This document shows positions 1 through 64,000 of a stretch of DNA of 64,000 bases, one piece after another (within the stretch, counting starts at the first letter, position 1; each line of letters begins with the position of its first letter). The position numbers and the translations under genes are program-made. The notes under the pieces were generated by a model. That model made no database searches. It was not told the DNA's origin and saw only the letters and a program-made list of their open reading frames with translations. This DNA is from Hemileia vastatrix. Taxonomy: Eukaryota; Basidiomycota; Pucciniomycetes; Pucciniales; Zaghouaniaceae. The stretch spans positions 18,552,001-18,616,000 of the forward strand of contig JASXTE010000015.1 in assembly GCA_030280995.1 (NCBI GenBank), read 5' to 3'.

Positions 1-620
1 CTAAACTTAGTGAAAGTTAAATTTATATAATAAATCGGAAATCGAAACACTTAAGAATCTTAGCATATGAATAAAGTATAAAATTATTTGAAATTATTGC
101 CATATAAAATCCAATAACCAAGTACCAAAGTCACAATTTTTTTAAAGTATTTTACAGATTTGTACAAGTTTACGTACTGTAAACATCATTCAATAGTAAT
201 TGATGAACACTTTCCACTGAGATAACTAAGTTGAAAAAGAAAATAGATAATGGATATATGTTTCTAACTTGAGCTATTATTGAATAGGAACAGTCAAAAA
301 AAATATAGCAGGATTAATCAGGGTATTTTTTACATTGATGTAAAGCTTGGTTGATAAAATAGTAAAAACCTTTAAATCAGGACTAAAAAAAATAATCAAA
401 TCAAAGAGGAATATTAGGAATAGGTGTTATAAAAATTATAACCAATATCTTAGAAATATTAAGGGAAATAAATTACTGGTAATTGGGAAAAATATTGTAC
501 TCTTTTACCTTAAAATGGAAATATCAACTACTCATAATATACTCAAAAAAACTACCAATAGCTAAAGGTTTCCCTCTTTACCAAAAGACAATGGTAAGGA
601 ATATGTAGACAATTAAATCC
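1..620. other. AT-rich flank without recognisable gene
   Basis: Strongly AT-rich sequence with short homopolymer runs. The only long open frame (347-565, 72 codons) is lysine/asparagine-rich, as expected from chance translation of AT-rich DNA, and has no motif, intron signal or neighbour to support it. I see no gene here. Confidence 0.6.
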
Positions 621-635
621 ATCAAACTGTTTTGA

Positions 636-3535
636 GTAAAGTGTCCAGCACAAGTTCAGCTGAACTTGTGCTGGACACTTTTATGAGGAAAACCTCACTT
701 CTCTTAATAAAACATGCACCTTACCAACTTTAAATTAGAAAAGTGTCCAGCATAAGTTCGGCTGAACTTGTGCTGGACACTTTGTCCAAGAACAGTGACT
801 AAAAGTTGAAAGGAAAACCAAAAATCAATAGGCTATAAAAGCAATTTAATTGATGGCATCAATATTTTTTTTGGTAAAAGTGTCCAGCTCAAGTTTGGCC
901 GAACATATGCTGGACACTTTTATAATTTGAAGTTGGTAAGGTGTATGCTTTTTTAAGAGAAGTGAGGTGTTCCTCATAAAAGTGTCCAGCACAAGTTCGG
1001 CCGAACTTGTGCTGGACACTTTTACCAAAAAAAAAAAATTGATGCCATCAAATATCTTCATTTTATAGCCTAATTTTTTTTAATTTCCTTGAAGTTATAG
1101 GTTACTGTCCATGACCAAAGTGTCAAGCACAAGTTTGGCCAAACTTATGCTTGACACTTTTATAATTTGAAGTTGGTAAGGTGCATGTTTTTTTAAGAGA
1201 AGTGAGGATTTCCTTATAAAAGTGTCCAGCACAAGTTTGGCCAAACTTGTGCTGGAAACTTTTACCAAAGACATTAGATAGCATCAATTATTTTCATTAT
1301 ATGGGCTATTTTTATAGGTTTTACTTCAATTTTTAGTCACTGTTCTTGGCCAAAGTGTCCAGCACAAGTTCGGCTGAACTTATGCTGGACACTTTTCTAA
1401 TTTGAAGTTGGTAAGGTGCATGTTTTTTTAAGAGAAGTGAGGTTTTTCTCATATATGTGTCCAGCACAAGCTTGGCTGAACTTGTGCTGGACACTTTTAC
1501 CAAAAAAAAATAGATGCCATCAAATATCTTCATTTTCTAGCCTAATTTTTTTAATTTCCTTGAAGTAATAAGTTACTGTCCATGACCAAAGTGTCCAGCA
1601 CAAGTTTGGCCGAACTTGTGCTGGACACTTTTATAAGGAACACCTCACTTCTCTTAAAAAAACATACACCTTACCAACTTCAAATTGGAAAAGTGTCCAG
1701 CATAAGTTTGGCCAAGCTTTTTCTGGACAATCTGGCCAAGACAAATGACTAAAAATTGCAAGGAAAACCAAAAATAAATAGACTATAAAAGGAAGTTAAT
1801 TGATGGCATCAAATTTTTTTTCGGTAAATATGTCCAGCACAAGTTTGGCCAAACATATGCTGGACACTTTTATAATTTGAAGTTGGTAAGGTGTATGTTT
1901 TTTTAAGAGAAGTGAGATGTTCCTCATAAAAGTTTCCAGCACAAGTTTGGCCAAACTTGTGCTGGACACCTTTTCCAAAAAAAAAAAATAGATACCATCA
2001 AATATTTTCATTTTATAGCCTAATTTTTTAAGTAATAATTTACTGTCCATGAGCAAAGTGTCCAGCACAAGTTTGGCTGAAATTATGCTGGACACTTTTA
2101 TAATTTGAAGTTGGTAAGGTGCATGTTTTTTTAAGAGAAGTGAGGTTTTCCTTATAAATGTGTCCAGCATAAGTTTGGCCAAACAGGTGCTGGACACTTT
2201 GGTCATGGACAGTAACTTATTACTTCAAGTAAGTTAAAAAAAATTAAGCTATAACATGAACATATTTGATGGAATCTATTTTATTTTTTGGAAAAAGTGT
2301 CCAGCACAAGTTGGGCCAAACTTGTGCTGGACACTTTTATGAGGAACATCTCACTTCTCTTAAAAAAACATACACTTTACCAACTTCAAATTATAAAAGT
2401 GTCCAGAATAAGTTTGGCCAAACTTGTACTGGACATATTTACCAAGAAAAAATTTCATGCCATCAATTAACTTCCTTTTATAGCCTATTGATTTTTGGTT
2501 TTCCTTGCAATTTTTAGTCACTGTTCTTGGACAAAGTGTCCAGCACAAGTTCAGCCGAACTTATGCTGGACACTTCCAATTTATAGTTGGTAAGGTGCAT
2601 GTTTTATTAAGAGAAGTGAGGTGTTACTTATAAAAGTGTCCAGCACAAGTTCGGCCAAACTTGTGCTGGACACTTTGGTCATGGACAGTAACTTATTACT
2701 TCAAGGAAATTAAAAAAAATTAGGCTAGAAAATTAAGATATTTGATGGCATCTATTTTTTTTTTTTTTTGGTAAAAGTGTCCAGCACAAGTTCGGCCAAA
2801 CTTGTGCTGGAGACTTTTATGAGGAACACCTCACTTCTCTTATAAAAACATGCACTTTACCAACTTCAAATTATAAAAGTGTCCAGCATAAGTTCGGCCA
2901 AACTTGTGCTGGACATATTTACCAAAAAACAATTTGATTCCATCAATTATCTTAATTACATGGGCCATTTTTTTTTTTATTTTCCTTGCAATTTTTAGTC
3001 ACTTGTCTTGGCCAGAGTGTCCAGCACAATTTCGGCTGGACTTATGCTGGACACTTTTCCAATTTGAAGTTGGTAAGGTGCATGTTTTATTAAGAGAAGT
3101 GAGGTGTTCCTTATAAAAGGGTCCAGCACAAGTTGGGCTGAACTTGTGCTGGACACTCTGGTCATGGACAGTAACTTATTACTTCAAGGAAATTAAAAAA
3201 AATTAGGCTATAAAATGAAGATATTTGATGGCATCAATTTTTTTTTTGTAAAAGTGTCCAGCACAAGTTTGGCTGAACTTGTGCTGGACACTTTTAAGAG
3301 GAACACCTCACTTCTCTTAAAAAAAAATACACCTTACCAACTTCAAATCGGAATAGTGTCCAACATAAGCTTGGCTGAACTTGTGCTGGACACTTTTACT
3401 AAAAAACAATTTGATGCCATCAATTTTCTTAATCATATGGGCCATTTTTTATGGTTTTCCTTGCAATTTTTAGTCACTGGTCTTGGCCAAAGTGTCCAGC
3501 ACAAGTTCGGCCAAACTTGTACTGGACACATAGCA
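636..3535. repeat. Satellite of ~25 palindromes with two alternating spacers
   Basis: About 25 near-perfect inverted repeats of ~42 bp, with arms like GTGTCCAGCACAAGTT and centres TTCGGCCGAA, TTTGGCCAAA or TTCAGCTGAA. They start near 638, 740, 878, 980, 1118, 1219, 1352, 1456, 1590, 1692, 1829, 1929, 2057, 2157, 2296, 2396, 2535, 2634, 2776, 2877, 3017, 3117, 3252, 3355 and 3489. Start-to-start spacing alternates between ~100 and ~138 bp, giving a ~238-bp period with two palindromes. The short spacer (containing ACCTCACTTCTCTT) and the long spacer (containing TTGATGGCATCAA) each occur in both orientations. Short frames here just translate the palindromes. The function is unknown. Confidence 0.93.
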
Positions 3536-4256
3536 CAATACTTAAATTCTACTGAATTATGTTTATCAATTACATGTTATTAAAGCCTCTTTTATTTTTT
3601 AAGGCATGAAAACCAGATATAAATTGATAATTTTTTGGTTTTTAATGATTAATAATTTTCAATTATTGTTGTGAAAAGTGAAGTTTAAAAAAAATTTTTT
3701 TTAAGATCCTTGTGTAAATGAATTCCCATCGGTTGAATGCTTTAATTTTTTGTATTTATTTTGTTTATTAACTATGGTTATGGATTATTGAGTGCCTTAA
3801 ATGATGTTTCTTTTTTGGTGAGGGATGGTGTTCACTTTCATAAATTTTTCACATGTGCATTTTTATACTTATCATTGGTGGCATTTAGCCAATAAAAATA
3901 TTGAAAAACAGGTATTTTAAATTTAAATTTAGAGTCTAATTCTATTCTTGTTTTAGGCTTTAATTTGATCTTGTCGTAAGTATCTGAGAAGAGATTCAAG
4001 TTCATTTATTGTGCATGAAAAAAATGTCACATTTATTTAATCAGAACGTTTATCATGTCTTAAAGTTTTACAAAAATATATATCTGTTTTTCTATCCTCA
4101 ATAATATTAAAATTGTTAATTCTTTTGCTCTCATTAATCTTATACATCAATTGGAATTTCATATAAGAAATAATAATAATGTTATATTTAAATTATGATT
4201 AATATAACTCTATATACATGGTTACCAATGGGGTAAAAAATTTAAGGTGCTGCTGC
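3536..4256. other. AT-rich spacer without recognisable gene
   Basis: AT-rich sequence between the palindrome satellite and the CACTA locus. I found no coding frame, tRNA-like cloverleaf or repeat. It could contain the 3' end of the CACTA element, but I could not identify a CACTA terminal repeat by eye. Confidence 0.5.
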
Positions 4257-5960
4257 TCAATCTAGTGCTTCATTAACTTTGGCGAAATCTATATCTTCTT
4301 GAACATCAAGTAACTCTCTCTCATTAACTGACAAATTTGCTAAATATCCAGGTGAATAGCGGTTTTTTGGCATAATTTTGGGCACATTCAAGATACCATC
4401 TGTTGAAGCTGTCTTTTTAGTTGAGTGATCATAAAGTTTCTTCATTGAAGCCTTTTCAACATTTGAATGGGCCATCTTTTTAGTCAAGTTGTCCATTTTA
4501 TCTAAAATTTCATTGAGTTTCGGATTTCTCCACCCAGGAACTACTCTTTTTAAGAAAATTCTCTTCTGGATTGGTTGGGGCTTCTTCTAAATCATACATG
4601 AGACTTGTACCATGAAAAATTGCTACAAAGCCTGGCTGATCAAAGCACTTTTTTCTTGCAATGTTGTAGCAGTTTTTTAAAATCTAAAATCAAATCAAAT
4701 TAGTAATAGACTTTCTTGAGTTATTATGCTTTGAATAAATACCTTTGTTTGATAACGCTTTATCTGTGCTCTTGATCTCTTTTCCTTTATACTTGCCTAA
4801 ATCACCTCACAGTTTTGACCAGCCACCTTTCGAATCTCCTTTCCCTTGTTGACCACCCATTTCTCGACGATGATTGGTGTAAACCTGAGTTTTGCTGAAT
4901 CAATATTTTTCAATGTTGAGAGCCACTTAGTACAATGGTCTGATACTACACTCCCCATTACTTGATTCCATAGTGACTCAGAAAAATTTTGACAGTTCCA
5001 ATCAAAAGCGAGTTGACAAAATCCTTTCTCTTGAAGCTCTCGTTCCAAATGTTGTTTTACAGAGATCGGTACAGCAGCTCCTCCCTTTAGTCCTTGGGGC
5101 TCAGGTGTTGAAATAAAAGTTGGTAGATGAATTTTGGAACGTAAGAATATAGCAGTATTTGTTGAAATAAATTGACAATCAGCAGCTGAAGTTGCCTGTG
5201 GTGCGTTTTGAACCTGTTTTAATGCTTTTTCAATTGTCAATAGCTTTTACTTATGCCAATTTTTCCAATCTGTAAGTCCTTCATTTGTTGGGCCTATAGG
5301 AAACTCAGATACATTAATGGGTACACCAAGACAGAACTTCAAAAAGTGATAGATTTTTTGGTTAATAGAATCTGAGTTTACTTGGTAAATCAAACCTCGT
5401 AACTATGCTTCTAACCATTTGCAAGTTTTGGTCATTTTGAAGTGACTCAGCATCAAGTATTCTGCGCTGATCAGTAGCTCAAATTATAAGAGAGGGATTA
5501 ACTGCAAATTTTTGAAAATAAAAATTGGTAAACCTATTTTAAAACATAAAAGCATGTTGAAAAAGTTTACTCACCAGGTCCACTGGTACTGCCTGCTGGG
5601 TTAGTAGAAGTGGATCCCCCACCGCTTCCAAGAAACTGATTCAACAAAATACTAGCCCATTCATTACCTACACTTTCTTCTTCCTGCTAAAAATTTTCAG
5701 GTGCGGATTGACCATCTGTATTTGTGTTATTAGAAGAGCAATCAGTTGATCAAATTTGGGGATCTGATGAAGACTGAGGAGGAGGTTAGGGTTTACCTGG
5801 ATTTTCACTAGGTCTTTTAGGGGGAGCAGGACCCGATGGAGGCATTCTAGGATTTTTAGGGGGAAATTTATTTTTCAATCCAACATTACTTTCTAATGGA
5901 GGATCAACCTGCATGGAATCACCAGTATTAGAAATTCTGTGCTTTATAAAAAATAAAAAA
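4257..5960 (-). pseudogene. Eroded accessory gene of the CACTA locus, rust-type hypothetical family
   Basis: Minus-strand coding remnants downstream of the TNP2 gene. An upstream proline/serine-rich exon (about 5960-5575) ends on a GTGAGT donor. The next part contains ATDQRRILDAESLQNDQN, then LGVPINVSEFPIGPTNEG, then 5240-4797 with a block around FDWN...SLWNQV. The last exon ends in GYLANLSVNERELLDVQEDI near 4257. The frame is broken by stops near 5787, 5751 and 5688 and in the sequence around 5490, 5245 and 4795, and by at least two frameshifts (about 5380 and 4555). The W-R-N...EILDKMD and W-NQV blocks match the plus-strand gene at 44632-45727, so both look like one family. I recall such hypothetical proteins as abundant in rusts. 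The function is unknown. Confidence 0.55.
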
Positions 5961-6379
5961 ATAAGAATTATTAACTTTCAGAATATAGACAAGATAATAT
6001 TAAAGAGAAATCAGTTATACATTTTAATTGTGAGTTTAATGAATAAAATATTCAAGCAAAAAAATTAGTGGAAAACTCAGTTTTATTGGCTTGAAAAATA
6101 TGGTCCTTAGATTTTTCAACCCTGGTTCTGAACTATTTATAATATTTTTCAAGTATAGGTAGACTTTTTTTAGTACATTGAATTCCTTTTAGTTGGAATT
6201 ACATTTACAATAAAATGTCACTCATTAATAGCAGGGTTTCTAAACCGTAATGAATGCCTTTTTTATTGTTTTCTTAAACAATTAGGCAAAATCTCAAAAA
6301 GTTTTATTTAATAATCTTGCATCTAGCTGTTCCAAAGATCTATTACAAACTTTCCAAATCCTCCAAATTCTTACTAATC

Positions 6380-9300
6380 CTAAATAATTTCAACCATATT
6401 AACAAAAATAAAATGTCCATTTTGTTTAATTTTTTACTTACTAGTGTCTGAAGTCCAACAGCAGTGATAACATTGTACTTTATTCCAAACATTCCCCTTT
6501 GGTGCTGTAAAGTGGCGGCATGTCCAATAATTGAATCTTGATTTATTACAATTTGTGTTGCTTTTTCTACTCTTACTAAACGGCAATGCACTTGTGGAAA
6601 CGCCTCATTGGGATCCTTTTTTGTATCTTCTGGTATAAACTCTTTAAATGGACTAACAATTAGATAGACTTTTTCATTATCGTCCTTTGAACTAAAAAGC
6701 TGATCAATATGCCCAAACTGACTATCTTTTCCAAAGTAGAATTCAATGGTAGAATTTCCAGGATTCTGGTCATGAGTCGTATAACGCTTTCCATGGACCA
6801 ATATGCTTGCTACATTTTCAACTACCCTGTCTCCTACCTTCTCTGATGGTAACAAAGCCCGTTTAGATGTCTCTTTTCTTAAGCCTGCCCTTACCCATTT
6901 TGTAAATAATGCCTCAGTTAAATGGAAATGTCTTTTTTTTGTATCTTACTCAATTTTTTTAATATTAGATCCATACTGAGCATCATCTTCAGCTTCACCT
7001 AGTTCCAATACCCTAGACTTCCGACGCCAGTGCTTGAGCATGGTCCATGGTATTTCTTCTATGTTCAATAAAAAAAATTAGCTCATTTGCATTTTTAAGC
7101 ACCCAATTACCAAACTAAATACCTGGATGGTGATTGTTTAGAATTTCCGATAATATACCATTAACTCTTTCAGCAGCCCCAGTAGCCATACCTACGGGTG
7201 GACCAAAACGTTTAATAATTTCTGGAAGATGTTGAGTGAAATGAAGATTTGGCTTAAAGCTGATATTTTTCCAACCTTCTTCCAAGAAGTTACAATACTC
7301 CAATATCAGTTGTTTTAATTCATCAACTTCATCGGCAGACACATTTTTTAAAGTCAAAAAGTTGGTAATTGAACTTAAAGTGGTGAGTGATTTGAGAAGA
7401 TAATATTCTCTAGTTTTGTGGTCTGACGTCATGGATGTCTTGGCTTGATTTAATTTTTCTACCCAAAGGGGGATAAGTGACAAAGGAAAGTAAACACTAT
7501 AAAGTACATGCCACTCCGCAGCTTTGAGGGAAACTGACTTTTTAGATCCTACATGTTTTGGCACTTGTGAAATCCAGGAACGTTTATTTGTTTGATCTAT
7601 CACATTCCACACTGCCTCTAGCTCAGTGGCTGACAATCGTGGATTCCTAGTTCTTTCACTTTCTTTCTCTTTGCCCTTCTTTTTATCTTCCTTACTTCTA
7701 ATAGTCTCAACAGATGAATTAGAATTTTCACTTTTGGATATACTGATACTTTTTTGCCTTAAGTTATAGGTTGAATTTAGACTTCCACTTTCAGAAGCAT
7801 GTTCGGAGCCAAACTCTAAGGTTTGAAAGTGATGTTCAGAGCTTGATGACTTTGTCTGGCTGTTTGATCCTTCCAATTCAGCTCCTCCACTATCCATTCT
7901 AAGATATGTTTGTGACCGTCTCATTGTACTTGTATATTGTAGTATTTTTTTGCCATCCCACTGGTTCAATATTATTGGCATCAGTGCTGATTAAGCTGCT
8001 TCTAAGTTTTTTATATTGCCTGTTTAGAAATATATCAGAACGTGCATCATCATCTTCTCTTCTTACGTGCCAATTTTTTTCCTTTGTCAGCTTTTTTTCT
8101 AGTTCCATTGCGGCATTTCGTATTAGATAAAAAGTTAGACTGTGATCTTTAAGATTTCCAAGCATGTGTGAATGCATCAATTCAATTGAGCAATATTCAG
8201 TAGGTTGCCAATATACAAGGTTATTTAGCTTGCTCCATCAAACCCCATGACTCCTAACAATAGATACCCGCTCCCAATGTGACTGACACTTTTTCCACTT
8301 CTCTGCCCAGTGCATATGATCCTCATGAGTACGTAAGGTAAATTTTTTGACTTGATGCTCACCAATTTCATCTTTTGAAATATGACAGACAGAGAAAAAC
8401 TTAGTGGCTGAGTTACTTGCAAAACCAGAAATCTTTTGCATTGCTGGAATGTCTCCTATTAAAGAGAATAATGCAGCCCTTATTTTTCAGCCTTGTGGAT
8501 AGTGAGGTGTTTTTTCAATAAATATGCCATCCCATAGAGTCTTTAGTTTATCGACAAGAGGCTTCAGAAGATGATTTATTTGTTCACTTGTTGGCTCAGT
8601 TGGACCAGGAATAATAGCATACAAAAATAGATTTTTGGTTTTGTATCAATCTTCTGTAGGCAAGTTCATACACACCAACAAGATATTACCCACAGATTTC
8701 TGTTGACCTCCAATACGATTGCCACCCGGCCTAAACCAGTCAGCATATAAACTAAACATTAAATTACCTCGTGTTTTTGTATATCCATCGACACTTCTAT
8801 TTTGAGTCGTAGAAATATCTGGAAAATTTTTCCATACAAAAACATCATATACATCTTTCATGACATCCCTTTCCATGTTTTCTAGAAAATAATTTTTTTT
8901 CTCAATCAGTGTCTCGAATTTAATTAGTTTAAACTTTCCTGAAAGCCATTCAACCAAAATGTTGTGATGAAATGTTTTACAAGGATGGTAGATTGCTTCT
9001 TCTTGTTTGCACTTAGCCAAATACAAATTTTCATCACAATTGACAGTTTCTTCTCTCTGTCCTAAATCTTTCAAATAGTGCTTTGAGGATGAATAAAAAG
9101 GTTGAGTACAAGATAAGATTGATGGTTGGTCTTTAGGGATATACTCATAAAGAGCAAAGCACTTAGCACAGCATGTCTTGGTGAAAAATAATGGATTGAG
9201 TTGCGATCAACTAAAAACTGTCTCTATAGAAAGGGGAATCAGGCTGATGATTCTGCTAGCATCTAGTTTACCTACGTCACTAAGAAGTTTGAGTTTTTTG

Positions 9301-9740
9301 ACTTCATCATGCAAAAATTCAGCACAACCTTCTTTGCTTAAATGATGGATAAGAGAAAGTTTTGCTACTTGCCACATTATCTTTTGGCTATAAAGCTCTT
9401 CCAAATTCAAATTGTTTGACCGTGGTAAATATTGAATTGTTTCCAAAACAGGCTGCCCCTAAGAAAAGAAAAAAAATAGAGATTAATTGAAACATAATTT
9501 CTCTTTATTTACCAAATATTGATGTCTTACAAGATCTTGGATGTTGGATCCTAAGTTAGGTGAAGCGCTGGATGTACCAACCATCTGTGCTTTGAAATTT
9601 CTTTCCTCTTCATGTTTGGAGTATGACTGAGATGTTTTGAAAGCTACACCAACTTCAAAGCTTCCCAATGAGGTCTGATGCTTTCTTGATGAACATCCAA
9701 GCTCTTCACATTTACAAACGCAAAAAAATGGTGGCATTTT
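6380..9740 (-). pseudogene. CACTA-type TNP2 transposase, interrupted by in-frame stops
   Basis: DNA transposase of the TNP2 family in its basidiomycete form. From the N-terminus (near 9738, MPPFFCVCKCEELGC): an N-terminal Cys block; the CCAKCFALYEYIPKDQP cysteine block (~9140); a catalytic-region block containing SLYADWFRPGGN (~8740); NLFLYAIIPGPTEPTSEQIN (~8610); the GFASNSA block (~8410); YWQPTEYCSIELMHSHMLG (~8170); HLPEIIKRFGPPVG and ERVNGIL (~7170); and a C-terminal beta-rich part (6855-6442). Introns fit GT-AG at 9459-9530, 7059-7122 and from 6441. Lesions: TGA at 9207, 8646, 8487 and 8238, TAA at 6946, and a frameshift in an A-run near 7930. The transposase would have bound the element's terminal repeats and cut them in the nucleus; this copy cannot be translated through. 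Confidence 0.85.
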
Positions 9741-9839
9741 AAGACTTCTGGATATAAGAAATATGTTACTGGATGGTAGCAATTTAACAAACTATTTATT
9801 TATTGTGAAGCGCTTACTAAAATAATTTAATTTTTACAT

Positions 9840-11173
9840 TGTGGTACGCGCCTTGCAGGAAGCGTGATTTTAGACCAATCATCGTGCGTAGTCCGGGAAG
9901 AACAAAGGGGAGCTAGCGCAGCAGGAAATGTTAAAATATAATATGTATTTGCGTGTTTCAAGGAACAAAGGAAATGGAAGCGCGGAAAAAGATTGAGGGT
10001 CTGTGCGCTCGTATTTTGTAGCAAAATGTGCCGCACAATGGGGAATTGTGTGTTATTGATTTAGGACCATAAAGCACTAAACAATATGGATTTGGGCTTT
10101 CCAAAAAAAGTATGTGTTACGCATTAAGAAGAAAGTCATGGATTAAGGACGACTCAAGTGCATGGTATGCTGTACCGCGGCCAGTTGGGAAACTTACTGA
10201 GACAAGTAATAAAGAAGGCTAACTAGTAAAGCGAGCTGTCAGAACTACGAACCTAGTATTAAAGCAAAGAGAGTGGGGACTCAATCATAAAACTACCCAA
10301 GAGTTAAGGCAACTAGACGCAGCGTTAGGATAAGTCAAACCTGGAACTAGCGCTGAAACAAAACAAGGTATAGTTAAAAGCGCATATGTGGAGAGTCAGT
10401 GAAACAAGTTAATACTAGTGTTAGTAGTTATAGGGTCTGATTTAGGCGCTGTAGTTGTTGCAAGCAGTGTAAGTAGCATACTAATAAATTAGTTATTGTT
10501 TTACTAATGTGGCGCTAGAGTCAGCGCTGGAGATCCATTAGGGAACTGTGTCTTGAGTGCCGGAAGAATATAAAAGGAGGACTATTAGATAGGGACAAGA
10601 GGAGAACTGGTTGATCTATCTATTTTGTTAATAAAATGAGAAAAATCGCATTAGTTGTCATTTTAAAAAGCAGATCATAAAGAAAATCAATATAGAGATA
10701 TAAGTCTAGCTATAGTCATAGTACCCAGTATAGGATATTAGATCATTTGTGGTTAATTGTTGAGAGAATATTAAAAGATATTTTCTGAGTCTTTAGAGTT
10801 TGTGCGTCTGTGTGTGTATTTCTATAGTATAGTGAAAGAGCGCATCATAGAGAGAATATATAGATTCAGTGGGATTAACTATTATTAGAGATATTTTATT
10901 ACTATAATAAGGCAAATTCAAAGAGAGCGCTTCAAGAGGGAGTAGCTGTGGATAATAGCGCTTGTTAAGAATAGAAATATCCGGATAGTAGTGCTTGTTT
11001 CCTTATATTTAACTCATCTCAACTTATAAACTTTCTAGTCAAATATTAGTGTTACACATTATTACACTGTCTTTAAAAAATAAGAGTGGCAGGCACTTCT
11101 TTTTATAAATTAAAAAGGAGAACCAACCCATCTCGCATTGTGTCTACTGCTTAGTACTTTAGAACTGTCTACA
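9840..11173 (+). repeat. 5' LTR of element C
   Basis: 1334 bp, nearly identical by eye to 42322-43656, with scattered substitutions. It starts TGTGGTAC and ends TCTACA. A TATAAAAGGAGGAC stretch near 10570 is a plausible TATA-box region, as it sits well inside the LTR and is conserved in the 3' copy (~43053). Short open frames inside are not genes. Confidence 0.9.
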
Positions 11174-11175
11174 AT

Positions 11176-11193
11176 TGGTGTCCCAACAGTGGC
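11176..11193 (+). other. Primer binding site of element C
   Basis: TGGTGTCCCAACAGTGGC begins two bases after the LTR end, the usual place and TGG start for a tRNA-primed PBS. I did not identify the tRNA. Confidence 0.7.
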
Positions 11194-11288
11194 ATAATTG
11201 TAACTAGTGTTTTTGATTAGATTGTTTGTTTTTTTTAGGGTTTCATCAAGAGGACGTAATCAAGCCGGCGCTTCAGCGGAAGAGTCGT
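11194..11288 (+). other. Element C leader, cut by insertion of element A
   Basis: Noncoding leader of C up to the insertion site. The last four bases (tcgt, 11285-11288) are repeated at 33169-33172 after element A, forming its target site duplication. The leader resumes at 33173 and reaches the C gag start at 33307. Confidence 0.85.
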
Positions 11289-11754
11289 TGTGGTAGCCTA
11301 AAGTTTAGTACGGCACCTAAATACGTAAATGGAGTTATTACGGCGTGCAAGATTGGCGTTATTATTTTTTTTATATATAAAAGGGTTTTATTTAATTTAT
11401 TTGAGTTTTAAATATGAAGAAATTGGTCACGAGCGAATGCCTACACGAAAACAATTTATTTTACAGAGAAAACTTATTTTTATGGTCTGAAGAGTTTATA
11501 AGTATCAATTCGAGTCACTAAAGAACCTTGGGAAATTTTCCCAGAATTTTTACTATTTTTCTTATATTTTTAAATGAATTTTAAAGTTTTATAGAAATAT
11601 TTACGTTTTCAGAAATTACTTAACTTCGATGAATTTTCACGGGGTAATTAGAGCTGCGCAGACTACGAAAATTAGTTTGGAATTTAAAGGGGAAGTAGCT
11701 CTATTATGTGTAATTTTTCTAGATTTTTTATTATAGTTTTAAGGTTCTAATTGA

Positions 11755-11930
11755 GTCCGGAAGTCCGGACGGACTCCGCTTTGACTCCGTATGGACTCCG
11801 CTTTGACTCCGTACGGACTCCGTTCGGACTCCGCTTTGACTCCGTACGGACTCCGTTCGGACTCCGCTTCGGCTCCGTACGGACTCCGTACGGGCTCCGG
11901 ATTGACTCTGGAAGAGCTCTGGAGGGGAAA
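11755..11930 (+). repeat. Tandem ~10-bp repeat in the A-family LTR
   Basis: Runs of GGACTCCGTAC, GGACTCCGTTC and TGACTCCGCTT, many with a TCCGTACGGA palindrome. The same array is shorter in the 3' LTR (about 32452-32590) and much shorter in A' (about 60176-60262), so copy number varies between LTRs of one family. It is CpG-dense compared with its surroundings. Confidence 0.88.
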
Positions 11931-12453
11931 ACTTAGGCACGTGACTATGAATACTTAAGCGCTTCTCAAATTCGAAATTGAGAGGGGGGGACACATCATA
12001 CAGCTTAATCATTAACTACCACAGTCTCATTTTTTATTACTCAACAAATTAAATAAGTTATAATACCCTTATAACATTTATTATTTTTACATAACATTTT
12101 AGAAATACAATTCAACAATTTAAATCACACTTCATACAGGGTATCTTTAGAAAGGTCTTCGTCGCTGGGACTTGATTATTGCTGTCTCATAAAAATTCAA
12201 ATTATTATAAAAACATAAAAGTCAATCTTTACAGATCTTTCACTGGTACACCTTAATTGTTGTTATCAGTATTTCTTTATCAACAGCCACTTTCTTTAAA
12301 TCTCAATAAGCGTTAATTATTTTGGAGTTTCATTATTTTTATCAATCAGATTCAAGTAGATTGGTTAGCTTAGTGATTTAGAATTCCCATTTTGTTATTT
12401 TTATTGGAAGGACGGGGTTTTCAGCTAAATCCACATATCTCCACCGGATTCTG

Positions 12454-12475
12454 CTTACAGCAAGGCGACTGTAAG
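12454..12475 (+). promoter_or_regulatory. Stem-loop at the 3' end of the A LTR
   Basis: CTTACAG, loop CAAGGCGA, CTGTAAG: a perfect 7-bp stem. It is kept in the 3' LTR (near 33130, loop CAAGGCAA) and in A' (near 60812). Its place just before the PBS suggests a leader-RNA structure; that role is inferred. Confidence 0.55.
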
Positions 12476-12493
12476 AGTTTACCTTACCATAGT

Positions 12494-12510
12494 TGGCCCC
12501 CAACGTGGGG
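12494..12510 (+). other. Primer binding site of element A
   Basis: TGGCCCCCAACGTGGGG, two bases after the LTR end. The A' copy reads TGGCGCCCAACGTGGGG (60853-60869), so this copy carries one substitution. The priming tRNA was not identified. Confidence 0.75.
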
Positions 12511-12562
12511 TTGGATTTATCTAGCTTTCTTTAAAAGACTTACTTGGATCAAGAACGTTATT

Positions 12563-12625
12563 AGCCTGCAAGAGGCTTATTTTCTGGAACTCTAATTGGA
12601 TTTTTGTTATTGGCCTGCAAGGGGC
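12563..12625 (+). promoter_or_regulatory. Two leader stem-loops with GCAAG loops in element A
   Basis: AGCCT-GCAAG-AGGCT at 12563-12577 and GCCT-GCAAG-GGGC at 12613-12625, both between PBS and gag. Equivalent sequences occur in A' near 60920 and 60972. Repeated identical loops in a retroelement leader could be packaging or translation signals; this is inference. Confidence 0.4.
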
Positions 12626-12668
12626 TTGTTATTTTATCGATTGTTAACGCTTTTCATTACTTATTGGG

Positions 12669-15197
12669 ATGTCTTCTTCTGCTGTTGCTTCTGGATCTTC
12701 TAACCCTCTTACTCCCTCAGTTAGAATTGTTTCTTGGGATGGCCCAAAGTTTGATGGGGAGGAGGTTAAATGGTTCATTAGCAGGTATGAAGCTGCTGCT
12801 GCTGTTGATGGTGCTTCTCATGTGGATATGGTGAAGCAAGAAAGGTTTTTTATTGCTGATAGGGTGGTGGAAAAAGAGGTTATTGCTATGCAGGCATTCA
12901 AGGACAAGGATTGGGTTAAGCTTTCTAAAGCTATGGTTGATAGATGGGGTGTTAGGTTTACTATGATGGACCTCAATAAAATTGTTGGAGACTGGCAAGC
13001 AAAAGGTGGAGTTTCTTCTATGGCTGACTTCAAAAAGCTCTGTGTTCAGTTTGATGAAGTGGTGGAATATCTCATACTGGTGGACGAGTTAGTGCATGAG
13101 AACCAAGCAAAAGATTTGTTTTGGACAGCATGCAGCAGGGATATTCGAATGGACGTCTTGAAGGATCTTTCAAGAAAAGATTTGATGAAGGAACTGCCTA
13201 ATGGTGAGCAGAAACTGCCGGCTCTGGAGGTTATCAAAGAGAACATTCATGCCCATCTAAAGTTATTAGCGTTGGACAAATATCAAGAGTCATGTACTCA
13301 ATATGTTAGCAAGGTTAGCAAAGTTTTGGCCGAAAACAACGATATTATGGTCAAAGCCCAGGAGGCCAAGAAGGCTCAAATGGGATTACCTGCTGCTAAA
13401 GTTGAGGGTAATGTAGATAATAAGATGGTCGATCACCTGGCCGATTTAACTAAACAATTAAAAATATTTGTTCAAGAAACCCAGAAGGCCAACAAGGCCC
13501 CAATCGCTTCTTCGTCGACGTTGACTTCTTATCAGTCTAGAGGTTATGAACGTTGAAATTATAATGGCAATAACAACGGTAACCGCTTCCCAGGCAATGG
13601 GAGAAATGGTGGGAATGGTGGTAGTAATGGATATAGAGGTGGCTACGATGAGCCAAAGGTGTGCTCCTATTGTAATAGGAGGGGTCACAGAGCAACAGTT
13701 TGTTTTGCTCTTGATAAGGATATGGATTCTGGGCGAGTTTTATTTGATGGTAAAGTTTATAAATTTCCTGATGTTTCGTTCATCAAGCCCAGTGATGGAC
13801 AGTCTCCTTCTAATTTGGTCAGAAGAAGTTTAACGGCTGAAAGGAGAGCCAGATTTGAAGAGGTGACGGATGAAGATGTTAATGCCAAGAGTGGCAAAAA
13901 TGGTAATGGTAATGGTGGAAAAGCTGACAAAGGTAAAGAGAAAGAGGTCAGTAAAGCCACATTTTCTACTTCTTTTGGTGGTTTAGAGCTGGAGACGGTT
14001 GCCCAGGTGGAGGGTACCTGTATGGCTGGCAAATACGATGTTAATGCTGCTAGAAGAGCAGCGGCTACTAAGGCGAAAAGTAGCATTCAGAGAAAATTAA
14101 GGGCTAATCCTGGCAAGGCCAATAACAAAGTGAACCCTTACTCTAAGGACAAGAGTTCTAGTGATCAAACTGCCGCCAACAAATTGAACCCTTACTCTAA
14201 GGATGAATTATATAAAATGCAGAAGGGGATTGCTGATATGGGGCCCCCTAGTTATGGCAAGTTTGATTTAAATGGTGAGCCTATGCCAGAGGATGATTCG
14301 GATTCTGAGGAGGACGTACCGTTGGCGTCTCTACCCAGACCAAGTTTTAGCGGTCCCATCCCAATGGAGGGAGTAAGAAGGACTAGCGATGGATCAGGAT
14401 TAGTGCAAGAAGCTGGTGACGGAGTTAGGGTTATAGAAATTGAAGATGTTATAATGGGGGGTGAAGATAGCTCGGTTGGACCTCAAGAGGTACCCAGGGC
14501 CAAGGTTGTTAAATCAAAGGTCCAGTATGAGCGGCCAGTAGTTTCTGGTCAAGCTAATGCGATGGACGCAGTTTTGAATAGGGTGAATCAACTTCAGATT
14601 CCCTTATCTTTGGGGGAGTTATTTACGATTAGTCCGGCGCTTGCTGAAAAGCAAAAGAATCATTTGACGAGGCGTCAGGTTTCCACTGGAGAGGTGGAAT
14701 ATATTTGTGAAAATGCTGAAAAGTTTGGGGAAGATGTAGATACGGATTTTTCTGCTCCCCTGGGTTACCTGGTGGTAACTCTTAACGGTAAAGAAGTAAA
14801 GGCCTTGGTTGATTCAGGGTCTCAAATTAATTTAATTTCATTAGAGCAAGCGACGAGTATAGGCTTGCCAATTAAAAGTGGAACTGGGGGAAACCTCAGA
14901 GGCATTGGAGGGCATGCAACAGAGCTGATGGGCACAGCTGAGCATGTCAGGTTAGGCATTGGTGGATCTGTTGGTAAGGTTCACTTTTATGTGGCCAGAG
15001 GAGCAGTCAAAACTGTTCTGGGTGGTCCTTTTTTGATGGATTTTGAGGCCAGGATAGGGTATCAAGCTGGCATGGGAATTAGTTTGGAAATCACTGGTGA
15101 AGATATGCGGAGGTTACATATGCGGTTAGCGCCTCCTGGAGATGAAGGTTGGGAAACACGGCCAGGGATTACTACTCTGTGCCAGTGTTGTGTTTGA
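12669..15197 (+). pseudogene. Element A gag-protease, one internal TGA
   Basis: Starts at ATG 12669 (MSSSAVASG). The Gag part runs to a zinc knuckle, CSYCNRRGHRATVC (C-X2-C-X4-H-X4-C, ~13660). A charged/serine-rich linker follows, then an aspartic protease with VDSGSQINLIS (~14805), a DSG rather than DTG active site. Frame is broken by TGA at 13554-13556; copy A' has CGA (Arg) at that site, so this is a C-to-T change at CpG. A second in-frame TGA at 15195-15197 ends the frame and is shared by A'. Gag would form the particle and bind RNA; the protease would cut the polyprotein. Confidence 0.88.
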
Positions 15198-15932
15198 ACC
15201 AAGAAGCGGCATATTAAACGGACGGCTTCTGGTGAATTATGTTTGTTGGAAAGGGATGGATGCCCTCATTTTTTTTGGGTAGCAGGGGCTGATCACTCTA
15301 ATGTTGTAATCTCTCCTCAGGATGAGATCCCGGATTGCAATAGGTCAGCTCACTTGGAGATAATTCAAATGGATTCTCAATTATTTTCTGTTAATATTAC
15401 TTTGGAGTGCAAATATGTTTTGGACTTTTCTATATGTTTATTGGATTTACCCTGTTTTTATATTAAATTTAAAAATGGTAAAAAAGGCAAAATGGGCCAA
15501 ATTAGGTTGGATAAAAATTGGAAGGGTATGTTTTTGGACCTCCAGCAAGAGGGTGAACTGCAAAAATCTTATCAAAATCCGATTAAAAATCTCAGTATAA
15601 TTAAAACACAAAAAAATAATTTTTGTGAAAATTCAATTTTGGTTCTCCAGCAAGAGGTTAAACTGCCAACTTTCTTTACGGGTGATTTACTGTTGGATAA
15701 GGGAAGCAAAGGTGTTGGAAAATCTGTTTATAAGTTAGACGAGGGAAAGGAGAAAAGGGTAAAATTTGAAAATGAAATAAAATATTTTTATAATTTTTCT
15801 TATTCTGATTCTGGCGATGAAGAAGATTCATTTGATGAAATTTTTAATGGCGATACAAAAGAAAATGTTTTACCTCCAGTTTATTTAGATGTGGACGCAG
15901 CCAAATATAAGAAAGTAGCAAATAAAGTTTGA
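15198..15932 (+). CDS. Element A spacer frame between protease and RT
   Basis: Same frame as gag-protease, open from just after the TGA at 15195 to TGA at 15930-15932, about 243 codons. It has no ATG near its start, so it would need read-through or another mechanism. The protein shows no domain I recognise; the end is acidic (DSGDEEDSFDEIF). It contains two 23-nt hairpin modules (15539-15561 and 15645-15666) translated as LQQEGEL and LQQEVKL. Element C has a much more broken spacer in the same place. Confidence 0.5.
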   Translation, partial: TKKRHIKRTASGELCLLERDGCPHFFWVAGADHSNVVISPQDEIPDCNRSAHLEIIQMDSQLFSVNITLECKYVLDFSICLLDLPCFYIKFKNGKKGKMGQIRLDKNWKGMFLDLQQEGELQKSYQNPIKNLSIIKTQKNNFCENSILVLQQEVKLPTFFTGDLLLDKGSKGVGKSVYKLDEGKEKRVKFENEIKYFYNFSYSDSGDEEDSFDEIFNGDTKENVLPPVYLDVDAAKYKKVANKV

Positions 15933-16853
15933 CCTATTAATGAACCGCTACCTGCTGAATTAAATCCACCTTTGAGAAGACCAAGGTTATCAAGAGATCC
16001 TTATGAAAGTCCCTTGGTAAAGAATCCGCCTGAATTTTCTGAGACGTCAAGAATCACTTTTGAGAGACTGGGTGTTGTTAATTTTGGACCTGATGGTTGG
16101 TTGTCTGGAGAAGAGAAGAAGTTTTTGTTGGATGTGATGGTCAAGCGAGAGAAGGCCATTGCTTTTGTAGAAGAGGAGAGGGGTGTGTTGAAGCATTCCT
16201 ATGGGGAGCCTTACAAGATTCCTGTGGTATGTCATGAACCGTGGCAGCAGAAACCGATTCCTATTCCGGCTGCATTGAAAGAAGCTTATATCAAAGTTGT
16301 CAGAGAACGGATACGCACTGGACTTTATGAGAAATCAACATCAAGTTATTCTAGTCCGGTATTTTGTATCAAGAAACCGAATGGCAAGCTTAGAGTTGTT
16401 CATGATATTAGGGAATTAAATAGGGTTACAATAAAGGATGCTGGGATACCGCCTAGTGCTGAGGAGTTTGTTGAAGCGTTTGCAGGGAGAGTGTGTTATG
16501 GTTTGGGAGATATTATGGGTGGATATGATGAGAGAGAGTTACATCCGGACTCAAGGCCACTCACTACATTTGATACACCACTAGGACGTTTACAGTTAAC
16601 AAGATTACCTCAAGGAGCAACAAATTCAGTTGCAGTTTATCAAGCTCAGATGGCTTGGATCCTTCAAGACGAAATTCCACAATATGCTAAAATCTTTATA
16701 GATGATGGAGGAATTAAGGGACCAACAACCGACTATGATAACCAGGTGTTGGAAGAGAATCCCGGGATACGCAAATTCATTTGGGAGTTTGCAATTACTT
16801 TAGAAAGAATCTTGTTTCAAATTGAAGAGGCTGGTTTAACTATTTCAGTTTAA
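15933..16853 (+). pseudogene. pol: Element A pol: reverse transcriptase, truncated by stops
   Basis: Open from just after TGA 15930 to TAA 16851. The RT fingers/palm begin around SSYSSPVFCIKKPNGKLRVV (~16340), with LPQGATNS (~16610) and the active-site motif IFIDDGG (~16690). The second catalytic aspartates are in F-I-D-D, where many Ty3 elements have Y-[IV]-D-D. The thumb/connection region continues after TAA 16851 in the same frame. RT would copy element RNA to cDNA inside the particle. Confidence 0.87.
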
Positions 16854-18353
16854 AAATTTTCATTTTGTGTGCCAGCTTTAGAAATATTAGGCCATGTGGT
16901 ATGTAGAGAGGGTAGGATTATGTCCAAGAAGAAAGTTAACAAAATTCAGTCCTGGCCAAGACCCAAGAATACAACTGAAGTCAGAGGATTTTTAGGCGTT
17001 TGCGTATATGTTAGAATGTTTATCAAGGACTTTTCTTCATTGGCAGCTCCATTGAGGCGGTTAACAAGAAAGGATGCAGACTGGGAGTGGGATGAAGAGT
17101 GTGAGAAGGCGTTTGTGAAGTTGAAGGAGGTTGTAGGGAAGGATTTAGTCCTGCACAAGTTGGATTATGGAAAAGGAGCTGGCAGAATTTATTTAGCAGT
17201 TGATTCAAGTCAGGTTGCAGCTGGGGCGGTTTTGTCTCAGATGGATAAAGCTGGTTACATCAGGCCAGTTAGGTATGAATCTGTAGTATTTACTGAGGTC
17301 GAATCAAGATATTCTCAACCAAAATTGGAATTATGTGGTGTGGCGAAAATACTGAAGAAACTTCAGCATATTTTGTGGGGGCAACATTTTGAGTTGCAAG
17401 TGGATGCGAAATCGTTAATCCAGATGATTAATTCCCCAAGTTTACCGAACGCACCCATGACGAGATGGGTAGCTTTTATTCAACATTTTTTGTTTGATTT
17501 AGTTCATAAGCCTGGTAAAACTTTTACTATGCCAGATGGTTTATCAAGGAGACCACCCACTGAAGAAGATTCAGACTCAGAAGAGTTCGATGAAGATATA
17601 CCTATTATCAAAGCCAGCACTAAAGGAGCTGAAGACTTTCCATACCTCCCCCATGAGGTTAAACTGGCAGGACTATTGTGTTTAGATTATGATGATGATG
17701 ACCTCCACCAAGAGGATAAACTGGAAAATAGTTTTTATGTTAATAAAGGTGTTGGAAAAGGTGTAGATAAATTCGGCAGAGAGGAGGTAGAAGAAGATGT
17801 GGTGTATGTAGAGGAAGATGGATTGGCAGTGTGGGATAGTAGTAAATTAAGGAATGGTGTATATCTTGGAGAATTAGAGAATTTAAATAAAAAGGTGGAT
17901 AAAGAGATAGAGGTATTTTCAAATACGGTTTACAAAGGATCCAAAGGTTCAGATGAAAAACGACGACATAGCTCGATTAAAGATTTATTTAGGGGTCAAC
18001 GATTATTGGCTCATTCATGTGCAGGTGATATTGGTGATAGAGAAGTCCCTATTGATGTTATATTAATCGATTTTCAAGATGAAGTCTGGGGTCAGACTGG
18101 TTTTTATTTTTTGTTAGTCAAACATTTGTTGACTTTAGAGAGGCCAGAAGATTGTGAAGACGATGAATGGGTGGCTATCAAGAGGAAGTCATCTACGTTT
18201 TACCTATCTGGTCGACGTTTAATGAGGAGAAGGTATCCAAATCCTCAAGTAGTTATAACTCAAGAGAAGGGGCAAGAATTAGTTTTGAAATCACTGCATG
18301 AAGATCTCGGGCATAGAGGCGTTGGAGAAATGTTTAGAAGAATTTCTGATTGA
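16854..18353 (+). pseudogene. pol: Element A pol: RNase H and linker, ends at a TGA
   Basis: Starts with the RT connection region (LGHVVCREGRI, GFLGVCVYVRMF). RNase H shows IYLAVDSS (first Asp, ~17195), SRYSQPKLELCGVAKIL with the catalytic Glu, and LQVDAKSL (Asp). An acidic linker of about 250 codons after SRRPP carries two hairpin modules (17645-17667, 17702-17724). The integrase zinc-binding His pair (LHEDLGHRG, ~18300) lies before TGA 18351-18353. The equivalent site in C encodes Arg-Phe-Arg, so this TGA is probably a mutated Arg codon. Confidence 0.85.
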
Positions 18354-19358
18354 TTTTGGTGGCCTGGCATGAAGATGGCTGTTAAACAGTGGGTTCAGTC
18401 ATGCGAAGAATGTCAAAGACGAAGTTATTTAAGGCCAAAAGAACCTGGACGCGCAACCGGTGAATATACGCTCTTTGGAAGAGTTAGTTTAGATGCCGTT
18501 CATATAAAAGAGGGACGGTATAAATATTTAATTGTGGCAAGAGATGATTTATCTGGTTGGGTAGAGGCAGCGCCTCTTATTAATTTAACTGCCAAAAATG
18601 TGGCAGAATTTTTTTTGAATAATTGGGTATATAGGTATGGGGTGATGAAGTTTGTAACGGTAGATGGAGGTCCTGAATTTGGGACAGAGTTTAAAGAGGC
18701 TGTATTGAAAGTTGGATCAAAGGTTAGGGTAGCAACCCCATATTATCCTGAAGCTGAAGGCATGGTTGAAAGAGGGCATCAAGTTATTAAGGATGCTTTA
18801 GTTAAAATGTGTGGGACAAGTGCTGAAAAGTGGAGGCACTATTTACCTTTAGTTTTATTTGCTGATCGAATCACTGCCAAAAGGACGACCGGATTTTCAC
18901 CTTATGAACTTGTTTTTGGACAGAAAGCAGTAGTACCGGTTGATTTAGAAGCTGAATCATATCTTGGAGTTGACTGGGAAACGGTCAAAACTACTGAAGA
19001 ATTATTGTGTGCAAGAATGATGCAGCTAGAAAAGAAAGAAGAATATTTAGAAAAGGCATATTCGCGGATGATGAAGATCCGAAATCAATCAGTCAGATAT
19101 TGGGATGAGCGGTTGGCACATCGATTAAGGAAACCTTTGAACCCAGGAGATATGGTCCTGGTGTATAATAGGAGTTTGGAAAGTCAGTGGGGAAAGATGT
19201 TTGCAGATAGGTGGAATGGACCGTATAAAATCAAGGAGCAAGTTTCCGGCGGTTCATATGTGCTAGAAGAGTTGGATGGAGTAGTATTAAAGAAGAGGGT
19301 AGCAGCCGATCAAGTGAAACGGTTCTATCCTAGAGGCACCAGGAGTCTTAAAGTCTAA
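18354..19358 (+). pseudogene. pol: Element A pol: integrase
   Basis: Continues in the frame of the preceding fragment. CEECQRR completes the HHCC zinc site. Catalytic DDE core: SLDAVHIKEG (D, ~18500), VDGGPEFG (D, ~18665) and PEAEGMVERGHQ (E, ~18760). The C-terminal part includes LNPGDMVLVYNRS and KMFADRWNGPYKI, a GPY-like module (~19210). No chromodomain is visible, unlike B and D. The frame ends at TAA 19356-19358. Integrase would join cDNA to the host chromosome. Confidence 0.87.
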
Positions 19359-19524
19359 CTCCGAAATGAGGATAAACTACAATTTTAATGACATTTATCA
19401 AATTTTATACCTCCGCAATGAGGATAAACTATGATATCAATGAAATTTTATGGATTCCTCCGTAATGAAGATAAACTATGATGTTTATAAAAACCTTATC
19501 GACCTCCGTAACGAGGATAAACTA
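19359..19524 (+). repeat. Hairpin modules, 3' noncoding array 1 of element A (4 copies)
   Basis: Copies at 19359-19379, 19410-19431, 19457-19477 and 19503-19524: stem CCTC, loop CGNAAT or CGTAAC, stem GAGG, tail ATAAACTA. The first copy follows the integrase stop directly. Copy three has a broken stem (GAAG). All are on the element's sense strand. Confidence 0.85.
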
Positions 19525-20319
19525 TCTTCTTTTTATCAAATACTTTACTGTCTTTACACTGCATATGGGTGACGAAACAGTGATGAAACTTAACGAAATG
19601 CAAGAAAACCTTCTTTGAAATTTTCGAAATTTAAAATTCTTAAAATATGGGTGAAGATAGTGTTGGAAAATTTTAAAAATTTATTGGAAGAAGTGTTCAC
19701 AGGGGAACCTTCTTAATTTAATATTGGCAAGTGTGGGGGTAATTGATGGGCTGGCTGCTCTATACACAATTACCCCATAATGTTCGTTTCCAAAATTTTC
19801 CCTGTTTCTAGTTGAATCCTGGCTTTGTCTTTTAATTTTAGGAAGTCCACTAAGACTATAAACTGGAACGAATCAAGAGACACCGCTCTCAACACCGGAT
19901 TCAAGATTTTTTTTATTTTGTTTTTGATTTTTTATGTTAGATTGTGATTTCTTTTCTTTAATATATATTATGAATTATTGTAAAGGTGATGCTCACTGGT
20001 GGTCTCTAATCATTTTTATAAATTGGAGAGAGCCCACCCAGTGATCATCATTATAAAAATTATCTTCTAAAAACTTTCATTTATTTTCTTTTCTTTTCAA
20101 TTTCTCAAAATTGTGTAACCACATCAAGTTGCACTTGGATGTGGGTATGATGTCGAGGGTACGGCTCATCAAATGGCCGGGGGGGCATCTTTTAAAAATT
20201 TTATTTAAAAATTTTTTATTATTATTACTTTTTTTATCTTTCTTTTTACATTCTTTTATCTTTCTTCAAAAATTATATTTTAACTTTTATTTCAAAAACT
20301 ATCTTTTCTAAAATCTTTT
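19525..20319 (+). other. Element A 3' noncoding stretch
   Basis: No coding frame of note. It holds two similar blocks around GGGTGA (19567 and 19649) and an imperfect inverted pair, CACTGGTGGTCTCTAAT (19998) against GAGCCCACCCAGTGA (20030), that could form a hairpin. The role is unknown. Confidence 0.5.
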
Positions 20320-20365
20320 ATTTTAAATTAAAAACAAAATTAAAATTAAAAATAAATAAAAATAA

Positions 20366-20396
<31 letters not shown>

Positions 20397-20545
20397 TAAA
20401 AATAAAAATAAAAAAAAATAATAAAAAAATAAAAAATAAATAAATAAAAAAATAATTAAATAAATAAAAAATAAAAATAAATAAATAAAAATAAAATAAT
20501 AAAATAAAAAAAAATAAATAAAAAAAATTAATTAATTAAATCAAA
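20320..20545 (+). repeat. A/T low-complexity tract (AAATAAAA)n
   Basis: Irregular tandem AAATA/AAAATA units over about 225 bp with no C or G in most of the tract. Lies within the 3' noncoding part of element A. Confidence 0.9.
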
Positions 20546-21571
20546 ATTATTATTATATTTCTTAGTTTTATTTTTCAGTCTTCATTATTTTTAGTCTTAT
20601 TCATTTAGTTTAGACAGGAAACAGGGTCTAGGGGAACTCAATACCTATGGTATTTTACTTCAAGACATCTGTTAGTCCTCCAAGACTTTAAACTGGCTAC
20701 TGTTCAAGATGTTCTTTAAGTTTTTTTTATAAGATTTTATATTGGATCTGTTAGTCTTCCAAGACTTTAAACTGGCTACTCTTCAAGACATTCTTTAAGG
20801 TTTTTTTTTACACGTATTTTGGATCTGTTAGTCCTCCAAGACTTTAAACTGGCTACTGCTCAAGACTTTCCTTAAGGTTTTATACGAATTTTGGAGCTGT
20901 TAGTCCTCCAAGACTTTAAACTGGCTAATTTTCAAGACTTTCATTAAAGATTTTATATTGGAGCTGTTAGTCCTTCAAGACTTTAAACTGAATTTCAAGG
21001 ATGATTAAGATTTTATGGATATTTTTGGAGACGGATTTTTTTTTATATAAATCAAATGTTAGGTCCACCAAGACCTTAAACTGGAGTGTTATCAAATGTT
21101 AGGTCCACCAAGACCTTAAACTGGGCTGTTATCAAGCTGTTGGGTCCACCATGACCCTAAACTGGATTTCTTATCGATTAAATGTTTGGTCCACCATGAC
21201 TTTAAACTGGCAGTTCATTCATTGTTTTAGTCCACTATGACTTTAAACTGGAAAATTAATATCTGCAGGATAATTCAACATTCATTCGACCACTATGGCC
21301 TTATACTGGATTACTTGTCGATCAAATGTTTGGTCCACTATGACATTAAACTGGATTATCAAATTTATTCAATCTTTGGTCAAGCCTAGGCCTTACTTAG
21401 GAATTTATCAAGTTATTTATGCACCTAAACGATCTTTGGTCCACCAAGACCATAAACTGGCAATCGATTATATGTTTGGTCCACCAAGACTTTAAACTGG
21501 AATGTCAATCTTGTTTGGATAACTCAATTCAATCTTTTAATTTATCACTGTCCACTAAGACTCTAAACTGG
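20546..21571 (+). repeat. Hairpin modules, 3' noncoding array 2 of element A (~16 copies)
   Basis: Copies begin at 20674, 20753, 20830, 20902, 20969, 21062, 21102, 21143, 21188, 21229, 21287, 21332, 21378, 21438, 21478 and 21550. The first five have stem AGTC/GACT with loop CTCCAA or near; most later ones have GGTC/GACC or GGTC/GACT with loop CACCAA, CACCAT or CACTAT. The tail is TTAAACTGG, ATAAACTGG or CTAAACTGG. Copies at 21287 and 21378 are degenerate. Spacing is ~40-80 bp with unrelated AT-rich fillers. Confidence 0.88.
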
Positions 21572-22229
21572 TTATTCAATTATTTCTGGAATTGGGTGCT
21601 GATAGCTTTAGGAGGTTAAAATTTTAGGTGGTGATGATGCTAAGGAAAGCATAATGGTTAATTAGGTGAAATTTGTGGCGCTTTAACATGGTATAAAGTT
21701 AATATTATTATTGGAAGCCTGGCAAAAGTATTTTATGGGTTTGCTGTATAGAAAAGTTTGAAAATTGTGATGAAGGAATCAGAAGTTAGGATGGTAGTTG
21801 GATTTTAGGGAATGATTTTTTTTAGTGCCTCATAGTTAGGCCATTTTTTTTGGTGTGAAGCTTGGAGGACCTTATGGCGAGATTGGAATCATAGAATTTG
21901 GCTCAGTGGGGGGCCCTATGAGGTTGGAATCAGGAGTATTCGGCTCATAGGAAGATCCACTCTCTCAATGCTGTGACAAGAAGGAAGACTGGTATATGGG
22001 AGTCTGAAGGGATTCAAACCTTGCTCTCGTAGTGGAATCATCACAAGATTTATTTTATTTTATTTTATGTTATATCAAGCCAGAGAAGAAGAAACAATGT
22101 TTTTATTATAAAGATTTAAAAGAAGACCAGCTAAAACAAATTTATCAAATTATTTTATTAGAAAAGATAATTATTTTGGAATTTCTCAACCACTTATGCA
22201 AAGTTATAAGAATGGGGACATTCTCAATT
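21572..22229 (+). other. Element A 3' end before the polypurine tract
   Basis: Noncoding. It contains a purine-rich repeated block (AGGACCTTATGGCGAGATTGG at 21868 compared with GGGGCCCTATGAGGTTGGAA at 21907). No convincing open frame. Confidence 0.5.
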
Positions 22230-22239
22230 GGAGGGAGGA
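22230..22239 (+). other. Polypurine tract of element A
   Basis: GGAGGGAGGA directly before the 3' LTR start TGTGGTAG, the expected plus-strand primer position. Element C has AGAGGGAGGA in the same place. Confidence 0.8.
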
Positions 22240-22715
22240 TGTGGTAGCCTAAAGTTTAGTACGGCTCCTAAATACGTAAATGGAGTTATTACGGCGTGCA
22301 AGATTGGCGTTATTATTTTTTTATATATATAAAAGGGTTTTATTTAATTTATTTGAGTTTTAAATATGAAGAAATTGGTCACGAGCGAATGCCTACACGA
22401 AAACAACTTATTTTACGGAGAAAACTTATTTTTACGGTCTGAAAAATTTATAAGTATTAAGTCGAGTCACTCAAGAACCTTGGGAAATTTTCCCAGAATT
22501 TTTACTATTTTTCTTATATTTTTAAATGAATTTTAAAGTTTTATAGAAATATTTACGTTTTCAGAAATTACTTAACTTCAATGAGTTTTCACGGGGTAAT
22601 TAGAGCTGCGCAGACTACGAAAATTAGTTTGGTATGTAAAGGGGAAGTAGCTCTCTTATGTGTAATTTTTCTAGATTTTTTATTATAGTTTTAAAGTTCT
22701 AATTGAGTCCGGAAG
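22240..22715 (+). repeat. 3' LTR of element A, left part (split by element B)
   Basis: First 476 bp of the LTR. It ends at GGAAG (22711-22715), one copy of the B target duplication; the LTR resumes after the second GGAAG at 32447-32451. Confidence 0.93.
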
Positions 22716-24219
22716 TGTCAGGCTAGGGTCAAGTACAAGGACGTGAACTAGCTTGAATAGTCAGTTGTCTAGAAGATTTAAATGGTCCTATATGAATACT
22801 GTAATATAAATCCAATAAGTAGTAAAATATAATCAAAATTTTAAAGGTCTCAGTAATATAATTCTCACTAGTCTTATATATGGCTTACAATCTTTGTAGT
22901 TGGTAGAAAAATAGATTTTATAATTCAGATACTATTCAAAAGTCTTTTTAAAAGTACTAATTGATATGTATTGTAATTTGTTTGGTTATATTGGTTAATT
23001 GTAAATGATAAAGAATGAAGAAATACAACCCAAAAACCTCCTCCTTTTTATACACACTGAGTTCCCCAATGATTCCCTTGATGTACCACCCAATACACAG
23101 TTAATCACGCCTCTAAACAACTAATAGACATTCCCATCAACAATCCCAGTGATCCTTGACATAATTAGAAGAGTAACAACCGCCAAAATCCTGAAATAAC
23201 AAGGGAAATCCATCAAAATTAAAGAAAAAGACAAAAAGAGAGTATATGCGTATAAAACAATAATATTAAGGACTAAAGGAGACTTTTTAAGGTTAATAAT
23301 AGCTTAATAATAAGGGGGATTTAATGTAGAAATAATGGGGCTAATCCTGACATTATACTACGTGAAATTCCCATTCAAAAATAACCAAAATTGACTGAGA
23401 AACCACCCAAAAACTTAAAAAAGAGCGTGAGATGTGGGGTAACTACATGCAGTTCTTGGCAGGCGCTTGCACGGGTAAATCCTTGACTAAAATTAGGCGA
23501 GTTTAAGCGTGGTGATGAAATAAAGTGCCAAGAGTGAGGTTATTAATGAAATTAGTGCATATAAACAGGGTCAATGCATTATTAATTAAGCTAGGACACT
23601 AAATAAGCGCCTGTCGCCTATTTTAGTGTGTTTCCCCACAGTGGGCGTAAAATGTGGGGTAATTATAGTGTGAAAAAGCTAACTTTGCTAAAAATGAAGC
23701 TATTCACACGGGAAAAAAGCAGGCAGTATGTGGCCAGTACACAGAAGCCATTTCTGGCATAAAAAACACCAAATTTGAAAAGTGTTAATTTTATGCATTT
23801 AAATAGCCAAATCAATAGTTCTAAATGAGCCCAATTGATCTGTCAAAGCGCAATTTTGATATTCTCAATTTTATAGCGCATATAGTCAACTTTTAAGTGA
23901 AATAAAGCGCATTTCTTGTTTTTTGCATAAAACAATGAATATAACAGCTTTAAGTGTACTTAAAAATTATGCAGCCTTATACTTAAGGTTCTTAAGATTA
24001 CCCTAACATATTCCAACTTAATATTAAGTACATAAGACCTATAAAAGGTGGATATATGCGTGTATATAAGGTGTTATAATGGCATTTTTTGTGTATTATC
24101 ATAATTTTACTTATGTATACTATTTGTGTACTCTTATTTATTATTCCCATGTATAGTTCATGTGTTTAACATAACTTATAAGTACTTTTTACTCAGTCCT
24201 GGAGATATACAGGCTGACA
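22716..24219 (-). repeat. 3' LTR of element B
   Basis: 1504 bp, apparently identical to 30943-32446. TGTCAG/CTGACA terminal inverted repeat. A CCTCCTCCTTTTTATACACAC stretch (~23037 on plus) may belong to promoter or 3'-end signals on one of the strands; I cannot assign it. Confidence 0.95.
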
Positions 24220-24230
24220 CTCGCCCACCC
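24220..24230 (-). other. Polypurine tract of element B
   Basis: On the minus strand GGGTGGGCGAG lies directly before the 3' LTR TGTCAG end; preceded by a T-run. D has the same tract at 51356-51366. Confidence 0.75.
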
Positions 24231-24400
24231 AAAAAAACAATAAAAAAAATGATAAGTTATACATTTTATTTTATTTAATTTGTAATTTTCAGGTATTCAG
24301 AATAAATCTGTAGCATTAAAGATTCAACTTTAAAGAAATAAAACATAATAAAATATTATGAGTACTGGTTTTTTAACCCCTCAGCTGGTTGAACAGAAAT

Positions 24401-27400
24401 TTATTTCTGTTTAAATTTTTTAAGAAGGGTGGATAAATTAGAAATTTCTTTTTCAGGTATCCATTTATCAAATTCATTTGATTTCCCTTTAAATCTTAGT
24501 AAATACTCAGTTCCTTTTTCTTTAGTAAGGATTCTTTTCTTGAGTATTTTCTCAATCTCTGCTTTTTCCACAATTTCTTCAGGTTGCTTTTTAGGCCTTC
24601 CCCTTCTTTTTGGAAATAAGTCAGGATCATTTGCATGGTAAGGTTTCAATAATGAGATAGGGAAAACTGGATGTTTCCTATCATATGGAGCATATAATAT
24701 GACTTCCACTGCATTATTCCCAACCATTTTATTTACTACAAAAGGTCCTACAAAGGGATCCTTTAATTTAACATTACCTTGTAAGTTAAAATGTAGTGTT
24801 GATATGAGGACTTCATCTCCCTTTTTAAATTCAAATTCTTTATGAGATTTGTCCCACCTTTTCTTTTCATATTCAAATGCTTTTTGGATGCATTCTTCTG
24901 CATGCTTTCTACACATTTGTTGCATATGAATAAAGGATTTCGTGCCAGGGTGTATATCCAACCTTGGTAGCTTATTTAAAAGATTTACTGGGGTATTTGG
25001 TACATATCCCAGCCAGAGTTCAAATGGTTTCTTCTCTGTTACAGAATGAGTTGTGCTGTTATAAGCAAATTCAAGGCCAGGAATTAATGTTACCCAGTCA
25101 TGTGTGAATTTCTCATTGTCTTTGTATTCTAATCCAAAGGCACAATATCTTCTGATCATGTCTTCAAGAGTTTGTATCATCCTCTCAGCCAGCCCATCAG
25201 TTTGTGGATGGTGTGCTGTAGACAATTTTAATTGACAACCTGATACTTCCATCAAAGATGTCCAGAACTCTGAAGTAAATTTAGGGTCTCTGTCAGAGAT
25301 TATGGCTTTGGGGAACCCAGCAGTATTCATCATCTGAGTCCACCATAGTAATGCCAAGTCTTTTGCAGATACCTCTTTATGGGTAGGGATAAACTTACAC
25401 ATTTTTGTTAATCTATCCACTATTACCCAGCAAGAATTGAAACTTTCTTTTCCTGCTAATGGCAAGCCAGTTACAAAATCCATGTTTATAATTTCCCATG
25501 GAGCTTTTGGCTGCTCTATTTGTTGTAACAACCCAGCTCTCTTCCCAGTTAATCTTTTAGATTTCTGACAAGAGTCACATGTTTCAATGTATTTTTGTAC
25601 ATCCTCTTTCATGTTTATCCACCAGGCTGTATTTTTAACTCTGGTTAATGTTTTGTTAAAGTCAAAATGACCAGCTAAGATGTCATCATGACAAGTACTC
25701 AACATTAACTCTTTCATAGAAGGTGGTATTACTATTACATTGCTTAACTTTTTCCTGTAATATATATATCCATCTTCAATTGATAGTTTACCTTTTTCCA
25801 ACGCATTTTTATACTTTGGAGGCAAGGTTTTAATTAATGCACTCATGGAGGCATTTGTTGGATCATTAAGAATGGTAGATAGTTTAGACAAATCTTTATC
25901 AGATGAATAATTTTCCAATATAGTTTGCATAAACTCTTCTTCTAAATCCACTATATAAATCCCAAATATATGTATAACCTCATTTTCAGGTACATAAGCT
26001 GGGTTGTCAGCATCATTTGGCAAAGGACTTCTTGATAATAAATCCACATTTGAATGCAATGTTCCTGCCCTGTGAGTAATTGTCATTCTTCCTCTGTACT
26101 CTTGTACAGCTAGTTGCCATCTAAACATGTGCCTATTAGGTGTTTTCATGTTTAGTAATGATTTTACTGCACTGCAATCTGTTATAAGTTCAAACTTCTG
26201 ATCTTCCAGATAGTAATGAAGTTTCTCCAAAGCCCACACCACGGCTAAACATTCTAGCTGTGTGGCACCATACCTTAGTTCTGTCTTTCTTAAGGTTCTG
26301 GATATATAACAGATAACTACTTCAGATAATTTTCCATTTATTATCTGTTTTTGCTGTAAAGCAGCACCCAAACCTATGAAACTTGCATCAGTGTACAAGA
26401 TAAAAGGTAGGGTGAAATCTGGCAGTCCCAATATTGGAGCTGACATCAAACATTCCTTTAATTTGTTAAAGGCGTGCTGTCTTTCATTATTCCAAATGAA
26501 AGCTTCATTCTTCCTGATTAATGTTGTTAAAGGGGCTGCAATGGATTGGTAATTTTTAATATATTGTCTATAATATCCACACATACCTAAAAAACTTTGA
26601 ACCTCTTTTACATTTTTAGGTATCCCAATGTTTTTAATTGCTGCCACTTTATTCTGGTCAACACAAATTTGTAATCCAGATACAACATGTCCAAGTACTT
26701 TCAAGGATTGAAATCCAAACTTACATTTCTTTAATGCAATAGTCATATTAATTTCATCCATTTTTTGAAAGACTCTTTTCAGGTGATTTAAATGTTCATC
26801 ATATGTTTTTGAAAACACTATGATGTCATCAATATAGACCAATAGCCATCCTTCAACCATTTCTTGATGAAAAACACTATCCATCAATTTTTGGAAGACT
26901 GAAGGGGCATTCTTTGGGCCAAATGGCATTCTCACATACTTATAAATACCCATATGTGTGGTTATTAATAAGTAATTTTGAGAATCTCTTTCCACAGGAA
27001 TCTGGTGGTAACCCTTGTTCCCATCCAGACAGGAAATATATTTTGCTCCTTGTAAGGTAGCATGGATAGAAGCTATCCTTGGTAGAGGGTAAATATCATC
27101 TACTGTATATGTATTCAGAGCTCTATAATCACCACATAATCTTGCCTTATCTTTTTCATAAGAGATTAATACTGGTGAAATGACACAATACTTCGGTGTT
27201 GTGTCCACTTTTTCAACAATACCCATTTCCAACAACAATTTTATATTGTCTTCAATATCTTTCCTTTTTGCAGGAGATGCTGGGTAAGGTTTCTTTTTTA
27301 AGCTGCCAGGAATATTATCCAGATCACAGCTTAAAGAGATTTTCATCTCATGGTTTTTGACCAATCCTAGTTCATTTGAGCCATGAGCAAATGCCATAGG

Positions 27401-30322
27401 ATATGATTTAATCAATCTCAAAATATCTTCTTGTTCAATATTTGAGAGTTGAGGACTGAAAGAGGCCTTTTGGATTTCATTTTCCAATTCACCCACTTCA
27501 TTGGTGGTTCTTCCACCTTGCAGTTGTTCTTCTCTAGGAGAAATGGTATATACTGAATTTTCAGAACATATTTTGAATTTTCTTTTACCATTCACCCCTA
27601 TGGTGAAACAACTGTTTGCAGGATCTAGTTTAATGCCAAATTTTGTCAATAAATCATTGCCAATAATAAACCAATCACTACAATTATTATTATCCATTAC
27701 TACAAATTCACAAACTGCTCTAACATATCCATTATTATATTTAAAGAATACAGCAGTTTTGTATTTGCCAATTGGATTTAATACTGAACCAAAACCCCTC
27801 CAGTTCTTTGTCTGAACAGGTTCTAGTTTTTCCTGGTACTTACTATCAAGTTTCATTAATGCATTAAGTGAAACTACACTACCTGCAGCCCCAGTGTCAA
27901 GAATGGCATTCATTTCTTTTCCACATATGATAACAGGTGCTCTGATAGGTGTTATTTTGTAAGTATCATGAGATACATCTTTAATTATTTCAGCTTCCTC
28001 TATGGAAGTTAAAGATGTGTCTGTATGAGGTATAGCATCATTCAGGAACATTATATCCTGTTCTAATACAAATATCTCATTTTCATCATCACTGTAAGAT
28101 ATGTTACTCTTGCAATCCTCACTGGATTCCACATTCTCATCTTCATGATTACTAGGTTCAGAATTTTGTGAGGTTTCAATAACATTTATTCTTTTCTTAC
28201 ACGTGTGACCTTTAACCCAAGGTTCATTACATTTGTAACAAGTGTTATTTTCTTGTCTCTTAGGGACAAGGGGAGCTGAAGGTTTTTTCTTTTCCACTGG
28301 TAACTTACTTGTAGTAGGTTTTACCACTTCAACACTTTGTCTGTAATTACTATACTTGGTTTCATATTTGTGGTTTAATAATATCTCATTGCATATATTG
28401 ATGAATCCAGAGGTGTCTCTGACAGTTTCAGTTCTAGCTACAATAATGTCTCTAACTGATATAGGCAACTTGTATATTATTTTTTCTTTCCACTCTTCAT
28501 AATCCATTTTTGGATCCATAGCTTTCATGATTTTTATTAAATTCATTAAGAAGACCATGGGTTTATCTCCAGCATTTGGATTATATCTGGCCCTTTCATA
28601 CAGTCTTTGTTGAGTGATTCTAAATTTTGGGCCACCAAATTGCCTTTCAATTAGTGCCTTCCATTCATTCCAGGAGTAATTAATTCCCTCACTCAATACA
28701 GATTCAAACCATAATAAGGCCACATCTGTAAATAAAGATATTAACTTTGAAGTAATTTCTTCATCAGGTAATTTGTATGAAAATTTTAAGTTATCAATTC
28801 TTTGTATGAATTGTTGCCAATCAGATTTTGAATCCCCGTCAAAAGAAGGGTACTGATCTAACTTAGGCCAGTTCTTTTGGCTAGTTTTTGCTTCCCTAAC
28901 CTGAGGAATATTGAGTAATTCACTTACTTTAGAAAGATGATCATTTATTTCATCTTTTACTGATTTTATATTCTCAGAGCCTATGACACTATGTTCATGT
29001 TCTATCATTGGTTTATCCTCAGAGTGTTTCATAAAAACTGGTACTCTTTCTACATAAGAGGTATTATCCTTTATTGTTTCAGTATTTTTCAAAATGTTAG
29101 CTACTTCAATTTCTACTCTTTGTAACCTATCTTTTATTACAGGTACTTGAGTCAAAGTATCATTAACATTTGAAAAAGACAATTTTACACGTCCCTCTAT
29201 GGTAGCCATAATATTCTGAGAGTGTTCTAATTTATTTTCTAAATTTCTAATCTCAGATTTTAATCTTTTATTCTCATTGATTAATTCATTATTTGAATTT
29301 TCAATAATTTTTAATTTATTGGCTGTGGTACTCAATGATTGTGTTAGCTGTAATAATACATTTTCTGTATTAATGTTTGACTCTTTTGAGAACTCTTCCA
29401 ATTTTTCAATTCTTAATAATAATTTACTTATTATTTTTGATTCCATTGGATTCTCTTTTAAAAAATATTCTATTTTTTCTGTGTCCAATTCAGAAGACTC
29501 ATTTTCAGGGTCAAGATTTAATTCATTTGGTTCAATTTTTATATTAATAGTATTTTCCTGGTGATCCATAAAACTATTTACATTGTCCTCATGTAAAGAC
29601 AAGTTTAAAATATTCTGTTCAAATGAATAATCCTTTAAATCCTTATCAATAATATCCAATATTTCCTTATCAATCTCATTACCTATAAGTAATTTATTGT
29701 CAGGTTGATATAATTGATCATAAGAAGTTGGATGACTTACCAAGGTCTTATCCCACTTCCTCTGCCTCTCCTTGCCTTTCCCCTGTAAGGGTGACTGCTG
29801 GAGCCCTGCTGTTGAGGATTGTTGTAGTTTTGGGCGTACCAATCCCATTTCCATTTGCTTACTGTAATTTTTTGGTCCTCCTCTTGGGCTGGAGGTGTTG
29901 CTATGGAATTGTTGGTTGCTACTGTTGGTGGTTGAGTCTTTATGTCCACTAGAGCTTGGTTGACTTCTATGAAACCTTGAGCTGCTCTCTTTTCCAGATT
30001 GTTGATCTGGTCCACTATATTGTTGACTCTTACTGTCAAGGTGTTCATTAGGGTGGATAGGGAGTGAACTTGTTCTTGTAATGTATTTTTTGATTTCTTT
30101 ATTGAAACCTGCTTTAGAAGCTTTTCCCTTTCCTCCAGAGACATTGACGGAGTGTTGTTTATTATGGGAGAGTCCTGGCCCTCCATTTGAATGTCCTGTA
30201 ACAGGTCTTTCAGCTCTAGGTCTTAAGTTATAAGGTTTTACCTTATTACTTACAATGTCATTGTTGTCACACATTTTTACGTGGAATTTAAGGAATTGAA
30301 AGTTTAGATATGAAAACTTCAA
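24401..30322 (-). CDS. gag-pol: Element B Gag-Pol polyprotein with C-terminal chromodomain
   Basis: 1973 codons without a stop. A YNLRPR motif lies near residue 30; Ser/Gln-rich residues ~45-200; coiled-coil-like residues ~300-420. Then a Gag core (PSFDGDSKSDWQQFI ~490), a CCHC-like knuckle CYKCNEPWVKGHTC (~695) and a protease AILDTGAAGSVVS (~805). RT has LCGDYRALN and VYIDDIIVFSK (~1162); RNase H has LYTDASFIGLGAAL (~1308). Integrase has a His/Cys zinc site (~1545-1590) and DDE residues in NMDFVTG (~1612), SDRDPKF (~1678) and GLAERMIQ (~1711). The last ~55 residues (EYLLRFKGKSNEFDKWIPEKE) are a chromodomain, which in related elements guides integration to chromatin. Start could be the second Met (MCDNND). 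Residues ~45-195 overlap another, better-conserved frame. Confidence 0.93.
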   Translation of the reverse strand: MKFSYLNFQFLKFHVKMCDNNDIVSNKVKPYNLRPRAERPVTGHSNGGPGLSHNKQHSVNVSGGKGKASKAGFNKEIKKYITRTSSLPIHPNEHLDSKSQQYSGPDQQSGKESSSRFHRSQPSSSGHKDSTTNSSNQQFHSNTSSPRGGPKNYSKQMEMGLVRPKLQQSSTAGLQQSPLQGKGKERQRKWDKTLVSHPTSYDQLYQPDNKLLIGNEIDKEILDIIDKDLKDYSFEQNILNLSLHEDNVNSFMDHQENTINIKIEPNELNLDPENESSELDTEKIEYFLKENPMESKIISKLLLRIEKLEEFSKESNINTENVLLQLTQSLSTTANKLKIIENSNNELINENKRLKSEIRNLENKLEHSQNIMATIEGRVKLSFSNVNDTLTQVPVIKDRLQRVEIEVANILKNTETIKDNTSYVERVPVFMKHSEDKPMIEHEHSVIGSENIKSVKDEINDHLSKVSELLNIPQVREAKTSQKNWPKLDQYPSFDGDSKSDWQQFIQRIDNLKFSYKLPDEEITSKLISLFTDVALLWFESVLSEGINYSWNEWKALIERQFGGPKFRITQQRLYERARYNPNAGDKPMVFLMNLIKIMKAMDPKMDYEEWKEKIIYKLPISVRDIIVARTETVRDTSGFINICNEILLNHKYETKYSNYRQSVEVVKPTTSKLPVEKKKPSAPLVPKRQENNTCYKCNEPWVKGHTCKKRINVIETSQNSEPSNHEDENVESSEDCKSNISYSDDENEIFVLEQDIMFLNDAIPHTDTSLTSIEEAEIIKDVSHDTYKITPIRAPVIICGKEMNAILDTGAAGSVVSLNALMKLDSKYQEKLEPVQTKNWRGFGSVLNPIGKYKTAVFFKYNNGYVRAVCEFVVMDNNNCSDWFIIGNDLLTKFGIKLDPANSCFTIGVNGKRKFKICSENSVYTISPREEQLQGGRTTNEVGELENEIQKASFSPQLSNIEQEDILRLIKSYPMAFAHGSNELGLVKNHEMKISLSCDLDNIPGSLKKKPYPASPAKRKDIEDNIKLLLEMGIVEKVDTTPKYCVISPVLISYEKDKARLCGDYRALNTYTVDDIYPLPRIASIHATLQGAKYISCLDGNKGYHQIPVERDSQNYLLITTHMGIYKYVRMPFGPKNAPSVFQKLMDSVFHQEMVEGWLLVYIDDIIVFSKTYDEHLNHLKRVFQKMDEINMTIALKKCKFGFQSLKVLGHVVSGLQICVDQNKVAAIKNIGIPKNVKEVQSFLGMCGYYRQYIKNYQSIAAPLTTLIRKNEAFIWNNERQHAFNKLKECLMSAPILGLPDFTLPFILYTDASFIGLGAALQQKQIINGKLSEVVICYISRTLRKTELRYGATQLECLAVVWALEKLHYYLEDQKFELITDCSAVKSLLNMKTPNRHMFRWQLAVQEYRGRMTITHRAGTLHSNVDLLSRSPLPNDADNPAYVPENEVIHIFGIYIVDLEEEFMQTILENYSSDKDLSKLSTILNDPTNASMSALIKTLPPKYKNALEKGKLSIEDGYIYYRKKLSNVIVIPPSMKELMLSTCHDDILAGHFDFNKTLTRVKNTAWWINMKEDVQKYIETCDSCQKSKRLTGKRAGLLQQIEQPKAPWEIINMDFVTGLPLAGKESFNSCWVIVDRLTKMCKFIPTHKEVSAKDLALLWWTQMMNTAGFPKAIISDRDPKFTSEFWTSLMEVSGCQLKLSTAHHPQTDGLAERMIQTLEDMIRRYCAFGLEYKDNEKFTHDWVTLIPGLEFAYNSTTHSVTEKKPFELWLGYVPNTPVNLLNKLPRLDIHPGTKSFIHMQQMCRKHAEECIQKAFEYEKKRWDKSHKEFEFKKGDEVLISTLHFNLQGNVKLKDPFVGPFVVNKMVGNNAVEVILYAPYDRKHPVFPISLLKPYHANDPDLFPKRRGRPKKQPEEIVEKAEIEKILKKRILTKEKGTEYLLRFKGKSNEFDKWIPEKEISNLSTLLKKFKQK
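29737..30186 (-). CDS. Overlapping +1-frame ORF in the 5' end of element B, candidate Gag N-terminus
   Basis: 149 codons in the +1 frame relative to the polyprotein. The product looks protein-like: a heptad-rich stretch (EEREKLLKQVSIKKSKNTL, VNNIVDQINNLEKR), an aromatic block SKWKWDWYAQNYNNP and an arginine/glycine tail. The polyprotein frame over the same DNA is Ser/Gln/His low complexity. In D, most differences from B fall on third positions of this frame, and a ~130-nt stretch is unchanged. The ORF ends at GGTAAGT, a canonical splice-donor sequence (GGTGAGT in D). It may be joined to the polyprotein by splicing or frameshifting. Expression is inferred, not shown. Confidence 0.6.
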   Translation of the reverse strand: MEGQDSPIINNTPSMSLEEREKLLKQVSIKKSKNTLQEQVHSLSTLMNTLTVRVNNIVDQINNLEKRAAQGFIEVNQALVDIKTQPPTVATNNSIATPPAQEEDQKITVSKWKWDWYAQNYNNPQQQGSSSHPYRGKARRGRGSGIRPW

Positions 30323-30925
30323 AAAGGAGTTTTATCAGTATTTATCAATACCACTGAAGACAATTTTCTTGCTTACTTATTGGTATGAAGTGAATATTTA
30401 AGTGCCAAAAGTCAAATATGCTTTTATGTGGTCACTTGATTTAACTGGTCTACAATATGTAGCCGTGTTTTTATATTCAAAAGAAAACAACTGTCAGTAT
30501 GATTCTTTCTAAATATTTAATGAATTTTACAAACCAATAAAAGAGAAGATTAAGAGTCCTGTTAAAAGAAAACAATTAATCAGTTTAATTGGTTATCATC
30601 TGCAAAGATCACAAATTTAATTGGTCTATTGACAGACTCCCACTAAGAACAATTATATGTTAAATTAGTGGTAAAAATTTTATCTGCAAAGATCTCAAAT
30701 TTAATTGGTCTATTAACAGACCCACTAATAACAATTATAAGTTAAATTAGTGGTAAAATTGTTGATTCAATATCACAATTTTATAATATAACAGGGCTTC
30801 TTTTTCTAAAATCACTATATAAGTGACCCCAACCTGTTGTAATTATCCAAATACTTTTATAGGGATATTATTTACGTGCACCTTCTCTTGAAAATTTCAC
30901 TTACCAGGATTATAACAGAATTCTT
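30323..30925 (-). other. Element B 5' leader
   Basis: About 600 nt between PBS and the ORF, AT-rich, with no further frame. It includes an imperfect ~80-bp tandem duplication (30599-30682 and 30683-30760, starting TCTGCAAAGATC). D has a single copy (~57714-57795), so the duplication arose after B and D separated, or D lost one unit. Confidence 0.7.
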
Positions 30926-30940
30926 GAGGAAAGGCCCCCA
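30926..30940 (-). other. Primer binding site of element B
   Basis: Minus strand TGGGGGCCTTTCCTC starts two bases inside the 5' LTR, with the TGG expected for a tRNA-primed site. D keeps it (57959-57973). Self-priming is not excluded; no matching complementary segment was seen in the LTR. Confidence 0.65.
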
Positions 30941-30942
30941 AT

Positions 30943-32446
30943 TGTCAGGCTAGGGTCAAGTACAAGGACGTGAACTAGCTTGAATAGTCAGTTGTCTAGA
31001 AGATTTAAATGGTCCTATATGAATACTGTAATATAAATCCAATAAGTAGTAAAATATAATCAAAATTTTAAAGGTCTCAGTAATATAATTCTCACTAGTC
31101 TTATATATGGCTTACAATCTTTGTAGTTGGTAGAAAAATAGATTTTATAATTCAGATACTATTCAAAAGTCTTTTTAAAAGTACTAATTGATATGTATTG
31201 TAATTTGTTTGGTTATATTGGTTAATTGTAAATGATAAAGAATGAAGAAATACAACCCAAAAACCTCCTCCTTTTTATACACACTGAGTTCCCCAATGAT
31301 TCCCTTGATGTACCACCCAATACACAGTTAATCACGCCTCTAAACAACTAATAGACATTCCCATCAACAATCCCAGTGATCCTTGACATAATTAGAAGAG
31401 TAACAACCGCCAAAATCCTGAAATAACAAGGGAAATCCATCAAAATTAAAGAAAAAGACAAAAAGAGAGTATATGCGTATAAAACAATAATATTAAGGAC
31501 TAAAGGAGACTTTTTAAGGTTAATAATAGCTTAATAATAAGGGGGATTTAATGTAGAAATAATGGGGCTAATCCTGACATTATACTACGTGAAATTCCCA
31601 TTCAAAAATAACCAAAATTGACTGAGAAACCACCCAAAAACTTAAAAAAGAGCGTGAGATGTGGGGTAACTACATGCAGTTCTTGGCAGGCGCTTGCACG
31701 GGTAAATCCTTGACTAAAATTAGGCGAGTTTAAGCGTGGTGATGAAATAAAGTGCCAAGAGTGAGGTTATTAATGAAATTAGTGCATATAAACAGGGTCA
31801 ATGCATTATTAATTAAGCTAGGACACTAAATAAGCGCCTGTCGCCTATTTTAGTGTGTTTCCCCACAGTGGGCGTAAAATGTGGGGTAATTATAGTGTGA
31901 AAAAGCTAACTTTGCTAAAAATGAAGCTATTCACACGGGAAAAAAGCAGGCAGTATGTGGCCAGTACACAGAAGCCATTTCTGGCATAAAAAACACCAAA
32001 TTTGAAAAGTGTTAATTTTATGCATTTAAATAGCCAAATCAATAGTTCTAAATGAGCCCAATTGATCTGTCAAAGCGCAATTTTGATATTCTCAATTTTA
32101 TAGCGCATATAGTCAACTTTTAAGTGAAATAAAGCGCATTTCTTGTTTTTTGCATAAAACAATGAATATAACAGCTTTAAGTGTACTTAAAAATTATGCA
32201 GCCTTATACTTAAGGTTCTTAAGATTACCCTAACATATTCCAACTTAATATTAAGTACATAAGACCTATAAAAGGTGGATATATGCGTGTATATAAGGTG
32301 TTATAATGGCATTTTTTGTGTATTATCATAATTTTACTTATGTATACTATTTGTGTACTCTTATTTATTATTCCCATGTATAGTTCATGTGTTTAACATA
32401 ACTTATAAGTACTTTTTACTCAGTCCTGGAGATATACAGGCTGACA
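30943..32446 (-). repeat. 5' LTR of element B
   Basis: 1504 bp, matching 22716-24219 base for base as far as I compared. Followed on plus by ggaag, the second copy of the target duplication. Confidence 0.95.
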
Positions 32447-33168
32447 GGAAGTCTGGACGGACTCCGTTTTGACTCCGTACGGACTCCGCTTTGACTCTGT
32501 ACGGACTCCGCTTCGACTCTGTACGGACTCCGTTCGGACTCCGCTTCGGCTCCGTACGGACTCCGTACGGGCTCCGGATTGACTCTGGAAGAGCTCTGGA
32601 GGGGAAAACTTAGGCACGTGACTAGGAATACTTAAGCGCTTCTCAAATTCGAAATTGAGAGGGGGGGACACATCATACAGCTTAATCATTAACTACCACG
32701 GTCTCATTTTTTATTACTCAACAAATTAAATAAGTTATAATACCCTTATAACATTTATTATTTTTACATAACATTTTAGAAATACAATTCAACAATTTAA
32801 ATCACACTTCATACAGGGTATCTTTAGAAAGGTCTTCGTCGCTGGGACTTGATTATTGCTGTCTCATAAAAATTCAAATTATTATAAAAACATAAAAGTC
32901 AATCTTTACAGATCTTTCACTGGTACACCTTAATTGTTGTTATCAGTATTTCTTTATCAACAGCCACTTTCTTTAAATCTCAATAAGCGTTAATTATTTT
33001 GGAGTTTCATTATTTTTATCAATCAGATTCAAGTAGATTGGTTAGCTTAGTGATTTAGAATTCCCATTTTGTTATTTTTATTGGAAGGACAGGGTTTTCA
33101 GCTAAATCCACATATCTCCTCCGGATTCTGCTTACAGCAAGGCAACTGTAAGAGTTTACCTTACCATA
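32447..33168 (+). repeat. 3' LTR of element A, right part
   Basis: Begins with the duplicated GGAAG, continues with the TCCGTACGGA tandem array (to ~32590) and ends TTACCATA. Then tcgt (33169-33172) closes element A's target duplication. Confidence 0.92.
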
Positions 33169-33306
33169 TCGTAGGATCTAAAACAAGTGGATCAATAGCC
33201 GTTATCAGAGGATAGCATAGGGCTGTATTGTGAAAACAGTCAGGTTTAATTAACCAAGAGTGTGTTTTTTCCTTTGTGATCTTTGCTTGGATTTGATATT
33301 TCGTGA

Positions 33307-34527
33307 ATGGATCCTACTGCGACTACATCTAGGGGATGTCAAGAGAGGGTTAAATCGCCCAATTCTTCAACATCGTTTCCAAAAACGGTAACCACAATTA
33401 TTAGGTGTAAAGACGAAAGCTTTTACTTTGGGCGAATTAATGCCAAAAAGTTTTTACGCAGGTTTGAACAAGCAGCGGAAGTCCATGGAGCAACCAAATA
33501 TGATATGGTATGACAAGTACTATTCTTTGTATCTGATGAGTGCAAAGACAATTTAGAGGATTTAAAAGGGCATGAGGAGCGAAATTGGTCAGCGCTAAAA
33601 GAACAAATGCTCAAGAGATGGCCAAAGGTTACCAAGGAAACTAGGTATACAATGAAGGATCTGGATATTTTGGTAAATAGGGTCAAGGCTAGAGGAGGTG
33701 TTTGAGACCCCAAGGAATTTAAAAGTTTTAGGGAAGACTTCGATCGGATAGTAGAATATTTAGTTATTAACAAAGATTTTAGTAATTTTAATGCGTCGTT
33801 ACCTTGGTTTTGTGAAGCATTAGCGCCAGAAGTTGAAGACTGGGCAAAAAGGCGCTTGGATAATGAAGGAAAGTTGGTTAAAAAGAGGGACGGAAATTAT
33901 AAGTACCCTGGATTAGAGGAAGTAGAAATGGCAGTGGAAGCTGAAATGAAGTTGCATCGAGTTGAGTGACGTGCAGCAAGGGTGGCTCTGGATAATGAGG
34001 ATATGGGGGAAGATGCGCCAGGTGTACAATCGCCTTCTCAGATCTTGTCTCCTAAAGATAAAATTCTCTCTAAAGATCCAGATTCAGTCATGGCAAGAAT
34101 TGATGAGTTGGAGAAGAAGATAGTTAAAGCGGCAAAAGCAAAATAATTGTTTAGGCCCAAGAGTTCTCCTCAAACTTCGCGTTTTTCCGCTATGGTGTGC
34201 TATTATTGTAATAAAGAAGGGCATACAAGGATGAGGTGTAATGCGCTTCAAAAGGATAAAGAGGAAAAGGTAGTTTACGAGAATGGGACTACGCTTATGT
34301 TGGAAGATGGTACCAGGTTGATTAAAGACAAAGATCGAGGAATACGAGCCATGGTCATTGATCATATTAATAAAAAGTCTATGGAAAGCAGGTCAAGCAA
34401 GGGCAAAGAGCCGGAAAATAAGGAGAAAAGACAGGATGCGAAGTCGGTTAATTTTGCAGTTACTTGCGCGGTGTTAAATTTTAAAGTAAAAGAAGGAGCG
34501 GTTGCAGCGCCACTTACCACAGCATGA
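33307..34527 (+). pseudogene. gag: Element C gag, several stops
   Basis: ATG 33307 (MDPTATTSRG). The reading frame continues through stops at 33511 (TGA), 33703 (TGA), 33967 (TGA), 34144 (TAA) and 34525 (TGA). The Gag core aligns in layout with element A (KKFLRRFEQAAEVHGATKYD against the A block SRYEAAAAVDGASHVD). The zinc knuckle is CYYCNKEGHTRMRC (~34198), C-X2-C-X4-H-X4-C. Gag would package RNA. Most stops are TGA; at least some probably replace Arg codons. Confidence 0.85.
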
Positions 34528-35568
34528 TTGGAGATGTCTGCGGCAAAGCATAAGAAAATGGCCCCACCTACAATTACTAGGCCAAAAAGAGCTGGCGCTA
34601 GGTATGCAAATCCAGAGGATATGGAGGAAGTAGGGTATACTACTAGAGAAAATACACCTGCACCTATTAAGGATGTTGAAATGGATGGTATGGACTCTGG
34701 AGGTTACGGCGTGGATCACCAGGAAATAGAACAGACGGCAATGTTGGAGGAACCAGTGGTAGTACAGCAAAGAGTGGTACCTGCTGAAGGAATGCCAGGA
34801 GCAAAGCATAATACTCAAAAGAACCCACCCGGAAGAGCAAAAACTGGTGCCAAGGCAACTCGGCCTAAATGGAGAATTCAGCGCCCGGCTCATTCTGATT
34901 TTCCCAAAGCTGCCAAGGATTTAGTTGCGGAATGTTTGAAGACTACAGTTTCTGTTCCATTGGGGATGCTGACTGCAGTAGCTCCAGATGTAGCAAATGG
35001 AATTGTGGATAAGTGCAGAAAGAAAAGGATTGCTAATTGCGCTGAGTTTGATATGGCGGAACACTCATTTCAGCCAGTTGTTGGATTACCTAGGGCGCCA
35101 CATTACGCAGGACCCTTAGGGTATTTAACTATTACGGTAAATGGTAAGCAAATTAAAGAGTTAGTAGATACGGGTTCACAAATCAACGTGGTATCAGTGG
35201 ATGACGCAGTGAAATTAGGTCTTCCTGTAAAAGACGGCGAAGGAACTGTCGCAGGAATTGGGGGAGGTAGGTTACCAGTTATAGGTGTAGCAGAGTATGT
35301 ACGCACTAGAGTTGCGGGAGCAACAAGAGATATACATTTTTATGTTCCAATGGGTGTAGTTAAACCAGTTTTAGGCACACGATTTTTAATGGATTATTCG
35401 GCGACTATAGATTATAGTTTAAATAAGACTATAGGAATCAGGATTATGGGTGATGACGGTGTTCCAGTAACAGCAGTCTTAGTAGCGCCCAAGGATTTTG
35501 GCTGGGAAACTAAGTACTCTGGAGCTGCGCGGTTAGAGAAAGAAAGAGAGTTTTATGAGGAAGTCTAA
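34528..35568 (+). pseudogene. Element C protease region
   Basis: Open in the gag frame after TGA 34525, up to TAA 35566. An N-terminal low-complexity linker is followed by the retropepsin-like part, with LGYLTITVNGKQIKELVDTGS (~35120), i.e. DTG where element A has DSG. It ends about 20 residues beyond the A gag-protease stop; thus both families have a stop between protease and RT. Confidence 0.82.
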
Positions 35569-35940
35569 GATGAGGAGATAGGGCGACCGCCAGGAAGGCA
35601 TCAACATTTTCATTAGGGACTGGCATTTTAGGTGTTACTATCTCCCAGGATGAGAAAAACCCGGATAGTGACCAGTCAGTCTAACGAGGGGGTATACGTA
35701 AAGCGGTACTTCATAGGTGTCTTGGGGATACTACTGTAGAATATATTATACCCAAGCTTTTTACTTTCTTTAATTATGGATATTGTTATACTTATATTAA
35801 AAAGAAAAGACAAAAACAGGATTTAGGTGTAACCCGTAGTTATATTAGAAAGGGTTTTGTTTTAATTAATGAAGGAAGCAGTAAGGACTGTTTTGCATCT
35901 AAGTATAAACCAGTAGCTTTTAAGGTTAAACCAGTGAATA
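35569..35940 (+). other. Element C spacer between protease and RT, no open frame
   Basis: Multiple stops in the pol frame. Contains TCTCCCAGGATGAGA (~35642), similar to TCTCCTCAGGATGAGA in element A (~15311), both able to form a small CTC/GAG hairpin soon after the gag-protease stop. Confidence 0.55.
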
Positions 35941-36980
35941 TAGCGATGCCTGATTTGAATCCTCCTTTGCAGAGGCCCGCGCTATCTAGAAATCCTTATG
36001 ATACACCTTTAACAAAGTTTCCGCCTGATTTTGCGTTCACCAGTAAGATCACAATGGAAAGGCTTCAGATGGTAGATTTTGGACCAGAGGGCTGGTTATA
36101 GCAGGAAGAAAAGAAGTTATTATTACATGTTATGGTTCTTAGGGAAAAGGCTATTGCGTTTTCAGAAGAGGAAAGAGGTTTGTTAAAACACTCTTATGGT
36201 AAACCTTATATTGTTCCAGTTATACCTCATGCGCCGTGGCAAAAGAAGGCCTTTCCAATACCGGCGGCTATAAAAGAAGAGTATACGTAATTAATTAGGG
36301 GAAGGTTAAAGTCCGGCTTGTATGAACAGTCTATGTCTAGTTATTCAAGTCCAGTGTTTTGTGTGGTCAAACATAATGGTAAATTAAGGGTTGTTCATGA
36401 TCTTAGGGAGATGAACAAGGTTATGGTAAAGGATGCAGGGATGTCACCAACGCCAGAAGAATTTGTGGAATCTTTTGCGGGGCGTGCATGTTACGGATTA
36501 GGTGATATTATGGGAGGTTACGATGAGCGCGAGTTGGACAAATCGTCCAGACCCATGACAACGTTTGAAACACCACTGGGGCACTTTAGCTTGACAAGGT
36601 TACCGCAAGGCGCAACAAATTCTGTGGCAGTATATCAAGCACAGATGATGTTGATATTGCAGGATGAAATCCCAGAACATGTGGGAATTTTCATTGATGA
36701 TGGCGGTATAAAAGGACCAGCCAGTGATTATGAAGGGGAAGTGTTAAAAGAAAATCTGTATATTAGAAAGTTTATTTGGGAATATGCGATTACCCTGGAA
36801 AGAGTGCTATTTGGGATAGAGGAGGCAGGATTAACAATTTCTGGGTCTAAATTTGCCTGTTGTGTTCCAGCGCTAGATATAGTGGGACATGTGGTATGTA
36901 AGGAAGGGAGAATCATTGCTGAAAAACAGAGGAATAAGGTACTTACATGGCCAAGACCAAGAAATACTAAGGAAGTTTGA
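35941..36980 (+). pseudogene. pol: Element C pol: reverse transcriptase
   Basis: Frame starts around MPDLNPPLQRPALSR. TAG at 36099 and TAA at 36288 interrupt the part before the RT core; the core from 36318 is open to TGA 36978, which replaces an Arg of element A (TEVRGFLG against KEV-stop-GFLG). RT motifs: SSYSSPVFCVVKHNGKLRVV, LPQGATNS, IFIDDGG (~36692). Confidence 0.86.
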
Positions 36981-38420
36981 GGGTTTTTAGGCATTTGTAC
37001 ATATGTAAGAATGTTTATTCGAGATTTTGCTTTGATGTCTTCGCCTTTACGGCGCTTAACAAGAAAGGATGTTGTATGGGATTTGACGGAGGAATGTGAG
37101 GAGTCATTCGAGTTATTAAAGAGGATTGTAGGAAAAGATATTCTTTTGAAGAAATTGGAGTATGGACCAGGCGCAGGAAAAATTACTCTAGCGGTGGATT
37201 CTAGTGTTTCTGCGGTGGGCGCAGTTTTGATGCAGGAGGACAAAGAAGGTAATGATAGACCTGTCCTTTACGAGTCCAAGAATTTTACCAAAGTGGAGTC
37301 TAGGTACTCCCAGTCCAAGCTGGAGTTATGTGGAGTAGCAAAGATCCTTAAAAAGCTACAATGGATGCTTTGGGGGCAGCATTTCGAGCTGCATGTTGAT
37401 GCGCTATCGTTGGTGCAAATGATTAGTAGCCCGAGTTTACCAGATGCACCCATGACGAGGTGGGTAGCGCAGATTAATTTGTTTTATTTTGATTTTGTCC
37501 ATAAGCCAGGGAAATATTTCACTATGCCAGATGCGCTGTCGAGAAGACCGTTGTGTGAAGAAGACTCGGAAGCGGAAGAATTTGAAGAAGATAAGAGATG
37601 GGTAAAGGGGATAGATTATTGTTATACAAAATTTGGCAAGAACGTCCGCAACGACAATAAACTATCAAGCAAGAATGTCTGCAAAGACCATAAACTAGTA
37701 GGTAGTATTATCCGTGATGACAATAAACCAGTAACGAGGAATGTCCGAAAAGACATAAAATTAAAAGCTGATAATGTAAAGGATGTTTGTAGCAAGGTTG
37801 AACTGCAACTGGATTTAGGGAAAACTGAAGCTAATTTAGCAACAAGGAGTGCGCAAGGCAAGGAAGTGGAGGAGTCGGATGATGGAGATACTTCAAAGGG
37901 AAGTCAGGATAGTAGTACTCAACTCGAAGAGGGGGAGTATTTAGAAGACAACGCATCTACAGATGAGGGAGTAGAGTTGTTAAAGTTATATTTGGAAGGT
38001 AATAGTCGACCGGATTTTAGCAATAAAATGGTTTGGCGCAATATTAAAAGGCGCGCTAAAGGCTATTTTATTAAAAATGTGAAGTTATGGAAGAATCAAG
38101 CATTGTCTCCTCAGTTAGTTATTCAAGCTAGGGAAGGGAAGGAGAAGATACTCAGGGAGTTACATGAGAATTTAGGACATAGAGGTCAAGATGAGACTCA
38201 TCGCAGAGTTAGGGAAAGATTCCGGTGGCCCAACATGAAAAATGAAGTAAGAGATTGGGTCAAATCTTGTCCTGAATGCCAGTGCAGAAGTTACAGAAAG
38301 CCAAAAGAAAAAGGGAGAGCGATGGGCGAGGATACTGTTTTTGGTAGGGTCAGTTTAGATGCAGTCCATATAAAAGAAGGACACTTTAAATACCTGGTAG
38401 TATCCAGGGATGATCTATAA
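36981..38420 (+). pseudogene. pol: Element C pol: RNase H, linker and start of integrase
   Basis: RNase H: ITLAVDSS (~37190), SRYSQSKLELCGVAKIL, LHVDALSL. A linker of ~200 codons after DALSRRP carries four hairpin modules (37644-37762), then the integrase HHCC site (ELHENLGHRG, CPECQCRS) and the first catalytic Asp (SLDAVHIKEG). It ends at TAA 38418, where A has Ser (DDLSGWVEA). Confidence 0.85.
37644..37762 (+). repeat. Hairpin modules in the element C pol linker (4 copies)
   Basis: Copies at 37644-37664, 37677-37698, 37709-37730 and 37743-37762: GTC, six-base loop such as CGCAAC or TGCAAA, GAC, then AATAAACTA or CATAAACTA-like tails. They translate as VRNDNKL, VCKDHKL, IRDDNKP and VRKDIKL. 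Stems are 3 bp, weaker than in A. Confidence 0.72.
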
Positions 38421-39254
38421 GGATGGGTTGAAGCAGCGCCATTGATAAACCTCAAGGCAAGTAATGTGGCCAAGTTTTTGAAGAAAGAATGGATTTATAG
38501 GTATGGGGTAATGAAGATGGAAACCGTAGATGGTGGCGCTGAATTTACAGGAGAATTCCAAGAAGTAGTAAAAGGTATTGGTGCAAAGTTACGAGTTGCA
38601 ACACCATATTATCCTGAAGCAGAGGGAATGGTAGAAAGAGGGCATCAAGTTATAAAAGATGCGCTAGTTAAGTTATGTTGAAATAATGGGGCGAAGTGGA
38701 AGAACTACTTGCCATTAATTTTGTTTGCGGAAAGGATTTCAGTTAAAAGGGCAACAGGGTTTTTGCCGTTCGAGCTTATGTTTGGTCAAAGGGCAGTATT
38801 ACCTATTGATCTGGAGGCTGGATCTTTCCTAGGATGTGATTGGGATCAAGTGCGCTCAACCGAAGATTTAATTCTAGCAAGGGTAGCGCAACTTGAAAGA
38901 AAAGACGAGTTTGTGGAGAAAGCGTATGAAAGAATGATGCAGATCCGGGACAAGTCAGTTAAATATTGGGATGAGCTCTTAGCGCATAGGTTAAGAAAGC
39001 CATTGAACCCAGGAGATTTGGTTTTGGTTTATAATAGAAGTTTAGAAAGCCAATGGGGGAAGATGTTTTCTGACAGATGGAATGGTCCTTATAGGATAAG
39101 AAAGCAGATAACTGGAGGGTCTTACTTACTGGAGGAATTAGATGGTACTGAGTGGAAGCGGCGTGTGGCCGCAGACCAGATCAAAAGATTCTACCTACAG
39201 GGTGTTCCAGTGATACAAGATAGCCTCCGGAATGAGGATAAACTACCAGAATAA
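38421..39254 (+). pseudogene. pol: Element C pol: integrase core and C-terminus
   Basis: Continues with VDGGAEFTG (second Asp, ~38530) and PEAEGMVERGHQ (Glu, ~38620). TGA at 38679 breaks the frame (A: Gly-Thr). The C-terminus with LNPGDLVLVYNRS and the GPY-like KMFSDRWNGPYRI ends at TAA 39252. No chromodomain. Confidence 0.85.
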
Positions 39255-39276
39255 TACCTCCGGGAAGAGGATTAAA
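39224..39276 (+). repeat. Hairpin modules at the integrase stop of element C (2 copies)
   Basis: 39224-39245: CCTC-CGGAAT-GAGG-ATAAACTA, overlapping the end of the integrase frame. 39257-39276: CCTC-CGGGAA-GAGG followed by ATTAAAAT. Same place as array 1 of element A. Confidence 0.8.
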
Positions 39277-39895
39277 ATAACAAGTTGTGTTAAGTTTTGT
39301 TTTTTCTAAGAGACTCACAGGAGGCTTTTGACACAGTTGTGACGGATAGAGGGCCCTAACTGGAAGTTAGGCGGACTATGGCAGAACAGGCAACTGGCAC
39401 AAGCGCTTAGATGAGGGTGCAGAAGAAAATGAAATCTTTTATTTTCATCGTTCGAGGGGACATGACAAAATAGGTAATTGCATTAAAGGAGATGTGTATC
39501 ATGTAAACGCAAAAGACGCTGGGTATTTAGCTAATGGGTTAACTAACTAGGAGTGGAATAGCAATTTATAGATGAGGCGCTCTACAGTTCAATTCTTATT
39601 TTACGTAGTATATCGCTGTATCGCAGTAAAGGCCGTAAAGTTTTACAATATGAAGGTTTATTTATGATTTTTTTGGGTTTACAGTCTTTTAAAGAAAGTA
39701 GAGGGAGAAAAGTTAGGCGCTCTAAAAGTATGGAAGACAGGTGTAACAAAATAGCGCCATGTCTAAAAAGATTATTTGAAGGCATAGCATGAAAAATATA
39801 TGAAGACTATTTACAGGAAGTATGTACAGAGGAGACTCATAATGAGAAGCGCTAGTGGTCTATTCAGTATCAGGATGAAAGCTAATAGGATATCC
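39277..39895 (+). other. Element C 3' noncoding stretch
   Basis: Between the last hairpin module and the antisense gene. Contains GCGC-rich words (AAGCGCTTAG, GAGGCGCTC). No convincing frame on either strand. Confidence 0.5.
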
Positions 39896-40659
39896 TTACC
39901 AGTCTTCAGGCATGACAAAGTGACGGGGATCGGCAAGGAATCCAAGAATAGTCGTTGAGCTGATTTCGTTCATTAGTTGACCTATCATTTCTATATAAGT
40001 ATAGCGAGCTTCAAGTTCAGCGTCAGAAAAAGCTGGTGCGTTATTGTAGGATAGGGACATAGCATCATATATAAGACGAAGTCTGGAAAACATTCGCATG
40101 GAATGGACAAAGGGTAAAGGAATGGGAACCCATCCCAAGGAGATGGATTCATTGAAACCTGACAGGAAGTTAGTAAGCAAGAAGAGAATAAGTATTGTGA
40201 AGGATGCTTACTTGCTAATAAGTTTTGTGGGAGCGCTGATGGAGAAGTAACAGTAACCGCGTCTGGAGCAGCTTTAGGGGAGCCTGAGCGCATGGAAGCA
40301 CTGGAACTCGGAGGGGGAGAAAGTGTAGCGCTAGGCTGTATGGATATTTCGGGCCTGGGAAAACTAGGAAGTGATGGCGACTCATAAGGAACATTATTAT
40401 TATTAGTGGAAATAGTGGGACTAGTGGTGGTAATTATGGGAGCACTACTAATAGAGCTAGGTGGAAAGCAAATATAACCAGTAGGCTGAAGAGTATTTTG
40501 GTTAAGGGAGGTATTGCAAGTTTTGTGGTATCTAAAGCAATTATCACAGGCAGTTCTAAAAGAGGCATAACCCCAAGGTCTAGAAAATGTACAGTTAAAG
40601 TTACGGTGTTTGCAAAATGAGCAAGCTTGATCTCTGGGAACTGTGCGATATTGAGTCAT
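39896..40659 (-). CDS. Antisense spliced gene 1 in element C: Zn2Cys6-like protein
   Basis: Exon 1 is 40659-40212 and exon 2 is 40158-39896, with a 53-nt GTAAGC...CAG intron (40159-40211). Splicing keeps the frame and gives 236 residues, fully open. The N-terminus has two C-X2-C-X6-C triads (CSFCKHRNFNC and CDNCFRYHKTC) 14 residues apart, the layout of a fungal Zn(2)-Cys(6) binuclear cluster with a slightly long linker. A Pro/Ser/Thr-rich middle follows. The C-terminal ~75 residues carry an acidic/hydrophobic motif (NNAPAFSDAELEARYTYIE) shared in pattern with antisense gene 2. Zn2Cys6 proteins usually bind DNA and regulate transcription; here that role is inferred. It lies antisense between integrase and the 3' LTR. 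Confidence 0.68.
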
Positions 40660-41144
40660 GATGTTAGAATAGAGGAAATTCAGGTTATTAGAAGGGCTAT
40701 TTATAGGTTAACAATAGCATTATAAAGAAGTCATCAGTTGCGCCACGTCTGACTTGAGCACTGGATGGTTTCTAAGAAGCTAGCAAGAAGTGTTTCTCAT
40801 GATGAAGAACCCAAGGAAAGATGAATTGTTACAATCAAGGGAAAGGCATGTATAGCGAAGTTTTAAAGATTGAAAGAAAGCGCATACGCAAATGATGCAG
40901 GAGAAGTAATTGCTGTAGCAACAATCTCAAGTTGTTATTTTTGGTTTCATCTTTCATAGGCACTTAGTAGAAGGGTGCGCTGCTTAGAAAAAGGATGATA
41001 TTTTTGGGGCAACTCATCTTGCGGTTGTAGAGTTCTCACAGGAAAGTTAAGTGAAAATAATAATAAAAAAAAATATATATATATTCCATATTTTTTACAA
41101 GACTATATACATTACAAGGAATAAATACAAAAGAAAATATTTTT
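40660..41144 (-). other. Spacer between the two antisense genes
   Basis: No frame or repeat recognised. Contains a short TA run near 41071. It would hold the promoter of antisense gene 1 and the 3' end of antisense gene 2. Confidence 0.45.
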
Positions 41145-42198
41145 TTAGTGGTATTCTTCTTCATCAAAGATTGGGACGCAGATAGCCCAATTGTTGACAG
41201 CTTCTTGCATGTTTTGTTGCAAGGCAGCTATTAGTTTTTTTCGCTTATTATACTCAGCGCAAGTATAAACCGGAACCTCCTTGACAAATTTTTCGACGGC
41301 CCCAATCATGTTATTCATACGACGCATGGTCGCATCGTAAGGAGCGCAGGCAATTTGTTCTGCGAATACCTAGTTTTGAGCCATGGTGGGCTCATCGTCA
41401 TCTACTACCAAAAAGTTATCGGTTGGCCATTTGACCGGAGTGACGGTATTGAAGACCAGCTGCATATCAGACCAGTCAGGAGTGGGAGAAAGAAGAGTAG
41501 GTTTGGGAGTAGGCGTCGTATCCCAGGTGGGATCTTCTTCCAAGGTAGGAAGAAATAGTGGAGTGATAGGAGGCGGAGGCGTTTCAGCGTAAGGAGTATC
41601 TGGTGCATCCTACATAGTAAAAAAAAAAAAAGAGGGGGGAAAGAGAATGTTAGTATTAGAAAGGGAAGAAGTAAGAAAAAGAAACTTACTGTACTTTCCT
41701 CCGAGAAAAGAGATTTAGGGACAGAAGCGGCGCTACTAGGAGTAGGCTCGCGGTAACCAACCTTGGTTTTTTTGTTACCAGGTGGGGTAACAGGAGCAGG
41801 CGCCGGGCGCTTGATGTTCATTTGACTCATCATATTTGTCGTAGAAGCATTTGGGTCCAGGCGCGCGACGGTGGGCAGCCCATTGTAACTGCATTTCTTC
41901 TTGCGTTGCTTGCAGTAATCGCATGACTAGGAATAAAAGAAAAAGGAAAAGGTTAGAAACAAATGGGAAGGAGAATGAAGTGAACTTACAGTGAAGAAAG
42001 TATTGCCACGGTGGGCTTTTAAAAATGACATGGAGTTATGCCATTTTCGATGCAACGAGTTCATCTCGTCCCACCCATCAGTGTGGTTATGGGCGTTGTT
42101 GTGGAAGCAGTAGAGGACTGAGTGTGCACAAACTGTCGAATAGCGTCCACAAAGTTGGTGGTATTTTCAGTGTTAGTAGGGGTTCTTCTGGTATTCAT
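41145..42198 (-). pseudogene. Antisense spliced gene 2 in element C: paralogue with one Cys cluster
   Basis: Exons joined by GT-AG introns at 41927-41989 (63 nt) and 41610-41689 (80 nt), both in frame. Protein order: a 5' part with WDEMNSLHRKWHNSMSFLKA; one C-X2-C-X6-C triad (CDYCKQRKKKC, ~41915); a Pro/Thr-rich middle; then MRRMNNMIGAVEKFVKEVP and VPVYTCAEYNKRKKLIAALQ at the C-terminus (stop near 41145). TAG at 41370 interrupts the last exon. The ATG at 42198 is out of frame with the rest unless one base was lost or gained near 42070-42150; ATG 42064 would be in frame. The C-terminus matches antisense gene 1 in pattern (P-x-[FY]-[ST]-x-x-AE...R...I), so the two look like tandem paralogues. 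Confidence 0.6.
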
Positions 42199-42311
42199 TG
42201 TGAAGGATAAAAATAATAAAGATAATAAGAAAAGAGAAAAGGATAGAAGGTGGAGGAAGAAAACGCTGCGAGACGCAGAATATTTATGGGCTCCTGGGGA
42301 CAGTCGCGAGT

Positions 42312-42321
42312 AGAGGGAGGA
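42312..42321 (+). other. Polypurine tract of element C
   Basis: AGAGGGAGGA immediately before the 3' LTR start TGTGGTAC. Confidence 0.78.
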
Positions 42322-43656
42322 TGTGGTACGCGCCTCGCAGGAAGCGTGATTTTAGACAAATCATTGCGCGTAGTCCAGGAAGAACAAAGGGGAGCTAGCG
42401 CAGCAGGAAATGTTAAAATATAATATGTATTTACGTGTTTCAAGGAAAAAAGGAAATGGAAGCGCGGAAAAAGATTGAGGGTCTGTGCGCTCAGATTTTG
42501 TAGCGAAATGTGCCGCACAATGGGGAATTGTGTGTTATTGATTTAGGACCATAAAGCGCTAAACAATATGGATTTGGGCTTTCCAAAAAAAGTATGTGTT
42601 ACGCATTAAGAAGAAAGTCATGGATTAAGGACGACTCAAGTGCATGGTATGCTGTACCGCGGCCAGTTGGGAAACTTACTGAGACAAGTAATAAAGAAGG
42701 CTAACTAGTAAAGCGAGCTGTCAGAACTACGAACCTAGTATTAAGGCAAAGAGAGTGGGGACTCAATCATAAAACTACCCAAGAGTTAAGGCAACTAGAC
42801 GCAGCGTTAGGATAAGTCAAACCTGGAACTAGCGCTGAAACAAAACAAGGTATAGTTAAAAGCGCATATGTGGAGAATCAGTGAAACAAGTTAATACTAG
42901 TGTTAGTAATTATAGGGTCTGATTTAGGCGCTGTAGTTGTTGCAAGCAGTGTAAGTAGCATACTAATAAATTAGTTATTGTTTTACTAATGTGGCGCTAG
43001 AGTCAGCGCTGGAGATCCATTAGGGAGCTGTGTCTTGAGTGCCGGAAGAATATAAAAGGAGGACTATTAGATAGGGACAAGAGGAGAACTTGTCGATCTA
43101 TCTATTTAGTTAATAAAATAAGAAAAATCACATTAGTTGTCATTTTAAAAATCAGATCATAAAGAAAATCAATATAGAGATATACGTGTAGCTATAGTCA
43201 TAGTACCCAGTATAAGATATTAGATCATTTGTGATTAATTGTTGAGAGAATATTAAAAGGTATTTTCTGAGTCTTTAGAGTTTGTGCGTCTGTGTGTGTA
43301 TTTCCTATAGTATAGTGAAAGAGCGCAACATAGAGAGAATATATAGATTCAGTGGGATTAACTATTATTAGAGATATTTTATTAATATAATAAGGCGAAT
43401 TCAAAGAGAGCGCTTCAAGAGGGAGTAGCTGTGGATAATAGTGCTTGTTAAGAATAGAAATATCTGGATAGTAGTGCTTGTTTCCATATCTCTAACTCAT
43501 CTCAACTTATAAACTTTCTAGTCAAATATTAGTGTTACACATTATTACACTGTCTTTAAAAAATAAGAGTGGCAGGCGTTTCTTTTTATAAATTAAAAAG
43601 GAGAAGCAACCCATCTTGCATTGTGTCTACTGCTTAGTACTTTAGAACTGTCTACA
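42322..43656 (+). repeat. 3' LTR of element C
   Basis: 1335 bp, TGTGGTAC...CTACA, differing from 9840-11173 at a modest number of scattered positions. Ends against flanking acgtctc. Confidence 0.9.
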
Positions 43657-44400
43657 ACGTCTCAAGAAGTTTATCAACAAGTTGGTTACCATGGATTTCT
43701 TTGAATGTTTGTTTCATGAAGATAAACCATGCATTAAGTAGGTATCTATACTGTTCATCAGCAAAGTGTTTCAGACTTGCTACACTTTACAATGTTGCAT
43801 ACATGTTTATCAAACAGCTTATTTTGCACAAAGCATAATACTATAAGAGAATACAAATTGATCACATTTTTAAATATAGGAGAAACTATGATATAACTTG
43901 AATCAAAATAATACCATTTAATTTATAATAATAAATTTTTTTAAGTGTTGCCTTTTTTTTTCTGCAATCACCTGCATTAATAAAATTCTGCCAAGTAACA
44001 GAAGGTTATTCACTAATAATCACTATAAGATATAAAAAAATCTATAATATTTATTTTTCACAGTATAGAATTACAGTCTGAAAAATAAATATTTTTTTAA
44101 CAAAATATATTATTTTAAAATTTTCAAATCTAAGAGGTCATCAAAGTAAACCTTCCAGAATACAAAAAACAGAATTTTTACATTAAGTTGCTTATTCCAA
44201 ACTCTGAAAAATTGGTATGGTTTCCGAGTAATCTTGGTAAATAAAATATACACATACTAATAAGGTGTTAATATAAATTTTTAAAATAAGTTTGTCAGCA
44301 CAATCAACAAGCTCAAATAAGGTCATTATTTGCATTAAAATATTATCAAAATAAGTTGGAAAATCAAAATGATTCTGCATTATATTTTTACCTGTTTATC
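43657..44400 (-). pseudogene. Exon fragments of an unrecognised gene next to element C
   Basis: On the minus strand, after a plausible acceptor (AACAG), 43751-43660 reads YRYLLNAWFIFMKQTFKEIH and on to KLLET, where element C begins. Upstream, 44380-44192 contains FDFPTYFDNILMQIMTLFEL, and ~44160 contains FWKVYFDDLLDL. Composition and hydrophobic spacing look like real exons of a helical protein separated by AT-rich introns. I do not recognise the family. If it once continued across the C insertion, it led toward the TNP2 N-terminus at 9740. Confidence 0.35.
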
Positions 44401-44631
44401 ATGCAATAATTTTCTATTACAGCTGAGTTATTTCCTTTTGAATTAATTATGAACATACATAGATATCCATATTTTATAGAGACAGATATTCATGAGAAAG
44501 CTCATCTGTCTCTCCACTCAACTCTTCATTATTAATTATTTTCAAAATAAAAAATTCATTATAGTAGTGTTTTTGTTGCCATATCCTTTCAAAATTTTAT
44601 ATTTTTTTTCATTTTGCTTTTCATAACGTAT
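44401..44631. other. AT-rich spacer
   Basis: No gene or repeat seen; lies between divergent gene remnants and probably contained their promoters. Confidence 0.4.
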
Positions 44632-45727
44632 ATGATGAGCTCTAGATGTTCTTATTTTCCTCAGGGAAAAATACCTACTAATACCCGTGTACTTAATAAA
44701 AGATTCAATGAGATACTCCCTCAATCAACTTCTCATTTTTTCAGTTCTATTTACAATTTCTGTTGTGTGCTTTTGAATATTTCACCTCAGTCTAATGAAT
44801 GGAAGCTGAACCCCACCGAAGAACAACTACATAGGTTTTCATTGTTAAATATAAGCTCTCTCAACATTGATATTAATTTGCCATATCCTGAACAAAATTA
44901 CCGTGTTTCTGAACAAATCCCTGCTATATTCCACAATGCTTTTATCCACTTTCTTCATCAATGTAACTTTCCTGGAAAAACGTTTGCTTGGAATCTTGAT
45001 TGGTTTCACGAGTGGAATCAAGTTTTGGCAAAAATTATCATTAAGCACTGGGATAAAGCTTTGGAAAATAATCATTTGGTTTCTTATTCAATGGACTCTA
45101 CTCATATTTCCTACCTAAATCAAATGGGTTTTCTTCACTGCTAGTTTATAGGTTATGCTGATAAATTACGACTTGGAAAAGATTCTGATAGTTTCCATGA
45201 AATAGTTAAAATAAGAAAGTAAGAACTAATATTTTTATATTTTTTTTTACACAAGCTTATATAAATTTGACAATCTTTTTCAGAATTCTTTTAACCGAAC
45301 TCACCTTCTAAAACAACTTCCAAGTGGTGAAACCTATGAGAATCTTTTCAAAAATGTCAAATGTTGCTCAGACACCGAAATTGATGATGAAGGTTCTTTA
45401 AAGCGGATTTTATTGCCATGGAGATCTGAAGAATTCTCAATACTTGCACAAAATCTTGACCAGAAACACATTCAAATCCGAGAATCTTCCTCTTATTCAG
45501 GAGAAATACTTAAGAACTTGGCATTATATGATAGATTAAATTTGGTATCCTCAATCGAGACTCACTTTAATTCTTTTCCAGTCCCCAGGGGTTTACCAAG
45601 TGACTGCTGTTCTTCATTATATCTCACTTCTCTTAATCCTCAACAATTAAGACTTCTTAATTGTCAAGCCCCAATAAAAATTTCCTACATACTTGAACAA
45701 ATTTCAAATTCTAATGTGAGTTATTGA
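44632..45727 (+). pseudogene. Rust-type hypothetical family gene, broken
   Basis: Possible start MMSSRCSYFPQG at 44632. Exon 1 reads through FAWNLDWFHEWNQVLAKIII, then TAG at 45142, then GYADKLRLGKDSDSFHE. A GTAAGA donor at 45219 and TTTTTCAG acceptor (~45282) define an intron, but joining them puts the next part out of frame. Exon 2 has KCCSDTEIDDEG, LLPWRSEEFSILAQNLDQ, then GLPSDCCSSLYLTSLNPQQL, ending at TGA 45725. The W-NQV, CCSDTE and W-R-S blocks recall a large hypothetical family in rust genomes (memory only). The same blocks occur in the accessory gene at 4257-5960. The function is unknown. Confidence 0.55.
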
Positions 45728-45834
45728 TGAATTCCCTAATCAACAATCTAGCAGACTCATATTCCTTGTTTCCAATGTTTGGGACACTTAAACTTAAAAA
45801 ATTAGAACATATAAATATTTTTAGCTATCACCAC

Positions 45835-46087
45835 ACAATATGGGGGGCGGACTTGCTAGTGAGTCCGCAACCTTGGACCCAAACTCACAACAGATTGAAC
45901 ACACATTGAGCTATTGATAAAGGAACCATACAATCAGGAATGAACACCACTCAGCAGAACAGTTTTAGGTGGGTGTTCAAGTAGAGTTCAGTTTGGGTTC
46001 AGTATGAGTTCAGTCTGAGTTCCATCTGAGTTCCATCTCAGTTCAGGTTGAGGACTTGCTAGCAAGTCCACCCCCTATATTGCGTAG
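45835..46087. mobile_element. MITE-like element with ~35-bp inverted termini
   Basis: Left end CACAATATGGGGGGCGGACT (45834-45853) and right end AGTCCACCCCCTATATTGCG (46066-46085) are inverted copies, extended inward by GCTAGTGAGTCCGC and GGACTTGCTAGC. Internal part has GAGTTCAGT/GAGTTCCATCT repeats and no coding capacity. It overlaps the 3' end of the SNF2 remnant and supplies its last codons and stop. A related right end occurs at 49260-49310. Confidence 0.6.
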
Positions 46088-48290
46088 TGTATGATGCAAC
46101 TTTATATAAAGAAAATTTCACATACATTGTTAGCTCAATCTTTTTTCTTTGTATCTTATAAATGCTGAATTCAATACTTCTTCTTACAAAATACTTGAGT
46201 ACATGAACTTCATTTTGTTGGCCCATTCTATACAGACAATTAACTGCTTGCTGTTCAACTGCTGGATTCCAATTAGGCTCCTGTTTCAATATTTTAAACA
46301 AATTCTCTTTTCAACCTTTTCTATTTCAATATAAGACTCTTTGGCTTACCATTATATATACATTTTTTGCACCCCTCAAGTCTATTCCAGCTCCTGAAGC
46401 CTTGATTGTACTAAGAAAAACTTGACATCTTTCATCATTTTTGAATTTGTCCAGATTTTCATCCCTTTTTTTCATGATCAACTTTCCTACAAGCTCTGTA
46501 TAGCTAATTCCATGGTCATCTAAAGCCTTTTTTATACTGTTACAATGGATAGAATATTGAAATGTTGTTTAAGCAAAAAATAAGTTATTGAGATAATTAA
46601 TAGAATTCCTTACATTTCCAAAAAGTCCGCATATTCTGAAAATATAACAGCTTTGGGACAAATTATCCCCCTTTCTCCCCTTAAGAAAATTTCTAAATGA
46701 CTGATTAGATGTATAACCTTTTCTGAATGTTTCCATGTGAAAGGAAATGTTGGAGGTTGATCTGGATTTTCGTAGACAGGGTGGTTACAAAATTGCCGTA
46801 AAATTGACAGTTCTCAGAGAAACTCTGCTGAGTCCCAAGGGAGGTTGGTGTTTCGAGAAGGCCCATAATACTCAGAAAAATGTTCTTGAAGCTTCATAAG
46901 TTTTGAGTGCCAAGGTTCTGATAATTCTACAGATATTCCTTGCTCAATTTTTCGAGGAATTGATAAGATTTCTTCTTTTGTCCTCTGCAGGCATATGACA
47001 TTCATGAGAGTATTTATCGATTTTATTGAGCTAGAGCTTCCTCTGTTCAAGCCATTCATAAGAAAATTAATCCACAACCAGTTTTCTTGCCATCTTTCGA
47101 TTCTGAGGAATGATATAAGGCTTTGAAGATCAGTTCTCCGGTTCTGAAGTGGTGTCCCTGTCAAGCATAGTCAATACTCAGCCTCCAAGGCCAATATATT
47201 CTGATTATTGTGCAACTGGGGATTCTTGATTAAAATTTTAAATTATGTTAAAAATTTCATCAGCTTTTATAATATTATGTTCAAAATTATTAATAATTCA
47301 AATGAATGCTTACTGAGCCTCATCTAAAACTATTCTGTACCAAATTAGTTTATGAGTTACTGGCGGAATAGGTTGAGGAGTTTTCTTTGAAGAAGATGGA
47401 CTTGCTGTCTCATAGGTAGTCAAAACAACTATTTGGTTCTGAAGCTCCTCAAAATTAATTTTTTTTGAATCCTTCCCATAAAGAACCTTGAAAGGTAGTG
47501 CATTATCTTCAAAGTGAATTCTTATTTCATTGACCCAGTTTGATAATGTTGCAAGTGGGCAAATGATGAGAGTTGCTGATGTCCTATCTTTCTCTTGTCC
47601 ACCACTCAAGAGTTGGAATTGTCTGTCTTCACTTTGAGTTGCAGTAATTAGGCCAAGAGTTGAGAGGGTCTTTCCCAAGCCCATATCATCAGCTAGAATT
47701 GAACCAATATCTGCAGAGGATAACTCTTCTTCAAGAAATGGTTCATAATAATTATTAAAACCTACTCTCATCCAGCTGTTGTCTTCATGCCTCCACAGGT
47801 TTTCTAACTTTTTGGATAAGTTATTTTCATTGTCTATCATAAAATTGATAGCTTGAATCTGATGCGTTTTAAGAGTTGTTTTCATACCACATATAGATAG
47901 ATTTGCCATCTGATTATCCCTTGTCCCAGAAATTTCAGAATTTTTGTGAATACAAGAATGAGGGATATTGAAGAAGACGGTTGGATTGTAGTGTGGAATT
48001 GGTGTCAAATCAATTTGAGCATTTAGGAATACTTCTTTAGCCTGACTAATAAAATCAGTCAAACAAAAATGGAGGCCACAAATTCTATACTTCTTGTTTA
48101 ATAGTAGAACCAAGTAAGAGCAAAAATAATAAGGTATTTGGGGACTTAAAGACCTTTCCTCAGTTAAAATTTGAGATCCAGATCCAATTTCTCCAAGTAG
48201 TTGTCCAATTTGGCTGCTCTGTTTGTTAGAAAGATCACCAATAGGTTTTTCTTCTCCTTATTTGAATAATCCAAAAACATGAACTTAAGA
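46059..48290 (-). pseudogene. SNF2-family helicase (RAD5/RAD16-like), broken
   Basis: ATP-dependent chromatin-remodelling or repair helicase of the RAD5/RAD16 type. N-terminal half (48255-47310) is open: LKTHQIQAINFM, motif I LADDMGLGKTLSTLG (~47690), motif Ia LIICPLATLSNWV, motif II DEAQ (~47310; DEAH is usual, and the last residue is at an intron donor, so it may be restored by splicing). Then TGTPLQN (motif III, ~47155), LRQFCNHPVY (~46790), VIFSEYADFLE (~46650), SGAGIDLRGAKNVYIM (motif V), an intron, and WNPAVEQQAVNCLYRMGQ (motif VI, ~46230). Lesions: TGA 47171 and 46814, both where relatives often have Arg, and a frameshift in a G-run near 46675. The C-terminus runs into the MITE. Confidence 0.82.
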
Positions 48291-49259
48291 TCTTCCTCGT
48301 TGCATAATAACTGGAGTGGATACTTCATCAAATACAGATCTTGCTTTTGGAAAAATAGGTTTAAAATTTAAAGAGAATTGTCCAATGCATCTTAAATTGA
48401 AAATTTTAATTAAATGAATTTTATGGTGATGGTGGTAGTTTAAAGAAAGAGAGGGTGAGAGCAAAGTTTTGAAAGAGAATAAAGTAGAGAATATATATAG
48501 TATTGGATGAATATTCAAAATTGAATTTTTCATGTATCTTAATAATTAATGTTGACTCACATTTTAATAATAACTAAATACAGATAAATAATTAAGAAAA
48601 TTGCATTATTTTAGAGCCTAAGTTTTGTGCCAATATATTAAAATTAGTTTCTTTGATAGTGTAAATTTTTTAAAAAATACATTACTATTTTTTCCCCTTA
48701 CAAAAAATATATATATATTTTCTCCTACATTATTTTTTTGAACATTGTCTTATACGTTTTTATTCCAAGGAACAATGAGAAATTTCTATTGATAAGGGCT
48801 CAATATCAACGTTTGTCTAGAAAATTTAAAATTATGTGCAAATATTTTTACAGAGTTATATTTTTATTAATAAAATTTTTAAAAAGGACTTAAATAGTAT
48901 TCTTTTTTATATATTTGCGGAAATAAAATTGATAATTAAAATAATATTCCAGACCTAGTATACTATGTGTCATTTAAGATATTTCTACTAATATCAAACC
49001 TGACCTCCCAACATTAAATGGATCTATATATAAAATGGAATATTATGGTATGTTAAGTGTTGTGGCTCAACCATTTCTCAAATTTTTTCCAACTGATGCT
49101 CAACTTAAATCCAAAGCTCTGCTCAAGAAGGGATAAATTAAGGCTCAATTTAGGGCCAACTTTTTTTCAAAAATTTTTCATATAATTTAAAAACAGTTTC
49201 CTAATTCTTTCAAAAAATTTCCCCAACGATTTCCCAACCTCTTCCAGAAAGTTTCAAAA
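48291..49259. other. AT-rich intergenic DNA
   Basis: Contains one minus-strand frame (48533-48285) ending in RSVFDEVSTPVIMQRGRS that might be a 5' exon of the SNF2 gene; otherwise no gene seen. Confidence 0.4.
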
Positions 49260-49310
49260 AGAGGGAACTGCTAGCATTTCACCCCCTGATTTCCCGTGGT
49301 GCATGATTAT
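49260..49310. repeat. Remnant terminus related to the 45.8-kb MITE
   Basis: GCTAGCATTTCACCCCCTGA (49272-49291) and GTGGTGCATGATT parallel GCTAGCAAGTCCACCCCCTA and GTAGTGTATGATG at the right end of the MITE. I found no clear left end, so it may be a truncated or diverged copy. Confidence 0.4.
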
Positions 49311-49849
49311 TTTTTAAAATATACCATATTAAGTCCCCAAAAAACCTTTTTAATGAGTATTAATTTCAAGTTTGTGGCTTTCTTTTTGTGTTGTGAAATA
49401 CCTTTTAAATAATTACAAATTTATAACTTTGATACCCCTTATTGGGTATATTACTGTTGAGGGGCCTTTTGGTCTAGAAGGTTCAAATGGAGGTCCAACG
49501 GGGCGTTTAAGTGAAAAGGACTTTTAAAGTCAAGGTACATATTATTTATTTCTTTTGTTTACTTTACTTAAGATTTCAAGAGGTAAGAGTTTATAATATT
49601 ATTATGATTTGTATGTTAGAATTACAGTGATGTAAATACTAAACTTATAAAAAATAGTAATAAGTATTTTATCTAATAGATATGTTATAAAAATGGTAAG
49701 TAAAAAGAATGAGTTAAAAAGCACAAGAAGAGAGGGCCTTTTATAGGCAAAAGGTGAGAGATAACACACAGAGTTAACAACTACCAATAAGGGAGTGTGA
49801 GAGAAAAACTTATTGAAAAGAAAGAATGTGAACATCAAAAAGGTATACT
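49311..49849. other. AT-rich intergenic DNA up to element D
   Basis: No gene or repeat recognised. The last five bases (aaaat, 49850-49854) are the left copy of D's target duplication. Confidence 0.45.
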
Positions 49850-49854
49850 AAAAT

Positions 49855-51355
49855 TGTCAGGCTGAGGTCATGTACAAGGACGTGAACTAGCTTGAATGAT
49901 CAGTTGTCTAGAAGATTTAAATGGTCCTATATGAATACTGTAGTATAAATCCAATAAGTAGTAAAATATAATCAAAATTAAAGGTCTCAGTAATATAATT
50001 CTCACTATTTTTATATATGGCTTACAATCTTTGTATTTGGTAGAAAAATAGATTTTATAATTCAGATACTATTCAAAAGTCTTATAAAAGTACTAATTGA
50101 TATGTATTGTAATTTAATTGGTTATATTGGTTAAATTGTAAATGATAAAGAATGAAGAAAACAAGACCCAAAAACTTCGTCTTATATACACACTGAGTTC
50201 CCCAATAAATCCCTTGATATACCATCCAATACACAGTTAATAACGCCTCAAGTCCACTAATAGACCTGTCCATAAAAATCCTTAGTGATCCATGACATAA
50301 TTAGACAAGTAACAACCGCAAAAATCCTGTAATAATAAGGGAAATCCATCAAAATTAAAGAAAAAGACAAAAAGAGAGTATATGTGTATAAAACAATAAT
50401 ATAAAAGACTAAAGAAGTCTTTTTAAGGTTAATAATAGCTTAAGAATAAGGGGGATTTACTGTAGAAATGGAGGGTCTAATCCTGACATTATACTACGTG
50501 AAATTCTCATCCAAAAATAACCAAAATTGACTGAGAAACCACCAAAAAATTAAAACAGAGCGTGAGATGTGGGGTAACTACATGCAGTCCTTGGCAGGCA
50601 CTTGCACAGGTAAATCCCTGACTAAAATTAGGCGAATTTAAGCGTGGTGATGAAATAAGATGCCAAGAATGAGGTTATTAATGAAATTAGTGCATATAAA
50701 CAAGGTCAATGCACTATTAATTAAGCTAGGACACTAAATAAGCGCCTGTCGCCTATTTTAGTGTGTTTCCCCACATTGGGCGTAGAATGTGGGGTAATTA
50801 TAGTGTGAAAAAGCTAACTTTGCTAAAAATGAAGCTATTCATACGGGAAAAAAGCAGGCAGTATGTGGCCAGTACACAGAAGCCATTTCTGGCATAAAAA
50901 ACACCAAATTTGAAAAGTGTTATTTTTTTGCATTTAAATAGCCAAATCAATATTCCTAAATGAGCTCAATTGATCTGTCAAAGCGCATTTTTGATATTCT
51001 CAATTTTATAGCGCATATAGTCAACTTTTAAGTGAAATAAAGCGCATTTCTTGTTTTTTGCGTAAAACAATGAATATAACAGCTTTAAGTGTACTTAAAA
51101 ATTATGTAGCCTTATACTTAAGGTTCTTAAGATTACCCTAACATATTCCAACTTAATATTAAGTACATAAGACCTATAAAAGGTGGATATATGCATGTAT
51201 ATAAGGTGTTATAATGGCATTTTTTTGTGTATTATCATAATTTTACTTATGTATACTGTTTGTGTACTCTCATTTATTGTTCCCATGTATAGTTCATGTG
51301 TTTAACATAACTTATAAGCACTTTTTACTCAGTCCTGGGGATATACAGGCTGACA
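49855..51355 (-). repeat. 3' LTR of element D
   Basis: 1501 bp; very similar to B's LTR with scattered substitutions and small indels (for example the loss of TTT after AATCAAAA). Ends directly before the PPT GGGTGGGCGAG read on minus. Confidence 0.93.
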
Positions 51356-51537
51356 CTCGCCCACCCAAAAAAAAACAATAAAAAAAAATGATAAGTTATA
51401 CATTTTATTTATTTATTTGTAATTCTCAGGTATTCAGAATAATTCTGTAGCATTGAAGATTAAACTTTAAAGAAATAAAACATAATAAAATATTATGAGT
51501 ACTGGTTTTCTAACCCCTCAGCTGGTTGAACAGAAAT

Positions 51538-54500
51538 TTATTTCTGTTTAAATATTTTAAGAAGGGTGGATAAATTTGAAATTTCTTTTTCAGGTATCCA
51601 TTTATCAAATTCATTTGATTTCCCTTTAAATCTCAGTAAATACTCAGTTCCTTTTTCTTTAGTAAGGATTCTTTTCTTGAGTATTTTTTCAATCTCTGCT
51701 TTTTCCACAATTTCTTCAGTTTCCTTTTTAGGCCTTCCCCTTCTTTTTGGGAATAAGACAGGATCATTTGCATGGTAAGGTTTCAATAATGAGATAGGAA
51801 AACTGGATGTTTCCTATCATATGGAGCATATAATATGACTTCCACTGCATTATTACCAACCATTTTACTTACTACAAAAGGTCCTACAAAGGGATCCTTT
51901 CACTTAACATTACCTTGTAAGTTAAAATGTAGTGTTGATATGAAGACTTCATCTCCCTTTTTAAATTCAAATTCTTTATGAGATTTGTCCCACCTTTTAT
52001 TTTCATATTCAAATGCTTTTTGGATGCATTCTTCTGCATGCTTTATACTTATTTGTTGCATATGAATAAAGGATTTAGTGCCAGGGTGTATATCCAACCT
52101 TGGTAATTTATTTAAATGATTTACTGGGGTATTTGGTACGTATCCCAGCCAGAGTTCAAATGGTTTCTTCTCTGTTACAGAATGAGTTGTGCTGTTATAA
52201 GCGAATTCAAGGCCAGGAATTAATGTTACCCAGTCATGTGTGAATTTCTCATTGTCTTTGTATTATAATTCAAAGGCACAATATCTTCTGATCATGTCTT
52301 CTAGAGTTTGTATCATTCTCTCATCCAGCCCATCAGTTTGTGGATGGTGTGCTGTAGACAATTTCAATTGACAACCTGATACTTCTATCAAAGATTTCCA
52401 GAACTCTGAAGTAAATTTAGGATCTCTGTCAGAGATTATGGCTTTGGGGAAACCAGCAGTATTCATCATCTGAGTCCCCCATAGTAATGCCAAGTCTTTT
52501 GCAGATACCTCTTTATGGGTAGGGATAAACTTACACATTTTTGTTAATCTATCCACAATTACCCAGCAAGAATTGAAACTTTCTTTTCCTGCTAATGGCA
52601 AGCCAGTTATAAAATCCATGTTTATAATTTCCCATGGAGCTTTTGGCTGCTCTATTTGTTGTAACAACCCAGCTCTCTTACGAGTTAATCTTTTAGATTT
52701 CTGACAAGAGTCACATGTTTCAATGTATTTTTGTATATCTTCATTCATGTTTATCCACCAGGATGTATTTTTAACTCTGGTTAATGTTTTGTTAAAGTCA
52801 AAATGACCAGCTAAGATGACATCATAACAAGTACTCAACATTAACTCTTTCATAGAAGGTGGTATTACTATATCATTACTTAACTTTTTTCTGTAATATA
52901 TATATCCATCTTCAATTGATAGTTTACCTTTTTCCAATGCATTTTTATACTTTGGAGGCAAGGTTTTAATTAATGCACTCATGGAGGCATTTGTTGAATC
53001 ATTAATAATGGTAGATAGTTTAGACAAATCTTTATCAGATGAGTAATATTCTAATATAGTTTGCATAAATTCTTCTTCTAAATCCACTATATAAATCCCA
53101 AATATATCTATAACCTCATTTTCAGGTACATAAGCTGGGTTGTCAGCATCATTTGGCAAAGGACTTCTAGATAATAAATCCACATTATAATGCAATGTTC
53201 CTGCTCTGTGAGTGATTGTCATTCTTCCTCTGTACTCTTGTACAGCTAGTTTCCATCTAAACATGTGCCTATTAGGTGTTTTCATGTTTAGCAATGATTT
53301 TACTGCACTGCAATCTGTTATAAGTTCAAACTTCTGGTCTTCCAGATAGTAATGAAGCTTATCCAAAGCCCACACCACGGCTAAACATTCTAACTGTGTG
53401 GCACCATACCTCAATTCAGTTTTTCTTAACATTCTGGATATATAACAGATAACTACTTCAGATAATTTTCCATTTATTATCTGTTTTTGATGTAAAGCAG
53501 CACCTAAACCTATGAAGCTTGCATCAGTGTACAAGATAAAAGGTAAGGTGAAATCAGGCAGTCCCAAAATTGGAGCTGTCATTAAACATTCCTTTAATTT
53601 ATTAAAGGCGTGTTGTCTTTCATTATTCCAAATGAAAGCTTCATTTTTCCTGATTAATGTTGTCAAAGGTGCTGCAATAGATTGGTAATTTTTTATATAT
53701 TGTCTATAATATCCACACATACCTAAAAAACTTTGAATTTCTTTTACATTCTTAGGTATACCAATGTTTTTTATTGCTGCCACCTTGTTCTGGTCAACAC
53801 AAATTTGTAATCCAGATACAACATGTCCAAGTACTTTCAAAGATTGGAATCCAAATTTACATTTCTTTAATGCAATTGTCATGTTCATTTCATCCATTCT
53901 TTGAAAGACTCTTTTCAGGTGACTTAAATGTTCATCATATGTTTTTGAAAACACTATGATGTCATCAATATAGACCAATAGCCATCCTTCAACCATTTCC
54001 TGATGAAAAACACTATCCATCAATTTTTGGAAGACTGAAGGCGCATTCTTTGGGCCAAATGGCATTCTCACATACTTATATATACCCATATGTGTGGTTA
54101 TTAATAAGTAATTTTGAGAAATTCTTTCCACAGGAATCTGGTGGTAACCTTTGTTTCCATCCAGACAGGAAATATATTTTGCTCCTTGTAAAGTAGCATG
54201 GATAGAAGCTATCCTTGGTAGAGGGTAAATATCATCTACTGTGTATGTATTCAGAGCTCTATAATCACCGCATAATCTTGCCTTATCTTTTTCATAAGAG
54301 ATCAATACTGGTGAAATGACACAATACTTAGGTGTTGTGTCCACTTTTTCAAAAATACCCATTTCCAACAACATTTTTATATTGTCTTCAATATCTTTCC
54401 TTTTTGCAGGAGATGCTGGGTAAGGTTTCTTTTTTAGGCTGCCAGGAATATTATCCAAATCACAGCTTAGAGAGAATTTCATCTCATGGTCTTTGACCAA

Positions 54501-57390
54501 TCCTAGTTCATTTGAACCATGAGTAAATGCCATAGGATATGATTTAATCAATCTCAAAATATTTTCTTCTTCAATTTTTGAGAGTTGAGGACTGAAAAAG
54601 GCCTTTTGGATTTCATTTTCCAATTCACCCATTTCATTGGTGGTTCTTCCACCTTGTAGTTGTTCTTCTCTAGGAGAAATGGCATACACTGAATTTTCAG
54701 AACATATCTTGAATTTTCTCTTACCATTCACTCCTATGGTGAAACAACTGTTTGCAGGATCTAGTTTAATTCCAAATTTTGTCAATAAATCATTTCCAAT
54801 AATAAACCAATCACTACAACTATTATTGTCCATTACTACAAATTCACAAACTGCTCTACATATCCATTATTATATTTAAAGAATACATCAGTTTTGTATT
54901 TGCCAATTGGATTTAATATAGAACCAAAACCCCTCCAGTTCTTTGTCTGAACAGGTTCTAGTTTTCCCTTATACTTACTGTCAAGTTTCATTAATGTATT
55001 AATAGAAACTACACTACCTGAAGCTCCAGTGTCAAGAATGGCATTCATTTCTCTTCCACATATAATAACAGGTGCTCTGATAGGTGTTATTTTGTAAGTA
55101 TCATGAGATACATCTTTAATTATTTCAGCTTCTTCAATGGAAGTTAAAGATGTATCTGTATGAGGTATAGCATCATACAGGAACATTATATCCTGTTCTA
55201 ATACAAATATCTCATTTTCATCATCACTGTAAGATATGTTACTTTAACAATCCTCACTGGATTCCACATTTTCATCTTCATGATTACTTGGTTCAGAATT
55301 CTGGGAGGTTTCAATAACATTTATTCTCTTCTTACACGTGTGACCTTTAACCCAAGGTTCATTACATTTATAACAAGTGTTATTCTCTTGTCTTTTAGGG
55401 ACAAGGGGAGCTGAAGGTTTTTTCTTCTCCACTGGTAATTTACTTGTAGTAGGTTTTACCACGTCAACACTTTGTCTGTAATTAATATACTTGGTTTAAT
55501 ATTTGTGGTTTAATAATATTTCATTACATATATTAATGAACCCAGAGGTTTCTCTGATGGTTTCAGTTGTAGCTACAATAATGTCTCTAACTGATATAGG
55601 TAACTTTTATATTATCTTTTCTTTCCACTCTTCATAATCCATTTTTGGATCCATGGCTTTCATGATTTTTATTAAATTCATTAAAAATACCATAGGTCTA
55701 TCTACAGCATTTGGATTATATCTGGCCTTTTCATACAATCTTTGTTGAGTGATTCTAAATTTTGGGCCACCAAATTGCCTTTCAATTAGTGCCTTCCATT
55801 CATTCCAGGAGTAATTAATTCCCTCACTCAATACAGATTCAAACCATAATAAGGCCACATCTGTAAATAAAGATATTAACTTTGAAGTAATTTCTTCATC
55901 AGGTAATTTGTATGAAAATTTTAAGTTATCAATTCTTTGTATGAATTGCTGCCAATCAGATTTTGAATCTCCGTCAAAAGATGGGTACTGATCTAACTTA
56001 GGCCAGTTCTTTTGGCTAGTTTTTGCTTCCCTAACCTGAGGAATATTGAGTAATTCACTTACTTTAGAAAGATGATCATGTATTTCATCTTTTACTGACT
56101 TATTATTCTCAGAGCCCATGATACTATGTTCATGTTCCATCATTGGTGTTTCATTTGCATTTTTCATGAAAACAGGCATTCTTGTTACATAAGAAGTGTT
56201 ATCTTTTATTCTTTCAGTATTTTTCAACATGTTTGCTACTTCTATATCCACTGTTTGTAACCTATCCTGTATTACTGGTACATGAGTTAGGGTGTCATTT
56301 ACATTTGAAAAAGATAATTTAACACGTCCCTCAATAGTAGCCATAATATTCTGAGAGTGTTCTAATTTATTTTCTAAATTTCTAATCTCAGATTTTAAGC
56401 CCTTATTCTCATTTACTAATTCATTATTTGAATTTTCAATAATTTTTAATCTATTGGCTGTTGTACTCAATGATTGTGTTAGCTGTAATAATACCTTTTC
56501 TGTATTATTATTTGACTCTTTTGAGAACTCTTCCAATTTTTCAATTCTCAATAATAATTTACTTATTATCTTTGATTCCATTGGATTTTATTTTAAAAAA
56601 TATTCTATTTTTTTTGTGTCCAACTCAGAAGACTCATCATTTGATTCCAATTTTATATTAATAGCATTATCCTGGTGATCAATAAAGCTATCTACATTGT
56701 CTTTGTGCAAAGACAAGTTTAACATATTTTTTTCAAATGAATAATATTTTAAATCATTATCAATTATATCCAATATTTCCTTATCAATCTCATTACCTAT
56801 AGGTAATTCATTGTTAGGTTGATGCAATTGATCATAAGAAGTTGGATGACTCACCAAGGTCTTACCCCATTTCCCTGCCTCTCCTTGGCTTTCCCCTGTA
56901 AGGGTGACTTCTGGATCCTTGTTGAGGAGGATTGTTGTAATTTTGGGCGTACCAATCCCATTTCCATTTGCTTAATGTAATTTTTTGGTCCTCCTCTTGG
57001 GCTGGAGGTGTTGCAATGGAATTGTTGGGTGCCACTGTTGGTGGTTGAGTCTTTATGTCCACTAGAGCTTGGTTGACTTCTATGAAACCTTGAGCTGCTC
57101 TCTTTTCCAGATTGTTGATCTGGTCCACTATGTTGTTGACTCTTATTGTCAAGGTGTTCAGAAGGGTGGATAGGGATTTAACTTGTTCTTGTAATGTATT
57201 TTTTGACTTCTTTATTGAAACCTGCTTTAAAAGCTTTTACCTTTCCTCCAGAGACATTGGCGGAGTGTTGTTGATTATGGGAGAGTCCTGGCCCTCAATT
57301 TGAATTTCCTGTAACAGGTCTTTCAGCTCTAGGTCTTAAGTTATAAGGTTTTGCCTTATTACTTACAATGTCATTGTTGTCACACATTTT
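51538..57390 (-). pseudogene. gag-pol: Element D Gag-Pol, fragmented
   Basis: Relic of the B polyprotein. Pieces: 57303-56862 (Gag N-terminal overlap region), 56857-56588, 56581-55607 (Gag core), 55462-55244 (zinc knuckle CYKCNEPWVKGHTC), 55186-54836 (protease, ILDTGASGSVVS), 54833-52263 (RT with VYIDDIIVFSK, RNase H, integrase DDE), 52097-51900 and 51786-51538 (chromodomain). Breaks include stops at 56588, 55244, 51900 and others, plus frameshifts near 56863, 54840 and 51800. Catalytic residues are mostly kept, so inactivation is recent enough to read through by eye. Confidence 0.93.
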
Positions 57391-57973
57391 CACGTGGAAT
57401 TTAAAGAATAGAAAGTTTAGATATGAAAACTTCAAAAAGGAGTTTTATCAGTATTTATCAATACCACTGAAGACAATTTTATTGATTACTTATTGGTATG
57501 AAGTGAATCTTTAAGTGCCAAAAGTCAAATATGCTTTTTATGTGGTCACTTGATTTAACTGGTCTACAATATGTAGCCGTATTTTTATATTTAAAAGAAA
57601 ACAACTGTCAGTAAGATTCTTTCTAAATATTTAATGAATGTTACAAACCAATAAAAAGAAAAGATTAAGAGTCCTGTTAAAAGAAAACAATTAATCAGTT
57701 TAATTGGTTTATTATCTGCAAAGATCACAAATTTAATTGGTCTATTGAAAGACTCCCACTAATAACAATTATATGTTAAATTAGCGGTAAAATTGTTGAT
57801 TCAATATCACAATTTTATTATATAACAGGGCTTCTTTTTCTGAAATCACTATATAAGTGACCCCAACCTGTTTTAATTATCCAAATATTTCTATAGGGAT
57901 ATTATCTACGTGCACCTTCTTTTGAAAATTTCACTTACTGGATTATAACAGAATTCTTGAGGAAAGGCCCCCA
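57391..57973 (-). other. Element D leader and primer binding site
   Basis: Counterpart of the B leader with only one copy of the ~80-bp unit that is duplicated in B. PBS TGGGGGCCTTTCCTC at 57959-57973 on minus. Confidence 0.7.
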
Positions 57974-57975
57974 AC

Positions 57976-59477
57976 TGTCAGGCTGAGGTCAAGTACAAGG
58001 ACATGAACTAGCTTGAATGATCAGTTTTCTAGAAGATTTAAATGGTCCTATATGAATACTGTAGTATAAATCCAATAAGTAGTAAAATATAATCAAAATT
58101 AAAGGTCTCAGTAATATAATTCTCACTATTTTTATATATGGCTTACAATCTTTGTAGTTTGTAGAAAAATAGATTTTATAATTCAGATACTATTCAAAAG
58201 TCTTATAAAAGTACTAATTGACATGTATTGTAATTTAATTGGTTATATTGGTTAAATTGTAAATGATAAAGAATGAAGAAAACAAGACCCAAAAACCTTG
58301 TCTTTTATACACACTGAGTTCCCCAATAAATCCCTTGATATACCATCCAATACACAGTTAATGACGCCTAAAATCCACTAATAAACCTGTCCATCAACAT
58401 TCTTAGTGATCCATGACATAATTAGACAAGTAACAACCGCAAAAATCCTGTAATAATAAGGGAAATCCATCAAAATTAAAGAAAATGACAAAAAGAGAGT
58501 ATATGCATATAAAACAATAATATAAAAGACTAAAGGAGACTTTTTAAGTTTCATAATAGCTTAAGAATAAGGGGGATCTACTGTAGAAATGGAGGGGCTA
58601 ATCCTGACATTATACTACGTGAAATTCCCATCCAAAAATAACCAAAATTGACTGAGAAACCACCAAAAAACTTAAAACAGAGCGTGAGATGTGGGGTAAC
58701 TACATGCAGTCCTTGGAAGGTGCTTGCACGGGTAAATCCTTGACTAAAATTAGGCAAATTTAAGCGTGGTGATGATATAAGATTCCAAGAATGAGGTTAT
58801 TAATGAAATTAGTGCATATAAACAAGGTCAATGCACTATTAATTAAGCTAGGACACTAAATAAGCGCCTGTTGCCTATTTTAGTGTGTTTCCCCACAGTG
58901 GGCATAGAATTTGGGGTAATTATAGTGTGAAAAAGCTAACTTTGCTAAAAATGAAGCTATTCACATGGGAAAAAAGCAGGCAGTATGTGGCCAGTACACA
59001 GAAGCCATTTCTGGCATAAAAAACACCAAATTTGAAAAGTGTTATTTTTATGCATTTAAATAGCCAAATCAATATTCCTAAATGAGCTCAATTGATCTGT
59101 CAAGGCGCATTTTTGATATTCTCAATTTTATAGGACATATAGTCAACTTTTAAGTGAAATAAAGCGCATTTCTTGTTTTTTGCGTAAAACAATGAATATA
59201 ACAGCTTTAAGTGTACTTAAAAATTATGTAACCTTATACTTAAGGTTCTTAATATTACCTTAACATATTCCAACTTAATATTAAGTACATAAGACCTATA
59301 AAAGGTGGATATATGCATGTATATAAGGTGTTATAATGGCAATTTTTTGTGTATTATCATAATTTTACTTATGTATACTGTTTGTGTACTCTCATTTATT
59401 GTTCCCATGTATAGTTCATGTTTTTAACATAAATTATAAGTACTTTTTACTCAGTCCTGTGAATATACAGGCTAACA
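57976..59477 (-). repeat. 5' LTR of element D
   Basis: 1502 bp. Terminal CTAACA instead of CTGACA. Followed by aaaat, the second copy of the target duplication. Confidence 0.93.
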
Positions 59478-59482
59478 AAAAT

Positions 59483-59701
59483 GATGCATCAATAAAAAGG
59501 TATCACATTCTTTGATATAATTTTAGAGTTCCTTTAATTGACACACTTAGTATAAAACATTTGATTTAAAATTTTATTTTAATTTAATTTTGAATTTCTT
59601 AATAAAGAAATTTGAATTTTTAAACTTTAGTATTTTTAATAAATTTTTATTCCCTTTTCCTCTTTTTATTGAGCACGGTGTTAGGGAGTAAAAATATACG
59701 G
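59483..59701. other. AT-rich spacer between elements D and A'
   Basis: Host-like AT-rich DNA, no gene seen. The last bases before A' are tacgg, part of which should be its target duplication; the other copy is outside the window. Confidence 0.5.
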
Positions 59702-60850
59702 TGTGGTAGCCTAAAGTTTAGTCCTAAAGTTTAGTATGGCACCTAAATACATAAATGGAGCTATTACGGTGTGAAAGATTGGCGTTATTTTTTTATAAAA
59801 GGGTTTTATTTAATTTATTTGAGTTTTAAATATGAAGAAATTGGTGAAGAGCAAATGCCTACGCGAAAACAATTTATTTTACAGAGAGAACTTATTTTTA
59901 TGGTCTGAAGAGTTTATAAGTATCAAGTCGAGTCATTCAAGAACCTTGGGAAATTTTCCCAGAATTGTTACTATTTTTCTCATATTTTTAAATGAATTTT
60001 AAAGTTTTATAAAAATATTTACATTTTTAGAAATCACTTAACTTTGATGAATTTTCACAGGGTGATTAGAGCTGCGCAGACTACGAAAATTAGTTTGGAA
60101 TTTAAAGGGGAAGTGGCTCTATTATGTGTAATTTTACTAGATTTTTTATTATAGTTTTAAAGGTTCTAATTGAGTCTGGACAGACTCTGCTTCGACTCCG
60201 TACGGACTCCGTTCGGACTCCGTTTCGACTCTGTACGGACTCCGTACGGGCTCCCGATTGACTCTGGGTGAGCTCTGGAGGGGAGAACTTAGGCACGTGA
60301 CTAGGTATACTTAAGAGCCTCTCAAACTCAAAATTGAGGGGGGGGGAATACATCATACAGCTTAATATTTAACCACCACAGTCTTATTTTTTATTACTCA
60401 ACAAATTAAATAAATTTGTAATACCCTTATAACTTTATATTTTATATATAACATTTTAGAAATACTATTCAACAATTTAAATCACACTTCAAACAGGGTA
60501 TCTTTAGAAAGGTCTTCATCACTGGGACTTGATTATTGCTGTCTCATAAAAATTTAAATTATTATAAAAACATAAAAGTCAATCTTTTCAGATCTTTCAC
60601 TGGTACACCTTAATTGTTGTTATCAGTATTTCATTTCTCAACAGCCACCTTTTTATTTAAATCTCAATAAGGGTTAAATATTTTAGAGTTTCATTTTTTT
60701 TTAATCAGATCCAAGTAGACTGGATAGCTTAGTGATTTAGAATACCCATTTTGTTATTTTTATTGCAAGGACGGGGTTTTCAGCTAAATCCACATATCTC
60801 CTCCGGATTCTGCTTACAGCAAGGCGACTGTAAGAGTTTACCTTACTATA
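59702..60850 (+). repeat. 5' LTR of element A'
   Basis: 1149 bp, shorter than A's LTR mainly because the TCCGTACGGA tandem array is reduced (60176-60262). A short duplication CCTAAAGTTTAGT sits at the start. Confidence 0.9.
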
Positions 60851-60852
60851 GT

Positions 60853-60869
60853 TGGCGCCCAACGTGGGG
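60853..60869 (+). other. Primer binding site of element A'
   Basis: TGGCGCCCAACGTGGGG, two bases after the LTR end; probably the unmutated form of the A-family PBS. Confidence 0.78.
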
Positions 60870-61026
60870 TTCGATTTCTCTAGCTTTCTTTAAAGACTTA
60901 CTTGGATCAAAAAGGTTCTTAGCTTGCAAGAGGCTTATTTTCTGAAACTCTAATTGGATTTTTGTTATTGGCCTGCAAGAGGCTTGTTATTTTATCGATT
61001 GTTAACACATTTCATTACTTATTGGG

Positions 61027-63553
61027 ATGTCTTCTTCTGCTGTTGCTTCTGGATCTTCTAACCCTCTTACTCCCTCAGTTAGAATTGTTTCTTGGGATGG
61101 CCCAAAGTTTGAGGGGGGAGGAGGTTAAATGGTTCATTAGCAGGTATGAAGCTGCTGCTGCTGTTGATGGTGCTTCTCATGTGGATATGGTGAAGCAAGT
61201 TAGGTTTTTTATTGCTGATAGGGAGGTGGAAAAAGAGGTTATTGCTATGCAGGCATTCAAGGACAAGGATTGGGTTAAGCTTTCTAAAGCTATGGTTGAT
61301 AGATGGGGTGTTAGGTTTACTATGATGGACCTCAATAAAATTGTTGGAGACTGGCAAGCAAAAGGTGGAGTTTCTTCTATGGCTGACTTCAAAAAGCTCT
61401 GTGTTCAGTTTGATGAAGTGGTGGAATATCTCATATTGGTGGATGAGTTAGTGCATGAGAATCAAGCAAAAGATTTGTTTTGGACAGCATGCAGCAGGGA
61501 TATTCAAATGGATGTCTTGAAGGATCTTTCAAGAAAAGATTTGATGAAGGAACTGCCTAATGGTGAGCAGAAACTGCCGGCTCTGGAGGTTATCAAAGAG
61601 AATATTCAAGCCCATCTAAAGTTATTGGCGTTGGACAAATATCAAGAGTCATGCACTCAATATGTTAGCAAGGTTAGCGAAGTTTTGGCCGAAAACAACG
61701 ATATTATGGTCAAAGACCAGGAGGCCAAGAAGGCTCAAATGGGATTACCTGCTGCTAAAGTTGAGGGCAATGTAGATAATAAGATGGTCGATCACTTGGC
61801 TGATTTAACGAAACAATTAAAAATATTTGTTCAAGAAACCCAGAAGGCCAATAAGGCCCCAATCGCTTCTTCGTCGACGTTGACTTCTTATCAGTCTAGA
61901 GGTTATGAACGTCGAAATTATAATGGAAATAATAATGGTAACCGCTTCCCAGGAAATGGGAGAAATGGTGGGAATGGTGGTAGTAGTTATAGAGGTGGCT
62001 ATGATGAGCCAAAGGTGTGCTCCTATTGTAATAGGAGGGGGCACAGAGCAACAGTATGTTTTGCTCTTGATAAGGATATGGATTCTGGGCGAGTTTTATT
62101 TGATGGTAAAGTTTATAAATTTCCTGATGGTTCGTTCATCAAGCCCAGTGATGGACAGTCTCCTTCTGATTTGGTCAGAAGAAGTTTAACAGCTGAAAGG
62201 AGAGCCAGATTTGAAGAGGTGACGGATGAAGATGTTAACGCCAAGGGTGGCAAAAATGGTAATGGTAATGGTGGAAAAGCTGACAAAGGTAAAGAGAAAG
62301 AGGTCAGTAAAGCCACATTTTCTACTTCTTTTGGTGGTTTAGAGCTGGAGACGGTTGCCCAGGTGGAGGGTAGCTGTATGGCCGGCGAATACGATGTTAA
62401 TGCTTCTAGAAGAGCAGCTGCTACTAAGGCAAAGAGTAGCATTCAGAGCCAATTGAGGGCTAATCCTGGCAAGGCCAATAACAAAGTGAACCCTTACTCT
62501 AAGGACAAGAATTCTAGTTCTCAAACTGCCGCCAACAAATTGAACCCTTACTCTAAGGACGAATTATATAAGATGCAGAAGGGGATTGCTGATATGGGGC
62601 CCCCTAGTTATGGCAAGTTTGATTTAAATGGTGAGCCTATGCCAGAGGATGATTCGGATTCTGAGGGGGACGTACTGTTGGCGTCTCTACCCAGACCAAG
62701 TTTTAGCGGTCCCATCCCAATGGAGGGAGTAAGAAGGACCAGCGATGGATCAGGATTAGTGCAAGAAGCTGGTGACGGAGTTAGGGTTATAGAAAGTGAA
62801 GATGTTATAATGGGGGGTGAAGATGGCTCGGTTGGACCTCAAGAGTTACCCAGGGCCAAGGTTGTTAAATCAAAGGTCCAGTATGAGCGGCCAGTAGTTT
62901 CTGGTCAAGCTAATGCGATGGACGTAGTTTTGAATAGGGTGAATCAACTGCAGATTCACTTATCTTTGGGGGAGTTATTTACAATTAGTCTGGCACTTTC
63001 TGAAAAGCAAAAGAAGCATTTGACAAGGCTTCGGGTTTCCACTGGAGAGGTGGAATATATTTGTGAAAATGTTGAAAAGTTTGGGGAAGATGTAGATACA
63101 CATTTTTCCACTCCCCTGGGTTACCTGGTGGTAACTCTTAACGGTAAAGAAGTAAAGGCCTTGGTTGATTCAGGGTCTCAAATTAATTTAATTTCATTAG
63201 AGCAAGCGACGAGTATAGGCTTGCCAATTAAAAGTGGAACTGGGGGAAACCTCAGAGGCATTGGAGGGCATGCAACAGAGCTGATGGGCACAGCTGAGCA
63301 TGTCAGGTTAGGCATTGGTGGATCTGTTGGTAAGGTTCACTTTTATGTGGCCAGAGGAGCAGTCAAAACTGTTCTGGGTGGTCCTTTTTTGATGGATTTT
63401 GAGGCCAGGATAGGGTATCAAGCTGGCATGGGAATTAGTTTGGAAATCACTGGTGAAGATATGCGGAGGTTACATATGCGGTTAGCGCCTCCTGGAGATG
63501 AAGGTTGGGAAACACGGCCAGGGATTACTACTCTGTGCCAGTGTTGTGTTTGA
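61027..63553 (+). pseudogene. Element A' gag-protease with an early frameshift
   Basis: True start by comparison with A is ATG 61027 (MSSSAVASG). About 85 bases later a one-base gain (GAGGGGGGAGG against GATGGGGAGG in A, ~61112) shifts the frame. A long open frame starting at 60962 therefore reads the wrong frame for its first ~50 codons (Leu-rich) and the right frame afterwards. The rest is open: zinc knuckle CSYCNRRGHRATVC, protease VDSGSQINLIS, stop TGA 63551. Codon CGA at 61915-61917 is Arg where A has TGA. With that one base exception, gag-protease is nearly intact. Confidence 0.88.
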
Positions 63554-64000
63554 ACCAAGAAGCGGCATATTAAACGGACGGCTTATGGTGAATTATGTTT
63601 GTTGGAAAGGGATGGATGCCCTCATTTTTTTGGGTAGCAGGGGCTGATCACTCTAATGTTGTAATCTCTCCTCAGGATGAGATCCCGGATTGCAATAGGT
63701 CAGCTCACTTGGAGATAATTCAAATGGATTCTCAATTATTTTCTGTCAATATTACTTTGGAGTGCAAATATGTTTTGGACTTTTCTATATGTTTATTGGA
63801 TTTACCCTGTTTTTCTATTAAATTTAAAAATGGTTAAAAAGGCAAAATGGGCCAAATTAGGTTGGATAAAAATTGGAAGGGTATGTTTTTGGACCTCCAG
63901 CAAGAGGGTAAACTGCAAAAATCTTATCAAAATCCGATTAAAAATCTCAGTATAATTAAAACACAAAAAAATAATTTTTGTGAAAATTCAATTTTGGTTC
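63554..64000 (+). pseudogene. Element A' spacer frame between protease and RT, broken
   Basis: Counterpart of 15198-15650. A one-base loss in a T-run near 63630 and TAA at 63835 break the frame. It contains one hairpin module (63894-63916, CCTC-CAGCAA-GAGG-GTAAACTGC), with the start of a second at the window end. Confidence 0.75.

What the first reader, a model, noticed from the sequence alone, without database searches (positions are those of the whole stretch)
15539..21571. A 23-nt hairpin module repeated ~24 times in element A, with stem covariation
Seen directly: 4-base stem, six-base loop (C-N-N-N-A-[A/T/C]), matching 4-base stem, then NTAAACTGG. Stems come as CCTC/GAGG, AGTC/GACT and GGTC/GACC, so two base pairs change together while pairing is kept; GGTC/GACT keeps a G-U pair. 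Copies lie in pol linkers (15539, 15645, 17645, 17702), directly after the integrase stop (19359-19524) and in a long 3' array (20674-21571), always on the sense strand. Conservation across coding and noncoding DNA argues for selection or spread at RNA (or DNA) level, not protein. Possible roles: packaging signal, binding site for Gag or a host protein, RNA stability element, or a self-spreading mini-repeat. I know of no described element of this form.
Basis: partly seen in the sequence, partly recalled or inferred. Interest (0 to 1): 0.87.

Follow-up and report, generated by a model that had tools for sequence, protein, structure and literature searches.

The report
Repeated RNA-like module in fungal retrotransposon
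A jumping element in what looks like a rust-type fungus carries about two dozen copies of the same 23-letter motif, in genes and between them, and the pattern of changes suggests the motif works as RNA (or DNA) rather than as protein, although what reads it is unknown.

Summary
All are on the sense strand; none outside this family in the window. Between location clusters the module is 68% identical and its flanks 28-29%. Coding copies in A and B keep rare arm codons, and the integrase-end copy is 21/23 identical between A (at the stop) and B (coding), so nucleotides are constrained. The arms change together: the second pair is GC or CG, never mixed, in 27 distinct copies (home-made tree-aware simulation, E 0.01-0.03). 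Against a stable hairpin: stems are weak, the array folds worse than shuffles, and the outer pair is not significant. Relatives' proteins show no module-like peptide repeat; their noncoding DNA was out of reach. Best reading: a multi-copy cis-acting RNA recognition site, with Gag the favoured reader (inferred). Host-protein stability or export, a DNA-site array and neutral expansion remain open. The host genome could not be searched.

The parts
11289..33168 (+). Ty3/gypsy element A: 5' LTR 11289-12491; 3' LTR split into 22240-22715 and 32447-33168 by nested element C (which carries a chromodomain). TCGT stands directly before and after A.
   Evidence: Self-comparison; LTR alignment; flanks; Pfam domains
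15539..15666 (+). Two module copies in the protease-RT linker (15539-15561, 15644-15666), CTC/GAG stem, coding
17645..17724 (+). Two module copies in the RNaseH-integrase linker (17645-17667, 17702-17724), CTC/GAG stem, coding
19358..19525 (+). Four copies at and after the integrase stop TAA (19356-19358): 19358, 19410, 19457, 19503; CTC arms, GNRA-type loops (19457 has a broken second pair). Read from base 2 all give LRNEDKL, differing only at third codon positions.
19844..19866 (+). Isolated copy in the 3' untranslated region, AGTC/GACT
20674..20991 (+). 3' array part 1: five copies in tandem units of about 72 nt, AGTC/GACT stems
21062..21571 (+). 3' array part 2: nine clear copies, several spaced about 40 nt, with GGTC/GACC, GGTC/GACT, AGTC/GACT, GGTC/GACA and TGTC/GACT arms; degenerate copies near 21287 and 21374
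37643..37763 (+). Element B, RNaseH-integrase linker: 33-nt units with copies 37643, 37676, 37709 and a weak one at 37742; GTC/GAC arms (ATC/GAC in 37709), GNRA-type loops, coding
39224..39279 (+). Element B, integrase C-terminus: one clear copy (39224, coding) and one degenerate copy (39257) after the stop codon at 39252-39254
63894..63916 (+). Copy in A2, a second A element cut off by the window end; the reading frame at this place in A2 was not established

Best explanation
The module is a cis-acting recognition site carried in many copies by the genomic RNA of one Ty3/gypsy family (elements A, A2, B). Shown within this window: precise 23-nt unit, sense strand only, found only in this family, nucleotide-level constraint in coding and noncoding DNA, arms that change together at one pair. 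Inferred: it acts as RNA, a short hairpin with a single-stranded UAAACUGG tail; a protein reads hairpin plus tail; many weak sites give avidity. Favoured reader (inferred): the element's own Gag, which has a CCHC zinc knuckle, so that dispersed sites in pol and the 3' UTR drive selective packaging or particle assembly of the element RNA. Arrays grew by tandem duplication while selection kept the module and let spacers drift.
For: Between nine location clusters (27 copies, 302 pairs) identity is 67.8% in the module, 28.1% upstream, 29.0% downstream. In five units of about 72 nt, 3 of 23 module columns vary against 21 of 38 ungapped spacer columns (Fisher p 0.0012; 22 gapped columns dropped). 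Arm codons of the nine coding copies of A and B: Leu is CTC in 5 of 5, Val GTC in 3 of 3, Ile ATC in 1 of 1, Asp GAC in 4 of 4, although these make up 3.8%, 10.1%, 18.5% and 18.0% elsewhere in the frames; Glu is GAG in 5 of 5, not rare (43%). The copies share descent, so these are not independent draws. Integrase-end copies of A and B agree at 21 of 23 positions, at the stop in A and coding in B. Arms: 93.3% of cells paired; second pair 14 GC, 10 CG, 2 broken, in 26 distinct rows; 0 of 27 mixed; E 0.013 to 0.03 for that pair. Both stem types occur with both loop types, so the stem switched more than once unless modules recombined. Loops fall in two classes: GNRA in 10 of 10 with G at position 6, NNYA in 17 of 17 others. 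The three GNRA-type copies folded alone beat most of their shuffles (z -2.5 to -3.0). No site above 4 bits in element C or its 94%-alike copy at 49852-57792. A and B Gag regions have CCHC motifs. For yeast Ty3, RNA localisation and packaging depended on UTR or POL sequences (PMC4974528, passage seen).
Against: Twelve copies folded alone have only -1.4 to -4.7 kcal/mol, and the nine NNYA-type ones are no better than shuffles. The whole array folds less well than all 20 shuffles (z +2.5). With 75 nt on either side, mean stem pairing probability of 27 copies is 0.40, the same as with shuffled flanks (0.41, p 0.77), and the tail is not more accessible than its surroundings. The outer pair is not significant alone. 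Two of the five pair measures do not exceed shuffles: pairs with a change on both sides (2 against 2.0) and further pair types (6 against 4.9, 105 of 500 shuffles). Covariation rests on one pair with two states. No reading protein was identified. [quoted passage not shown] Known packaging signals lie mostly near the 5' end (recalled), and no clear copy lies in A's LTR, leader or gag. Four copies at the stop differ only at third codon positions, which a coding past would also give.
Confidence: 0.32

Rival explanations
1. [quoted passage not shown]
For: The first of four copies starts at the integrase stop in A, and two copies flank the stop in B. From stop to 3' LTR is about 2.9 kb in A. The RSV element lies directly downstream of the gag stop and counters decay of long-3'UTR RNAs (PMC5580461, abstract and passages seen).
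Against: Copies also sit inside pol linkers. A host-protein site might be expected in other element families too, and element C and its copy in the window have none. Resemblance to the RSV element in sequence was not tested.
Confidence: 0.25
2. Array of DNA-binding sites, like the Drosophila gypsy insulator: a dimeric or multi-finger protein binds NTC-N6-GAN plus TAAACTGG.
For: Weak RNA hairpins. AT-rich spacers. The gypsy insulator has 12 clustered Su(Hw) sites in AT-rich DNA in the element's 5' UTR (PMC2374998, passages seen). Inverted triplets spaced by 6 resemble fungal zinc-cluster sites (recalled).
Against: A duplex site has no obvious reason to forbid mixed half-sites, yet 0 of 27 distinct copies are mixed. 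No clear copies in the LTRs. The half-sites are not CGG. All copies have one orientation, though tandem growth explains part of that.
Confidence: 0.15
3. Neutral or self-spreading mini-repeat: tandem duplication and gene conversion copied the module without function for the element.
For: Tandem units of about 72 and 40 nt in A and 33 nt in B. Tandem repeats in 3' UTRs are common in the plant Tat lineage (PMC7004042, passages seen). One strand only, as tandem copying gives.
Against: Module columns vary less than spacer columns within the same unit. Flanks of different clusters are at chance. No copy outside the family in 64 kb (the best site outside A, A2 and B scores 5.4). Paired changes in the arms.
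Confidence: 0.16
4. Peptide motif: the unit encodes [VLI]xx[DE]xKL in pol linkers and the integrase tail, and the noncoding copies are decayed coding sequence.
For: The nine coding copies of A and B share one frame. The four copies at A's integrase stop all read LRNEDKL and differ only at third positions. B carries LRNEDKL inside its integrase frame.
Against: Rare codons kept at arm third positions. In the 3' array 10 of 13 spacings, and at the stop 3 of 3, are not multiples of three (start positions). One of three frames has a stop in the tail, so a shared frame is a weak signal. Of the 120 listed protein relatives, 16 hold one [VLI]xx[DE]xKL string each, none a repeat. The linkers printed for 30 relatives (several truncated) and 11 integrase tails show no such repeat. 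Searches with the two A linkers gave no hit, which also means no relative with a comparable linker was available to test.
Confidence: 0.07

Closest known systems
Cis-acting packaging and assembly signals of LTR retrotransposons and retroviruses (Ty1, Ty3)
   Same: Sites within the element RNA, in an element whose Gag has a CCHC motif; in yeast Ty3, UTR or POL sequences support RNA localisation and packaging (PMC4974528, passage)
   Different: Known signals are few and near the ends (recalled); Ty3 nt 429-4979 are dispensable with proteins in trans (same paper). Here about 24 copies of one 23-nt unit lie in pol linkers and the 3' UTR. Packaging was not tested.
[quoted passage not shown]
   Same: Location directly after a stop codon, before a long untranslated region (PMC5580461)
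   Different: That element is one 400-nt stretch (minimal 155 nt), not a repeated 23-nt hairpin
Drosophila gypsy insulator (Su(Hw) site cluster)
   Same: About a dozen short conserved sites in AT-rich sequence inside a gypsy element (PMC2374998)
   Different: 5' UTR rather than pol and 3' UTR; duplex site with TGCATA core
Tandem repeats in 3' UTRs of plant Tat/Ogre elements
   Same: Tandem arrays between pol and the 3' LTR of a Ty3/gypsy element (PMC7004042)
   Different: Those are described as varying in monomer sequence and length; here one module is constant and spacers vary, and it also occurs inside pol
Double-hairpin elements of fungal mitochondria (recalled)
   Same: Short repeated hairpins inside and between genes
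   Different: Here one strand only, one element family, weak stem, conserved single-strand tail

Membership tests
Ty3/gypsy LTR retrotransposon (host element) | LTRs, primer binding site, protease, RT, RNase H, integrase in the order PR-RT-RH-IN | tested here: met
   LTRs; Pfam domains (the rve match of A is just below its cut-off). A PBS-like stretch follows the LTR; its match to a tRNA is recalled, not computed. A's coding region is broken by stops.
Described RNA families (Rfam 15) | Match at gathering score | tested here: not met
   0 matches in 11000-40000
Retrotransposon RNA packaging signal | Needed for selective packaging by Gag | not testable with these tools
   No experiment possible; CCHC motifs present
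Structured RNA hairpin | Base-paired arms supported by covariation | tested here: inconclusive
   Pair 2-13 E 0.013 to 0.03, so met for one pair; outer pair E about 0.9; two pairs never vary
Structured RNA hairpin | Folds more stably than shuffled sequence | tested here: not met
   Of 12 copies folded alone, 9 at z -0.8 to +0.3 and 3 at -2.5 to -3.0; array z +2.5; in context 0.40 against 0.41
Insulator-like DNA site array | Specific binding of a DNA-binding protein, enhancer blocking | not testable with these tools
   No mixed half-sites argues against a simple duplex dyad
Self-spreading mini-repeat | Copies outside the host element and on both strands | tested here: not met
   Tested within this 64-kb window only: none. 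Whole genome not reached.

The most novel reading that the evidence does not exclude
A retrotransposon family marks its own RNA with about two dozen copies of one hairpin-plus-tail word, spread through pol linkers and the 3' UTR and kept by selection even at the cost of rare codons and enlarged protein linkers, so that its Gag assembles on it by many weak contacts. This would be a multi-site self-recognition code of a kind proposed for some RNA viruses (recalled) but not, to my knowledge, shown for an LTR retrotransposon.
Probability: 0.2. Interest if true: 0.82.

Novelty: new variant of a known kind. Interest (0 to 1): 0.6.

Why it matters
How LTR retrotransposon Gag picks its own RNA is not precisely defined even in yeast (Ty1: PMC4974528, passage). 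A short, repeated, separable site that is maintained at nucleotide level inside coding sequence would be a ready-made handle for that question, and a marker for following this element family across fungal genomes.

Tried and rejected
Rfam scan of 11000-40000: nothing. tRNA scan: nothing. Module patterns in viral contigs gave 9 and 25 stretches with a single match each; I took them for chance because no stretch held two matches, and did not read them. The two-module pattern gave 0 in viral contigs and 0 in genome contigs; the genome collection is bacterial and archaeal, so that says little. Protein searches with the two A linkers gave no relatives. A literature search for TTAAACTGG with retrotransposon gave two papers, unrelated by title. 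Listings (hairpin, repeat array, packaging signal, fungal, LTR retrotransposon; Ty3 packaging, stem-loop; antisense frames, Zn2Cys6, gypsy, rust) showed, by title and start of abstract, no such module; that is no proof of absence from print. (host identity by GC content) was not followed. I considered and dropped: a peptide motif as the main reading (rare codons); a small-RNA target (does not explain paired arms; no data); a link between the module and the antisense zinc-cluster-like frames of element B (no such frames seen in A's 3' region).
Full report
Setting. The window holds nested LTR elements. B (LTRs by inference 9840-11174 and 42322-43657, 97.1% alike) contains A (11289-33168), which contains element C, whose frame ends in a chromodomain (LTR rows 22713-24219 and 30940-32446, 99.9% alike; GGAAG stands on both sides, which puts C's start at 22716). 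A 94%-alike copy of C lies at 49852-57792, and a second A copy (A2) begins at 59723 and runs off the window. The pol regions of A and B are 68.6% (1653 columns) and 70.1% (879 columns) alike in DNA. Among the 120 listed protein relatives the named ones nearest the top are from Austropuccinia psidii and Puccinia coronata, so the host is probably a rust-type fungus; the species was not identified.

The observation. A profile built from 29 copies gives 15.1 to 35.3 bits for the 28 clear ones (by construction), at most 10.5 for any minus-strand site, at most 13.7 for other sites within A, A2 and B (34825), and at most 5.4 outside them (48465). One copy, 37709, lies below the best control score of 17.4. 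A covariance model gives the same list: all 29 building copies at E 0.028 or lower, the next site at E 0.87.

What is conserved. Between nine location clusters (27 copies, 302 pairs) identity is 67.8% inside the 23 nt, 28.1% in the 40 nt upstream and 29.0% in the 40 nt downstream. Positions 3, 4, 9, 11, 12, 16, 18 and 19 are invariant in 29 aligned copies. Within five tandem units of about 72 nt, 3 of 23 module columns vary against 21 of 38 ungapped spacer columns (p 0.0012).

Protein or nucleic acid. The nine coding copies of A and B share one frame and spell [VLI]xx[DE]xKL-like peptides, some departing from it (LQQEGEL, IRDDNKP). But the first-arm codons are CTC (5 of 5 Leu), GTC (3 of 3 Val) and ATC (1 of 1 Ile), and Asp is GAC in 4 of 4, while elsewhere in these frames CTC is 3.8% of 286 Leu, GTC 10.1% of 287 Val, ATC 18.5% of 157 Ile and GAC 18.0% of 211 Asp codons. 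Shared descent makes these fewer than nine independent cases. The integrase-end copy is 21 of 23 identical between A, where it starts on the last base of the stop, and B, where it is coding; windows as similar as this are 34 of 898 in the integrase alignment, so it is as conserved as the best-kept coding stretches, not more. Most copies are noncoding. Against this, the four copies at A's stop differ only at third codon positions, so a coding past for those is possible. The RNaseH-integrase linkers of A and B (256 and 213 residues from LSRR to GHRG) are longer than those of 29 of the 30 relatives (of 120) in which both anchors were found (82 to 169; one has 305).

Pairing. In 26 distinct rows 93.3% of arm cells pair; shuffles average 72.2% and none of 500 reaches it, nor the covariation score (0.442 against 0.115); the number of pairs with double changes (2) and of further pair types (6) does not stand out. 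The tool warns that related sequences can exceed such shuffles without structure. The second pair is GC in 14, CG in 10 and broken in 2; mixed states are 0 of 27. In a tree-aware simulation of independent columns that I wrote (300 runs, column pairs at least 3 apart), this pair has E 0.013 (tree from non-arm columns) or 0.03 (tree from all columns); the neighbouring combination 2-14 has 0.04 to 0.05 and the outer pair about 0.9. The slide control by +1 also gives a fairly high score (0.318), as columns 13 and 14 differ together. Both stem types occur with both loop types: GTC/GAC with GNRA-type loops in B's linker and with NNYA-type loops in A's array, CTC/GAG with GNRA-type loops at the integrase end and with NNYA-type loops in A's linkers (rows). 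That asks for more than one joint change, or for recombination between modules. All 10 loops with G at position 6 fit GNRA; all 17 others fit NNYA, 13 of them ANYA. Codon degeneracy (CGN, RAN) would also allow much of the GNRA variation.

Results against a hairpin. Twelve copies folded alone have -1.4 to -4.7 kcal/mol; the nine NNYA-type ones are no better than shuffles, the three GNRA-type ones have z of -2.5 to -3.0. The array as a whole is less structured than all 20 shuffles (z +2.5). With 75 nt on each side the mean stem pairing probability of 27 copies is 0.40, against 0.41 with shuffled flanks, and the tail is not unusually open. If the hairpin acts, it probably does so when bound, or briefly.

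Mechanism. I favour a cis-acting RNA site read in many copies, with Gag first (CCHC motifs in A and B; found only in this family within the window) and host RNA-binding proteins second (site cluster at the stop codon). For yeast Ty3 a review states both that RNA localisation and packaging depended on UTR or POL sequences and that nt 429 to 4979 are dispensable for retrotransposition with proteins in trans (PMC4974528, passages seen): the first fits redundant sites in pol and UTR, the second shows that internal sites are not needed there. A duplex DNA site array is less likely because half-sites are never mixed. Neutral expansion explains the tandem layout but not the slower change of the module. 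None of these readers has been shown.

Breadth. Linker searches found nothing. Viral and prokaryotic contig scans were empty for the two-module pattern. The host genome could not be searched. So the module is known here only from three elements in one window.

Noticed in passing
39991-40707 (-) and 41405-41926 (-): Antisense reading frames in the 3' region of element B with C-x2-C-x6-C motifs; weak Pfam Zn_clus matches below cut-off (E 0.02 and 0.0065). Possible antisense zinc-cluster genes carried by a Ty3/gypsy element; introns suspected by eye only.
   Followed up: partly
11783-11908, 32457-32587, 60183-60266: Arrays of an 11-nt unit GACTCCGTACG inside the LTRs of A and A2, forming CCGTACGG/CCGTTCGG palindromes; CGG-type palindromes resemble zinc-cluster binding sites (recalled).
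   Followed up: partly
621-3531: Large block of 240/480-nt tandem and inverted repeats around AAAGTGTCCAGCA.
   Followed up: no
9840-43657: Three-level nest: B contains A contains C, with C in A's 3' LTR (GGAAG on both sides) and A in what looks like B's leader (TCGT on both sides).
   Followed up: yes
47310-48257 (-): SNF2-type helicase fragment (Pfam E 1.1e-26), a gene or gene remnant between elements.
   Followed up: no
44551-45144 (+): 197-aa frame with a weak match to Borna disease virus P40 (E 0.004, below cut-off); could be chance.
   Followed up: no
15876-15883 (-): The only antisense TAAACTGG in the window lies in A's pol, without a module around it; about what chance gives.
   Followed up: no
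45975-46046: Short array of an 11-nt unit GTTCAGTATGA.
   Followed up: no
20325-20531: About 200 nt of A-rich low-complexity sequence (AAAATA units) just before the module array in A.
   Followed up: no
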